Source of the DNA: Coffea arabica
Taxonomy: Eukaryota > Streptophyta > Magnoliopsida > Gentianales > Rubiaceae
Direction of reading: 5' to 3'
Assembly: GCF_036785885.1 (NCBI RefSeq)
Contig: NC_092312.1
Span: 13,348,001-13,412,000 of the forward strand
DNA length: 64,000 nt
Shown here: one piece after another, positions 1 to 64,000 of the stretch
Layout: every line of letters begins with the position of its first letter
How positions within the stretch are numbered: position 1 is the first letter of the stretch
Notes under the pieces: generated by a model
What the model was told of the DNA's origin: nothing
The model's database searches: none
The model's input: the letters and a program-made list of their open reading frames with translations, nothing else
Program-made: the position numbers and the translations under genes

Positions 1-544
1 GAGCCCGGTAACATATCATTGTTATCAATGACAGGGACAACCAAAGGTTAGCTACGTACGTAGACGGTCCTCCATTTATCTCACATAGCATTTCTTAATT
101 ATCTTCATTTAGAATGTTACAATGAGTCTGTTTCCTACTATTTTGGACCTTAATGAGATAGGATAAGCATAAAAGTCACAATGTCATATTCTAACTTTTG
201 CTTGTGAGCTTATCTTTGTAATTTTACTTGCTCTGTTTTTTTTTTACTACGTTTATTTCTAGAGCCCTAATGATCAGACATCAAGGCAAATATTTGTCAA
301 AAATATCGAAATTTGGACCACCATAACGTCCTCATTTGTCAACATAAAAGTTTCAGCTGATAGGCAATGCCTTGTGGATCCAGATAGAAAAACAGCATCA
401 GACGACATATGCAAAATACAAGCCGAAAGTCAAGAGAAAAGGACATTAGTTTGCTCCATACGGTAGGAAAGAAATGGAAATCAGTGTATTTAAGCAAAAA
501 AAATTGAGTGCTAAATGCTAATAGTACATTGCTTATTCCTTAGA

Positions 545-553
545 CCTATATAA
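545..553 (+). promoter_or_regulatory. TATA box of the protease-like gene
   Basis: CTATATAAG lies 68 bases before the ATG at 621. A start site about 25-30 bases downstream would fall near 575, so the in-frame ATG at 555 would be outside the transcript. This favours 621 as the start codon. Confidence 0.55.
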
Positions 554-620
554 GATGATATATCTTGTGAACAACTGGTCATCAGAGTTCTCCAAATCAA
601 TTCTAGACAATTATAGACTA

Positions 621-1719
621 ATGGGATCAAGTATCTTGAAGCAGTTTGTTTGCTGTTTTCTGATCATTATCATTTCATGGGAACCACAGGCATTGTCTCG
701 AATGATCCCTGATGTTTCCATGATAGAAAGGCATGAAGACTGGATGTCTAGTTATGGACGCCAGTACAAGGACGCTGCAGAGAAGGAAAGGCGCTATAAC
801 ATATTCAAGGCAAATGTCAAGTATATAGATTTTGTTAATAATGCAGGGAATAAACCATATAAGCTAGCTGTCAATGAATTTGCAGACCTGAGCAATGATG
901 AGTTTAAAGCTGCTCATATTGGACAAAGAAACCTCTCCAAGACAGCAAAGTCGAGCACAGCAAACCCTCTCATGTATGAAAATGTCACCTCAGTTCCCCC
1001 TAGCATTGATTGGAGGAAGAAAGGAGCTGTTACACCTATCAGGGATTCAACATGTGGTAAGTGTGAAGCAGTTTTTAGATTCTTTATTGATTGTTATTTT
1101 GCAATTGTTCTATAGAATTCATAATAATTGTATAGGAGCTTGGACAATTCCCGCTGTTGATGCCGTGGAAGGGCTTACCAAGATCAAAACTGGAAAGCTG
1201 TACACCTTGTCAGTTCAAGAAATTCTGGACTGTGATGGTGGTGGTCACAATGGTTGCGAAGGGGGTTTTACAGATGACGCCTTCCAATTCATTAAACAGC
1301 ATGGGCTGACTACTGAGAGCAACTACCCTTCTAAAGGAAATGTAGGCACTTGTGACACCAAGAAGGAAGACGAACCTGTGGCAAAAATTAGTGGCTATGA
1401 GAATGTACCAGTTGACAATGAGAATGCGCTTATGCAGGCAGTAGCTAACCAACCAGTTGCTGTCATAGTTGATGCTTCTGGTATGGACTTCCAATTTTAC
1501 TCGAGTGGTGTCTTCACTGGAGACTGTGGAACTGCTTTAGACCATGGTGTAACATTAGTTGGCTACGGCACCAGTAATGGCAAGTTGAAGTATTGGCTGA
1601 TTAAGAACTCATGGGGTGTTGACTGGGGAGAGGATGGATACATGAGGATGCAACGAGATATTGCTGCTAAGGAAGGTTTGTGTGGAATTGCTATGGAAGC
1701 CAAGTATCCTACTAAATGA
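621..1719 (+). CDS. Papain-like cysteine protease homologue (SAG12/SAG39 type), catalytic Cys lost
   Basis: Two exons, 621-1056 and 1136-1719, joined by a GTAAGT...TAG intron in phase 1, encode 339 residues, the usual length of this family. A signal peptide spans about residues 1-26. The I29 prodomain carries an ERFNIN-type helix near 53-73 and NEFADLSNDEF near 85-95. The mature part starts near VPPSIDWR (residue 125). Catalytic His282 (LDHGVT) and Asn303 (KNSWG) are present. The active-site block is abnormal: the family pattern QGQCGSCWAFS reads STCGAWTIP here, so both the oxyanion Gln and the nucleophilic Cys are missing exactly at the splice junction. No alternative acceptor in the intron restores them; the ctatag at about 1111-1116 leads to a stop. 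The family normally acts in the vacuole in senescence. This copy is probably a pseudoenzyme or a very young pseudogene, since its frame is otherwise open. Confidence 0.85.
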
Positions 1720-2154
1720 TCCAAATGCAGTTTAAGCTTATATATGTCGTATTTTAGTTGATTTACCTGGCTTGCTTTCATTAGGGTGCAATCTCAGTTT
1801 GGAACTTCTTGCGGTTGAATCTTGACTGAGTTTACAAATATCAATCCCTGCAATGTACATTTGGTGTCATATGATAGTTTGATGAATGTTTGTGGAATTA
1901 TTTCTTCCTAGTTTCCAATTTCATTATGCTAAATGAGCTGGAAATTCAGTTAACGAGTCTAGTGTGAAAACCTCTTCCAGCTTGTCAACTTGACGAACGA
2001 GTTTGAACCAGGCTGAATTAGTAAACAAGCTAAGTTTAAACAAGAGATGTTCGATTCAGCTCGACTCATTTACAGTTCTAATCTCTCGCATCTTTGAGTT
2101 GAATCATTTGGCTGGACATCATACCCCAAAAAGTTCCATGGCATGGACTAACAA
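1720..2154. other. Spacer between tandem protease copies
   Basis: This is the 3' flank of the protease gene. I see no gene here. It ends where similarity to the promoter of the first copy (positions about 48-230) begins again. Confidence 0.5.
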
Positions 2155-3525
2155 AGCTTAGTTGCCTACGTAGACAGTGCACCGTTATCCTAGCCCAGAA
2201 TTTCTCAATCATCTTCATTTTTAATGTTGCAATGAGTTCGTTTCCTACTATTTTGGACCTTAATGAACAATTGGTTAAGCATAAAAGTCAGAACGTCATA
2301 TTCTACTTTTTGTTTGAAGTCAGAATGTCATATTCCACTTTTTGTTTGTAAAATGGTGAGTAGGGCTGTAAACTGACCGATCCTTAACGAATAGTCCGGA
2401 CTCAATTCATTTAGACTTGATTTAGATTCAATTTTGAACGAGTTTGAACTCGATTTCAAATCAGTATTAGAACTGGATTAAAGTATCAAATTGAATTTGA
2501 ACTTGTATTATTCGACTCGTTAAAGCTCAATTAGGCTCGAATAAATTTTTTTTATTTTATTTAATATATATATAAGTGTTTTATACATAATAATACATTT
2601 ATTATTTTATTGTATAGATATTATATATCTATTATTGATAAAATAATATTAAAATGTAAAAAATAAATAAAATTTCGAGCTCTTGAATTGAACTTGAACC
2701 TAATAAATATCAAATCAAATCGAACTCGAGCTTAAATTTAAACTCGTACAAGAGTTCGAATTCGAGTTCGATCCCAAGATTTCAAATCAAGCTTGATAAC
2801 TTCAAGTTCAATTCAATTCAATTCGTTTGCAGGCTTAGTAGTCAGTGTTATATCTCTAGAACTTTGAGGATAAAACAACAAGCTGAACACTTGTCAAAAT
2901 ATCAAAATTTTCTTCTGGCAGGCAAAGGCATAGAACCAAATACAGGAAAAGCACCAGACGACATTTAGAAGATACAAGCCTAAGGGGAACTGAAAAGGAC
3001 ACTTGTTTGATCCATACAATAGGATAGATATGGAAATTAATCTATTCAAGCAAAAAAATGACTGATATATATAGCAAAACCCATATACCCATAGAAGATG
3101 GTTGTCTTGTGAGGGAAATTTCATCAGAGTTTTGTAATCCATTCTGAGTAGAAAAAATATTTACTAATAGGATCAAGTATCCTGGAGCAGCACGCATGTT
3201 TGTTGTTTTCTCTTACATGATTATCATTTCATGGTCTCCACTCTCTACAAGTCTTCTCTCGAATGATCCCGGATGTTTCCATGAGAGAAATGCACGAGGA
3301 ATGGATGTCTAGTTTTGGAAGGCATTGAAAGGACGCTGCAGAAAAGGAACATATTCAAAGCAAATGTTAAGTACATGGACTTGATCAATAGTGCAGAGAA
3401 TAAAGATGCAATCTAGCCGTCAATATTGAATATGCAGACCTGAGCAATGATGAATTCAGAGCTGCTCATATTGGACGTAGAAGCCTCTCTGAGAGAACGA
3501 AGTCAAGCACAGAAACCTCTGTTCT
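2155..3525 (+). pseudogene. Decayed tandem copy of the cysteine protease gene (promoter plus exon 1 part)
   Basis: From about 2155 the sequence repeats the upstream region of the first copy, for example the shared stretch around GTTTCCTACTATTTTGGACC. From about 3165 it repeats exon 1: IPDVSM..MHEEWMSS, then the prodomain. The start codon is altered (ATAGGATC where copy 1 has ATGGGATC). Within the prodomain there are an in-frame TGA and a deletion of the ERR part of ERFNIN. Similarity stops near 3525, before the catalytic domain, so no protease can be made. The host promoter part is interrupted by a MITE. Confidence 0.8.
2361..2840. mobile_element. MITE-like element in the relic promoter
   Basis: The ends resemble inverted repeats: TAGGGCTGTAAAC at 2361 and the complement TAAGCCTGCAAAC at the right end. 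The body is AT-rich with many GAACTCGA/TCGAGTTC-type inverted motifs. The matching segment of the first protease copy lacks it, so it inserted after the tandem duplication or was lost from copy 1. No clean target-site duplication is visible, so the family is uncertain (hAT-like is a guess). Confidence 0.55.
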
Positions 3526-3830
3526 TTATTTTCTTTACTTTAATGAAATGGATACAAGTGGATCACATGCATCAGCTATTTAAAAACCATCAAACTTATT
3601 GAATCAAAGTAAGTCAAGCGTTTACATTCATTTACGTATTTTAACTCACTCATAGCCATTCACAAGCTTTGATTTAGGATGGATCAATGGTTATGAATAA
3701 ACATTTCCTCCTCTAGTATAAGGTACATCTTCTCTTTGTGGATCGAGTTAGGTTCGTATGATCAGATCAACGTGTTCGAGGATGCCCTTCCACGACATGA
3801 ATTATAGTGGCAAAAGATCAAATTGGATAC
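3526..3830. other. Spacer without gene
   Basis: AT-rich spacer between the protease relic and the 3' end of the acyltransferase relic. No coding or RNA signal seen. Confidence 0.4.
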
Positions 3831-5070
3831 TTAAAAGCCATGGGGGTAAGGCCACTCGTTTTCACCATTTAAAGAAGCATAAGTGAGGAGCTCATCATTA
3901 GCTTCAAATAAGCACACTTGCGGCTTTTCTAGCGTGACCATTGCTTGTATTCCATCGACCCCTTTTCCATTTCTTAGGTCCATCATAATAAAGGAGTTCC
4001 TTTGTCCTAGTTTAGTAGCATAGCGCCCCAATGAAGGTCTTCCCCAACCAAAATCCACATCATAAAATGGGAATCTACACATGCTGGAGCAATGGTAAAG
4101 ATCAAATTTCTTGACAATGCCTTCCCGCTTTGCAAGTGTGGATTGGAATTCTTGAATTGGATCAAATTTGTGCTTTTCTCTGTACTCATTTTGGATTTTC
4201 CTTCGACCATTCCTTAGTTTACTAACCAATTCTGGAAATCTCACATCATCCTCGTTCTCCAATACTACGGGATAGACGGTAATGAAATTTCCAACAGAAT
4301 TCTGTGGCAACGGAGGGATAGTTATTTGTCGCAAGTTTGCAGCATTGCGAAACACGGAGGGCCTAAATGAGCCTGAGTTAGCCCTTGATGCAGACATTGC
4401 ACACTTCAAAATTAGAGCAGTCACAACTTCAACTCGAGTCGGGTTATCCACTCCTGAACTAGTTGCCATAGCCTTAAGTTCAGCAATTTTTGAAGCATGG
4501 AACAAGAATCTTCTGGTCAAGCATGTTTCCCTCTTTGGCACGGCGTATAGCTTCAACATTGTTGGATCTTCAACTGGAGGAAAGAGTGAAGCTCCTATAA
4601 ACTGAGGAGATGGAATATGATCACCATTTGGCAAGAGCTGACGGGCCACAGCAGCCCAGTCATTAAAGAAAGTGGACATGGTGGATGCATCAGCAATCTT
4701 GTGCGAGATAAGCATGCTTAGTGCCAGACTTCCACAATCGAAATAGTTCAGCTGAACAAGCACAAGACTAGAATCGGCAGGATTACTAGTGATGGGAGAT
4801 ATATGACCAGATGCGGCTGGAAAGACGAGATCTTCCAAATGAAAGTTCGGTTGGTTGATAATGTCAGATATCCGGAATTTGATCTGGGCTTCGATAAACT
4901 GAACTCCCATGTCATTGCAGTCGATAAAAAGGTTGTTCTTTAGCCTTCCAGCAAAGGGGTATAATAGGTAAGAGTTTTTGACAGTGAAAGTTGAAGCACT
5001 GTAGATATTTGATTGGCAGACAACCGATCACTACCCTGAATATTAGGGTAGAACAAGGCCATGAAAGAAG
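3831..5070 (-). pseudogene. BAHD acyltransferase, 5'-truncated and frameshifted (vinorine synthase-like)
   Basis: The frame from 4910 to 3831 is open for 359 residues. It holds both BAHD signatures, HKIAD (residues 70-74, the catalytic HXXXD) and DFGWG (286-290), and ends in WPYPHGF. A full family member has about 420-450 residues. The missing N-terminal part continues upstream in another frame: FYPNIQGSDRLS then SLSKTLT, followed around 4955-4980 by a one-base shift into YPFAGRLKNNLFIDCND, which leads into MGVQF. The similarity ends at about 5070, where the duplicated GDSL unit begins, so roughly the first 40-50 codons are gone. BAHD enzymes use acyl-CoA to acylate alcohols or amines in the cytosol. 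The internal ATG at 4910 lies inside the conserved fold, so a functional start there is unlikely. The frameshift alone could be a sequencing error; the truncation is not. Confidence 0.8.
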
Positions 5071-5135
5071 GCTACACATTCGATCTTCCCAAGGCTTTCC
5101 AAGTATCAGAGATTGACATGCTGCCATGAAAGAAG
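5058..5135. repeat. 13-bp direct repeat at the duplication breakpoint
   Basis: GCCATGAAAGAAG occurs at 5058-5070, at the broken end of the BAHD relic, and again at 5123-5135 inside the duplicated unit. The unit joins BAHD sequence directly after the first copy. Confidence 0.6.
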
Positions 5136-6557
5136 ACCTGAGTGCCATTGAGCGTGTCAAAGTTGCATGAGTGCGGTTTTATTACAAGTCACGAGCAGGC
5201 AATCTTGTACTGCTATCCTACTTTAGATCCTCGGCCCCCAATTCAGAGCCTCAGCTCGTCCTCGTGCTGGAGCCTGGAAATGTTATCATGCGTATTAGTT
5301 GCAGCAAGCAACAGGTCAGGGTGAAATATTTGGTGGAATGTCATAGTTTAATCTTACCCCATCCAAAATATTAAATTATCTTAGCAGAATGCCAATTATA
5401 TGCCTCGTTAAAAATGACAAAAAAATATTAAATTATATTATTCAAGCTTTATTTTATTTGATGGATGCTGATTGCGCTCAAACTTGAGCATAAGTCAGGA
5501 TTCAATCTCATATAAATAAATGGAATGACAAGCATTTTTTAGCCAAATCAAACTCAAGGATCAGCTGTTGACAGACAATACAAATCATTCCTCAATATAA
5601 TTAGTACGGTTTGGTCCATTTTTCCTACTTAGTCTTGCTATGATATACCGATTGGCCAAATTATGGAACGGTTGTACTTTTGAGACACAATATTGATCCG
5701 ATAAGTCAAAACAGAATGCAGGCATTAACCATTTATCTGGATTGCACTTGCAGGGCACAAAGTATATTTTTGCATTGTATGTTCTGCCAAAAACAGATTT
5801 GGTTCTGTTGATTCACGTATTTCGGTTTATGGCATGATGACGCTGATGAAACTCTGCAATTTCTTGCTGATATGTTGCAGATATGCCATAACATGCGATA
5901 AAACGCCTCTACTCTCTAGACAAGCAAACATAATGAGAGGAGAGATGAAAAAGCCCATTAATGCTCGTTAACGAACTATACAAAAACTACAACAGCGTGA
6001 AATGGAATATCTGCTACTTCTGTTACATGTACATAGAAGATCTGATGCATCGCTTCCTGCTGGACATCACTACTACATTCCCGAGCTTTGTGTTTGATTC
6101 AAGAGTTGAGGGCACCTGATTGCAGATTGGGTTTTTTGAGTTTATTAGGCGGTTATGTAGAAAGTTTGGTTTGTTATTAAAAACGCAGTGCTGCCCTGAC
6201 CTTGATAATCAGCTTATTGGCGCGTTTGTTTCAGTATTGACATTTGATACATAAAATTTGTGGGTTTGATTCTTTTGCTCCTTAAGTTAGACGCCTTGAT
6301 GCTTGGATTGGCAGCAGTTTACAGAGCTTTTCGCCAAGAACTAGATAAAATTTTCATAATCTTGAACCCAGTATGATAAAAACTGAAAAAGTTTCATATA
6401 AAAGTAAGTGGTCAAACAGTTGGTGACGAAATTAGTCACACAAGAGCTTCCCATTAGCTAAAACTAAACTAAGCTACTGGACTGAAAAAGCAAACTGGGA
6501 CTCGAGTGCTGCTACTGTAGAAGCTTGAAGAACATGATAAAGTTGATAGAGAATTGT

Positions 6558-8656
6558 TCAATGATGGCAACGCAATTTCCAGAAAAGATCAGCTTGCAAC
6601 CAATCCACTATCATGCGGTAAGCCTCCTGTGTTAAATGAATCCCATCCCAGCTGACGTATCTTTCGGGATCACGGCAAGCCTTAACACCTGGAAATCCAC
6701 ACATTCGCGTCTCATTGAAGTTGTACAGCCCTCCAACTCCACAACAAGCTTTTTGTAACTCAAAACCTAATAAGACAAAAACAATTAGATGACCAGATGT
6801 GGATGCTTCAGATACCCCTTCCTCCTACTGGAAATAATTGATTTCTTTTAAGAATTCAAACTGGTAAATACTAACTAACATACCTTCAGTTTCACCTAGA
6901 TTGAAAAGCTGTTCATATGCAGCGTAGTAGTCTCCATAGACGATTGTTACATATGGGTACTTCTCTTGCAGCTCGGCAATCGCCTTCTTCAGGTGATCAT
7001 TGTGGAAAGTTGCAAAGCTGTTCAATAGCCATATGCAATGATTCTCGTCGAACTCGTCTACTTCGCTTTCTAGCCCAAACTTTGTTAGATAAATTGGCAG
7101 ACATCCCATTGGAAAGTTCCCAGGAACCACTATTGTCCTTGCTCCAAAACTAATCACTTTCTGAAATACAACATTGAAAGAAAAGGAGAAGCAATTAGAA
7201 GCAAGAGAATTAAAAGCAGCAAGAGTGCTAACAAGAAGAGGAGGGGCCTGCAAAAGCTAACCTCAACAGCATGCTTAATTTTGGCAACAACTAGAGGTAC
7301 CAACTCTAGAATTTTAAGCGTATCTCTAGCCTCATCCAAGTACTGAAGGAATGCATAATTATAATCGTTGCCTCCGATTTCACCGACCATAAATAGAGCG
7401 TTTTGAAGCTTCCTTTCACAATCTGTTAAACAAAAAGAAAAGGGACAAAATTCAGTGTCATGCCAAAAAAAAAAAAGTTAATAGAAGTTGAGAAAAGTTG
7501 AATGGCTGTCACGATCATATATAAAATTTGAATCTACCATTGTGGCAAAATTTGTGAAAGTGATCTTTCATCCACTGAAGCTGTATGTCAAGGGAACTGT
7601 TGGTCACTGGATTTGTAACATGATGATGAGCGAGAACAGCTGATGATAGTGCTGTAGCACCGGCTACGGCAAAATTTGCTCCATGCTCAAAATTTGCCTT
7701 TGTATCCTTGATCGGATTCAGAAGAGGTAGACCCAGCGCCTGGGCTGTGTTAAAACAACGATCCAAATATTCAGTTAGCGGATGTGAATATGATAGCCTA
7801 CATAAACAAAAATAAGTAAATAAACATGGAAGGCAAACATCGATGATGAATCACCACTAGGAACATCAGCGGAAGATTGCAGATAAACATAATGCTGCAG
7901 GGTTAACCAGTATAACTAAATGGATAATTAGGGCAAGAATTGCACATGGTTTTCAGTTAAGGCAGCCAAGAACTGTAATAATAATACTCTGGATAATTTA
8001 CACTCTAAATTTCCTTGTAACACACCAGACGGCGATAGTTCGAATTTTTTCCATCATGCATGCAACTCATTGGCATCTACGTTCTCCACGCAAATTATTT
8101 ATAACAAAAAAAGAAGAAGAAAGAAAGAAAGAAATCCTTTAACAGATTTTGTCGCGGAAAAGACAATCAGATACGGAGTGAGTTGATAAAAAGCAAAGCT
8201 CTATATCAAGTGTTCAAAATAAGAATAAATCATACGAAGAAAAGATTAAAATAGCCTGAATTGTGACACGCACACAAATAAAAAAAATAGCTATTGCAAG
8301 TTGGTTGGCAATACTATGAAGAATTAACAGCGGGAAGGGCAGATCAAAAGAATCTTATATATATATTTACCAAAGTAGTCAATCATGAGAAGTCCATCAG
8401 AGCAACGGCCGGTGGCTTTGTGGTGGGAGAAGGTCTGACCGTAGGGATTTCTGGCGAAAGGTAAAGCGGCTCCAAGTGGAGATTCCCTGATCAAATTCCC
8501 AGTGTCTGATATGGAGTCCCCAAGTTGGTACACTTGATCAAAACGGCAGGCACTCAGGAGAGGACTAGCATCAGCGGATGGTGAAGGAGAAAGAAGCAGC
8601 AAAGCAGATGCAATAACAAAGAAAACAGCACCAATACTCGTGCCCTTGACACCCAT
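6558..8656 (-). CDS. GDSL esterase/lipase, copy A (acetylajmalan esterase-like)
   Basis: Five exons on the minus strand: 8656-8371, 7744-7538, 7422-7262, 7160-6884 and 6766-6558, all with GT-AG borders, give 379 residues, normal for plant GDSL hydrolases. A secretory signal peptide covers about 1-30. The family blocks are all present: GDSISDTGN with nucleophile Ser48, GGNDYNY with Asn183, and SWDGIHLTQEAY with Asp351 and His354. Exon sizes (286, 207, 161, 277, 209) equal those of the inverted copy at 37.7 kb; the two proteins differ at about a dozen positions. Such enzymes hydrolyse acyl or acetyl esters in the secretory pathway or cell wall; the substrate cannot be told from sequence. Both copies look functional. 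Confidence 0.9.
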
Positions 8657-8731
8657 TATTGCTCAGACAACAACCAAAAGTTTAACTATGTAATATTACT
8701 GCGTGGTACTATCATGGTTGCTTGCTATGTG

Positions 8732-8739
8732 ATTATATA
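8732..8739 (-). promoter_or_regulatory. TATA box of GDSL copy A
   Basis: TATATAAT on the minus strand lies about 80 bases before the ATG at 8656. The same element stands at the same distance in copy B. Confidence 0.5.
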
Positions 8740-9520
8740 GGGTTGAGAAAGTGTTATAAACCTGTTGGATCAAAAAATCGAATCCTAACTGGATTTGTTC
8801 TGCAGATGTCAAACCAAAAACAAAATACAACCAAAGTAGCACTATACAAAAATACAATAAGCAGTTTCCTAGACGGAATTGACTTGTTTTTAGATTAAGG
8901 TCTCTGATCCTGCTTTTGTTAATCAACTTACAGATCTAGCACCAATTCTACTAGGATTCAAATATAAGGTGCAATTCCACTAGGGACTGAAGTGCATAGA
9001 AGTTGTAATGAGACAGACACCTTTTCTTTACAACTACACTACATTTTATTCCAGGCCACCTGTAATTCAAGTTTGACTAACATAATACTATATGATTTTA
9101 TTATTTTCCAGCTCAACATGTTGTAATTACTAAAAAAAAATGCAGCCCCTTCAAATTTTTAATTCTTCAGGCGCAAAATGGATGTACATTTTGACCCAGA
9201 TGCTCTTGATCCTGACGACGAGTACACATTTTATCTATTCTATGTTAATGAAATTAGTACGCTAAGCCCAGGTTCGCATAAACGTTGACTCATTTTCAAG
9301 CCGAAGTTAAAGCTTTAGTTTGATTCAACCTGCATGAGGGACTGGATTCAGGAGATTATTAAACGCAATACAAGTGTTATGAGAAAACAAGGGCCACCAA
9401 GCATAACCAATAAGGCCGAAAAACTAGTTGTTTCGAAAAGGATAAAACTCAAAAAGGCATTGCCTGGAGCTCAATTCCAGTATTTTGGACAATGGCACCA
9501 CCTAAAAATTAAAATTTTCA

Positions 9521-11175
9521 AACTTTTGGAATTATATCATCATGGAATCACTAACTTATTAACTATTGAATTCCAAATTATTTTCTCAAAAATCAAAATC
9601 AAAATAGCAGAAAAGAAATTCAAATTTCTTAATTCAATTTAAGAGCCAAATTTATCGTTTAAGCATAGTGCAGAAATATTTCCTATGAGTGCAATTCAAA
9701 AAAACATGAAGAACGGCTATTCAGACACCTTAATCACGTTGTGCCCAATTCAAAAATTTGAATTCAAACAACAGCCCAATCTCTAGTTTTGCCAATGCTT
9801 TTTTTTTTTTTTTTTTTAACGGTAATTATCTAATTAACTTCTATTCTATGATAGAGAGGGAGCTTAAAGAAACTTGTATAGAAATTGGAGGGTGAATCAC
9901 TTGACTAGACATGTGCACTGTTGCACCATCTGAATTTTTATACGAACAAAAAGTGATATGCTTCTTGTACGATGTGATTTACTAGATCCCGACCCAGTGT
10001 ACGGGAGAGTTTCAAACTGGCCATTGAACCAAGGTCCAATGGTTTCTAGTCTGACCAATGCCAGCGAAAAAACACCCGACTCCTGTATCTTGAGCATTTG
10101 TTCTCATTTGGTCAGGAAATGCATGCTGAGCTTGAAATCAGAGCATGTCAAAGTTGCAATCGACTACTAAGACAGCTACACTTTCCATCTTCCCAAGGCT
10201 TTCCAAGTATCAGAGATTGACATGCTGCCATGAAAGAAGACCTGAGTGCCACTGAGCATGTCAAAGTTGCATGTGTATGGTTTTATTACAGGCCACGAAC
10301 AGGCAATCTTGTACTACCATTCTACTTTAGATCCTCGGCCCCCGATTGAGAGCCTCAACTTGTCCTCGTGCTGGAAATGTTATGGTGTATATTATAGTTG
10401 CAGCAAGCAACAAGTCAAGGTGAAATGCTTGGTGGAATGTCATACTTTAATATTATCTCATCCAAAATATTAAATTATCTTAGCAGAATGCCAATTATAT
10501 GCCTCATTAAAAATGACAAAAAACTATTAAATTATATTATTCAAGCTTTATTTAATTTGATGGATGCTGATTGAGCTCAAACTTGAGCACAAGTCTGGAT
10601 TCAATCTCATACAAGTAAATGGCATGACAAGCACTTTTTAGCCAAATCAAACTCAAGGTTCAGCTGTTGACAGACAATACAAATCATTCCTCAATATAAT
10701 TAGCACGGTTCGGTCCTTTTTTCCTACTTAGTCTTGCCATGATATACCGATTGGACAAATTATGGAATGGTTGTACTTTGGAGACAAAATATTGATCCGA
10801 TAAGTCAAACAGAATGCAGGCATTACCTATTTATCTGGATTGCGCTTGCAGAGTACAAAGTATATTTTTGCTTTGTATCTTCTGCCAAAAGCAGATTAGG
10901 TTCTGTTGATTCACATATTTCGGTTTATGGCATGATGACGCTGATGAAACTCTGCAATTTCTTGCAGATATGTTCCAGATATGACATAACATGCGATAAA
11001 ACGCCTCTACTCTCTGGACAAGCAAACATACATAATGAGAGGAGAGATGAAAAAGCCCATTAGTGCTCGTTAACGAACTATACAGAAACTACAACAGCAT
11101 AAAATGGAGTATCTGCTACTTCTGTTACATGTACATAGAAGATGGGATGCATCGCTTCCTCCTCCTTCCTGCTGG
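9521..11175 (-). repeat. Duplicated unit, partial copy A2
   Basis: The segment is the reverse complement of about 40318-41978, the part of the unit lying 3' of the GDSL gene. Its 10175-11175 portion also matches 5071-6090 in A1, so this sub-segment occurs three times in the window. A2 looks somewhat more diverged than A1 and B are from each other. It contains no gene; a 19-base T run at 9799-9817 lies within it. Confidence 0.8.
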
Positions 11176-11448
11176 AGATAGATGGTATGACTAGCAACGT
11201 TCCTTTCCCAATCTTGGATGTAATCTGAACATCTTGCCTTCAATTAACGGCTGCAGCAAGACAACATCATTGCTATCCAGACCCCATTAGATTCAATATA
11301 AATCATATGACTTTATCCAAGTTGTTGTTATAGCATGTTCCTTACCTTGAAGAGAAAAACCCCAAAGTATGAAGATCATAAACAGAAAAAAGTCTCCACC
11401 ATTTGGCTCCCATTTGTCATTGCTAACAAAGAATGATCAAGTCTTGAC
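11176..11448. other. 3' flank of the CofD-family gene
   Basis: Probable 3' UTR and terminator region of the minus-strand gene starting at 21969. No other feature seen. Confidence 0.4.
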
Positions 11449-12482
11449 TCATTTTACATGAATGGGTGCATGTAAGAGGTTAGAAAGCGCTTCGATCAAA
11501 GATTCTGGATCAAATATTACACCAACTTTTGGGTCAGGTATTGAATCAACAGTTACCTACGGAGTTCAATAAGAACACATACACCATCAGAAATCCGTAC
11601 AAGAAAAGAGAATACAAAAACCTGCTAGCAGATGTCTGCTTAGCTTGTTGTGTTGCCGAGGCATAATCACCAAGTGCAAGTGATGAGACAGATTCATCAC
11701 TCACAAACTTCAAATTCAAGATTATCCTTATGACGTGTCTGTAGACAGCAAAATTTATCTTACTTCAGCTAGAAAGAAAGCATAATGCCATAAACATACC
11801 ACATGGAATATCCGTTGGGCGGTCAAGACTTCAACATCAACAGGAATTTGACCATCCTTGGGAACCAAAATTGTGTTTATGTATTGGTTTGGCTGCGACG
11901 AAAAATGAATCATTATGAGCAACAGGACTTCATCCCCGTTTGAAGGATCATGTCATGATTTTAAGCATTGATATATGAGCCAAATTTTTGCAGAAAAAAG
12001 GAATAAGAGAAATATTTATTAATGAGCTTATGTCATCATACAGTAAATTAACAAAAGCTGAGATAAGTGCAAGCATGGTTTTTTTTTTCTCCTTTTTTCA
12101 AGAAAGCAATAAATAAAAGACAACAGCATGGCCCCAAATTTCTAACTTTTGTTGGTGAAATGGGCTTACTCTTCCAATTCATCTCCATAATTGTAGCCCC
12201 ATTTGAATGACAGCCAAACTAGATAGAATCCACTATCAAGGAATTCTTTGGAATGAAACTAAATGAAAGTTCATTCCCAACAAATGGAGAGGCCAAATTT
12301 GTTGCATATCCTTTGAAGACACTACATAAGGATTGTCTCAATAAATCCTATCCTCCTACATAAGAATTGACTGAAAGACTGCAATATAAACTATAAAAAC
12401 AAGTTTCAAAATCACAAAGAAAAAGATTAAAGAAAATAATATTTAGACTATTCAAAACTTGCAGCATAGCTATACTTCCAAC

Positions 12483-12519
<37 letters not shown>

Positions 12520-15500
12520 AGGGCAAAGCATTTTATTCCTTTCTATTATAAGGGCAACGGAGACCCTATGTCTCAATAAATTCCATCCTCCTAAGCATTG
12601 ACCTGTCTACATCAGAATTCCTTACTATGAAGTATTAACGAAAGTGACAGCAAATGTATATCTCAATCAGTCAAATTCAGGCGCATGACCCAAATAAAGT
12701 AGAGCTAAGCACAGTAAAAGAAATTCATATTTGAAAGAATCCTATTTGCAAACATCACAGCAATGACTCCTAACTCTACTTACAGTATTCTTAAGACAAT
12801 TTTCCGGGTCACCGTAAGTTCGATTTAGGGCATCGGTAATTGCTGTGACAAAGCAAGAAGCAGTAAAGCCACTAGTTTCCCGATCAGGAGTACCGTTTAA
12901 CAGAAGTACCTGGAGAGGCACAGAATCTAAAATAAGATTAAAATGATAAGAACATCTCAAGCTCTAATGCCATACCAAAAATTATATCCCAAAATCAAGA
13001 CACCATTCACCTTTAAATTAAATATAACCAACCATGAAGAAGATTTAGAAAACACATCTTTCCCCATCATAGAGATGAGGAAAACACAAATGACTTGAGT
13101 ATCAACTATATGTTAACTATATTTCTAAAAGGAAGACCTACCTTTGGACACCACCTCGATGAGATAATTTCCCCAATTCCACGTAAGACCTAGTAAATTT
13201 AGAAAACAAAATACATGAAAACCAAATCAAGCTGAGTCCAGGTAGTATAGTTTTGTTTGATGAAAATTGAGCTATCAAATTTGACATCACTAAATATAAG
13301 AGGAAAGAAGCTACTAGTATATATGATTTGTACAAGAAGAATGTTCTGTTTCAGACTGAACAAAAAAGAACCAAATATGATGAAACACAAGGCAACATAG
13401 GAACTGAAAGCAAACAACCATTGAGAGAGAGAAACATCTAGTGGATGGGCATGTTCCAAGAGAGATATACATCTTACAGTTTATAAAGCAAGTGCATTTC
13501 CCACTGGTGTTACCTAGTTTTGTCACATGTTACAATTTCAATATTAGCCTTTCCGAAAAGCATATAATGCTATAAACTTTCTCACAAGATATGACAAATA
13601 AATAAACCATTTCAGGGATCACATTTTCCTGCACAATTCCACAAAAAGAGGTATTTTCTATGTGAAATCATTTTTAAACTATGCACACATGTAAAGTGTT
13701 CCAAAGTCACTATTAAATATGGAAGGTACTTGTTAAAAATTTGACGACCGTCATAGTATTGATGGAAAATTAAACTAGAAAGGAGTACCCATGTTCTGGT
13801 GTTGATGCCTTAATCATACACTATCAGATGTCACCTTAATGAGAAAAAAAAAAAAAGGAAAAGTGCTGTAAACACAACATGGTTCCCTGACTGCCTCTAT
13901 TGCAGGATAGTTTTAATGCATACTTGCTTGGCTGGTTCGCCAGCCCAATTCCTCCAAAAAAAAGGCCGTTTTGCACTAATGAACAAATACACTTGGCAGT
14001 AATGCCTTCATATTGTAGTAACTAAACCTCCCAATACTGACACTGCAGTAATTAGTTACTGCATAAAAATTTGCAACGTTAATGATTCCAGCCTCCCAGG
14101 TTTGCCATCTATACATGCAAATGCACAAAAAGAAAGTTTTAAGAACAAGGATCATGTGAAGTTACCAAGGAGGGGCAAATAGAAGTGAAGAGGGATCCCA
14201 TGGCAAATACAATGCAGTCAACACTCTGTAACTTTTCAAAGACAGTTGGATTTACACTTGGGAAGACCTGTTACATGTCCGAACAGCATAAAATCAGCAG
14301 AGAAATACAATCTAAAGCAAATGACTTAATATCTAAACAATATACTCCAGAAAATTTGAAGAACTGACTCTCTACGAACATTGTACCACAAAAAAGGCAG
14401 CCACATTGCAATATTAGCTTGACTTTATTTAAATCAACTCCAAAAACAAAAGATGCAAGAACCATATGCAATGCCTTTCTGCCGTTTCTCCTTGACCTTA
14501 ATTACAATAAAATAGTAGTGAAAAGGAAAAGTCAAGATACTTTTACCAATTATAGAAACTAACCACCACCATATGATTTTTTTCCCTTTGACTACCATAT
14601 GAACTTTTTTCAGAAGAAATTGTGTTCTTTAGAGTTGGAGGGGGGGGGGCAAAGACAGAGAGGTGGAAGGAGATGAAGAGCCATCTATGCACTTAAATTT
14701 ACTGTTCTATTTGTTTCTTAAAGTGAAGGATCATTCATCATGAAGAGAGTGTAATGGATACGGATGGAAATTTCTGAAGTTCCTTGTTTCTGACGAATAG
14801 TGGGGTAGGCCAGGAGGGATCCACACAATCTAGTATTCTACCTGGAGCTCCTAACTACTGTGCAATTTTTAGATCTTAGCGCCACAAGAACCAAAAGTTT
14901 GGTTTGCAGTAATCAAATATTTCTATCAATACTCCCCCTTCTTCCCTGAACAATTGACCTGATTTAAACATGCAGGGGATCCCCTTTCCCTGCCCTGTTT
15001 TGACTCTCTATCTGTTTGACTTAGACATTTTGACAACAGTATGCTAAAGACATCTTTATGTCACCACTATAAAGACGCAAACCCAAAACATCCAAAGATC
15101 ATGTACAAACAGGGTCACAGAATATAACAAGTTCCAGCACAATTTCTTTTAGTTAAAATTGGATAAGATTATAGCTTCAGTGCTCTTTAACCACTTCAGG
15201 CAAGTCAAAGCATCACTTACCTCATGCAACAAATTGCAGCCTTCGCTTGACATATAGAACATTCGTTTTATTCTTGCTGGAAGAGCCGAAGCAGAAGAGC
15301 TTCCCTATCAGTATAAAATCAATAAGTAAAATCAAAATTACTTTTGGCTACCAGATGGGGCACAAAAATACAAAAAAAGTGTAAATTCTAAATCCCTGTC
15401 ACATCATAACCGATGAAATAAATTCCAGAATCATAAATCAGACTTGAAAAAGGTCAAATTATATTGTTGAACCCATAGGTTGACCCTAAACCAACAATAA

Positions 15501-18500
15501 GGAACAAAAAATTCCCCATACTTTTGAAATTTAATTTTTTGTTATATATCTTGAGACTCTCAATTGCAGTTGAAAATGACTAGCTTACATAACTAAACAG
15601 AGTTTTCCTAAAATACTCCCACACTTTTTCTTTCGTGATAAGGAATATTAAAAAGTGCTTAACCAAGTAGATGTGGTAAAACCATGAAGCCCAAACATGA
15701 TTATTATGTAAAGCAACAAAATTCCCATAAGATTGTGAACTAGTACAAGCAGGAAAGAACAAATGCAACAACAATATCACATGTACATTACAGTGAAAAA
15801 AATAAAATAAAATTAACACAAGTAGCGTACAAAGGAAGATGCAAGTTATACAGTTCCTGTATCAGCAGATATTATGTGTACCTTATCTATGGTCTGCACA
15901 GAACCCTTACTTGGATGAGATATCTCATTTTGCCCACGAATAATAGTTCCATCCTGAATATTAGAAACACAAACAAGAAATGCAAGTCATCTAAACATTT
16001 TTGGTCATCATCTTTGTTTGGGTTGTACACTTTCTTAATTACATAATTCACAACCCTAAAGAACATTGACTGAACTTGTCAGTTAAAAAGCTACTAATCG
16101 TACCCATAATTCACAACCCAATGTAAGCCTGTCATTGGTAGATATCACTGGGAGGACCAGACTATCTGTGGGAATATCTGAAACACGTGAAAACAAAAAA
16201 ATAGCAGCATCTAGCGATCGAAAGAATATGCGTGCTCCTGCAAAGAAGAAGTTCCCAATGCTGCAAAGTTCATGTAAGTTAGTTGACAAAATATGATCGA
16301 AGGTATACCAAAGGAAGCAAAAAATATTTTCTGGGTAAACAACAAACAAGCAATTATAACAAAAATAAAAACACATCTAACAACTGATCATTGTTCAGAA
16401 ACTATTATGAAACAGAACATGAGAAAGTCAGAACAAGAGAAAGTCCCTTTAACAGTGGAAGCTCAGACAGGAGCTGACACTAGAAAATCAAGAGAGCGAA
16501 AACAAATGCTGGTCTAGCAGTGCCAGAGATAATGTCATGGGGAAAACAAAATTAGCACCAATTACCAGATCTGAAATTCTGACACCAATTAGCTCTCTTC
16601 ATGATTGATTATAAAACTTAACAGCACATCTTGCAATTTCAAAATAGATTAACAATACGTTAGAAAATGAGAGAAGAAATAACCATAACCTTTCCATTTT
16701 TAGTTTGAAAGATTACAACAAGAAAGGCCTTGACCCATTTTGAGTTAGCCATGGGAAAACATACTATTAGCCAAAGTTGCACAAATACAAATTGAAGAAA
16801 TAAAACATATGCAAACTATTATAAATTTCTGTGAATGAACATATTTATTTCTCACACAAAGCTGCACAAGTCCTCCTTACTCGTTTTTGCTATATCATAT
16901 TTATACATAGCTCAAATATCATTTTCCCAAAAGAAAAGTAAGGTTGGGAAATCTATGTTTATAGAAAGTGCTGTATATAGTCTTCACCATGAAACATCAA
17001 TTAGACAAAACATTCTTGCTGAAACATTATCAGCTAACATATGGATAATATTCCAGACATGAAAAGTATAGAACAATATGATGGAACTCAACCGATCAAT
17101 GCTATTTCCAATATGCTAGTCCATATGACACCCTGAAGACGAAGCAGTAGATGTACTGAAACTTAGAGAATTGAAAACAGTAACAAATGTATCCTAGCAA
17201 TAAGCTCTGGAAATGTTAAGAAAATGCAGGAAATATACAACTGAATTATATAACAAATTCATAATTATAGCAAATGGACCATAAGATACCTTCCATTACT
17301 AAATGAAAATAGTTCATCTGCATGACGAAGGATCTGCAGACAATATAAAAAATTAGGATCAATTATATGCTAAATTGATATACAAATAAACAGATGAAAC
17401 TTTCTGGAGAAACTAAAAGCACAGACAAAAAATGAGGAAAGAAAGGAAGTAATTTTTTAGAGATTATAAAAGGAATATAAAATTAATTCCATCTGAGCAT
17501 GATAAATAAAATGGTCAAAACAATGTAATGTTGTACAAAATTACAAAAGTTTCAGAGATGTGGTTCTAGACCTTTAGACAAAATCTAAAACTCAAGGGTA
17601 CATCAGCATTCAGGGATGTGGCAACTTTTCCATCATGTAAAGAGGAGGTGAATATGTATCAAGTGTCAATATGCAATATACTATCACCAACAGTGAATGC
17701 ATGAATTACCTAATAATACAAATTGATCAGAACATCCAAAACATGCATCTTTTATAATTTTAGTTCAATCTCATTCCAAAGTACACCATGTTAATCAATT
17801 GGATTTTTAATGTTGAAATATCTCGTGATTTGAAAGTGCTGCCAGTGCCAACTAGTGGCCCCAACATAAAATACCTTTGTTTTGGATGTTTTATTATCTT
17901 CTCTCTACTATATAGTTGAAAATGCTCCCTTTTTGTTTTCCGTGTTGGTCTTAAACAATAGGGAACTCCCTTTCCTTTGAGGAACTCTTGCATATATGAC
18001 ATTACTCCAAAGCAAAAATCATATGTGCAACTATAAGATAAGACTATATCATTCAGAAAACTAAAATGGAATTTACAAAAGAGATGGAAGGCAAGTTGAA
18101 ACATTTCAAACAATCTAAAGATCACCTCTTTTGATACAGAATTTGAGCAAAGGATCAACGTTTTCTGGGAAAAAAGGAGCTAAACTAATCTAGAATGAGC
18201 AAATGCACATTACTGAATGTACCCATGCAATATACTGTACAAAAAATGGACTGGAAATGTCACAGCAACATACTGCTGCATGCATATATGCATCATATGT
18301 GACAAAGGAACAATAAAAGTGAAACCATAAACACATACAGCCTCGATCCCATGGATTTTGTCACCTCAAGTTTGGGCACAATTTTCTAGGAATCCAATAG
18401 ATATTGGTTTCAATAATTAATTACCTTACAATTAAAATAAAAGAAAACAAAGTTTTGTTTTTAGTCAGGGTAGAATTGGAATGTACATGACAAATGTTCC

Positions 18501-21500
18501 CTTGTTTGGAATGGTGACATCTTTTATGGGAATGGCTGACAAAAATGAACACAACAGAGGAAACACAACTCTCGTTTGACACAGAAGTACTGAAATGGAA
18601 GTTGACATTCATTCCAGCAATGCAAATGGACCTGATCTTGAAAATACACCAAGAAAGCTCGAATAGTCTCCCTGTATGGTTTTGAAACACCTTTCCAAAG
18701 AGGGTGCTGCCCCTCCACAATATCATACCTGTGAATTCTCAGCTAAGAACACAAATATATACGAAGAGTAAAAGAAAACCAAGATACATTTTATCAATAG
18801 GCAAAGAAACAATTCAAAAGAGACAGGCATAGAAATCCAAGCACCAAATAATTTGGTTACTGCTGACAAGTCATGTAATGGACGACTATGAAACAAACGA
18901 AATCATTTTTGTTTCTAAGAAGTGAAAACTACCAGACCTTCAGCTAAAATTTCCAACTTAATTAGATGAAAGACTTGGTTCTATCCTCATGGATATTCGC
19001 CAATATTTCAAATGAAATCTGCTAGAGTCATCCCCAATAGTAGAGAACTTATTTTCAAGCATGAGTTAGATAACATCAGGAGGGCAATGAACCATCTCCC
19101 TATTATGCTGAATTAATTGGTCAATCTAATCAAGTAATTCTGTATATTAAGTCTAAACAGGAGAGAAAGGCTTGATGTAGGTAGAAACCATTTATGCCAT
19201 CTTACTGTTGCAAAAAAGAAGTTCCCACATGTGGAATCTGTCCTTGATAAGGTCAAAAGAGAGACTTTCTGTGGTAAGCCACCGTAACCTTTCCTAACAA
19301 ATAGATGCGGGAGAGACAAGGCACTCCAACATCAAGTATAAAAGTAATTGTTTAAGAAAAAAGAGATCAGACAAAGAACCTTAGTCTTTGAAGTCTCTAA
19401 AGTCTTTGAAGCTATAACATGGAAGAACGAATGGGAATCAACAAGCTTCCAAACCATTTCTCCCTTCTAAGTCATCCCATAATTGTTTCGCATCCATATC
19501 AATTGATTTTCTACATATGGTACTCAAACATGCAACTCTAACGAAAAATCCCCGCACTGATGTTTTCAATAAAAAACATATTTTAATAGCTATAATTGAA
19601 TAAGTCAACTTCAGCATGAGTATAACTTGCTTATAAATGGGCTTAACAATAGTCTTGATTTTAGTTCCCTGAAGGAAATGTATCTTATAAGAAGACGAAT
19701 AAAAAGTCTATGGCACCTCCTTTGAAGCAAAAGAAAATAACATGAAAACTGAATGAGGATCCTTCCTTTTCTTTACTCTAAGGAGGAGTCACCTAATTTG
19801 AAGGACTATATTCAGGAGTCTTTATACATATTTAAATCTATTTCCTGTTAGATCCCTATGTACTTATCCCTGCAAATGCTCTTACAAAGGTAACTTCGAC
19901 ATTTATTTATGTGTATAGGTCCTCCAATTGAAACTTCATCATGGCTTTAGCCAAATTTAGAGATCTTTGAGCTGCTACAGCGATAGCTATTATTCCATTC
20001 ATGTAAGTACCAGCTCAGTTCCTAAATATGTAGATTGTTTACATGCCAAGTTTCAACAAGTATATGTTACACCAATCATTAGGACTTAGAACCAGCAAAT
20101 TTACCAGTTCAATTCCACACAAAAGGGCAACATATTTGGTAAGCAAGATAAAATGAGTTAAAATAAATCCTGAAGCACATAAGCAAACAGAAAAGACCTA
20201 AGCAAGCCAAACTTTTACTCCCACCATTCTGATTTAGCTACTTGTGCTTCAAGAGGTAAGCGATAACCGAGCAATGTTCGGACTGCAAGAGCCTCAGAAG
20301 TGCTTTGATCTGACAATCTCAGACACCTTGATCGAATGTCTCCAACTGCTGGACCACCTGCAATACAACCATCCACAAAAGCATGCCATAGTTCACTGGC
20401 TCTGAGGAACATGTGAAGTATAAACTGGAAGTTTTTTTTTATGCAAAAGGGTGTTTCTTAGTTGTAAAGTAGGTTTCAGACAACTGTATCAGCATACAAC
20501 AAACATCACATTAACTATTTAACTAAACTTCCTGCTAGTTTGCAAAAAGTCAGCTGAGGATGGGTACCATTTTTTATAAAACAACCTTGCAGACCAAACT
20601 TATCAGTAGGTCAGGACTTCAGTATCACTTCAAGTGGAGATATTCCATCCTATGGTGGTCCCTCACACTCAATCAATTGATCATTTCGCCACAATTGAAT
20701 AGTAGGCTATAAATTAAAGAAGAATGGAATAGGAAGAAATTTATGAAAATTAGTCCATTTTATAGGTTTATAGGTGTAAAAATATTTACCAAGAACACGA
20801 ACAATCTCAGCAGTACTTCCTCCATCATCAGAGACGGGAAGAACATGGGCAACACCAGTAGTTAATTTCTTAAGCTCTTCTACAACTCCATTAAAGGCCG
20901 TTCCACCTGTACCAATACCAAGTACACATGAGAGCATGAGTTCAAGAGCCAAAGCATACTAATATAGCAGAGTGATGACTAAAAAATTTCAGCAGCCTTC
21001 ACGCAAATGTATAATCAGAAGTTTAACTACTGATCAAATTAAAATTCATTACAATCGTTTCAGGAAAAATGTCCGACAACCACTAGAATTAAGTAACACC
21101 AAACCCCCCCCCCCCCGGGGGGGTCCATGATGTTTTAATAGTCAAACTGTGTCTAAGCTTTCAGAAGATGCAAAAACTTCCTGAACAATCTACGGAAAAG
21201 AATGTGTACCTATAAAAATTCCTCAATTTTTTGAAGCCATCAATCATTTCTAGCATATCATGACTTGTTTAGAATTTGTTTCGTCAAAGTCTCAAAGACT
21301 GCTTTGGTTTCTATACTTTCTTCTGCGTCTATAAAGTCTCAGCCATTCTTCTAGTTATTGTAGTTCAGCACCTAGAAACAAGCATGGAACTCGTGCACCC
21401 TAAATCCCAAAAGAAAATTCCCTTCGAGATTTCAGCAACACCCTTCAAATTATCCACTCAAAACAAATGGGAATTATGCACCCAAAACAAATGGGACCAA

Positions 21501-21969
21501 CAATACTTTTGATCCGTGCTACTTCATAAACTGCGCTTGCCTCAAACTCCCAGTTATATAATATCGCAAAGAGAATTTCTCGTAAATTGGCCTAAGAACA
21601 CCGATAACATTACAAGAAAAGCTGACATTTCTTCCAAGTTGGTTGGGGAGAAAAAGCAAAATCAAGCCACATACCTGAAAAGACGAGAAGGGACGGCTGA
21701 TTATTATGGGGAGACGAAGAACCTGACGAGCAGTGGGTGTTTTGAGCGATGAAACGGGTCGAATTACTTGGTCCATTTGGTATAGAAGACATTAAAAAAG
21801 ATGAAGAAGAAGAAGAGAAAAAGAAAGGTTTTTTGGCGGTGAAGGAGAAATTGCAGGGTGAAGGTAAGGAGAGAGAGAATGAAGGGCAAGTCCAAGAAGT
21901 GTGGATTGACAATTGAGAGAAAAGAGTCGTGGGTTTTGATGACGAGGGTCCCAAGCAACTGTCCGCCAT
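11449..21969 (-). CDS. CofD/YvcK (UPF0052) family protein, probably plastid-targeted
   Basis: Thirteen exons on the minus strand can be joined with GT-AG borders and matching phases: 21969-21675, 20906-20790, 20357-20225, 18728-18632, 17333-17290, 16260-16104, 15953-15882, 15304-15221, 14267-14166, 13189-13142, 12909-12784, 11892-11800 and 11556-11449, giving 491 residues. The domain starts near residue 94 with VFSGGTAFNGVVEELKK and PVSDDGGSTAEIVR, the family's nucleotide/sugar-phosphate-binding loops. SIGNFFFAGAR, LPVISTNDRLTLG and LNGTPDRETSGF follow. The first 90 residues are Ser-rich with few acidic residues, like a transit peptide. The start was set at the first ATG (21969); the frame extends upstream only without ATG. 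CofD transfers phospholactate in F420 synthesis; YvcK binds UDP-sugars and regulates cell-wall metabolism; the plant role is not established. A TATA box and a MITE lie just upstream. Confidence 0.88.
21104..21123. repeat. C13G7 homopolymer palindrome
   Basis: Thirteen C followed directly by seven G, within intron 1 of the CofD-family gene. Possibly an assembly or base-calling artefact. Confidence 0.6.
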
Positions 21970-22075
21970 ATTCCCGCTATTCCATGAATCAATCGGGTCA
22001 GCGGTTGAAGCAAATAGCAATCCTTGCTTTGTGTGTTTTTTGGAAGCTGACACACTGTCAACGGCCACCTGCTAC

Positions 22076-22083
22076 TATATATA
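22076..22083 (-). promoter_or_regulatory. TATA box of the CofD-family gene
   Basis: TATATATA about 107 bases upstream of the ATG at 21969 fits a 5' UTR of roughly 75 bases. Confidence 0.5.
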
Positions 22084-22134
22084 GCTTTCCTTTTATTTTT
22101 TTGGTTTTCCTTCAATGTGGTGCAGTTTGTTAAA

Positions 22135-22385
22135 GGACCCCTTTAACAATGCATCTATTAGACAAATTATTAGAGGAGGGTCTGTCTAACAGACACTTGT
22201 CAACATATATTTTTTGAAAAGATTAATTAGAAAAGTGTATAGATATACTTCAGGTGATAGACTTTTAGAAATATTTTAAGATTAATTAGGAAAAAATATA
22301 TAAACACAATGAATGATAATAATTATTAGTATGCAGAATTTATGTGTATTAATAAGTGCCCATCGGACACCCCGTTAAAAAAACC
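22135..22385. mobile_element. Mutator-like MITE with 10-bp target duplication
   Basis: The 251-bp element is bounded by the direct repeat GTTTGTTAAA (22125-22134 and 22386-22395). Its ends are imperfect inverted repeats of the form GG(N)5TTTAAC. Further inside, GGGTCTGTCTAACAGACACTT near 22177 is matched by the complement GGGGTGTCCGATGGGCACTT. A 9-10-bp duplication suggests the MULE group. It sits about 50 bases upstream of the TATA box of the CofD-family gene. No coding capacity. Confidence 0.65.
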
Positions 22386-22395
22386 GTTTGTTAAA

Positions 22396-23140
22396 TACCA
22401 CTAATGTTGATTTATTACCCCAAAGTAGTAGTATAATACTCGTCGTCTTGATCTTAATAATTGAAGAATGTATTAACAAGCAAAGAAATAGATGACATTT
22501 ATGCTCATCATCTTGGTCGTCTTAATTCATAATTTTTACTTGCGCTATAATGGAAGACCAACCAAATATATAGTTGACATTGTATAAAAAGCATTTTTAC
22601 TGAATAGTGCGTAATAAGTGTGACATGATACATTCAAGGATCTAAGTAAAATGATACAGATGATATTTTGCTTAATGTTAATTATAGGATGATAACAAGC
22701 AGTTGAATCTCTAAAATTATTTGTGGGGCTACATTGTGCTTGTGGCTTTTTCTTTATTTTTTGAGGAAGCAACTCCTTGTTTACATGGCTGAAATCCATA
22801 TATCATGCACCATAATCTTTTGCAGAAATAAGCAAGTATACGTGATTTTCAAAATTTTTATTTCTTGCATTGCATATGTACGTATGACTTGGGATGCTAG
22901 TTTGATTGCATTGAGAAGAACCTTGGAGAACATGAGAAAAAATACAGACACACTCAGAAAACAACTTTGTTTCAATATTATTTAGATTGCAAAATGCAAG
23001 TGGTGCTTTTCAGCCTGCCTATTCACAAATCATCTCGATGTCCTAAACTCGAAACACAAAAGCTCTTAAATCGAGGCATTTACGTTATTGTCTTCCAAAT
23101 GAGATTCCAAGTTTCTGCTACTTGTTTGTTCCATGGAAGC
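22396..23140. other. Intergenic, no gene seen
   Basis: AT-rich DNA between the CofD promoter and the 3' end of the next minus-strand gene. Several open stretches exist but none has a recognisable motif or coding bias. Confidence 0.4.
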
Positions 23141-25594
23141 TTAAACGATCACCCACTCAGATTCACAAAGCTCCTCATCCAGTAACTCTGATTCTCCAGC
23201 AAGCATGGCTTGTGATGGGAGTTTGTGCTCAGGTTGATCAGATTCTGCATTCAAATCCTTCGAGCCAGCTGCCTTCTCACATTCACAATGTTTCTCAGGT
23301 TCCATTGCCAAACAAGACTTGCATGCAGTTCTCTATAAGTAAACAAAGAAAGAAGAATACGTCAACAAAATTTACTAAGAACATTAGGCTAATTCAACCC
23401 TGCAGATATGAATTCAGGCTGCCCAAAAGGATACGTAGATGAAGAACAAGACTTTGGTGTTGTAAAAGGTCAACGAGGGGAATAAATGGGGAAAACAGAC
23501 ACTATAAGAAAGAAGTGTACATGATGAGCCTGGGGTTGCTCTGGACAATCAGATGTTAAATGATATTCGTTGCTATCCAGCACAGTGGAGCTATCCTCAA
23601 TCTTCACTTTGTTTGGCAGCTGCATAATACTCAGGTCACTAACATGCTTGCCCTCGGTCTCCTCTGCTGTGTGGCCATTTAGTCCCTCTGCCAATCAAAT
23701 TGAAAGAAGAATACTCATCAAATGATGAGCACAATTATTTTTTCATCAACTCTTAATTTAAAAAGACAGAAACTGTAAGCACGTTTTATGGTCAATTCAC
23801 TCATCCCTAACTCAACCAACCAAAAGAGTAGAGGAAATACCAATAGCTCAGGATTTCAAGCATACATGACATTCAAATTCACTATTTTGAGAGGCAAAAG
23901 AAGTACTAAAAACTGCCCATTGTTTTACTACTAAACTGAAAGGTAGGTTACCAATCAATTTCTTCTCTACAAATGACAAATAAAAATTTGTAATGAATCC
24001 CAACACCAACTCCTCACTCCTCCCCAGGGCTGAAATTTCACAGTTCTGCAACTGTCAGCAGTCAGCAGAAATTCAACATAGGCCCTGAACAGATTTTTTC
24101 AAAATATTATATTTTTAATCTAATTAGGCAAAGGGCAAAAATTACTGTGGAAGGAAAACAAACATGTTAAGATTGCAAAAGTAACTGATCCCAAACTTAA
24201 GCTAATTATTCTTTTATGTTTCAATTGTTATTCCTTCCATTTATCACTTAATTCCATATTGCAGAAAATAGATCACAAAAAAGAAACAGGAGAAGAGAAA
24301 AGAAAAGACAAAACTAAGAATTATGTGAAAAAGAACATCAGCCTATGACACCCGTTAAGCAAGTACAGTCTAAGACTCAAGCCAAGACATAAAAAATTAT
24401 CAACAAATAACTGCATAGCAATGTCTGGAACATCCAACATTTTCTGATGCAGATAAAAGAACAATGAAAATTAAGCAAACACGAAACAACAACAAATAGA
24501 AGACTAATTACCATTGATTAATTCTTTTGACAAGGTGCGACCAGAAGAAGACAATTCATTCTCCAGAAGTTGACATGCGTTAGAGCCTGGAGAGACAATG
24601 GCATTAGGAAAAGGCTGGGCAGTTGATAATTTGGCTATGCCATCTTGAGGATCAAAGTCATTGGTTTCCCCTGCTTCTTTCTGAACACGAAATCCACCAC
24701 GCCCATGACCTTCAAATTTGAGAATTTCAGATGAAAATTCTGTCTCCTTAACACGATTTTCCTCAAAGCTCATTTCCCTTCCATCATTGGCTTTTAAAGT
24801 AAATGACAAAGTAATATCTGCCTCTTCAACAGTTTCCATCAAAATTGGTTGGTTAGAAGAATTACAATCAGATGGTCCGTCTTTATGGCCTGCATTGGCT
24901 TCTTTATCCGGTAATCCACCGCCATGGACAACCCTTTTTGCATTTTCAGATGTAGTAGTTTTCTCTTGTAAGGAGTTTATTATACTCTCAGGGAGCACTT
25001 CTTCCATGAACTCTGAACAGAATTGTTTCACATTTGCCCCTGCTGTAAGCAACTGGTTTTCACCATATTCAAGATTCTGTCCGACAAAGCAATTAAACCA
25101 CAAACAGTCAGGTGATTGAAGTTCACTGATCATTGAACCAGACTAACTGATCAGATCAAGCAAATAGGAGGTAGTGGACTATTAAACACAATTGAAGCAA
25201 AAACACAATTATAATATCTTGTAACAACAAAAAAAGGAAAAGGGAAAAAAAAATCTCATTGCTAGAATAAATCATGAAAAACTGTACACAGCTCCATCCA
25301 CAAAATGCTCATCCTGAGATGAGAATGCACTCTTGAACAAATTGAAAAGCCATGGAATTCATCAATGTTCTATTTCAAACTAGCCACAAGAAATTCAATC
25401 CCCACAACCACCATAAGTACTGGGGAAATAATAGCAAACGTAAGAGAAAACCAAAACAGTTGTTTCAAAAGTAACAGGAATCAAGAATACAAGCCCAATA
25501 CCTCCTTTACAATGTCATCGATCTCTGAATAGAAAGTTTCAAACTTTTCCCGTATGTTTCCAATCCAGGATAAACTTTTCACTCGATTATCCAT
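23141..25594 (-). CDS. Uncharacterised plant protein, four coding exons
   Basis: Exons 25594-25502, 25076-24512, 23687-23521 and 23332-23141 join with GT-AG borders and consistent phases into 338 residues. The N-terminus is a short amphipathic block (MDNRVKSLSWIGNIREKFET), then EIDDIVKE and a helical segment ending VKQFCSEFMEEVLP. The middle is hydrophilic, low-complexity and rich in Glu, Ser and Asn, probably disordered. The C-terminus is acidic and ends ELCESEWVIV, a compact conserved-looking tail. I see no signal peptide, membrane span or catalytic motif. The arrangement of a conserved N-terminal helix block, a long disordered linker and a short C-terminal motif suggests an adaptor-like protein, but I do not recognise a named family. 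Confidence 0.7.
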
Positions 25595-26800
25595 GACCAG
25601 TACATATGCTAGGCTTCAGCCAAATAACACCAAGACCAGAATGCCTTTACCTACAAAAATAACTTCAGAAACCTGCAAGGAAATTTCCACTTCTTAAGGA
25701 CAAAACTGAGAAGGCAATTTTATGCATAACCACTTCATATGCCAATGTGCGTATACATCACTGTCCATCGTTTACTAATTACTCGAATGTTGAGTACATA
25801 TTGCGAGATATCACTCGGTCATTCTATATATGTTAATAATTATAACATAGATACAAATTGGAAATGCAACCGAGGTAGCCTGACAAAACAAGAGAGTAAA
25901 TAGATGCATATGCATGTCCAGACACACAACAGCACAAAATACTGCTAGTGCCTCTGATCAATGCATAAACGCAAACAGAGTACACAAAGGTTCAGGAAGG
26001 CTAGGCTTATGCGGTCATCAACTAGCACCTTATACTTGCTATTAAGGATCTAACCGCATCCCAGTAATGCTGACAGGGAAATTTAAGCAGGGACATATCA
26101 AGGTTAGATACGACAAATTAATGAAAGGACACTCATAAATAAGAATAGCTCCCCCTTCTGCTTCGCACCAACCCAGACAGTAAACTTCTTAGCTGCCTTG
26201 GTTTCACAATCGAATGTCTAACAAAAACTATGTTCCTCTTTTTTTTTTTTTTTTTTTTTTGGTGCCAACATCTGGTTCAACATTTAACTATGATCAAAAG
26301 TTAGCAACCACAATCTTTAAATGAATTCAGCAAAGTCTATCAATTAAGCTCTAAATGTTACTAGATTATCAGCTTAAACAACTTCCAATTTGTCATTACC
26401 AAAGCAAAACATATCAGCCGCAAAAGTAATCCAAGAATAAAAAGAAAAGAGAGTTTATAACTAAAAAGACCATCAGATTAACCTTAAAAGAAGGAAAAGA
26501 AAAGAAAAAAACCCTTCTTTCTCCTTCAATTAAAGGTTTGATCACTTACAAGTTCGAATTTTTCGCCACCCCAGACGCTGAATTCTTCAGAAGATCGACA
26601 AATTAGCTTGAACCCAGATGAATTTAGCATCAAACACCTCCGGAAAAGTAGTTTCTTTTACCATGTACCGATTACAGGATGTAACGGGAAGAGCAGCAAC
26701 GAAGGCAAAACCTAGTTCAGTTAGAAAAGTAGTAGTAGTAGTAAGTAGTAACAGAGAGAGAGAGAGTAAAAGAGTTGAGCAACTTTAATGGGTTTTCGGA
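25595..26800 (-). promoter_or_regulatory. Probable 5' UTR intron and promoter region of the uncharacterised gene
   Basis: The stretch holds no coding signal. Around 26560-26770 the composition rises and includes a short AG microsatellite (26753-26766), typical of a plant 5' UTR/promoter, so a leader intron between there and 25594 is plausible. A 22-base T run lies at about 26240. Exact start and splice sites were not determined. Confidence 0.35.
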
Positions 26801-28927
26801 ATTTCCGAGGTGCTGTAATTAAGGAGCAATTTTTAGGAAGCCCCATCTCCGATTTGAAAGGATTTGATTAATCCGATTTTTCTTTCCTCATCCTTCTTGA
26901 AATTGAAAAACATATAAGCAAAAAGAAAGAGGCTCCAGAAACAGAAAATTTCCCCCTTGGAAACTTCTTCATTTTTTGCAACACTTTTTAAGAGTTAAAA
27001 ACCCATTAATTGGGCACATAACTAGATGTAAGAAAATTCTACATATGGGTCCCTAGGGGTAACTTTCTTCTTTTGTATGCCTTTATCTTTTTCTTCCTTT
27101 TATTTATTTATTTTTTAATATTTGACACGCTTTCTCCTTTCTATTATTATGTCTATGCTTTCGTTACGAATATTTGCATATGCAGATGGCTTTTTTTTTT
27201 TTTTTTAATTTGCTCTATCATTTGTTATTAATCTTTTTGGTTTGTACACAAGAAAAGTCAACAAATGATTAGTTATAATACTCAAGCTATGCTCAAACCA
27301 CTAAATACTATGCACTAACCGGTAATTGTTCAAGGCTAACTACTTCTTTTGACAAAATCTCGTACCTTTAAGTTTTTTCTTTTTATTTTTCTTTTTTGAA
27401 AAACCTTGTGGAATTGAATTCGTTTAGATTGCTATTTTTGAAATTTTTATAAAAAGTTATATTATGGTAATTTTGATATATATTATATAAAAAATAATTA
27501 AAAAAATATGATAACAAAAAACATAAAATATTTTAGATGAAAAATTACAATCCAAACTAAGTACTGCTCCACTGGTAATACCAACCATATTGTACCAAAA
27601 AAAAAAAAAAACATTTTTGGCACTTTTCTCATGGTTTTAAATGCAATGGTTTATACAAGTCACCATATTTACACAGTAATTTTCTCTTTGACCATTTCAC
27701 CTTGAATCTAATCATCCATGAACGTGCACCCAAAATCGTGTCTTGGTGATATTGGTAGTTTGCCTGTCTAATTGTAGGATTGTCATTGTCCATGTAAACA
27801 AAAACCAACAAATATTGACAAAAAGCGAAACGACCAATAATCTTTTTGGTGCATCTAATTATTTGCTGTCCATTTTTCTTCAGCTTTGGTGATTAAGTTT
27901 TACTAAGTTTTATCGTTTCAATCCATTTCCTTTCTTTTTGTTTTTAACACAAAAAATTGAGTCAAATAAGAAAAGGATAAATCTTTATAGTCGTATATAC
28001 ACTAGTTGTAACTTTTTATTCTTTTCTTTTGTTCTCTTCATCCATCTCAATCCACATTAACTGTTAAAACTTCAAAATATATTTTTAGTCTGCCCTTCTC
28101 CTGACCAACTCCATTGAAGAAGCAAAATTTTGACATGATCCCTTTCAAAACCGTATGAGAAAGACATTAATTTTAATAACTAAATTGAAAAAAGTTGTGT
28201 TTGAAGGATCCAAATCATCAACAGGTATAAGCCGATAGCCAAAGTCTAGGAATGGTCCCATCAAAAATAAATCTCCCACTCTGGATTGTTTCTAGAATCA
28301 AATGCAAAACCTTAGGACTCCATAATCATGAATCTTTGCGTTTGTGGAGGATGAGTAACCAATGCATGGGCTTCCAAAATGGACAACTCAGTAGATTTTA
28401 CAGTGCACGTTTTTTCGTACATTCGCTGTTCTATAACCTAATAAAAACATGTTCAATTTTGTCTGTTCAGTACATTGAAGAATGTGTACAAAATTGGATT
28501 CGTCTTGCTCATTCAAATGGTCCTATCTGGACCATTAACACTATCCTGCGAGCAACGAAGGGAAATCAAGAGGACTATGAATTATGGAATTGTAGAAAAA
28601 TACACCGTAATTTCCATAGTCCAAACATGCTTTAAAGAAAACTCTCAAACACTATCCGCAGTTTCGTTTTATTGATTTTTATTCAATTTTTATGTGTGTT
28701 TTATGACCCAAAAGTTGCTGTCATCAAAATGTCCCGTCAAATGAGCCTGGCAGATGAAGGAACTGGATATGGAGTCTTGGTCATGGATGATTGAATAATA
28801 TATAATATGTTGCAGAACTAAGAAGCAGACTTGATTCATACATCAGCTAAATTGTAACATTCCATATGATATGACAATCTATCCTGCCTGATTTCAAACT
28901 GTTGTAATCAAAGCACAAATGTGACCT
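26801..28927. other. AT-rich intergenic region, no gene seen
   Basis: Long T and A runs (about 27190 and 27600) and no convincing coding region. The 127-codon open frame at 28252 has no family motif. Confidence 0.4.
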
Positions 28928-29821
28928 TCAAGCAGAAATTTTTGAACCTTCATAAGAGAAGATGTTTCTTGCATTCTCATAGCTTATCTGAGCAAGTTCT
29001 TCTCTGTCCATCTCAAGTAAAAATGCAACATAGTTAAGCACATGATGAATGTTGGCTGGATGATTAAGGGTATCTATTGCCAACTCTGATCTGTCTCCTC
29101 CCTCATCTTGGAGTACAGAAGCTTCCTTGGCAACAATAGGCAAACAACCTGAATTTAATGATTTTGGTAAAGCATCAGGGGCATCAGTTTCTAGTAAAAT
29201 TCTTTCAAGAGGAATTGCCTGCAGAATCTTCTTTGCCTTGCTTTCTTCCACAGGCATAAGATGCCCGGAAATCGAAAAATAAGCACCAAGATTGGCTAGT
29301 TCAGGAACTAATTCAGCAGAACCCATGTAAGAATGAAGCAAGAAACCAGCAGGGAATGGCCCTAAAGATTTCAATATTTCAATCATATCATCAAAAGCTT
29401 CCACACAATGAATTGATGCTGGCCTATTGAGTTCCTTGGCAAGTTGAAGCTGCTGACTAAAAACTTCAAGTTGATCTGCATAATCAACATGACTTGCCCA
29501 TGGTGCTTTGTCCAATCCAATCTCTCCAACTGCAGCTTCAGGGGAAGACTCAAGAAATTCCTTCAAATTGTTCAGCCAATTGGGAGTTCTGTCAGGGATA
29601 AACCAGGGATGGAGACCAAAGTTTGGAATAATACAAAGATTGCTTCCACTCATTTCTTTCACCGACTGCCAGTCTTTTTCAGAAACTCCATTGACAGCAA
29701 TATGGACTACTCCTGCATCAAGGGCTGTTTTGATTATCTGAGGGGAGATTTTATGGATTCTTGGATCTTGGAGGTGACAATGAGCATCAAACAATTTCAT
29801 CCCTCTATGTTGATGACCCAT
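28928..29821 (-). CDS. TatD-family metal-dependent hydrolase (putative DNase)
   Basis: A single uninterrupted frame of 297 residues, starting at an ATG, has the usual TatD length and motifs in order: FDAHCHLQ (metal-binding HxH, residues 14 and 16), GLHPWF, GEIGLD (metal-bridging Glu near 99), SIHCVEAF, LLHSYMGS and LLETDAPD (late Asp near 214). The TatD fold is an amidohydrolase TIM barrel. Bacterial and eukaryotic members are 3'-5' exonucleases or endonucleases linked to DNA repair and apoptotic DNA breakdown, though some plant members are uncharacterised. The gene is intronless, unlike its neighbours. No signal peptide is evident, so a cytosolic or nuclear location is likely. Confidence 0.88.
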   Translation of the reverse strand: MGHQHRGMKLFDAHCHLQDPRIHKISPQIIKTALDAGVVHIAVNGVSEKDWQSVKEMSGSNLCIIPNFGLHPWFIPDRTPNWLNNLKEFLESSPEAAVGEIGLDKAPWASHVDYADQLEVFSQQLQLAKELNRPASIHCVEAFDDMIEILKSLGPFPAGFLLHSYMGSAELVPELANLGAYFSISGHLMPVEESKAKKILQAIPLERILLETDAPDALPKSLNSGCLPIVAKEASVLQDEGGDRSELAIDTLNHPANIHHVLNYVAFLLEMDREELAQISYENARNIFSYEGSKISA

Positions 29822-31890
29822 TGATGCTAGCTATCTTTGGCTGGTGGATTAGTAGGTGGATTGAAATGGTCAACGGCTAATAGTGGAAGCACCAGCCGAA
29901 CTCCTCATAGCTAATTGATTGTAGCCAATTATTGTGAGGCTAATGTTTATGTGGAGTTTTTTTTTACCCCTTTCTTCTTCTTGTAAGTGGGAGGGTTTTG
30001 AACCTCCTACTTACAATCCATTTTATGGTAGTATCCAATATAATCCTTCCATTTTTATATGTTTTTAGTATATATAAAAGATTTCAAACCAAAAACTTCT
30101 CACTAACACCTCCTTTTTCTATACTATCCAACCCATTTCCCCGCGAGCGTTTATGTAGAGCTTGATTCTCATAGCAGCAGCAAATTACAAATATCCCCAG
30201 CATTTCTTCATTATTTCACCTTCTCTTGATGTAAACTCAAAAAAAAAAAAAAAAAATTAAGATACCCACAAAAAAAACAAAAAGAAAAACTTATAATATA
30301 TATCTTGTCCTGAAATTATTTTTTAAAAAATCTAAATTAGCCCCTTGTATTCATAGATTAAAACCTCATGCATGTGGGGTCTCATTTGTAATCGTGGGTC
30401 AGAAATCTTCCATATGTATTTTGTAATTAGAGGGATTGAATCCAGAAGTAATTTAATTATTCACTTAGTATATTTAATCGGGTCGGTCACATGCCACTGT
30501 CTGTTCTAGTGAGTACGTAAATCATATTTGATGTGATCAGGATGCAAACAAGTGAAAAAATAATTAATAAAAAAAATACCAACAAGAAAAGAAACTTCGG
30601 AGAATCGAGCTTTAACCTCGTAATTTCCGATTAAAGCATCTTTCTTGCGCCGCAAACTCCGAGGAAGAATTTTTGGAACCTTAAAATTAAAGCTTAATTC
30701 CATTAGAGTCCTTCAACAAAGCCAAAATCTCAATTCAGTCTATCAAAGTAAAAATCCGGAGCCAAATTTAATTATTGTATTGCTATATCAAAATTGTTTT
30801 ACACTCGACCAATCTTAAATTACACAGGTATCATCAATTTATGGTAACTAATAAAAAACTTAGACTTTTATCACATAACCCCGTAGAAAAACTTGGATAT
30901 TTTTAATCTTCTAACACTTCCCTCGCATTCCACTTGCCAAATGGCTTAACCTAGTTTAAAAAAAAAAAAAGAAGAACCAAGTCATTTAGTAACTAGGCTT
31001 AACTTAGTAGAGAAAGAACTAAGTCACGGGTGAACCAATAAATATGGTGATAAATAAGGAGGAGGGATGGGTTGAGCAATATGAAGCAGGAAATATAAAT
31101 GAGAAATTTTTAATTCAAATCCTCGCACTTATGCTAAAAAAATAGGTAACAAACAAACGTGTCTGATACCATGATAAAATACTTGGATTTCCATCACGTA
31201 ATCAATTGACAATGAACAAGATAGTCCAAGACCTTATATATATGACTAAAAATCCTTGAAATATAATTTTTCAGTCTCTAACAAATTTTTGTTCATGGAC
31301 ATCTCTACTAGGAAAGTTCTAGCGAGTTTGTTTGAATATTAAATTATTTGACAAAATTTATTTACTTTATAATCAACACATTTTCTAACTACTTGAGTAA
31401 TTTTATCCTTCCGTTTTATTGAAAGTGTCATACTTTCCATTTTAGGATATCTCAAAATAATTTTCAGATTGGAGAAGTTAAAGCACTTTTTAGTTTCTCT
31501 TTTCAATATAACCCTTCTTTTTAATCATACGTATATTATCATTCAAATTTAAAATTTGAATTTATGAGGATAAAATTAAAAATAAAAGTATAAATATCAC
31601 AATCAAATCATTATTTTTCAAAGTTGAATTCCCAAACATAACTAAATAATTGGAACCAGTGAGTATCACAAATAATCAACTGTCCAATCACGCTCAGTAA
31701 TGTCCCGAATGTCCCTTTCGTGCTGGATCGGTTGACTTTCTTTGTATCGTTGTACTTCAAGTGTAGTCTTTACTTCAACCTTTGCCAAAGCAACACATCA
31801 AAGCAAGATCCGCATTAGATACCACCTTTCTTCACACCATTCAGTATCAATCAAGAAAAATTTTTCTGTGGAAAAAGCACGCAAAAAACA
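29822..31890. other. Intergenic, no gene seen
   Basis: AT-rich DNA with A/T homopolymers. It should contain the promoter of the TatD-type gene (left end) and of the amidase (right end). No repeat with clear ends was recognised. Confidence 0.4.
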
Positions 31891-34800
31891 ATGGATAGCA
31901 GCAATTCCTTTACAATAGAAGAAGCCACCATCCAAGAAATCCACCAAGCATATGCAGAAAACAAGCTCACAACGAGGCAGCTAGTCGATTTCTACTTGCA
32001 GAAAATCGACACCCTCAATCCCATTTTGCGAGGTGTGATTGAAGTTAATCCTGATGCGAGGGTGCTAGCAGACAAGGCTGATCAAGAAAGGCAGAAAAAT
32101 GGCGGTGGATCTCTTGGGACATTGGGAGACTTGCATGGGATTCCAGTGCTGCTAAAAGACGTATTTGGGACCAAAGATGAGATGAATACAACTGCAGGGT
32201 CCTATGCTTTGATGGGCTCGAAAGTTGCTAGGGATGCTGGAGTGGTGGAGAAGCTGAGGAAGGCAGGGGCTATCATTTTGGGTAAAGCTAGTATGAGTGA
32301 ATGGTATAAATTTCGTTCTCTAAGTGGAGTTCCTAATGGTTGGTGTGCCAGAGCCGGCCAAGGAGTGGTAAGTACTAGTCGCATTTATGCTGAATACTAG
32401 CATTTCTTTTTTTACCAAAATCTCCCCCTTTATATAGCTTCCCTTGATTTGCATTCCTTTCCATGCCCTGTACTAACTTATGTTCGTTGATGCTCTGCCT
32501 GAAAGGCATTGTTACCTTTGATTTCGACTCAAAGTTTATGAAAAAAATGTTAGTGTAAGAGTAAAGGGTTTCAATACATTTACATTAAAATGTTTGTAGC
32601 TGGTGTTCTCTTATATGGATAAGTAAAGATCTGTAAGTTGTAGGAGGTTATTAATTTTAAAAACATCGGAAGTTTATCAAGTCTGACATTTTTTTGGCAA
32701 AGGGAGAGTTAAAATTTGTCTAAGTCCTAAAATTGGTAATGTGAGGAAGATAGTACTTTGATTTAGTTTATCATCCCAAAATGTACAAGACTGTCTTTTT
32801 GTTTTTGTGTATGCACTAGCCAAAGAGTTTTGCGAAAAGAGAATCAGGGAATGTACTATTTTCAAGAATTATTGAAAATGGCGCAGTAGCTAGTATAGTT
32901 GGATGAACATTAAGATGGTTCCATGCTGGGACAAGCAGACCAAAGATTCTCTAGTGTCTAAATTGGGATCTCATGAATTCTAGTTTGATTTGTATCATGC
33001 CTAAATTGGGATCTCACGAATCCGACCTGGACAGTACGTTCAAAAGTCAAGGTTGTGAAGATTCCAGCTCAACTAAGGGGTTACACAAATATTTCCCTTG
33101 CGATGGCTCATTTTCTTTGACGCCTACTCTGCTATATTTGTTGTCATCTCTTTCAGAATCTTTATATGGATCTTTCCAACTTGTGGATATTAATTTACCT
33201 CCTGAATATACAATAAATTCTGTAATCTGATTTTGGATTTAATTAATAACATGGTGAAATCCAGTTAATCTTTTTTTTTCCTGAAAATATGCAGAATCCT
33301 TATGTTCACTCTGAAACACCTTGTGGGTCAAGCAGTGGATCAGCAATATCTGTAGCTGCAAATATGGTGGCAGTCTCTTTAGGAACGGAGACTCACAGCT
33401 CCATCATCTGTCCAGCGGATCACAACTCCGTGGTAGGTTTCAAACCTACCGTTGGGCTTACCAGTCGAGCAGGTGTCATACCAATGGCACCACGCTGGGA
33501 CACCGTTGGGTAAACACATGCTTCTAATGCTTCATAAATCTGCAAATTTTTCACTAAAGGATGATTGTTTTGTGATTATGTGATCATGAATCCAAATGTG
33601 TTCTAGACTCTAAAATGTGCCTGAGTTGAACAGCTCTCGCACTTACTTTTAACTGAGAACACTCTTCTTATATGGTTTTACAATGCAGGCCGATATGCAG
33701 GACCGTGTCAGATGCAGTTTATCTGCTTGATGTGATTGCAGGTTATGATCCAAGAGATGCAGCGACCATTGAAGCTTCTAAATTTTTTCCCAATGGAGGT
33801 TATAAACAATTTCTTAGACGAGATGGTTTAAGAGGAAAGAGATTAGGCATTGTTAGACATCCATTTCTGGAAAAGATACATGATTCCGCTGAGAGTGCAT
33901 CCTTCAAGCATCATGTTGACAAAATAAGGTTAGAAATTAATACAGCTATTATTACTGTAGGGATAAATGAAGGAGGCAGTCGTAACTAAATGACATGCAA
34001 ATAAAAGAGCACCATGACCGTTTAAACATAAAAAGGGCTACTGATCAGTTAGAAACAACCACCAACGGCCTTTATTGTACTGAAAATTAGCAGAGCTATT
34101 CCTAATTTTATGTCTATGGTCTATAGAGGAGCAAGTGAGCTGAAGACTAAAAGGGCTACAAGACCCTAACCGCTTGAAATGTGGACATATTTCTATACCT
34201 TGGCTGTGATGTTTTCTTATGCTTCTATATCCATAAATGCCAATTGAATCTTCTTGAAACTTTTAAAGACAGGAAGGTGCAGTGGTAGTGGATAATCTGA
34301 AAATAGCAGATGTTGAGACAATTCTAGAACCCAATCACAGTGGCGAAATATTGGTAATGATGGCTGAATTCAAGACTTCCATTAATGCTTACCTGAAAGA
34401 GCTGATTGATTCTCCTGTCAGTTCACTGGCTGACATAATTGCCTTCAATGAGAACAACCCTGAATTGGTATTCCACATGACTTTATGTTGTTATATCATC
34501 ACATATGCAACTATTTCGAATGAGCTTCTTAACTTTTGTGCCTCTGCAATGCTCTTTTCATGCCTTCGTTAGAAGAGTAAAACATTAGTCTGTGTCGCAT
34601 TTGTATGCTAGGAAAAGCTCAATGATCATGATCAGCACACTTTTATCAGTGCCGAAGGAACAGAAGGATTTGGGGACCAAGAGAAGGCTGCGGCGGAGAT
34701 GCTGGATAATCTTTCTAAAAATGGATTCGAGAAAATGATGCAAGAATATCAGTTGGATGCAATGGTAACACCAGGATCGCGGGGCTGTGCTGTTCTCGCA

Positions 34801-34968
34801 ATTGGGGGTTTTCCAGGAATAACTGTTCCAGCTGGTTATGGAAAGGATGGCATGCCATTTGGGATCTGTTTTGGAGGGTTGAAGGGCAGTGAGCCGAAGC
34901 TGATTGAAATTGCTTATGCCTTTGAACAAGCTACTAGGGTACGGAGGCCTCCTCCTTCCTTTGTATAG
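31891..34968 (+). CDS. Amidase signature family hydrolase
   Basis: Five exons, 31891-32367, 33295-33509, 33689-33928, 34269-34467 and 34612-34968, join in phase into 495 residues. No clear signal peptide is seen. The amidase signature is present: catalytic Lys89 in HGIPVLLKDVFG, the cis-Ser cluster in CGSSSGSA (about 171-173) and the nucleophile in TETHSSI (Ser195). The usual pattern before that Ser is Gly-Gly or Asp-Gly; here it is His-Ser, which may alter the oxyanion pocket. The C-terminal family block FPGITVPAGYGKDG..FGICFGGLKGSEPKL is intact. Members hydrolyse carboxamides to acid plus ammonia; the plant clade has no assigned substrate. The acceptor of exon 4 (aaag|acagg) was chosen because it gives the family sequence RQEGAVVVDN. 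Confidence 0.88.
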
Positions 34969-36630
34969 GAAAAAGCATACATGCATTGATTAGGTTAATC
35001 CTGCCAGCATCATCTCGAAAATTTTCGAGTGCAGCGTGGAGCGACGCTGATGCTTCCAATTTCCTTTATGAATCTGTCTTTGGATTTTCTAGCATAACCA
35101 AAACAGAACTGAAAATCTGGTTGAGACACATAACATGTTGAAAGTATTTAGCCCTTTGATTTTCTATAATCCATGTTGAAATCAGATAATGTGTGTGCTT
35201 TTAATGCTGTTTAACATCAAGTGCTTTGAACTTTCGCCAGGGTGCACTGGCAGTGTCAAGTAGTGAATAACAGAACTGCAAAGAGAAATGATAGCTAAAT
35301 TTCCCCATTCTCAGCAGTGGGCAAATTTTGAAGCAAGGCTTGTTCCCTCATTTGTGTGGTTCCCTTTTGCTTTTGGTTCAAAATTCAGTTCATTTCAACT
35401 TGCATTTCTACTTAATATTATCATGTTTTCTCTTTTCACTTTTTTCGGTCGATTTACAATCTTACGCTCAAAGATCTACATCACGTCACAGAATAGAATG
35501 TGCTCCAGTCTTACTATTGGACTAAATTGTTCTTCCAACAAGAAGATTTCTTTCAATCAAGAATGCATTGGCAAAGAAGTCATTTTGGGGAGAAAAAAAA
35601 AACCCCCTGCTGTTAGTCAAATAATGTTGACCTTCTAATTTGGGATGATGTCAGCACAAAATTATGATAAAACCCCAAAATGCCCATCAAAACTCTTGGC
35701 ATTTTTTTGTTTCTCTTTTTCCTCTCACAAAAAATGCCAAAACGATGATATGTTATCACTTGTCACAGCAAGGCTCGCCGAATTAGGCGACTTAAGCAAG
35801 ACCCTGCTACAATTATCATCATTGTTAAAAAGCCTTGAAGCTTTAATCCCTCATTAAAACATTCTAGGAACAACGAATAATTAATCTCAAAATCACTATA
35901 ATAACAAAGTGATTATAAGTAAGCCACATTTTCTAAAGGTCTTCAACAAAAGAGTTGTCAAGCTCCACGAGAATAGTAAAAAAAAATTTAAAAAAAAATG
36001 CTCATTTGATTCATTGACACAAATTTAAATAAAATTTGCCATTAACAATTAAGGCCCATTAGTTTCGTACCTCCATATTGTGTTATCTATTGTCACATGA
36101 TTCTTTTAATTTCTTAACATGCCAAAACATCCACACAATTTTCCTCTTTTTCTATAAAGTGAAAATTTGATGGAAAGTTGCCTCTGTAATGTTATTGATT
36201 GAAATTTCAGTATCACTCTTGATTAAATATTAAAGATAGCCCCGGGGGGGGGGGGGGCGCTAAGCATTTTATATAAATCGCAGCAAAATTATGTGTACAT
36301 ATACGCAACAACAACGGGGAATTTAGTGGACACTATAATCTAGTGGACATGGTTCTAGAGTTCGTCTATGACAATTGCCATAGCCAGAGTTATTTTTCAT
36401 TCATTTTCAACTTTTCATGAAACTAAAAAACAGATTATGTAGATTTTTTAAACATTAAAGTGGTCATGTATAATATAACAAACTATAGGGGATAAACAGT
36501 AATTTACCCCTATATTAGCACATTACAAAACCAATGAATGCACTTTACAAACAAATACAACAGAGGTGAAAATAAATCGTGAAAAAATAATCGATGAAAC
36601 AACTGACTACTAAATAAAATTGCTTGTACT
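34969..36630. other. Intergenic, no gene seen
   Basis: 3' flank of the amidase followed by AT-rich DNA. A run of 14 G lies at 36244-36257. The open frame at 35288 is T-rich and lacks family motifs. Confidence 0.4.
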
Positions 36631-37640
36631 TACTGGAATTGAGCTCCAGGCAATGCCTTTTTGAGTTTTATCCTTTTCGAAACAACTAGCTTTTCGGCCC
36701 TATTGGTTATGCTTGGTGGCCCTTGTTTTCTTATAACACTTGTATTGTGTTTAATAATCTCCTGAATCCAGTCCCTCATGCAAGTCGCTTGAAAATGAGT
36801 CAACGTTTAGCGTACTAATTTCATTAACATCTTCGAGAAAATTATTCCAATGCACAGAGACTATGAAGTCCAGAATAAAAGAAGCGCCACATCTGGAGCC
36901 GGAGGCGTTTTATATTTTACAATTTGATCTTTAAGTTCTCAAAGTCTCTAATACGCAGTTGAATTTGCAATTTGATCAGCAGCTCAAGCGAGAACTTGTT
37001 GATTGGGTACAAAACTATATTATTTAACCAATCTTTGAGCCAATATTCCATTCTCTCTTTACCAGAATGAACCAACATTGAACTCGCTTATTTTTTAGAT
37101 TTACATCACCATCCAATTAGAATAGATAAAATGTGTACTCGTCGTCAGGATCAAGAGCATCTGGGTCAAAATGTACATCCATTTTCGCCTGAAGAATTAA
37201 AAATTTAAAGGTGGGGGGGGGGGGGGAGCGGCATTTTTTTTAGTAATTACAACATGTTGAGCCGGAAAATAATAAAATCATATAGTATTATGTTAGTCAA
37301 ACTTGAATTACAGGTGGTCTGGAATAAAATGTAGTGTTGTTTGTAAAGAAAAGGTGTTTGTCTCATTACAACTTCTATGCACTTCAATCCCTAGTGGAAT
37401 TGCACCTTATACTTGAATCCTAGTACAATTGGTGCTAGATCTGTAAGTTGATCAACCAAAGCAGGATCAGAGACCTTAATCTAAAAACAAGTCAATTCCG
37501 TCTAGGAAACTGCTTATTGTATTTTTGTATAGTGCTACTTTGGTTGTATTTTGTTTTGGTTTGACATCTGCAGAACAAATCCAGTTAGGATTCGAATTGT
37601 TGATCCAAGTTCCAACAGGTTTATAACACTTTCTCAATCC

Positions 37641-37648
37641 TATATAAT
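37641..37648 (+). promoter_or_regulatory. TATA box of GDSL copy B
   Basis: TATATAAT 76 bases before the next coding ATG region (start codon 37724), conserved with copy A. Confidence 0.5.
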
Positions 37649-37723
37649 CACATAGCAAGCAACCTTGATAGTACCACGCAGTAATATTACATAGTTAAAC
37701 TTTTGGTTGTTGTCTGAGCAATA

Positions 37724-39841
37724 ATGGGTGTCAAGGGCACGAGTATTGGTGCTGTTTTCTTTGTTATTGCATCTGCTTTGCTGCTTCTTTCTCCTTCACC
37801 ATCCGCTCATGCAAGTCCTCTCCTGAGTGCCTGCCGTTTTGATCAAGTGTACCAACTTGGGGACTCCATATCAGACACTGGGAATTTGATCAGGGAATCT
37901 CCACTTGGAGCCGCTTTACCTTTCGCCAGAAATCCCTACGGTCAGACCTTCTCCCACCACAAAGCCACCGGCCGTTGCTCTGATGGACTTCTCATGATTG
38001 ACTACTTTGGTAAATATATATATAAGATTCTTTTGATCTGCCCTTCCCGCTGTTAATTCTTCATAGTATTGCCAACCAACTTGCAATAGCTATTTTTTTT
38101 ATTTGTGTGCGTGTCACAATTCAGGCTATTTTAATTTTTTCTTCGTCTGGTTTATTCTTGTTTTGAACACTTGATATAGAGCTTTGCTTTTTATCAACTC
38201 ACTCCATATCTGATTGTCTTTTCTGGGACAAAATCTGGCAAAAGATTTCTTTCTTTCTTTCTTCTTTTTTTTTTTTTTTGTTATAAATGCTTTGCGTGGA
38301 GGACGTAGATGCCAATGAGTTGCATGCATGATGGAAAAAATTCGAACTATCGCCGTCTGGTGTGTTACAAGGAAATTTAGAGTGTAAATTATCCAGAGTA
38401 TTATTATTATAGTTCTTGGCTGCCTTAACTGAAAACCATGCGCAACTCTTGCCCTGATTATCCATTTAGTTATACTGGTTAACCCTGCAGCATTATGTTT
38501 ATCTGCAATCTTCCGCTGATGTTCCTAGTGGTGATTCATCATCGATGTTTGCCTTCCATGTTTATTTACTTATTTTTGTTTATGTAGGCTATCATAATCA
38601 CATCCGCTAACTGAATATTTGGATCGTTGTTTTAACACAGCCCAGGCGCTGGGTCTACCTCTCCTGAATCCGATCAAGGATACAAAGGCAAATTTTGAGC
38701 ATGGAGCAAATTTTGCCGTAGCCGGTGCTACGGCACTATCATCAACTGTTCTTGCTCGTCATCATGTTAGAAATCCAGTGACCAACAGTTCCCTTGACGT
38801 ACAGCTTCAGTGGATGAAAGATCACTTTCACAAATTTTGCCACAATGGTAGATTCAAATTTTATATATGTGTCGTGCATTCGATCGTGACAGTCATTCAA
38901 CTTTTCTCAACTTCTATTAACTTTTTTTATTTTTTGGCATGACACTGAATTTTGTCCCTTTTCTTTTTGTTTAACAGATTGTGAAAGGAAGCTTCAAAAC
39001 GCTCTATTTATGGTTGGTGAAATCGGAGGCAACGATTATAATTATGCATTCCTTCAGTACTTTGATGAGGCTAGAGATACGCTTAGAATTCTAGAGTTGG
39101 TACCTCTAGTTGTTGCCAAAATTAAGCATGCTGTTGAGGTTAGCTTTTGCAGGCTCCTCCTCTTCTTGTTAGCACTCTTGCTGCTTTTAATTCTCTTGCT
39201 TCTAATTCCTTCTCCTTTTCTTTCAATGTTGTATTTCAGAAAGTGATTAGTTTTGGAGCAAGGACAATAGTGGTTCCCGGGAACTTTCCAATGGGATGTC
39301 TGCCAATTTATCTTACAAAGTTTGGGCTGGAAAGCGAAGCAGGCGAGTTCAACGAGAATCATTGCATATGGCTATTGAACAGCTTTGCAACTTTCCACAA
39401 TGATCACCTGAAGAAGGCGATTGCCGAGCTGCACGAGAAGTACCCATATGTAACAATCGTCTATGGAGACTACTACGCTGCATATGAACAGCTTCTCAAT
39501 CTAGGTGAAACTGAAGGTAAGTTTGTTAGTATTTACCAGTTTGAATTCTTAAAAGAAATCAATTATTTCCAGTAGGAGGAAGGGGTATCTGAAGCATCCA
39601 CATCTGGTCATCTAATTTGTTTGTCTTATTAGGTTTTGAGCTACAAAAAGCTTGTTGTGGAGTTGGAGGGCTGTACAACTTCAATGAGACGCGAATGTGT
39701 GGATTTCCAGGTGTTAAGGCTTGCCGTGATCCCGAAAGATACGTCAGCTGGGATGGAATTCATTTAACACAGGAGGCTTACCGCATGATAGTGGATTGGT
39801 TGCAAGCTGATCTTTTCTGGAAATTGCGTTGCCATCATTGA
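37724..39841 (+). CDS. GDSL esterase/lipase, copy B (acetylajmalan esterase-like)
   Basis: Exons 37724-38009, 38641-38847, 38978-39138, 39240-39516 and 39633-39841 encode 379 residues. Signal peptide about 1-30; Ser48 in GDSISDTGN; Asn183 in GGNDYNY; Asp351 and His354 in the last block. All splice sites match the inverted copy at 6558-8656, although the donor of intron 4 is GTAAGT here and GTATGT there. About a dozen residues differ between the copies, for example residue 29 (His here, Asp there), ARHHVRN against AHHHVTN, and SEAGEFNENH against SEVDEFDENH. All family blocks are retained in both. As with copy A, the enzyme class is secure and the substrate unknown. Confidence 0.9.
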
Positions 39842-41666
39842 ACAATTCTTCAAGCTCCTACAGTAGTAGTAGTACTCGAGTCCCAGTTTGCTTTTTCAGT
39901 CCAGTAGCTTAGTTTAGTTTTAGCTAATGGGAAGCTCTTGTGTGACTAATTTCGTCACCAACTGTTTGAGCACTTACTTTTGTATGAAACTTTTTCAGTT
40001 TTTATCGTACTGGGTTCAAGATTATGAAAATTTTATCTAGTTCTTGGCGAAAAGCTCTGTAAACTTCTGCCAATCCAAGCATCAAGGCGTCTAACTTAAG
40101 GAGCAAAAGAATCAAACCCACAAATTTTATGTATCAAATGTCAATACTGAAACAAATGCACCAATAAGCTGATTATCAAGGTCAGGGCAGCACTGCGTAT
40201 TTAATAACAAACAAACTTTCTACATAACCGGCTAATAAACTCAAAAAACCCAATCTGCAATCAGGTGTCCTCAACTCTTGAATCAAACACAAAGCTCGGG
40301 AATGTAGTAGTGATGTCGAGCAGGAAGCGATGCATCAGATCTTCTATGTACATGTAACAGAAGTAGCAGATATTCCATTTCACGCTGTTGTAGTTTTTGT
40401 ATAGTTCGTTAACGAGCATTAATGGGCTTTTTCATCTCTCCTCTCATTATGTTTGCTTGTCTAGAGAGTAGAGGCGTTTTATCGCATGTTATGGCATATC
40501 TGCAACATATCTGCAAGAAATTGCAGAGTTTCATCAGCGTCATCATGCCATAAACCGAAATACGTGAATCAACAGAACCAAATCTGTTTTTGGCAGAACA
40601 TACAATGCAAAAATATACTTTGTACCCTGCAAGTGCAATCCAGATAATTAGGTCATGCCTGCATTCTGTTTTTACTTATTGGATCAATATTGTGTCTCCA
40701 AAGTACAACCACTCCTGAATTTGGCCAATCGGTATATCATAGCAAGACTAAGTAGGAAAAAAGGACCAAACCGTACTAATTATATTGAGGAATGATTTGT
40801 ATTGTCTGTCAACAGCTGAACCTTGAGCTTGATTTGGCTAAAAAGTGCTTGTCATGCCATTTACTTATATGAGATTGAATCCAAACTTATGCTCAAGTTT
40901 GAGCTCAATCAGCATCCATCAAATAAAATAAAGCTTGAATAATATAATTTAATATTTTTTGTCATTTTTAATAAGGCATATAATTGGCATTCTGCTAAGA
41001 TAATTTAATATTTTGGATGAGGTAAGATTAAATTATGACATTCCACCAAATATTTCACCCTGACTTGTCACTTGCTGCAACTATAATATACACGATAACA
41101 TTTCCAGCACGAGGACGAGTTGAGGCTCTGGATTGGGGGCCGAGGATCTAAAGTAGGATAGCAGTACAAGATTGCCTGCTCGTGACTTGTAATAAAACCG
41201 CACTCATGCAACTTTGACATGCTCAGTAGTACTCAGGTCTTCTTTCATGGCAGCATGTCAATCTCTGATACTTGGAAAGCCTTGGGAAGATCGAATGTGT
41301 AGCTGTCTTAGTACTCGATTGCAACTTTGACATGCTCTGATTTCAAGCTCAGCATGCATCTCCTAGACACTGAGACCAATTGAGAACAAATGCTCAAGAT
41401 ACAGGAGTCGGGAGTTTTTTCGCTTGCATTGGTCAGACCAGACACGATTGGACCTTGGTTCAATGGCCAGTTTGAAACTCTCCCGTCCACTAGGTCAGGA
41501 TCTAGTACATCACATCGCACATGAAGCATATCGCTTTTTGTTCTTAAAAAAATTCAGATGGAGCAGCAGTGCACTTGTTTAGTCAGATGATTCACCCTCC
41601 AATTCTTATACAAGTGTCTTTAAGCTCCCTCTCTTCCACAGAATAGGAGTAAATTAGATAGTTGTC

Positions 41667-41700
<34 letters not shown>

Positions 41701-41978
41701 GCATTGGCAAGACTAGAGATTGGGCTGTCATTTGAATTCAATTTTTTGAATTGGGCTCAACATGGTTAAGGTGTCTGAATAGCCGTTCTTCATGTTTTTT
41801 TGAATTGCACTCGTAGGAAATATTTCTGCACTATGCTTAAACGATAAATTTGGTTCTCAAATTGAATTAAGAAATTTGAATTTCTTTTTTGCTATTTTGA
41901 TTTTGATTTTTGAGCAAATAATTTGGAATTCAATAGTTAAGAAGTTAGTGATTCCATGATGATATAATTCCAAAAGTT

Positions 41979-42502
41979 AAATTGATGGATGAATTTCAAT
42001 ACGCACTTATTCAACTCACCGCAGAACCTAAGTCCTCCAAATCCTTTTTTCTCCAATGAGATTTGGGTAGTTTTCCCTATCAAATAATAACAAACAGTCT
42101 CTCTTTCCCATTTTCTTCAAACCTCAACCAGCCAAATTCTCCAAAGTTCAGCACCCACATCTGAAGAAAGCCCATCACGCTTCCACAAAAAGTCAGCAGA
42201 CACGACGGAATGGCCTTAGAATTGGAAAAATTATTAGCTTGGGTCTGGAAGGTTAAGGACTAAAATAACATACATGAGTAGATGGATTTTGTTGTGACTT
42301 AAATTTTGGTGATCAACAGAATTTTATCTATTTAACGTCACTTAGTTGCAGTTCTTTTGAAGGATGCTTACAGTCAGCATGAACTCAAAAAAAAAAAAAA
42401 AAAAAATTATTCATCCACTTACTTATATGAAGATAGTCTTTTGTGAATTTCGTATCTAGTAAATTTATTTAGTTTGAAAAATTATCTCGCAATATATAAA
42501 GA
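41979..42502. other. Spacer between duplicated unit B and the Helitron
   Basis: AT-rich DNA with an 18-base A run near 42388. No gene seen. It ends in AAAGA, the left target flank of the Helitron. Confidence 0.4.
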
Positions 42503-42534
42503 CTAGGTTTGGCTTCCCACGCGAGGCGTGGGAG
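42503..42534 (-). repeat. Helitron 3' terminus with subterminal hairpin
   Basis: On the minus strand an 8-bp perfect stem with a 3-base loop is followed by GCCAAAC and terminal CTAG, next to a T. The local GC content contrasts sharply with the AT-rich surroundings. Confidence 0.75.
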
Positions 42535-42959
42535 CTTTAGACCTGTTCGTAAGTTTCTCCGCCATGCAAAAGTAGTATATATTAGACTCATGCATATGTT
42601 GTAGGCTTTAAGTTTTTTTTTTTTTTAATTTGATTTAAGATTAATGTAGAGCTATTCAGACGTGTTCAAGCTTTGAATATTGGTTATACAAAATAAATAG
42701 CAGCACAGAGGTTCAGTGAAAAGCTGGGTTGTAAATTCAGAGGATATGGAGCTCAAATTGTCACGAGTAATTATGCACGGGTGAGTAAAGGGTAAAAGTG
42801 GAACAAAACGTGTACGGCAGAACTGATGCAAAACTGATAGAGTGCACTCCTTGTTATAAAAGTTGAATAATAATGTCTATGGTGCTATAAAAAAAAGTCA
42901 ATAATTGACGGCTTACTGTACGTTTGTTTGGTGCTAGCCTACTACACTCGACGAGCTCA

Positions 42960-43444
42960 ATTTCTGTTTTCTCAATCTTCACTGCAATGGTAGGTCAACC
43001 CACGTCCGTCCGCCGCTGACCTTCCTCATCATAAATTAACAAGAATAATATACTCCACTCTCTCTCTCTCTCTCTCTCTCTTCAAAATCCCCAATTTTTG
43101 CATTTAGGGTTTCACAAATCGTCATCTTTGTAATCAGCGACCGACATAATCAAGCATTGCGAAGAGCTTAATTGCAGTTTTAAGGAGAATTACGAAGCGG
43201 GATTTGCGATGCCGCGAAGATGAGAGGAGGGGTACGACGACGAGATGATAACGGCGGAGATTGCATTTGATTGATGATTTGCCAGAGGAAGATGATAAGG
43301 GAGAGGAGGAAGACCATGATGATGAGGATTACGGCGGTGGCAGTGGAAAGAGGAATGCAAAGAAGAGGTCGGGGTCTCATTTTTTTGAACTTGAAGCTGA
43401 AGTTGATAGTGAGGAAGAAGAAGATGAGGAGGAAGGCGAAGATG
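42960..43444 (+). pseudogene. SPT5-like transcription elongation factor, captured promoter and first exon
   Basis: The translated part between 43261 and 43444 reads IDDLPEEDDKGEEED then KKRSGSHFFELEAEVDSEEE and ends EEGEDG before a GT. This acidic N-terminal layout with a GS-FF-LEAEVDS core is that of plant SPT5. The ATG at 43209 begins MPRR as in SPT5, but the next codon in that frame is a stop; a shift would be needed to reach the acidic region. Upstream lie a leader-like stretch and a CT microsatellite. The KOW and NGN domains are absent, so only a 5' fragment was copied. Its direction is opposite to the Rep-helicase gene. Confidence 0.6.
43058..43081 (+). repeat. CT microsatellite in a captured 5' leader
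   Basis: About 12 CT units, a typical plant 5' UTR element, lying 130 bases before the SPT5-like start codon. Confidence 0.7.
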
Positions 43445-45434
43445 GTCAGAATCTCATTCAGTTTATTTTGTGTGAATTGTTACTAATATTTGAAATTTAC
43501 TTAATTATACGTATCATTCACCATCATTAACTGTCGGAATTTACAGTTAGTGTTTTGCGGAATATTTGTGTGGAAAACTGGTGATATTTGGTGGAAACTT
43601 TGGATAAATTTTTAAGCTTTAGGATTTTTTTCAGGAATAACAATATGTTGCATAGTTTGATAGGAGAACAGTGTGCATGAGTTTTATATGGGTTGATGAT
43701 GTTGATTGTCCATCGAAAATTTTATTTTTTTCCCTTTGGGTCTATACTTTTTTCTTGAAATTGATGTCATATAAAATTTTTCGATGGTTTTTGAGCATCT
43801 TCCGCTATGGATTGAAATGGGGCAGAAAAATTTTGGTGGTTTTTTGTGGATCTGCAGCTATGGATGAAATGTTACATGTAATTAATTGAGATTAGGCTGG
43901 TTAGTGGACTGGTAAAATGTTTATAGTTAAACGCTTTGTTGTTAGTAAGTTGAAATAAGGTCTGAACATTTGTCCTGTGAATCTGAAATACAATCAGAGT
44001 GAAAGGAATATTAGCAGCTTAGGATTTCGGTTTAGAAATTTAAAATTTGTTTTCTGGTACACTGGAAAGCCAATGTAATGTCTTGTATTGTTGTTTTCCA
44101 GCTTATCATTCTATTGTTGGCTTTTCTGAGAAAGCACTTTACAACATTTTGAAACTTGATGTATGAAACTCAATGAGTGGATGTGGGTAAGAAATTTGTC
44201 AATTGAATAAAGATGGAGAAAGGAATATGTGAGCTTTCTCTGACTCTGCTGTCCATGAATTGGCTTTCCTCCATAACGTACAGTGATTGCAATGTGAGTT
44301 TAAGTTGGATAGATTCTGTTTCTTCACCTCATTAGAGTTTCAAACCAATTTGGGTTGTGTTCTAGTATTGAACTTTACAGAATAATCTCGGCACATTGAA
44401 ATTTAAGTGTAAAGCATGTCCGCTAACAATATTTGAGAACTGAATTTGTAGTTAGATCTATCTTAGTATGTAGCTGATGTGTGCATTTGGTGTTGACTCA
44501 TTGCAAATTGTCAATCTTCTAGGGTGATACACAATGGTTATTCATTGCAAATTGACTCATATGTCTTTTTGCTACTTGCATTAGGTGGTGTTCATAAAAA
44601 CGGCTGTAGGAAGCATGACAGTTGAAGTGCCAGAGGACAAGCTAAGGAAGTATATGAGTTGATTCGAGTACCAAGATTGGTTAAAAAGAGTAAGAGCAAC
44701 AACTGCAGTTACTTTGTTATGTTTTTTGTTTGAAATCAGCTTTATTGTCACATTCCTTTCACCAGTGATGCTAAAACTGCATGTATGTTGTTAACTGTTC
44801 TGATTGTTATCGAGAATAATTTTTTTCAATTGCTATCTGTTAAATGAGGCAAGAAATTGGCTTACTTGAAATGAATTAGATAGCCAAGTAGGTACACACA
44901 CAGTTAACAGGAATAAACTACCTCAATGCAGTGACAGTGGAATTATTGGTTTCAGTCATCTGATGTCAACTATATCTGATGTGAAAAGCTTCACCAATGA
45001 TATGGTTTCGCTGACATTAGTAGCAGTACATGATATGGCAATCGCAAGAGCTGGACTATAATGAACATGTGAATTATATGATTTAGAGAGCAAGGAGGTG
45101 ATTTGAGCAGTCCGCATTTTAAGGTTAGCTACTCAATCAGATGGATTGATCAATATCTGTATTTTTATCAATTGTCGTACAAGAGTTTAAAAAAATTTAG
45201 AGCAAACGCACCATATGAAAAGTTGTTTGGAGAAGCAAAGTCTTGATGTCAAATTTTTATAGCTCAGAACATAAACCATAAGCAAGTGGCAAAACTAAAT
45301 GTAAGAGCAACTAAGCAACTGAATTTTGATTTCTCCTTCTCACAAATAAGGAAGTATTCATTAAATTTTTAATTCAAGAATATCATCAAGAATATCTTGA
45401 TTAGAAGTTTCTAATGCTGCCAAAGTGAGACTAA
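43445..45434. other. Helitron interior with no resolved gene
   Basis: Continues from the SPT5-like exon as intron-like T-rich DNA. At 44586-44659 there is a short exon-like stretch (VVFIKTAVGSMTVEVPEDKL) preceded by TGCATTAG and ending in a stop; I cannot place it in a family. Confidence 0.35.
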
Positions 45435-46788
45435 GGCTTAGTTTGGGAGTTTACGAAGGAAGAGAAAAGAAAAGAAAAGAAAGCTTAGGAAAGAAAGGAA
45501 GAGAAGGGAAAAGATGCATATTCCGTTTGGGAGTTTAATGAAAGAAAAGAAAAGAAATATCTTTCCCTTGTTTGAGAGTCGGAGAGATATGGAAAGAAAG
45601 GATTTTATGAGAATACAACTTTACATATTTACCCTTTCAATTTATAAATCAAATTCCAAAAATTAGCTTTCTTGTTCCCATAAATAGAATATTTGAACAA
45701 GACAAATTTCTAAAACAATTGCATTTGCATTCCCACAAGGTGAATAATAAAACAAATTTCTTGCTAGACTTCGATTCTCTTGCATGCATGTAAATCGCCT
45801 CAAGTCCTTGTAGTATCTTTTAGGTATTCTTGACATATGATTTTTGATATTGGCCGGAAATGCCAAGTAGGTTATCTATATAACATAAATTAAATATTTT
45901 TTAAAAAAGAAATATCCCATAAAGTACTAGCTCTTTATGGCTTTTCTCTATTACATGAGCCAAGTACCAGGTTTTATGGATATTTTATTTTGAATCATTT
46001 AATTTATGTTAAATACATAAATATTTGCAAATAAAATTCAAAAGCCGTTACACAAATATTTTTACGAAAGGAAAACTAGCATATTTTGTATTTAATATAA
46101 ATGAAGTGTTTGAAAGTAAAAAAAATTTGTCCATAACATACCAGTTCTTTACGAGTTTCTTTCATTATATGAATAAAATACTAGCTATTTATGAGCATTT
46201 TACTTTGAATCATTTAATTTATATTAAATACATAAATTTAATTAAGCCAAATTCAAAAAGTGTTATACTAATATTATTACGAAATGAAAACTAGTAGGTT
46301 TTATATTTAACATAAATTAAATACGTGAAAGTAAAAAAATAAAAAGAAATTACCCATAACATATCAGTTCTTTATGGGTTTTTTCTATTACACAAAATAC
46401 CTTTTGTTTGGTGAATTACTGGTGAAAAACGGAAGAAAGCCAAGTTTTCTCAACTTGCTGGAAGTATTGAAAGTACAGGACACATGACCGAGAAAGCTTT
46501 GCGGTGCTTTTATAGAAATCAATTTTAGGATATATTGGGAATAATAAATTTTTGTATCAGCTTTTAAAGGGCAAACTTGACATATTAAAAATGTCTTTTG
46601 GAGCCCAACAAGTTTCCGTCCTTTTCTTCCCACTTTTGGGCGGAAACATTTTCAACAATTGGAGGTGGACTTTTATCCATTCATTTCACTTCTCTTCTGT
46701 CTTGTTAAACTCCCAAATGAAAGAAATGACCGTTCTTTCTCTCTGAATACTTTCTTTTCTGTCCTTTTCTCCCTATCCAAATGAAGCC
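45435..46788. mobile_element. PIF/Harbinger-like non-autonomous element nested in the Helitron
   Basis: Inverted ends GGCTTAGTTTGGGAG (left) and GGCTTCATTTGGATAG (complement of the right end) are flanked by the direct repeat TAA (45432-45434 and 46789-46791), the hallmark of PIF/Harbinger. Purine-rich GAAAAG tracts follow both ends. At 1,354 bp it is long for a Tourist-type MITE but encodes no transposase. Confidence 0.7.
45900..46395. repeat. Internal tandem repeat, period about 215-220 bp
   Basis: The motif CCATAAMRTAYYAGYTCTTTA recurs at about 45917, 46131 and 46353, with matching AT-rich DNA between (CATTTAATTTATRTTAAATAC). Two full units and part of a third lie inside the Harbinger-like element. 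Confidence 0.65.
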
Positions 46789-46849
46789 TAAGGTAGCTAC
46801 TAAGCTGAATAACCTGTGGGAGACAATTTTTTAAAAAGGTGGAAAAGCT

Positions 46850-48623
46850 AAAAGCTAAAAGTCTGTACTCTTGTGTTCCCGAGAACGTTGGATAAAGTTC
46901 CTGTACATACCAATGTGAGACAGAGAGAATAAAAGCAAAACTCTCAAGAGTCTAATCAGTGGATGATTGATTGATTCAACATCATTTTTACACAGTTGGC
47001 ATATGTCAGCATTAAGAAGGTGCTCCTTGACTCTGTATTTCAACAAGTTATTGTTAAGTGATTGTTGGGCTATGTCTTCATAAGTTTCAATTGCCTTTGG
47101 ATATCTGCAGGGCATTATGAGTATCAGTTTTAAAGACACACACACACTAAATCTTGTGTATAGGGTAAAAACAAAAAGTCTTATGAAGTAATCTTAGTTT
47201 AGCTGGCACTCAGTCTTCCTAACCTTAAAACTTTAGTACCATCTTTTCATTTCTGCATTTACTTTTTAGTTTTCTTGACATAAGCAAATTGGGCAATTTT
47301 CTGTTCCCACTGATTTGCAGTGGTGTTGATACCTTCACTTTGGAAAAGATCAGCTGCTCTCTCATAGTAGACAATAGTCTGCTCCAAATTCTCTTCTTAC
47401 TCATATAGTTCAGCAATTTCTTAGATTCAAATAAAGGAATCAATAGCTAACACTCAAAAGGAAACATAGATTAAGAGATAAAAGCAGATATCACAGCCAT
47501 CATGGCATGATAGACAGTAAATATATAGCATCGTAGGTTATGAGTTCTGATAAGTTGACCAATAGTCTGTACGTATTGATGTTACAATATGTCGAAAAAC
47601 TTTACATGAGACATGAAAACTTTACATATGAATCACAAAAGTATCAAATCTATCTAAAAGACATTCTGTTCTTTCAGAAAAGAGAAATGAGCTTCAAGAA
47701 TAAGATGGAAGATGACTACAGAGGCAAAAGATATTTTATTTAGGTGAAGTGACATAGATTGCACCTTGTAGTATCTTGTGGACATATTGAGCCTTGCAAT
47801 TTCCAAGAACAAATTCACGGACTGCTCCAAGGAAGATATAGACTGTGTGAAGAATAAAATTATTAGCCATCAACAGTTCGTAAAATAAAAGCTCTATAAT
47901 CTAAGTGAAAAGATGATGGCTTAAATCCCAAATTGGGATTGGATGAAAATCAGAGGAAGAAAGGAACAAGAATATCAAAACAGATAAAAGCTAGGCTGGA
48001 AATTAGGATTAAAAATAAATTTCATTGCATTTCTTAAGTGCGGTTGAATTTGCAAAGATGGGATTTCTTTAGTGCGGTTGCATTTCTTTAGTAGCGCTTA
48101 TTAGCAAAAAAAGATGGGATAAAATTGGCTGATGAAGAAACCAACTGATAATATGAGAAAGAAAGCAGGCATAGGAAATAAAGTTTAAGACAATATTTAA
48201 TCTACTTTTTTGGTGTTGAAGTATGGACAAGTTCCTAAAAACATCATGTAATCAATAACTAAAAACTAAGACTGATCTTCAATTTAAGCTGAAACAATCA
48301 GCCACCAGATGAATGATTGTATTGAGTGATAACTGACAGCTGTAGTCTGAGCTCAAACAATGTGTCAAAACTGGTAAGAGACCAAACCTTTAATGTTTGT
48401 CTTCTTATAGCAATGAGTGGCATCAGCATAAGCATTTGCAGCTTCATGTTTGCTATCCAACTGTGATATCAAAATTACGAAATTTGGTACAGCAAACGAG
48501 AACAGCTACAGAATTGATACACAAAAATAGGAGGTAGATAAATCCAAGCAATCAACAACTTTCGAATACTTACCTTCAGATGACAACTTGCCAACTTGAC
48601 ATACATAGCTCAAGCTTGATCCC
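46850..48623 (-). pseudogene. Alpha-SNAP gene fragment with introns, captured by the Helitron
   Basis: Five exon-like blocks in order on the minus strand match the TPR-like body of alpha-SNAP: YVKLASCHLK (48623-48574), [20 protein letters not shown] (48460-48388), SLEQSVNLFLEIARLNMSTR (47842-47765), EIAELYE..EENLEQTIVYY then AADLFQSEGI (about 47427-47270), and [20 protein letters not shown] with [14 protein letters not shown] (about 47108-46930), followed in another frame by [16 protein letters not shown]. Stops interrupt the first block (TGA) and the fourth (TAA), and a shift separates the last part. The N-terminal exons and the C-terminal region are missing. Introns are kept, so capture was from genomic DNA, not cDNA. 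Alpha-SNAP recruits NSF to disassemble SNARE complexes; this copy cannot. Confidence 0.82.
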
Positions 48624-51079
48624 CTGAAAGACCCCAAAAGTCAAAACTAATGAGAAACAGCAGCAGAATTCAGCTTAATAAATTTACATACTCTGAGTCA
48701 ATAAATGTTAGTCAGGAATTACAAATCACAATTATCAGCCACTTCAAGAATTTGAAAGGCTTGATTTCCATTTACCAAATATGAAAACAAAGAGAAGGAG
48801 TGGCAAGTAATGTTAACATACATCAAGGGTAGGGAATATACCCTTTTACAAGTTTGGGGAAGCAAAAGTATGCACTTAATAGTTAGAGAGTTAAAAGTTG
48901 ACCAACTTAATAATTAGAGAGCCATCCAAAATTTTTACCCTCTGCTTTTTTATACATTGGAAATTAGAGAATGAATAAATGAGAATTGAATTGTCACATA
49001 CTTGCTAAGGAGAGTTTGAATGTCTTTTATTTAAAGTGGCACATAGAGAAGAAATAAAGGAGAACTGAGTATGCCATATACTAAGAAAAGTCAAATGCAT
49101 TTAAGCTAAAGTGGCAATTGAACAAAGGTTAGTCTATAGTGATAAAATCAAAAGTTGAGATTTGGGGGTAAGGCTAACAAAGATGAACATTTGTGGTTGT
49201 TGAGGAAGTCTCCTTAAAGTTACGGTTGATACTCTGGAATCACGCATTTTAGGTTTGACAGTAGTTCTTTTATTTTTGATAATCAATCAGCATAAATAGT
49301 TTCCTTTGGATCTGTGTGGGAGACATTTCTTTCAGAATTTTGATTACATTTCTTTCAGCATAAATAGCTTGGTGTTCATTGTTTACAAGGTCAAATGCTA
49401 TTTGAAGTTGCCAATAAAGCATTAATTTTGTCTTCTGTTCTTAATAGTTTGTCAAATACAGTAGCAGTGTCTTTTGGTGTATCCAAAAGCATGAGAAGCT
49501 GACATATGCTTAAACAATCAGGCAATGGCAGTTTTTGCATCTACATTCTTTAGAATTTGGAATAAGGTTAACAAGAATGAATTACATTGATATAATTACC
49601 TGATGCTGATATTTTCTAGAGGTGATAAAATTGCGAGAGACATCACTACAATTGTGTTGGTTATATACCTACAGGGAAACTGAAAAATGAGATAATGAGA
49701 AAAAGTTGAAAACTGTAGTGTAATCTAGCGTTTCAGAAGTTTATATACATTCATGTACAGCTTTAGTTAAGACACAAAATGATATAGTAGGAAAAAATAA
49801 GTAATAAGTTGATGTGATGGTTAAAAAGAAATGCATACTTAAGTTATATAAGGTCAATGGCACTTTACACTCCAAGATTAGAAGTTATTCAACCATGATT
49901 TATTTTGTTATAAGTACAATACATAATGATATCGAACAAATTTAGAAGGCAGAACTGAACAATAATATAGCACCTAGAATAGTTCAGAGATAATCTAAAT
50001 CTGCTGATATATTGAATAGAAGCTCAAGTCCAAAGGTACAGAACAATGAGTGATTTAGTTCATCTAAATAACAAAAGATCTGACAGGGGAAACAGAGATT
50101 TGTTATAAATAATGAATGAATATGAGAGCAAAAGAACTTAGGCTTCCTCTTCTTGAAATGCATTATACATAAGCTGGTAAAATGACTAATATATTAATGA
50201 AGCAGATGAGTACTCTGTAGAAGTGACGTTTAAAAGAAAAGTTTATAAGGATTTGGAGTTTTAGATCTCAACCTGGGATCATAGTTATTGCTTTTAGAGA
50301 ATTAGAGATACAGGAAAAGCATCTTTGAATCTTTGAGGCTAGTATTGCAGCTAGTTGTCTCTGAGCCTCATCAAACTCTTCATCTTTATATACAGTCTCA
50401 CTGCAAAATGATAAACACTGAGCAATGAATTTTTTGAATATAGAATTACGAGAATGAGTAATATTAATTCATAATCAGTGTTCTGTACGTACAACTACAA
50501 GAACCAGTAATGTTAATACGTAATGAATTTTCTGAATATATAACTATAAGAATGAGTAGTAAGAGCAGTATCATGAGAGTTTAGCAATAACTAATATTGG
50601 GGTATAAAAAAGATACTCTGTGAACAAAAGCAGTAATTACTTGTATGAGTTGTAAGAAAAAGGTCAACTAAGACATTGCAACAACAAAAATGGCCCTGAT
50701 GAGAGGAGATCAAATGTAATGAACACTAACCTTTGTTTTTTGAATATCTCTTAAGGACATTTGTCATTATTTGCATTAGCAATGAAGCATAAGCTTTACT
50801 TAATGCTATATCTTAATACAAGAATTTTCTTATTACATATACTGAGACATCAGTTGGCTGAAAAATTGAAGCAGTATTGAAAAATAAGTATTTTTTTACA
50901 AAAAAGTTAAGCATGAGTTGTCAGTGAAATCTGGTAAGTATAAAAGCAAGTGAAATCTGCAGCAGTGCACAACAAATAATTGGGTGTTAAGCTTTGATTA
51001 GTGCAGATATATAGCTGTGTAGAAAAGGTAGGGGCAATAAATGTAATGAATATGAATCTCACACTCTTATAATCAACAA
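48624..51079. other. Helitron interior, no resolved gene
   Basis: AT-rich DNA 3' of the Rep-helicase gene. One exon-like stretch on the minus strand at about 50402-50326 reads ETVYKDEEFDEAQRQLAAIL followed by ASKIQ after a TTTTGCAG acceptor-like motif. I looked for an RPA-type OB-fold gene, common in plant Helitrons, and did not find one. Confidence 0.35.
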
Positions 51080-54000
51080 TTATGAAAGGTGATGATTTGC
51101 AAGCTGTAAAATATCTTTGTATACTATGTTATTGGTAGCATAGTCAACTGTTGGATCAAAGGGAGAAGGCTGTATAAGAATCTTTACACAATTGCTGCTT
51201 TTTGCTCTTGATAAAGCAACATATAGTTGGCCATGTGAAAAAACTGGTTCACGTAAGTATATACCAACAAAATCTAAAGTTTGACCTTGAGCTTTATTGA
51301 TTGTCATTGCAAAGCATAGACGCACTGGAAATTGAATTCTTTCAAATGACATCGGGCAATCAGGATTATTTTCTATTCGGAAACATATTCTATGCAAAAA
51401 GACTTGTTTGCCTTTGAATTCTCCAGCACTTATAACTGCATCAATAATATTGTTAGTCAAAGATTTACATATTAGCCTTGTTCCATTGCATAAACCTTCT
51501 GGGGGATCAATGTTTCTGAGAAGAATTATTGGGCAATTTGGTTTTAGGATAAGGTTGTGGGGGGGAAAACCATTGGGTGTTAAGCTGTTGAGAAAATCTT
51601 CAAATAGGCCTTGTTCTGAAATGTCAAGTGTTTTATCACGACTAATATATTCTTGAGTCTCACCTGGAAAAATGTTAATTAACAAGTTGTTTAACACATC
51701 AACAAATTCATTTTTTGTAGTAAGGATTGCTCGATTTACCAATGAAAAATCATCCTTGGAAAAAGCACTTAAATCTGGGTAAACTGTTTTGATAAGTTCA
51801 AAAATTGATTCTGTTTCACTTTTGTATGGTATTAGCAGTGGGAGAGGAATTTTTACTTTTAACCCTTGTATTGCTGGTTCTAGTCCATTTCCTATTCGGA
51901 GAAGGTAATCTGTAAATTCTGGGTCTGATATTGCTCTCATATTATCTGTGAGGTATAGTTTATGAAGCTGTGGCCAAATGTATGAAGTTACTAAGCTAGC
52001 TTGTACAAAATCTTCCTTTGAACCTTTAGTGACAACAGGGAGAACTTGTCTAAAGTCACCACCAAAAATCATAACTTTTGAGCCAAATAACTCAGGAGAA
52101 CCCATTAAATCTTTTAGTAGTGCATCCACACCTTCTATACCAGTTTTGTGTGCCATTGGAGCTTCATCCCAAATGATAAGTTTAGCCGCTTGAATTAGTT
52201 TAGCAAGTGCACTTTGTTTACTAATTTTACACATATTGACTGAATTCATATCAATTGGAATCTTGAATCGAGAGTGCGCTGTTCTACCTCCCGGTAATAT
52301 TGATGCTGCAACTCCACAAGAAGCAGTAGCTAATGCTATAAAGCCTTTTGATCGTACTTCAGCTAATAACGCTCGATAAAGAAATGTTTTTCCTGTGCCA
52401 CCTGGTCCATCTATAAAGAAACATCCTTTTTCTTTAATGTATAATGCCTGCATTATAGTATCAAAAGCTGCTTTTTGACCAGGATTGAGTTTAGTAATTG
52501 ATATCAAGTCATCCTCTGAAACTTTAATCTCTGTTTCACTAATTGTATCTCTTGCATCTGTATTTGAGTCATGGAATTTTAGTACTCTTGGCACCAGTCC
52601 ATAGCTGTTTATGTTACGACCCATAGACTCTAAAAAATTGCTTATTTGATGCAGAACTTTAAATTGAATATCATTTTTGGTTAAATTTGGGACTCTATTG
52701 TAATCTTCAGACAATGATTCTTCAAATTTCAGCCATAGGGTTCTTGGATTTGAGGGGGTAAAATATACCAACAATGTTGCAAACAACCTTCTTAGGCTAT
52801 ATGGCATATGATAAAGGGCAGCTTCTTCTAGACATTGTTCTTGTGAGTTATTTGATTCTAAATATCCTCTAAGTGCAGCTGCTTCGCGAAATGTAGTAAC
52901 ATGTACTCCATTTACAGTTTTTAAATCATCATAAGAAGTTGGACTTTTAACATGCAGTAAAAGGAGTCTTAGGAAGTACCGTTCACCTTCTAGGGGATTT
53001 GCTGCAACAACTCTGCCGATAGAATCTTTTTGTTTTCTAGGTTGCCAAGATTTGGAACTTGGATACCACACAAAATGCTCAGGAAACTCTTTGTAGGTAC
53101 ATTTGAGACTTTTTGCAAAATCATCTGTAGCATTCATTCGAAAAAATTCGGTGAGCATAGTTCTTTTTGCAAAATTGTTACTTAATATATTGTCAAGATT
53201 ATCATTTGGTCGAAACAGCATAGATTGAAAGTTTTCTAGGTGAAGCTGAAGTTGTATTACAGCAGGCTGCATTTCATAAAGATGAAATCTGTATATTCTC
53301 CACATTGCTTCAGGTGCACATACCCACCGTGCTGACTGATATTCTTTGATTTCATCAATAGGATTTGCTCCATCATCTGAATTCACTTGAAAATGTATCC
53401 TTGCATGGCCTTTGTATATATACTTATACACATACTTGACAGCTTTAATTGTGGAGCAAATTTCTACATTTATATGGCAATTGAATTTAGCCAACAGATA
53501 AGCATTGTATGGCACTACCCATCTGTTGTCTAAGTAGTGTCCCCGAACCAATATTTTTTTCCCATCATTTCTTCTTCTGTATGTTGGATACGAATTCTGA
53601 GAATGTGTAGTTTTTTCTGCCCATGCTTTTGGGTAATTGTTCTTGCAAGACTTCTTTGATGCACCCTGCATACATACATTATCAGGTTTTTTCTCGCCAC
53701 ATGGTCCATGCATCATATGTTTCTTGACCATTCTAAACAGATGCTCATTTTGTGCTTCGTCGGGTATTTCTGCAGAAACTATACGATCATAATCTTCTGT
53801 TGTATATAATTTGAAAGCAGGCTTCAGGATAATCAAAAAGTGCGCATGAGGCAAACCGCGTTTTTGAAATTCTATAACATAAGTATATGCTGCTACTTCT
53901 CCAAATATTTGCTTCTTGAACAGCTCTTCTTTCATAATTTCTAACTTTGCATGAAACACACGAGCAATAAGATCAGGCCTATTTTGTGCTTCATCTGATT

Positions 54001-57000
54001 GTAACAGATTTTCTTTAATCTCTGGCCATGATTGATTGCAAGTCATGGTTATAAAAAGATCTGGCTTCCCAAATTTCTGAACTAAAGCCATAGCATCAAG
54101 ATACCTTTTTTTCATATCTCTAGGACCTCCAATGAATGATGTAGGCAATATTACTCGCTGTCCGATTTGAAATCCATTTTGTTGCCCCTGTATTACGCTG
54201 TCCATAATTCCTTGTAGCTGCTCTCGACGTATTTGCTGTTGTCGACTTCGATAAAAATCTAGTCTTTGTGTCTCTATTTTAACATACATGTCAACTGAAT
54301 ATTGTTGCAAAGCTCTTCCAGCATTCAAAATATTTGGCCCAATTTTTTTCCTCATCTGAAATTTATATGCATAATACTCTCTCATGGATACATATTCCTT
54401 GGAGTTTTCATATGCCTTGTAAGCTGTAAAATTTAGAATATTTGTCAAAGAAGAGATGACTGCAATTGAATACAACTATACATAATGAATGGTATAAATG
54501 TGTTACCTTCTTCTTCAAGATCAATCATTTCTTCTGGTGACTTAAAGCTAGACAATGTAGCTGTACATGACTGTTTCGTAGTCTTTCTTTTGCGCTTTTT
54601 TGGATTGCCTCTTCCTGATCTTTGTATACCTGGATGCCATCCAGTTTCTCCAAATGGAAAAAGTAGTGGATACTGAAGAGGGTCATAACAGCCGTAGTAG
54701 TATTGAATGCGGTGACTGTGTCCTTCTTTTGTATATATCTGTATGTGTCTAGAATAACCTTGATTAGCATTGTCTCCTTCAACCCATAAAGCTGCAACTT
54801 GAGATACAGTGGGTTTATTAAACACTCGCTGGTCGTTGTCGGAGTGAGATTTTAATACTATTTGATATGAGTCCAGGTTTGGAACATTTCTCAAACTCCT
54901 GAAGAAGCAAGCATATGGATTGTCTTTCATTACTTCCATTAGCTTCACTACAATTCTTTCGGTCAGCCTTTCTGATATTGCTAATCGATTCTGAATTTCA
55001 TGTTCTGTGTCATGGAAATAAAGCTGAAGATACATCCCTGATCCTCCATGCAGTATTAGTTCATTGATGAAATGGTGTGTTTGACCTTGTATCTTGAATG
55101 TATAGATTCCGTTAGTTCTCTTGCAAAGGGATTTGTCATAGTGAACACCAAAGGAAGTAAATGCAAACATGCTATTATAGGTCCTGACATAGGTTCGGAA
55201 ATGTATAGCTTCTTCACTCTGTCCAGTAAAAAGTTCAATTAATATATCAGGTAACTTATTTTCATGGAGTAGAACTTCGCCATCAGAACAGCAAAAGTTT
55301 GCGGTCTCTGAGTAGAATTTTTTGGCTCCACAATATTTACAATCTGATGCATCAGGGAGATGGTCTGCATTATGGCTAATGAAATTCAGAGCCTCTACAC
55401 CAGCTGCATTTTTAGATACTGTAGAATAATAGGAATACAAAGCATTTTTATCACTATGTTATGTGCATATGAAAGAACTATAAATAAATATATAGGAATG
55501 ACACCTTTGTTTTGCACTCATACCTGATCTCCTTTGGCTTGAGCTTTTGCCTACAGAACAATAATGTGGCTAGTCAGGAGGTAAAAACGATTATGCTCCT
55601 GATCAGAGTATATAACTTCTGCAACATTTTCAGATACATTTTAGTTATACATACCTTTTGGATGATTTTTTATGGCATTAGAAACATTGGTTTCCACTGA
55701 CTGACTGCCAACTGTCATTGATATACCTGATTAAGCAAATAAGAATGTGTGAGAACGTAAATCAAATTCAGTGACCAAACAACACTGGACAAATATTTGT
55801 AAAATTAGGATCAAGGAGTTCAACCTGCAAGATCATCAACTGTTTCATGCAAGAAATTAGAGCAGCTATCACATATAGGAGGATCATCTAGCAGATAAAA
55901 GCATAGAAATTGTTATATGAAACATAGACTGATAACTATGATTATAACAAAATATACCTGACGCATTTAGTTTATTGATTCTTCTGCATTTATAGATGGG
56001 CAACTTTTTTGATGAAGAACCTATATGAACAAAACATACCTGACACATTTAGTTTATTGATTCTTCTGCATTTATAAATGGGCGAACCTATATGAACATA
56101 AGATAAAATAATACATTATAAACATAGAAGAACAAAAAATATCTATGTTTAAATGTCAAAAATTGCTTGTATAAACATAGAATACAGAAACAATTTGTGT
56201 AGATTGCATTGGTTTTATACAGAGAATTACTTTTGACACCTATAGATTGCTGCAGATTAGATTAGGTGTTCCTTCACATCCTTTAGATCCTTTAGCTTAT
56301 CAGTTGGTTCTCGTTTAGATCCTTCAAACTTTCAATTTTTTACCAGTCTGCCATACTCCATCTATGTGTTTCTCATAAGCAAGTTTAATATCCGTTGGTA
56401 ATTAGGTAAAAAAAAATTTTTTTTTGGGGAATTCTTGAATAGTGCATGCATGAGAAGTAGCTAAAAACTGCTTATCCACTATGTTATTGTTCTTTTATTG
56501 TTGTTTTCAGCTTGCCTCTTGATTTAGCATCGGTTACAGCTACGGATTGCTGCAGATTAGTTTCTTTGTCTCCACCCTGTTGTAGAAGCTGTTTAATAGC
56601 AATACTCTGTTGGTTATTGTGCTCATTATTTTGCTGTAAGTTGCACCCAACTGGAAGTTCTTTTTCCTAGAAGTATTTTTTTTTTTAATTTAGTATTAAG
56701 GCAACAAAACAGAACACTCAAAAACTTCAGAAGTAACTTTTTCTCCTCTTTATTTATCAAGAAAGTAATTTAGAAGTATGAGTGAGTGATTGTAGCTTGT
56801 TTTGCTGATCGTTAGTTGTTTTCCTTTGCATCCTTTAGATCCTATAGATCCTTTAGCTTATCAATTGATTTTTGTTTAGATTCTTCAAACTTGTCCTTTT
56901 TTCCAGTCTGCCATAACTCAAAAAAATTTGTTTTTGGGAAATTCTTGAATAGTGCATGCATGAGAAGTAGCTAAAAACTGAATCAGTTACCATTAGTAGC

Positions 57001-57153
57001 TTTCCTTGCTTTCCTCTTTTGATAAGCTTCTCTCTGTTTAGCTTGACAAGCTTCTTTTTCTTCCACTGATAAGGAAGCATATTTTTCTCTTGATCTTCGG
57101 TTGCGAATAATGTTCTTATTCGTTGAATGTGCAAGTGGATCGGTTGAAGCCAT
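51080..57153 (-). CDS. Helitron Rep-helicase (HUH nuclease plus PIF1 helicase)
   Basis: Eight exons can be joined: 57153-56991, 56087-56040, 56020-55958, 55887-55825, 55726-55655, 55550-55524, 55418-54507 and 54423-51080. Each has GT-AG borders, each intron is phase 1, and the sum is 1,563 codons without a stop. Exon 1 holds a basic block (RRSREKYASLSVEEKEACQA). The small exons carry Cys motifs (PIYKCRRINK; PPICDSCSNF). Exon 7 begins the Helitron-like N domain with CKYCGAKKFY. Exon 8 has the Rep motifs LFITMTCNQSWPEI, RGLPHAHFLIIL (HUH) and KYVYKYIYKGH (two-Tyr), then the PIF1 helicase: GPGGTGKTF, IIWDEAPM, GGDFRQVLPV, LCFAMTINKAQGQT and LYVALSRA. The C-terminus ATNNIVYKDIL is normal for the family. 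It looks whole, so the element may be autonomous. The splice pattern of the small exons is inferred from phase, not from transcripts. Confidence 0.88.
56040..56087 (-). repeat. Duplicated small exon in the Rep-helicase gene (first copy)
   Basis: This 48-base exon and the next one (55958-56020, 63 bases) both encode PIYKCRRINKLN and share flanking intron bases (GTTCATATAG upstream). Both are phase 1 at both ends, so either or both can be included without changing frame. Confidence 0.65.
56265..56980. repeat. Direct repeat pair in intron 1 of the Rep-helicase gene
   Basis: About 56265-56470 and 56825-56980 share CAGTCTGCCATA, AGTGCATGCATGAGAAGTAG and neighbouring sequence. Between them, 56665-56510 on the minus strand is an open Gln/Asn-rich stretch (NLQQNNEHNNQQ..KQLLQQGGDK) that could be an optional exon. 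Confidence 0.55.
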
Positions 57154-57574
57154 GGTTTACAGTTTATAGCATGAATAAAGGAAGCAAAAGCTAGCGGATG
57201 AGTTGAAAATACATGCAGTTGTAGATATACAAGCATCACCGATAGAACAGGGAGAAGAGATGGCTCAATTTTCTAGTCTACAACAGCAAAAGTAAAAAGC
57301 TACTGTAAAATGACTATGTTAGACATCAGCTGAAAATATATAGTCTATTCAATGACTATTTTGAGGGAGGAAAATGTAATTAAACAAGACAATGAGCTGG
57401 CTGATAGAAATAAACATCATATCTCATTAATGCTGCACAACAATCAATGTTTCACTAACATTCGGCCGAGGCTTACAATAAGCAACAATCAGTTCTAATA
57501 GCTCCAAGAAAAAACACAAGCAAAAGATTAGAAGGACAAAAATGCGGCTGTAGAGAGCAGATGAAAAAAATGAA

Positions 57575-57663
57575 CAGTGCCCAAAAACGTCTTCTTATAT
57601 AATCAGTGCCCAAAAACGTCTTCTTATATATTATAAGGATATATTATATATTATAAGGATATA
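57575..57663. repeat. Short tandem repeats at the Helitron 5' end
   Basis: A 29-base unit (CAGTGCCCAAAAACGTCTTC...) occurs twice at 57575-57632, and TATTATAAGGATATA occurs at 57630-57644 and again near 57649-57663. On the minus strand each copy of the latter offers an A|TC start. Confidence 0.65.
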
Positions 57664-57832
57664 TAGAGAAGAGTGTAAAACTTTTACATGGTTAAATAAA
57701 CAAACTAAATGATATAAAAGAAAAAGCAATATTGAGGTATTCGATTGAGGAGGGGGAGGGATGGTTGGATGTTTTGGGGGAAGAAGTATAAAGGTCTCGA
57801 ATTCGAGTTCTTCTATTTATATTAAAAAAAAA

Positions 57833-58181
57833 GAGGTATTTGATTGAGGAAAAAAGAAATTTTCTTAAAAAAAAAAAATGGGATTTACTAGATATTTGGG
57901 CGGCATCAAAATGGGTTTAGCCCATTTTAGTTCCGCCCATACTGGTTCCAAGACCAAAATGGAACTATTTGGATATAACCCATATTTTGTAGTTCCAATT
58001 AAGTTTCGCCCAAATCGAGGTATTTAGTTCAGGAAAAAAGAGTTTTTTAAAAAAATAAATAAATAAAATGGGATTTATTGGGTGTTTGGATGGGATCAAA
58101 ATGAATTTAGCCCATTTTAATACTGTCCATACTGGTCCCATGACTAATATTTTGGGCTTCCAGTAAAGTTCCGGCCAAATC
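57833..58181. repeat. Two-unit tandem repeat
   Basis: Units 57833-58016 and 58017-58181 share GAGGTATTT, TTTAGCCCATTTTA, CATACTGGT and a common end near CCAAATC, with moderate divergence. Function unknown. Confidence 0.6.
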
Positions 58182-58944
58182 TCGCTCATCCCGTCTATTG
58201 GCTACATCTAATTTGAGGACAAAAACAAATTAGCTGGGACAAAATTGCCATTCAACAAAAATTTCAAGAGCCAAGTATTCTTGTACATGCTAATTAATGA
58301 ACCAATTTACTCTTAAAACTAATTGCAGTAAATACCACACTGATGTTAAGCGAGTACATGAGCAAATATTCTCTTCTTGAAGTACTTTTCCAAGCAAAGG
58401 GTCAATCAAGAAATAACCAAAATCCCGTGCATTTCATTTTTCCACACATTCCACGCGTTAGTTTTGGAGTATTCATATCGGCCATGATCTGAGTCTTTCC
58501 ACAATTCAAGAACTTAATGTTTAGGAAACTTCAAGCCCAATCCCATCTCCACGTTCGTCCTTTTTTTCTCTACTCTGTCGGTCTGTCCAATATTCCGTGT
58601 TCTTTGCATTATTTTTGAGTGCTTTATTCTTGATAGAGCTCACACAACAATTCAAATCAAAGTCATTCGTCCAACAAAGTCTCCCTTCACGTTCACCTTC
58701 AATGAAAGTAGTGGTGCGTTTTCGAAGACTGGAAAAACAATTTTCTACAACCTCTTATTGACCAACTCACATATGAAGGAAATAAAAATGTGATTTGCAA
58801 AACGTCTTTAAGAGTCTTCGGAGCCTTTGGAGACTCCAAAGACAGTTCTCAAACACATCAGCGTCCATATAGAGCTGAAGAGTGTCATTAAAATCCCCAA
58901 ATTTTAACCATCCCTCTCTTGCATATACCGTCACGTTAGCAATT
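58182..58944 (+). promoter_or_regulatory. Upstream region of the LRR receptor kinase
   Basis: No gene seen. The right part should hold the promoter and 5' UTR of the receptor kinase; no clear TATA box was fixed. Confidence 0.3.
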
Positions 58945-61900
58945 ATGATGGGCATGGCAAAAACAGGCAACTTCCTGTTTCTTCTTGCTGTCCTGCTATG
59001 CTTTCCTGTGGTTCCCTTAGCCAACATCAAGCGCAACATTTCCACGGATCTATCTGCGCTGCTTGCCTTAAGATCCAATGTCTTGGATCCTACACATGAA
59101 TTATTGACAAAGAATTGGACCACGAGAATGTCAGTCTGCAACTGGCTTGGTGTCAAATGCTCTTCTCGCCACCATCGAGTAGTCGCTTTGAATATGTCTT
59201 ACATAGGCCTTCAAGGTAGCATTCCTCCGGAAATAGGAAATCTTTCTTTTCTCAATTCATTTGATTTCCGATACAACAGCTTCACAGGTCGTTTGCCTCA
59301 GGAGATGGCCCGTCTGCGAAGACTCAGATACATTAATCTCAGCTTTAACAAATTTAGTGGAGAGGTCCCTTCATGGTTCGGCTTTCTGCCTAATCTTCAA
59401 TACTTGTTCATTGCAAATAACAGTTTTACGGGTAGCCTTCCCCTTTCCCTGTCTAATGCATCAAAGTTGGAGGTCTTAAATGTGCAGTTCAATCAACTGC
59501 AAGGTAATATACCCCACGAAATTGGTAATCTTGGCAAGCTGAAGATCTTGAATCTGCCAGGTAACCAGCTTACAGGGTCTATACCACCAGCCGTTTTCAA
59601 CATTTCATCTTTGCAAAGACTGTCTCTGACAGGCAATAGTCTTAGTGGTATTCTTCCCGTAAACATGTGCTTTAACCTTCCAAAAATTCAAGCCATTTTT
59701 CTGTCGACAAACCAATTTTCAGGCCAAATTCAGTCGAGGTTCAAGAATTGCTCAGAGCTCCAAGTTCTTGCACTGAGCATCAATAAATTCAGTGGAGCAA
59801 TACCAGGAGAAATTGGAAACTTAACCATGTTAAGCATAATCTCATTGGGAGATAATTCCTTCCAAGGTTTGTTACTAAATATCAGCATGTGTCATTTTGC
59901 GTTGTTGATTTTTCACAGAGATTCTCACACTGCAGCATCAAATATTGTTTTGATAATTTACACGTAAAAGTTATTTTCAAAGTTAAGAAAAAGGGGAAAA
60001 GAAACTTCCCCAAAACCCGGACTGTTAATGTACAAATATTTATACGGGATTTCTTTTAGAAAATAGCGTTTTTCTCCCCTATAAGTTATAAGAAAGGAAG
60101 TCTGGAAAAAAAAATTGCATTAGCATATTGTCCATCTACTTCAATATTCGTAAGCATTGCACATTATTGGGGTGATTTAGGCAAGCTAGAAAATTTAACG
60201 TGTTCAAAGTTAAAAAAGGGGCTGTAAAATAGTAATAATTGATGACATAAGGGTGTAAAACTTGTATTTGAAAGTGCAAAATGAGAATTAACAAAATATA
60301 AATTCAAAATGAAATTAGGTCTCTTTATGATAGTAATGTACTTTTGTTAACATCTGCTTTTATAATAATAGATTTCCGCTAGAGCCTCATATGGGGTTAG
60401 AATTTACAAACAAGTCCACGAAAGGCCTCTTGGCCAAAGTGGAAACATGCAGTTGCCTTTCATTTGTCTTGAATTTCCGAATTTAGCACACGAGGTTTAC
60501 TTGTTTTTATCTAATTAAGAACTGCTGAGAACGTAATTAATTCTCATTCTTGATTCTTAAAGTACGGCTATTATGCTCTAAGGAGTTCTCTGGCAAGCTA
60601 TATGTTTTCCCTCATAAGATTTATTTTTTTCCTCGTGTGTATAATGAACAGGTGAAATTCCGCGAGAGATAGGCAATCTCCTCAATTTGGAGATATTAGA
60701 GGTCGGATATTCTTCACTCACTGGTAATTACTAATCATCTCGATTCTCAGCTTTGATTACATTTCATCAGCTTTCTGTTTCTTCCAACTCTAGTGGTCGA
60801 GATAATTGATTGCTCAAGATCTCGATTTGTAGGGTGAATACAATTTCTTGGTTCCGAGACAATTTAGGTTGGATGTTGAGTTTTGATCGTTCATATCGAA
60901 ATTCTAACCCTTAGAGGTGGCAATGAAGAAAAACACTTTTAACTGTAGTTTGCATGAATTTTAGTTTTTAAAACATTTTTATCATTAACTCCATCAATCC
61001 CAATCTTTTGTTACTTTTCGATAATACGAGTATAAGATTAAATGTTTTGGTTATGACATTAGTGCTTTCCTTTCCAGTTTTGTCCTTCAAAATTAAAATT
61101 TTAAATTTGAATATGGCATGACATAGCATAAATGAATGACAAAACTGTTAAACACATCGTACGTAGATAGTTTTGAATTTTTTAAGATGATAAAAAGTAA
61201 GGATAAATTACATATAATTCCTTTGTGTTTTCATCTATTGCTACATGTGATCCCTCTAAAGTTTCAAAATGTCCACTTTATCTCTTATGATTTTATATAA
61301 AGTAGAAACTAGACGAAAAATAGCATATGTAACGTTGTTAGGTGACATATCGATGGTATCCTTACTTAAATGCTAAATCAATTGATGGCTTATCCACCTT
61401 GTATAAAAGTATAGGAGAATTATCTGGATAAATGCAAAAATTATAGGGGGTAAAGTGGATATTTATATAAATCATAAGGGGGTTACATGGTTATTAAGAT
61501 TATATCACAAGCCCTTTTAAAGCATGTTAGATATAAACGCCGTAATTCATTGCACATTCTAACTATTTTTCACTTTACATAAAATCACAGAGGAACTATT
61601 TTAAAACTTTAAAGGGGTCATCTAGCATTCTGTAAAACCTGAGGAGGTAATAAATAACTTACCCAAAAGTAATAGTCCACATGCCCAAAAGTAATAGTCC
61701 TCGTAAGTTGTCTTGTACAATTGGAAACACACCACAGACACTGAGAAGTGATTCATTCATTTGCTGCTCAACAAGTTCATGTTTTCACGGAGAATTCTTG
61801 CAGCCATCAGTTGTAGTTTACCAACACATACATATGATTATGGATTCTGAAGTACTGGCAAATTGCAGGTCCAGTCCCGGACGAAATTGGCAATCTTCAG

Positions 61901-63866
61901 CAACTAGAGACCTTGATATTCACTTCAAATGCCTTGAGCGGTTCAATTCCCGCATCCATATTTAACATCTCATCTCTAGTGGTAATTTCATTCACCTCAA
62001 ATAACCTCGCAGGGAGCCTTCCTCCTGGTCTAGACCAGAAGCTACCAAATCTACAAATGTTGTATCTTGGAAATAATAAACTTACCGGTGTTATTCTTGA
62101 TTCCATCTCAAATGCTACGGTACTTGACACATTGGAACTTGGCAACAACCAATTCACTGGTTCCATTCCAACCTCGTTAGGCAACTTGAGGTTCCTTGAG
62201 ACCCTTGGTCTTGATAGAAACTATTTCACCTCCAATTCGCCGGCAGAGTTGAGCTTTCTTTCATCTTTGACGAATTGTAGAGGTTTAAAAACTTTGTCCA
62301 TGTCGTTGAATCCTCTGAAAGGAACTCTTCCCTCTACAATAGGGAATTTTTCCAGTTTGCTCACATTCTTTTATGCAAGTATTTGTGAAATTGAAGGCAA
62401 CATTCCACCTGAAATTGGTAATCTAAGTGGCCTATCAGTCCTCAGTGTTGGCGACAATTACTTGACTGGACCACTACAAATGACGTTAAATGGACTGTTG
62501 AACCTGCAAGCTTTGGACCTACAAGGTAACCAAATTCTAGGGACTATTGCTGACACATTTTGCAATTTCAGGAAACTGGGCATATTGTATTTGAGTCGAA
62601 ATCAGTTCTCTGGTATGGTGCCAGAATGTTTTGGAAATATTACATCACTGAGACAACTGTACTTAGATTCCAATGGGTTCAATTCAAGTATACCTGCAAG
62701 TCTCGGAATCCTGAAGGATTTGTTGGAGCTAGACATTCATTCAAATTCTTTGAGTGGTTTCATACCGACAGAAATTGGAGATTTGCGGGCTGCATTGTAC
62801 ATGGACTTGTCAGGCAATAGATTTTCAGGCAATATTCCCACAACACTTGGTAACCTTGAGACCTTGATCAACCTCACCCTGGCACATAATGAATTACAAG
62901 GGCCAATTCCTGCAACATTTGGCAAATTGGTAAGCCTGGAATTGTTGGATCTATCTCATAACAACCTCTCTGGAGAGATTCCAAAATCATTAGAATCACT
63001 TTCACGGTTGCTACACTTAAATGTGTCCTTCAATAAGCTACGAGGAGAGATTCCCTCAACTGGTTCTTTCGTGAACTTCACAAATGAATCATTCATGTCA
63101 AATGAGGCACTCTGTGGTGGTCCTCCTCATTTGCACTTCCCTACTTGCCCTTCTCCTCGGGGATCAAGGATGAAAAGCTTGCGCTTAGCCGCTTATGTCT
63201 TGCTACCGTGTGCATTCTTAGCTTTTGCTTTAATTAGCATTGCAATACTGTTCATGAAAAAGAGAAGAAGAAACCAAAGTACTGCTCAAGCAGATTCACC
63301 TCCAGCAATAACACCTAAATGGATTTCTTACTATGAGCTTCAACATGTAACCAATGGCTTTAGCGAGAGCAATTTACTTGCAGTGGGAAGTTATGGTTCA
63401 GTTTACAAAGGGATGCTCAGGAATGGAAAATTGTCAGCCATAAAAGTTTTCAACTTGCATTTAGAAGGAGCATTCAAAAGTTTTGACACTGAGTGTGAAG
63501 TTCTGCGTAATCTTCGCCACAGGAATCTGGTTAAAGTCATCAGTAGTTGTTCTAACCCAGATTTTAAGGCTCTAGTCTTAGAATATATGCCTAATGGAAG
63601 TCTTGAGAAATGGTTGCACTCTGACAACTATTTCTTGGATTTTGTCCAAAGATTAGACATAATGGTGGATGTAGCAGCTGCATTGGATTACCTTCATCAT
63701 GGCTACCCGTCACCTGTAGTCCATTGCGATCTAAAGCCCAGTAATGTTCTTCTGGATGAAGAGATTACTGGTCATGTGAGTGATTTTGGCATTGCAAAGC
63801 TATTTCATGGGGATGAAAGTACGAGACAGACAAAGACACTCGCAACAATTGGTTACATAGCACCGG
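58945..63866 (+). CDS. LRR receptor-like kinase, subfamily XII, non-RD (3' end outside window)
   Basis: Exons 58945-59866, 60652-60723 and 61869-63866 join, each in phase 1, into 997 codons, and the last ends at a GT donor after IGYIAP. The start is the first ATG (two adjacent ATGs at 58945 and 58948); upstream codons lack ATG. Order: signal peptide, LRR N-cap (LSALLALRSNVLDP..WTTRMSVCNWLGVKC), more than 20 LRRs of the LxxNxLxGxIP type, a Cys-pair cap (CGGPPHLHFPTC), a transmembrane helix (AYVLLPCAFLAFALISIAIL), a basic stop (KKRRRN) and a kinase. The kinase has VIKV-type Lys (AIKVF), HCDLKPSN and SDFGIAKL; Cys before the catalytic Asp makes it non-RD, as in FLS2/EFR-type immune receptors. 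The glycine loop reads AVGSYGSV, with Ala for the first Gly. Exon 2 is exactly one 24-residue LRR. The final kinase exon lies beyond the window. Confidence 0.9.
61201..61664. mobile_element. MITE with long inverted ends in intron 2 of the receptor kinase
   Basis: The 464-bp element is bounded by AAAAGTAA at 61193-61200 and 61665-61672, an 8-bp target duplication pointing to hAT. The outer 100 bases are imperfect inverted repeats (GGATAAATTACATATAATTC against GGGTAAGTTATTTATTACCT on the complement). No coding capacity. Confidence 0.75.
61663..61701. repeat. 22-bp tandem duplication next to the MITE
   Basis: CCAAAAGTAATAGTCCACATG is directly followed by a second, nearly complete copy (CCCAAAAGTAATAGTCC). 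It includes the right target duplication of the MITE. Confidence 0.55.
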
Positions 63867-64000
63867 GTAATTTAAAGTTTTTGCAAAAAGTTGATAGACA
63901 AATTGATATATTCATACTATTTGAGTTCTAACTTTGTAGTATACTAGTAATAACTTACGCGCTTTGCACGTGAATATATTTTTTCAAAATATAAAATCTT

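Follow-up and report, generated by a model that had tools for sequence, protein, structure and literature searches.

Large plant Helitrons that combine a RepHel gene with pieces of host genes have been described in maize. According to the available text of PMC3288121, maize Helitrons capture genes stepwise, lose internal sequence and include large RepHel elements with gene pieces; one of them, ZmhelA1, is 14.6 kb long and carries a RepHel gene without a frameshift, a remnant of an RPA gene and eight gene fragments. In rice, Mothra and its sister family illustrate how RepHel and RPA separate as Helitrons erode (available text of PMC4683698). As far as these texts go, stepwise capture with internal loss and the separation of RPA from RepHel are known already. 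Wheat Feng8 has been shown to move, and the bat element Helraiser has been reconstructed and encodes a protein of 1,496 aa (available portions of PMC13286980 and PMC4778049, respectively).

The stretch of Coffea arabica DNA analysed here (64,000 nucleotides of chromosome C3, hereafter the window) contains an element that belongs with these systems. It has both Helitron ends, is inserted between an A and a T, has open frames with the expected motifs, and is accompanied elsewhere in the genome by near-identical copies and by empty sites. In all likelihood, it belongs to a trio of young sister copies and is a canonical plant Helitron whose RepHel gene is open.

Like ZmhelA1, it is a large plant Helitron with RepHel and gene fragments, but it comes from another plant and has another sequence, and here the donors, empty sites and near-identical copies are at hand and a loss is mapped to its junction (compared with the available text of PMC3288121). 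With Feng8 and Xuan1, it shares TC and CTAG ends, a 3' hairpin, a RepHel gene with introns, the HUH motif and two tyrosines, and a preference for AT targets; unlike Feng8, whose movement was demonstrated, it is known from its sequence alone (compared with the available text of PMC13286980). TC and CTAG ends, insertion between A and T and the RepHel core are also features of Helraiser/Helibat1, which, unlike the coffee element, is a reconstruction (available text of PMC4778049). In the rice families RepHel was lost and RPA kept, whereas in the coffee element RPA was lost and RepHel kept (available text of PMC4683698).

Termini and target site

The Helitron lies on the minus strand and occupies positions 42503–57659, with bounds set by two empty sites and a canonical 5' tip at 57639. 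Canonical Helitrons carry a GC-rich hairpin ~10–12 nt from the 3' end. Such a hairpin is present in the 3' terminus (42503–42536), which includes CCCACGC-CTC-GCGTGGG and a terminal minus-strand CTAG (42503–42506) followed by a host T. It folds at −10.2 kcal/mol, whereas shuffled sequences average −3.13 (z −5.05), and none of 200 shuffles is as good. The window contains a single instance of the hairpin motif, against an expectation of zero. Genome-wide, 65 sequences match the 33-nt 3' tip with at most two mismatches (none matches the backward control), and CTAG followed by T is found at 62 of 62 family 3' tips, i.e. at the 61 of the 65 matches that were inspected and at the tip of the copy on C1. 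The flanks of these tips are not independent, as they comprise 27 distinct 10-nt sequences, one of which is common to 20 tips; the tip with this flank seems to have multiplied inside a larger repeat.

The canonical 5' tip, TCCTTATAATATATAAGAAGACG (57617–57639, minus strand), also occurs once in the window against an expectation of zero. It overlaps a 29-bp tandem duplication (1.9 copies, 57575–57630, minus strand). Twelve of 14 exact 5' tips in the genome have TC, the two exceptions being those of the C1 and C17 copies, and the base before TC is A in nine of these 12 and T in three.

The target site is visible at two empty sites, C4:13.18 Mb and C4:73.49 Mb, where the window flanks are joined as ...AAAGA|TATATAGAG... 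These joined flanks surfaced by chance in a search with the 5' region of the element. At both sites, the insertion falls between A and T and has produced no target-site duplication. The first site is likely, by position, to be the partner of the window locus (C3:13.39 Mb). The empty sites place the start of the flank at 57660, and the 20 bp that precede it (57640–57659), between the canonical 5' tip and the flank, form one unit of a perfect tandem duplication that spans the junction. Since the duplication includes flank bases, later slippage is its simplest reading, and 57639 is therefore taken as the canonical 5' tip. Short tandem duplications recur at 5' tips of this family (57575–57664 in the window, upstream of the C17 copy, and in C10a, C1 and C5) and perhaps stem from slippage in AT-rich sequence.

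An earlier note on this DNA had proposed a single Helitron with both termini, a 3' CTAG with a hairpin and an A|T target. All three hold: the first by the colinear copies on C17 and C1 and by the empty sites, the second by the hairpin statistics and the 62 tips ending in CTAG|T, and the third by the two sites without duplication. The TC-type 5' end that it described is present at 57639, but this boundary is ambiguous by 20 bp, with the insertion extending to 57659.

The RepHel gene and the accessory genes lost beside it

The RepHel gene is predicted to consist of six exons on the minus strand: exon 1 with the ATG (56991–57153), exons 2 (55825–55887), 3 (55655–55726), 4 (55524–55550) and 5 (54507–55418), whose splice sites, like those of exon 1, are predicted, and exon 6 (51080–54423), which contains the HUH nuclease, the two tyrosines and a PIF1-like helicase. 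The introns of this model are GT-AG and all in phase 1, and the 1,526 codons contain no internal stop. The earlier note had described a stop-free gene of 1,563 codons; by the spliced model the gene is indeed open, but it is made up of these exons and not of one frame, its longest frames being 1131 and 337 aa long and in different frames. Read this way, with predicted splicing, the coding capacity of RepHel appears intact.

Pfam recognises Helitron_like_N (2.6e-59) and PIF1 (1e-66) in the protein, and its match to Helraiser (PDB 7lcc) has an E value of 8.2e-250 over 1,101 residues; the part of the alignment examined includes HAH and YxxxY and stops before motif VI. The counterparts of these residues in Helraiser are H593/H595 and Y727/Y731, without which that element does not function (available text of PMC4778049). 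The combination of HUH, two tyrosines and an SF1 helicase is that of a canonical Helitron. Helentrons (Helitron2) carry an endonuclease domain with RepHel; none of the ten frames scanned with Pfam contains an endonuclease family.

By analogy with Helraiser and Feng8 (available text of PMC4778049 and PMC13286980), from which the scheme is borrowed, an expressed and catalytically active RepHel would use its HUH/two-tyrosine centre to nick the 5' TC end, its PIF1-like helicase would peel off one strand, and the enzyme would stop at the 3' hairpin and cut after CTAG. The intermediate, presumably circular, would then be inserted elsewhere between an A and a T. Of this scheme, the coffee locus itself shows only the structure and the traces left by earlier transposition.

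RepHel is open in the young copies on C3, C17 and C1 and broken by stops or frameshifts in all four older copies checked (C10a, C8, C5 and C9). The C17 protein has the same length as that of the window and differs at six residues, and exon 1 of the C1 gene is longer by an in-frame insertion of 24 bp. The dN/dS of the window gene is 0.12 against C10a, 0.36 against C8, 0.32 against C5 and 0.30 against C9 (735 codons); the values of 0.40 against C17 and 0.72 against C1 are based on very few changes, too few to speak for selection at present. A first look gave 1,854 candidate RepHel exons, of which the best 41 were scored, and 18 of these are free of internal stops. Three of the 18 belong to the subfamily of the window and 15 are 69–73% identical to it; these other families may have been active recently too. 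Six of the 15 are 1118 aa long, lie on several chromosomes and have nearly equal scores.

Older relatives carry a block that the window element does not. In the C8, C10a and C5 copies, 4.7–5.9 kb separate the 83-bp 3' tip from the 42.6-kb region, and this block, just inside the 3' end, contains an RPA-like gene and, on the strand opposite to RepHel, a 123-aa frame. The RPA-like frames score 4.5e-6 with Rep_fac-A_C (26.9 bits, below the cut-off of 28.5) and 0.0011 with the PDB profile of Teb1, an RPA relative. The block by the 3' tip of the copy at C9:33.11-33.14 Mb is unlike that of C8, C10a and C5. In the window, the two sides of the block meet at ATTAG (42581–42585), a sequence present on both sides of the block in C8. 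A single deletion at this microhomology removed both the RPA-like and the small antisense gene from the young lineage, which nevertheless went on to move.

Because these two accessory genes are gone, the element is complete in its ends and RepHel and incomplete in its ancestral gene set, which qualifies the apparent completeness claimed in the earlier note. The same note held that a full protein was kept along with captured genes and that few plant Helitrons of this size do so. RepHel is open and two captures are present, but both captures are broken by stops, and the rarity is weakened by the 18 stop-free exons and by the maize parallel of ZmhelA1 (available text of PMC3288121).

On the favoured reading, the element would move independently of other elements. 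A tentative but substantial possibility is that the element is semi-autonomous, making its own RepHel and receiving RPA-like, and perhaps small antisense, protein from other Helitrons. Within 10 kb of RepHel, an RPA-like match is present at no fewer than 35 of the 41 scored loci, mostly 1.4–4.4 kb downstream and on the same strand (a lower bound, as 36 of 183 matches, picked for nearness to RepHel, were used), and the small gene at 22 of the 41. Both genes are missing from the copies in the window, on C17 and on C1, and the missing RPA-like gene also weighs against the favoured reading. Consistently, none of the 56 block frames of at least 60 aa on both strands matches the window, except for 35 aa of 5'-tip sequence. 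Against this dependence, host RPA could serve, and wheat Feng8 is reported to be sufficient in Arabidopsis; the available Feng8 text contains no occurrence of 'rpa' or 'replication protein' (PMC13286980). A bounded and dated Helitron with known donors, empty sites and sisters that keep the lost genes makes it possible to test whether RPA is needed in cis and how captures build up.

A small antisense gene in related Helitrons

The frame of ~123 aa found in the block (C10:1153304-1153672, plus strand, in C10a) has relatives throughout the genome. All 130 candidates were scored and gave 112 matches, of which 33 cover at least 114 of the 123 residues without a stop at 40–100% identity. When 89 of the 112 matches were compared with the RepHel loci, the 22 loci with a small gene within 10 kb all had it on the opposite strand, downstream of RepHel in 21 cases and between two neighbouring elements in the remaining one. 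Two or more matches are present at 18 RepHel loci, and both the small and the RPA-like genes at 20. The C10a protein has no Pfam match, and of 16 members one reaches an E value of 0.19; there is no PHROG match, and the best PDB profile match is at 0.99.

Selection was assessed on an alignment of 23 frames, comprising 20 loci from the long stop-free matches together with C10a, C8 and C5, in which 20 of 123 columns are invariant. The median dN/dS of the 168 usable pairs (of 253; dS 0.1–1.5) is 0.305, with 162 pairs below 0.5 and none above 1. Nine close sequences give 0.06–0.24 (33 pairs). In both sets the pairs are not independent. Given these low ratios, the gene codes for a protein that is or was kept by selection. 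The constraint is looser in the window element's own relatives (C8 against C10a: dN 0.039, dS 0.037).

These data make it an evenly balanced proposition that a ~123-aa gene has so far gone unrecognised in the plant Helitrons of this genome, often as two diverged copies, antisense to RepHel, under purifying selection and of no known family, and that the window lineage, having deleted it together with the RPA-like gene, still transposed, so that neither seems to be needed in cis. If new, the gene would add to the plant Helitron gene set, and a role in regulation or in defence against the host is conceivable. The open-access titles and abstracts searched, on a further, antisense or small Helitron gene, on Helitrons lacking RPA and on Helitrons with SPT5 or alpha-SNAP, contain nothing on such a gene, and the available text on rice Mothra and its sister family does not mention one (PMC4683698). 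For a diverged pair at C18:38432514 and C17:41448172 (45–46%), two chromosomes that are presumably partners, an origin as a host gene or by domestication is conceivable.

Captured host DNA, sister copies and neighbourhood

The 3' half of the element contains two dead fragments of host genes, the donors of which were found. The first (42988–44545, plus strand, antisense to RepHel) is the 5' end of an SPT5 gene with its upstream region, exon 1 and part of intron 1. It matches C20:51254134-51255838, and equally C19, at 83–88%; its ATG is at 43209 and a stop follows at codon 5. The C20 donor is the start exon of SPT5, as judged by Spt5_N (2.2e-4, below the cut-off) and, for the rest, by eye. The second (46854–48797, minus strand, sense to RepHel) is an internal part of an alpha-SNAP gene with introns and stops. 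It matches alpha-SNAP loci on C4 and C3 at 92–93% over the main 1.4 kb and at 78–91% over shorter pieces, and the exons of the C4 donor score 2.4e-13 and 5e-20 with SNAP. To our knowledge, Helraiser carries no captured gene pieces.

In C8 and C10a the alpha-SNAP capture is longer, reaching donor position 929–930; in the window, its far end is replaced by ~0.46 kb of obscure origin (48798–49256). C5 has no match to either capture and is more distant by dS (0.116, against 0.051 for C10a and 0.055 for C8), so the captures are probably younger than the C5 split. The lower identity of SPT5 to its donor suggests that it was captured first, if rates are alike. Between the two captures lies a non-autonomous element, presumably PIF/Harbinger-like (45435–46788), with TAA on both sides (45432–45434 and 46789–46791). 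It is absent from the C17, C1, C8 and C10 copies and arrived later than the Helitron. From these relatives, the history would run as follows: the element first acquired its SPT5 and alpha-SNAP pieces, introns included, from genomic DNA; next came the deletion of the block that held the RPA-like and small antisense genes; copies of the lineage then arose on C1, C17 and C3; and the C3 copy later received the Harbinger-like element and the 20-bp duplication.

The window element has colinear copies on C17 and C1, and older copies with nested inserts on C8 and C10. Identity to the C17 copy is 99.7% across 10.8 kb and 97.4% in the 2.9 kb on the 3' side; for the C1 copy, which has two additional stretches of ~0.17 and ~0.46 kb, it is 99.1–99.2% for the greater part and 93% in the final 0.4 kb. 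Substitutions number 50 in 13,704 aligned bases between C3 and C17, 85 in 13,767 between C3 and C1 and 85 in 13,718 between C17 and C1. At an assumed substitution rate of 7e-9 per site per year, these counts correspond to ages of about 0.26 and 0.44 My. Both sisters have disturbed 5' tips, which, like the additional stretches of C1, counts against the favoured reading. That of C1 contains a TA-rich expansion; that of C17 lacks TC and adjoins the CTAG of another Helitron, and its match to the window ends at 57601. A matching 5' tip lies ~6.2 kb upstream (C17:6657020-6663245), suggesting a head-to-tail arrangement of two elements. The flank of the C17 copy is part of a local repeat cluster on C17/C18, which makes its empty site ambiguous.

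Matching positions suggest that the chromosomes are paired (C1/C2, C3/C4, C17/C18, C19/C20), which might favour spread of the three copies by segmental duplication and not by transposition. This is very improbable: similarity ends at the tips, C3, C17 and C1 have different bases beyond them, and the sites on C4 and C2 are empty (at C2:47.60 Mb, the place matching the C1 insertion, a run of TA obscures the exact joint). The element is a real Helitron that moved recently in a plant genome. There is scarcely any chance that two abutting elements are present, a RepHel Helitron ending near 49–51 kb and a gene-carrying one at 42.5–49 kb, as the non-coding tract at 49–51 kb and the changing content on the 3' side could suggest; this reading is rejected, being contradicted by empty sites that span the whole unit and by colinear copies at C17, C1, C8 and C10, and the window has a single 3' tip and a single 5' tip. 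The earlier note had named copies ending near 49–51 kb as the case against it, and none was seen in the eight relative regions fetched. A gene in the 48.8–51 kb interval was considered and rejected: two frames scanned there (49273–49440 and 50271–50468) gave nothing above the Pfam cut-off.

Two other features of the window flank the single Helitron. An inverted duplication (5065–11163 and 36631–41978, 89–100% identical by piece), the left arm of which contains a direct repeat spaced 5.1 kb, ends ~0.5 kb from it. On the other side, frames for LRR and LRR-kinase proteins (58882–63931) start ~1.2 kb beyond its 5' end.
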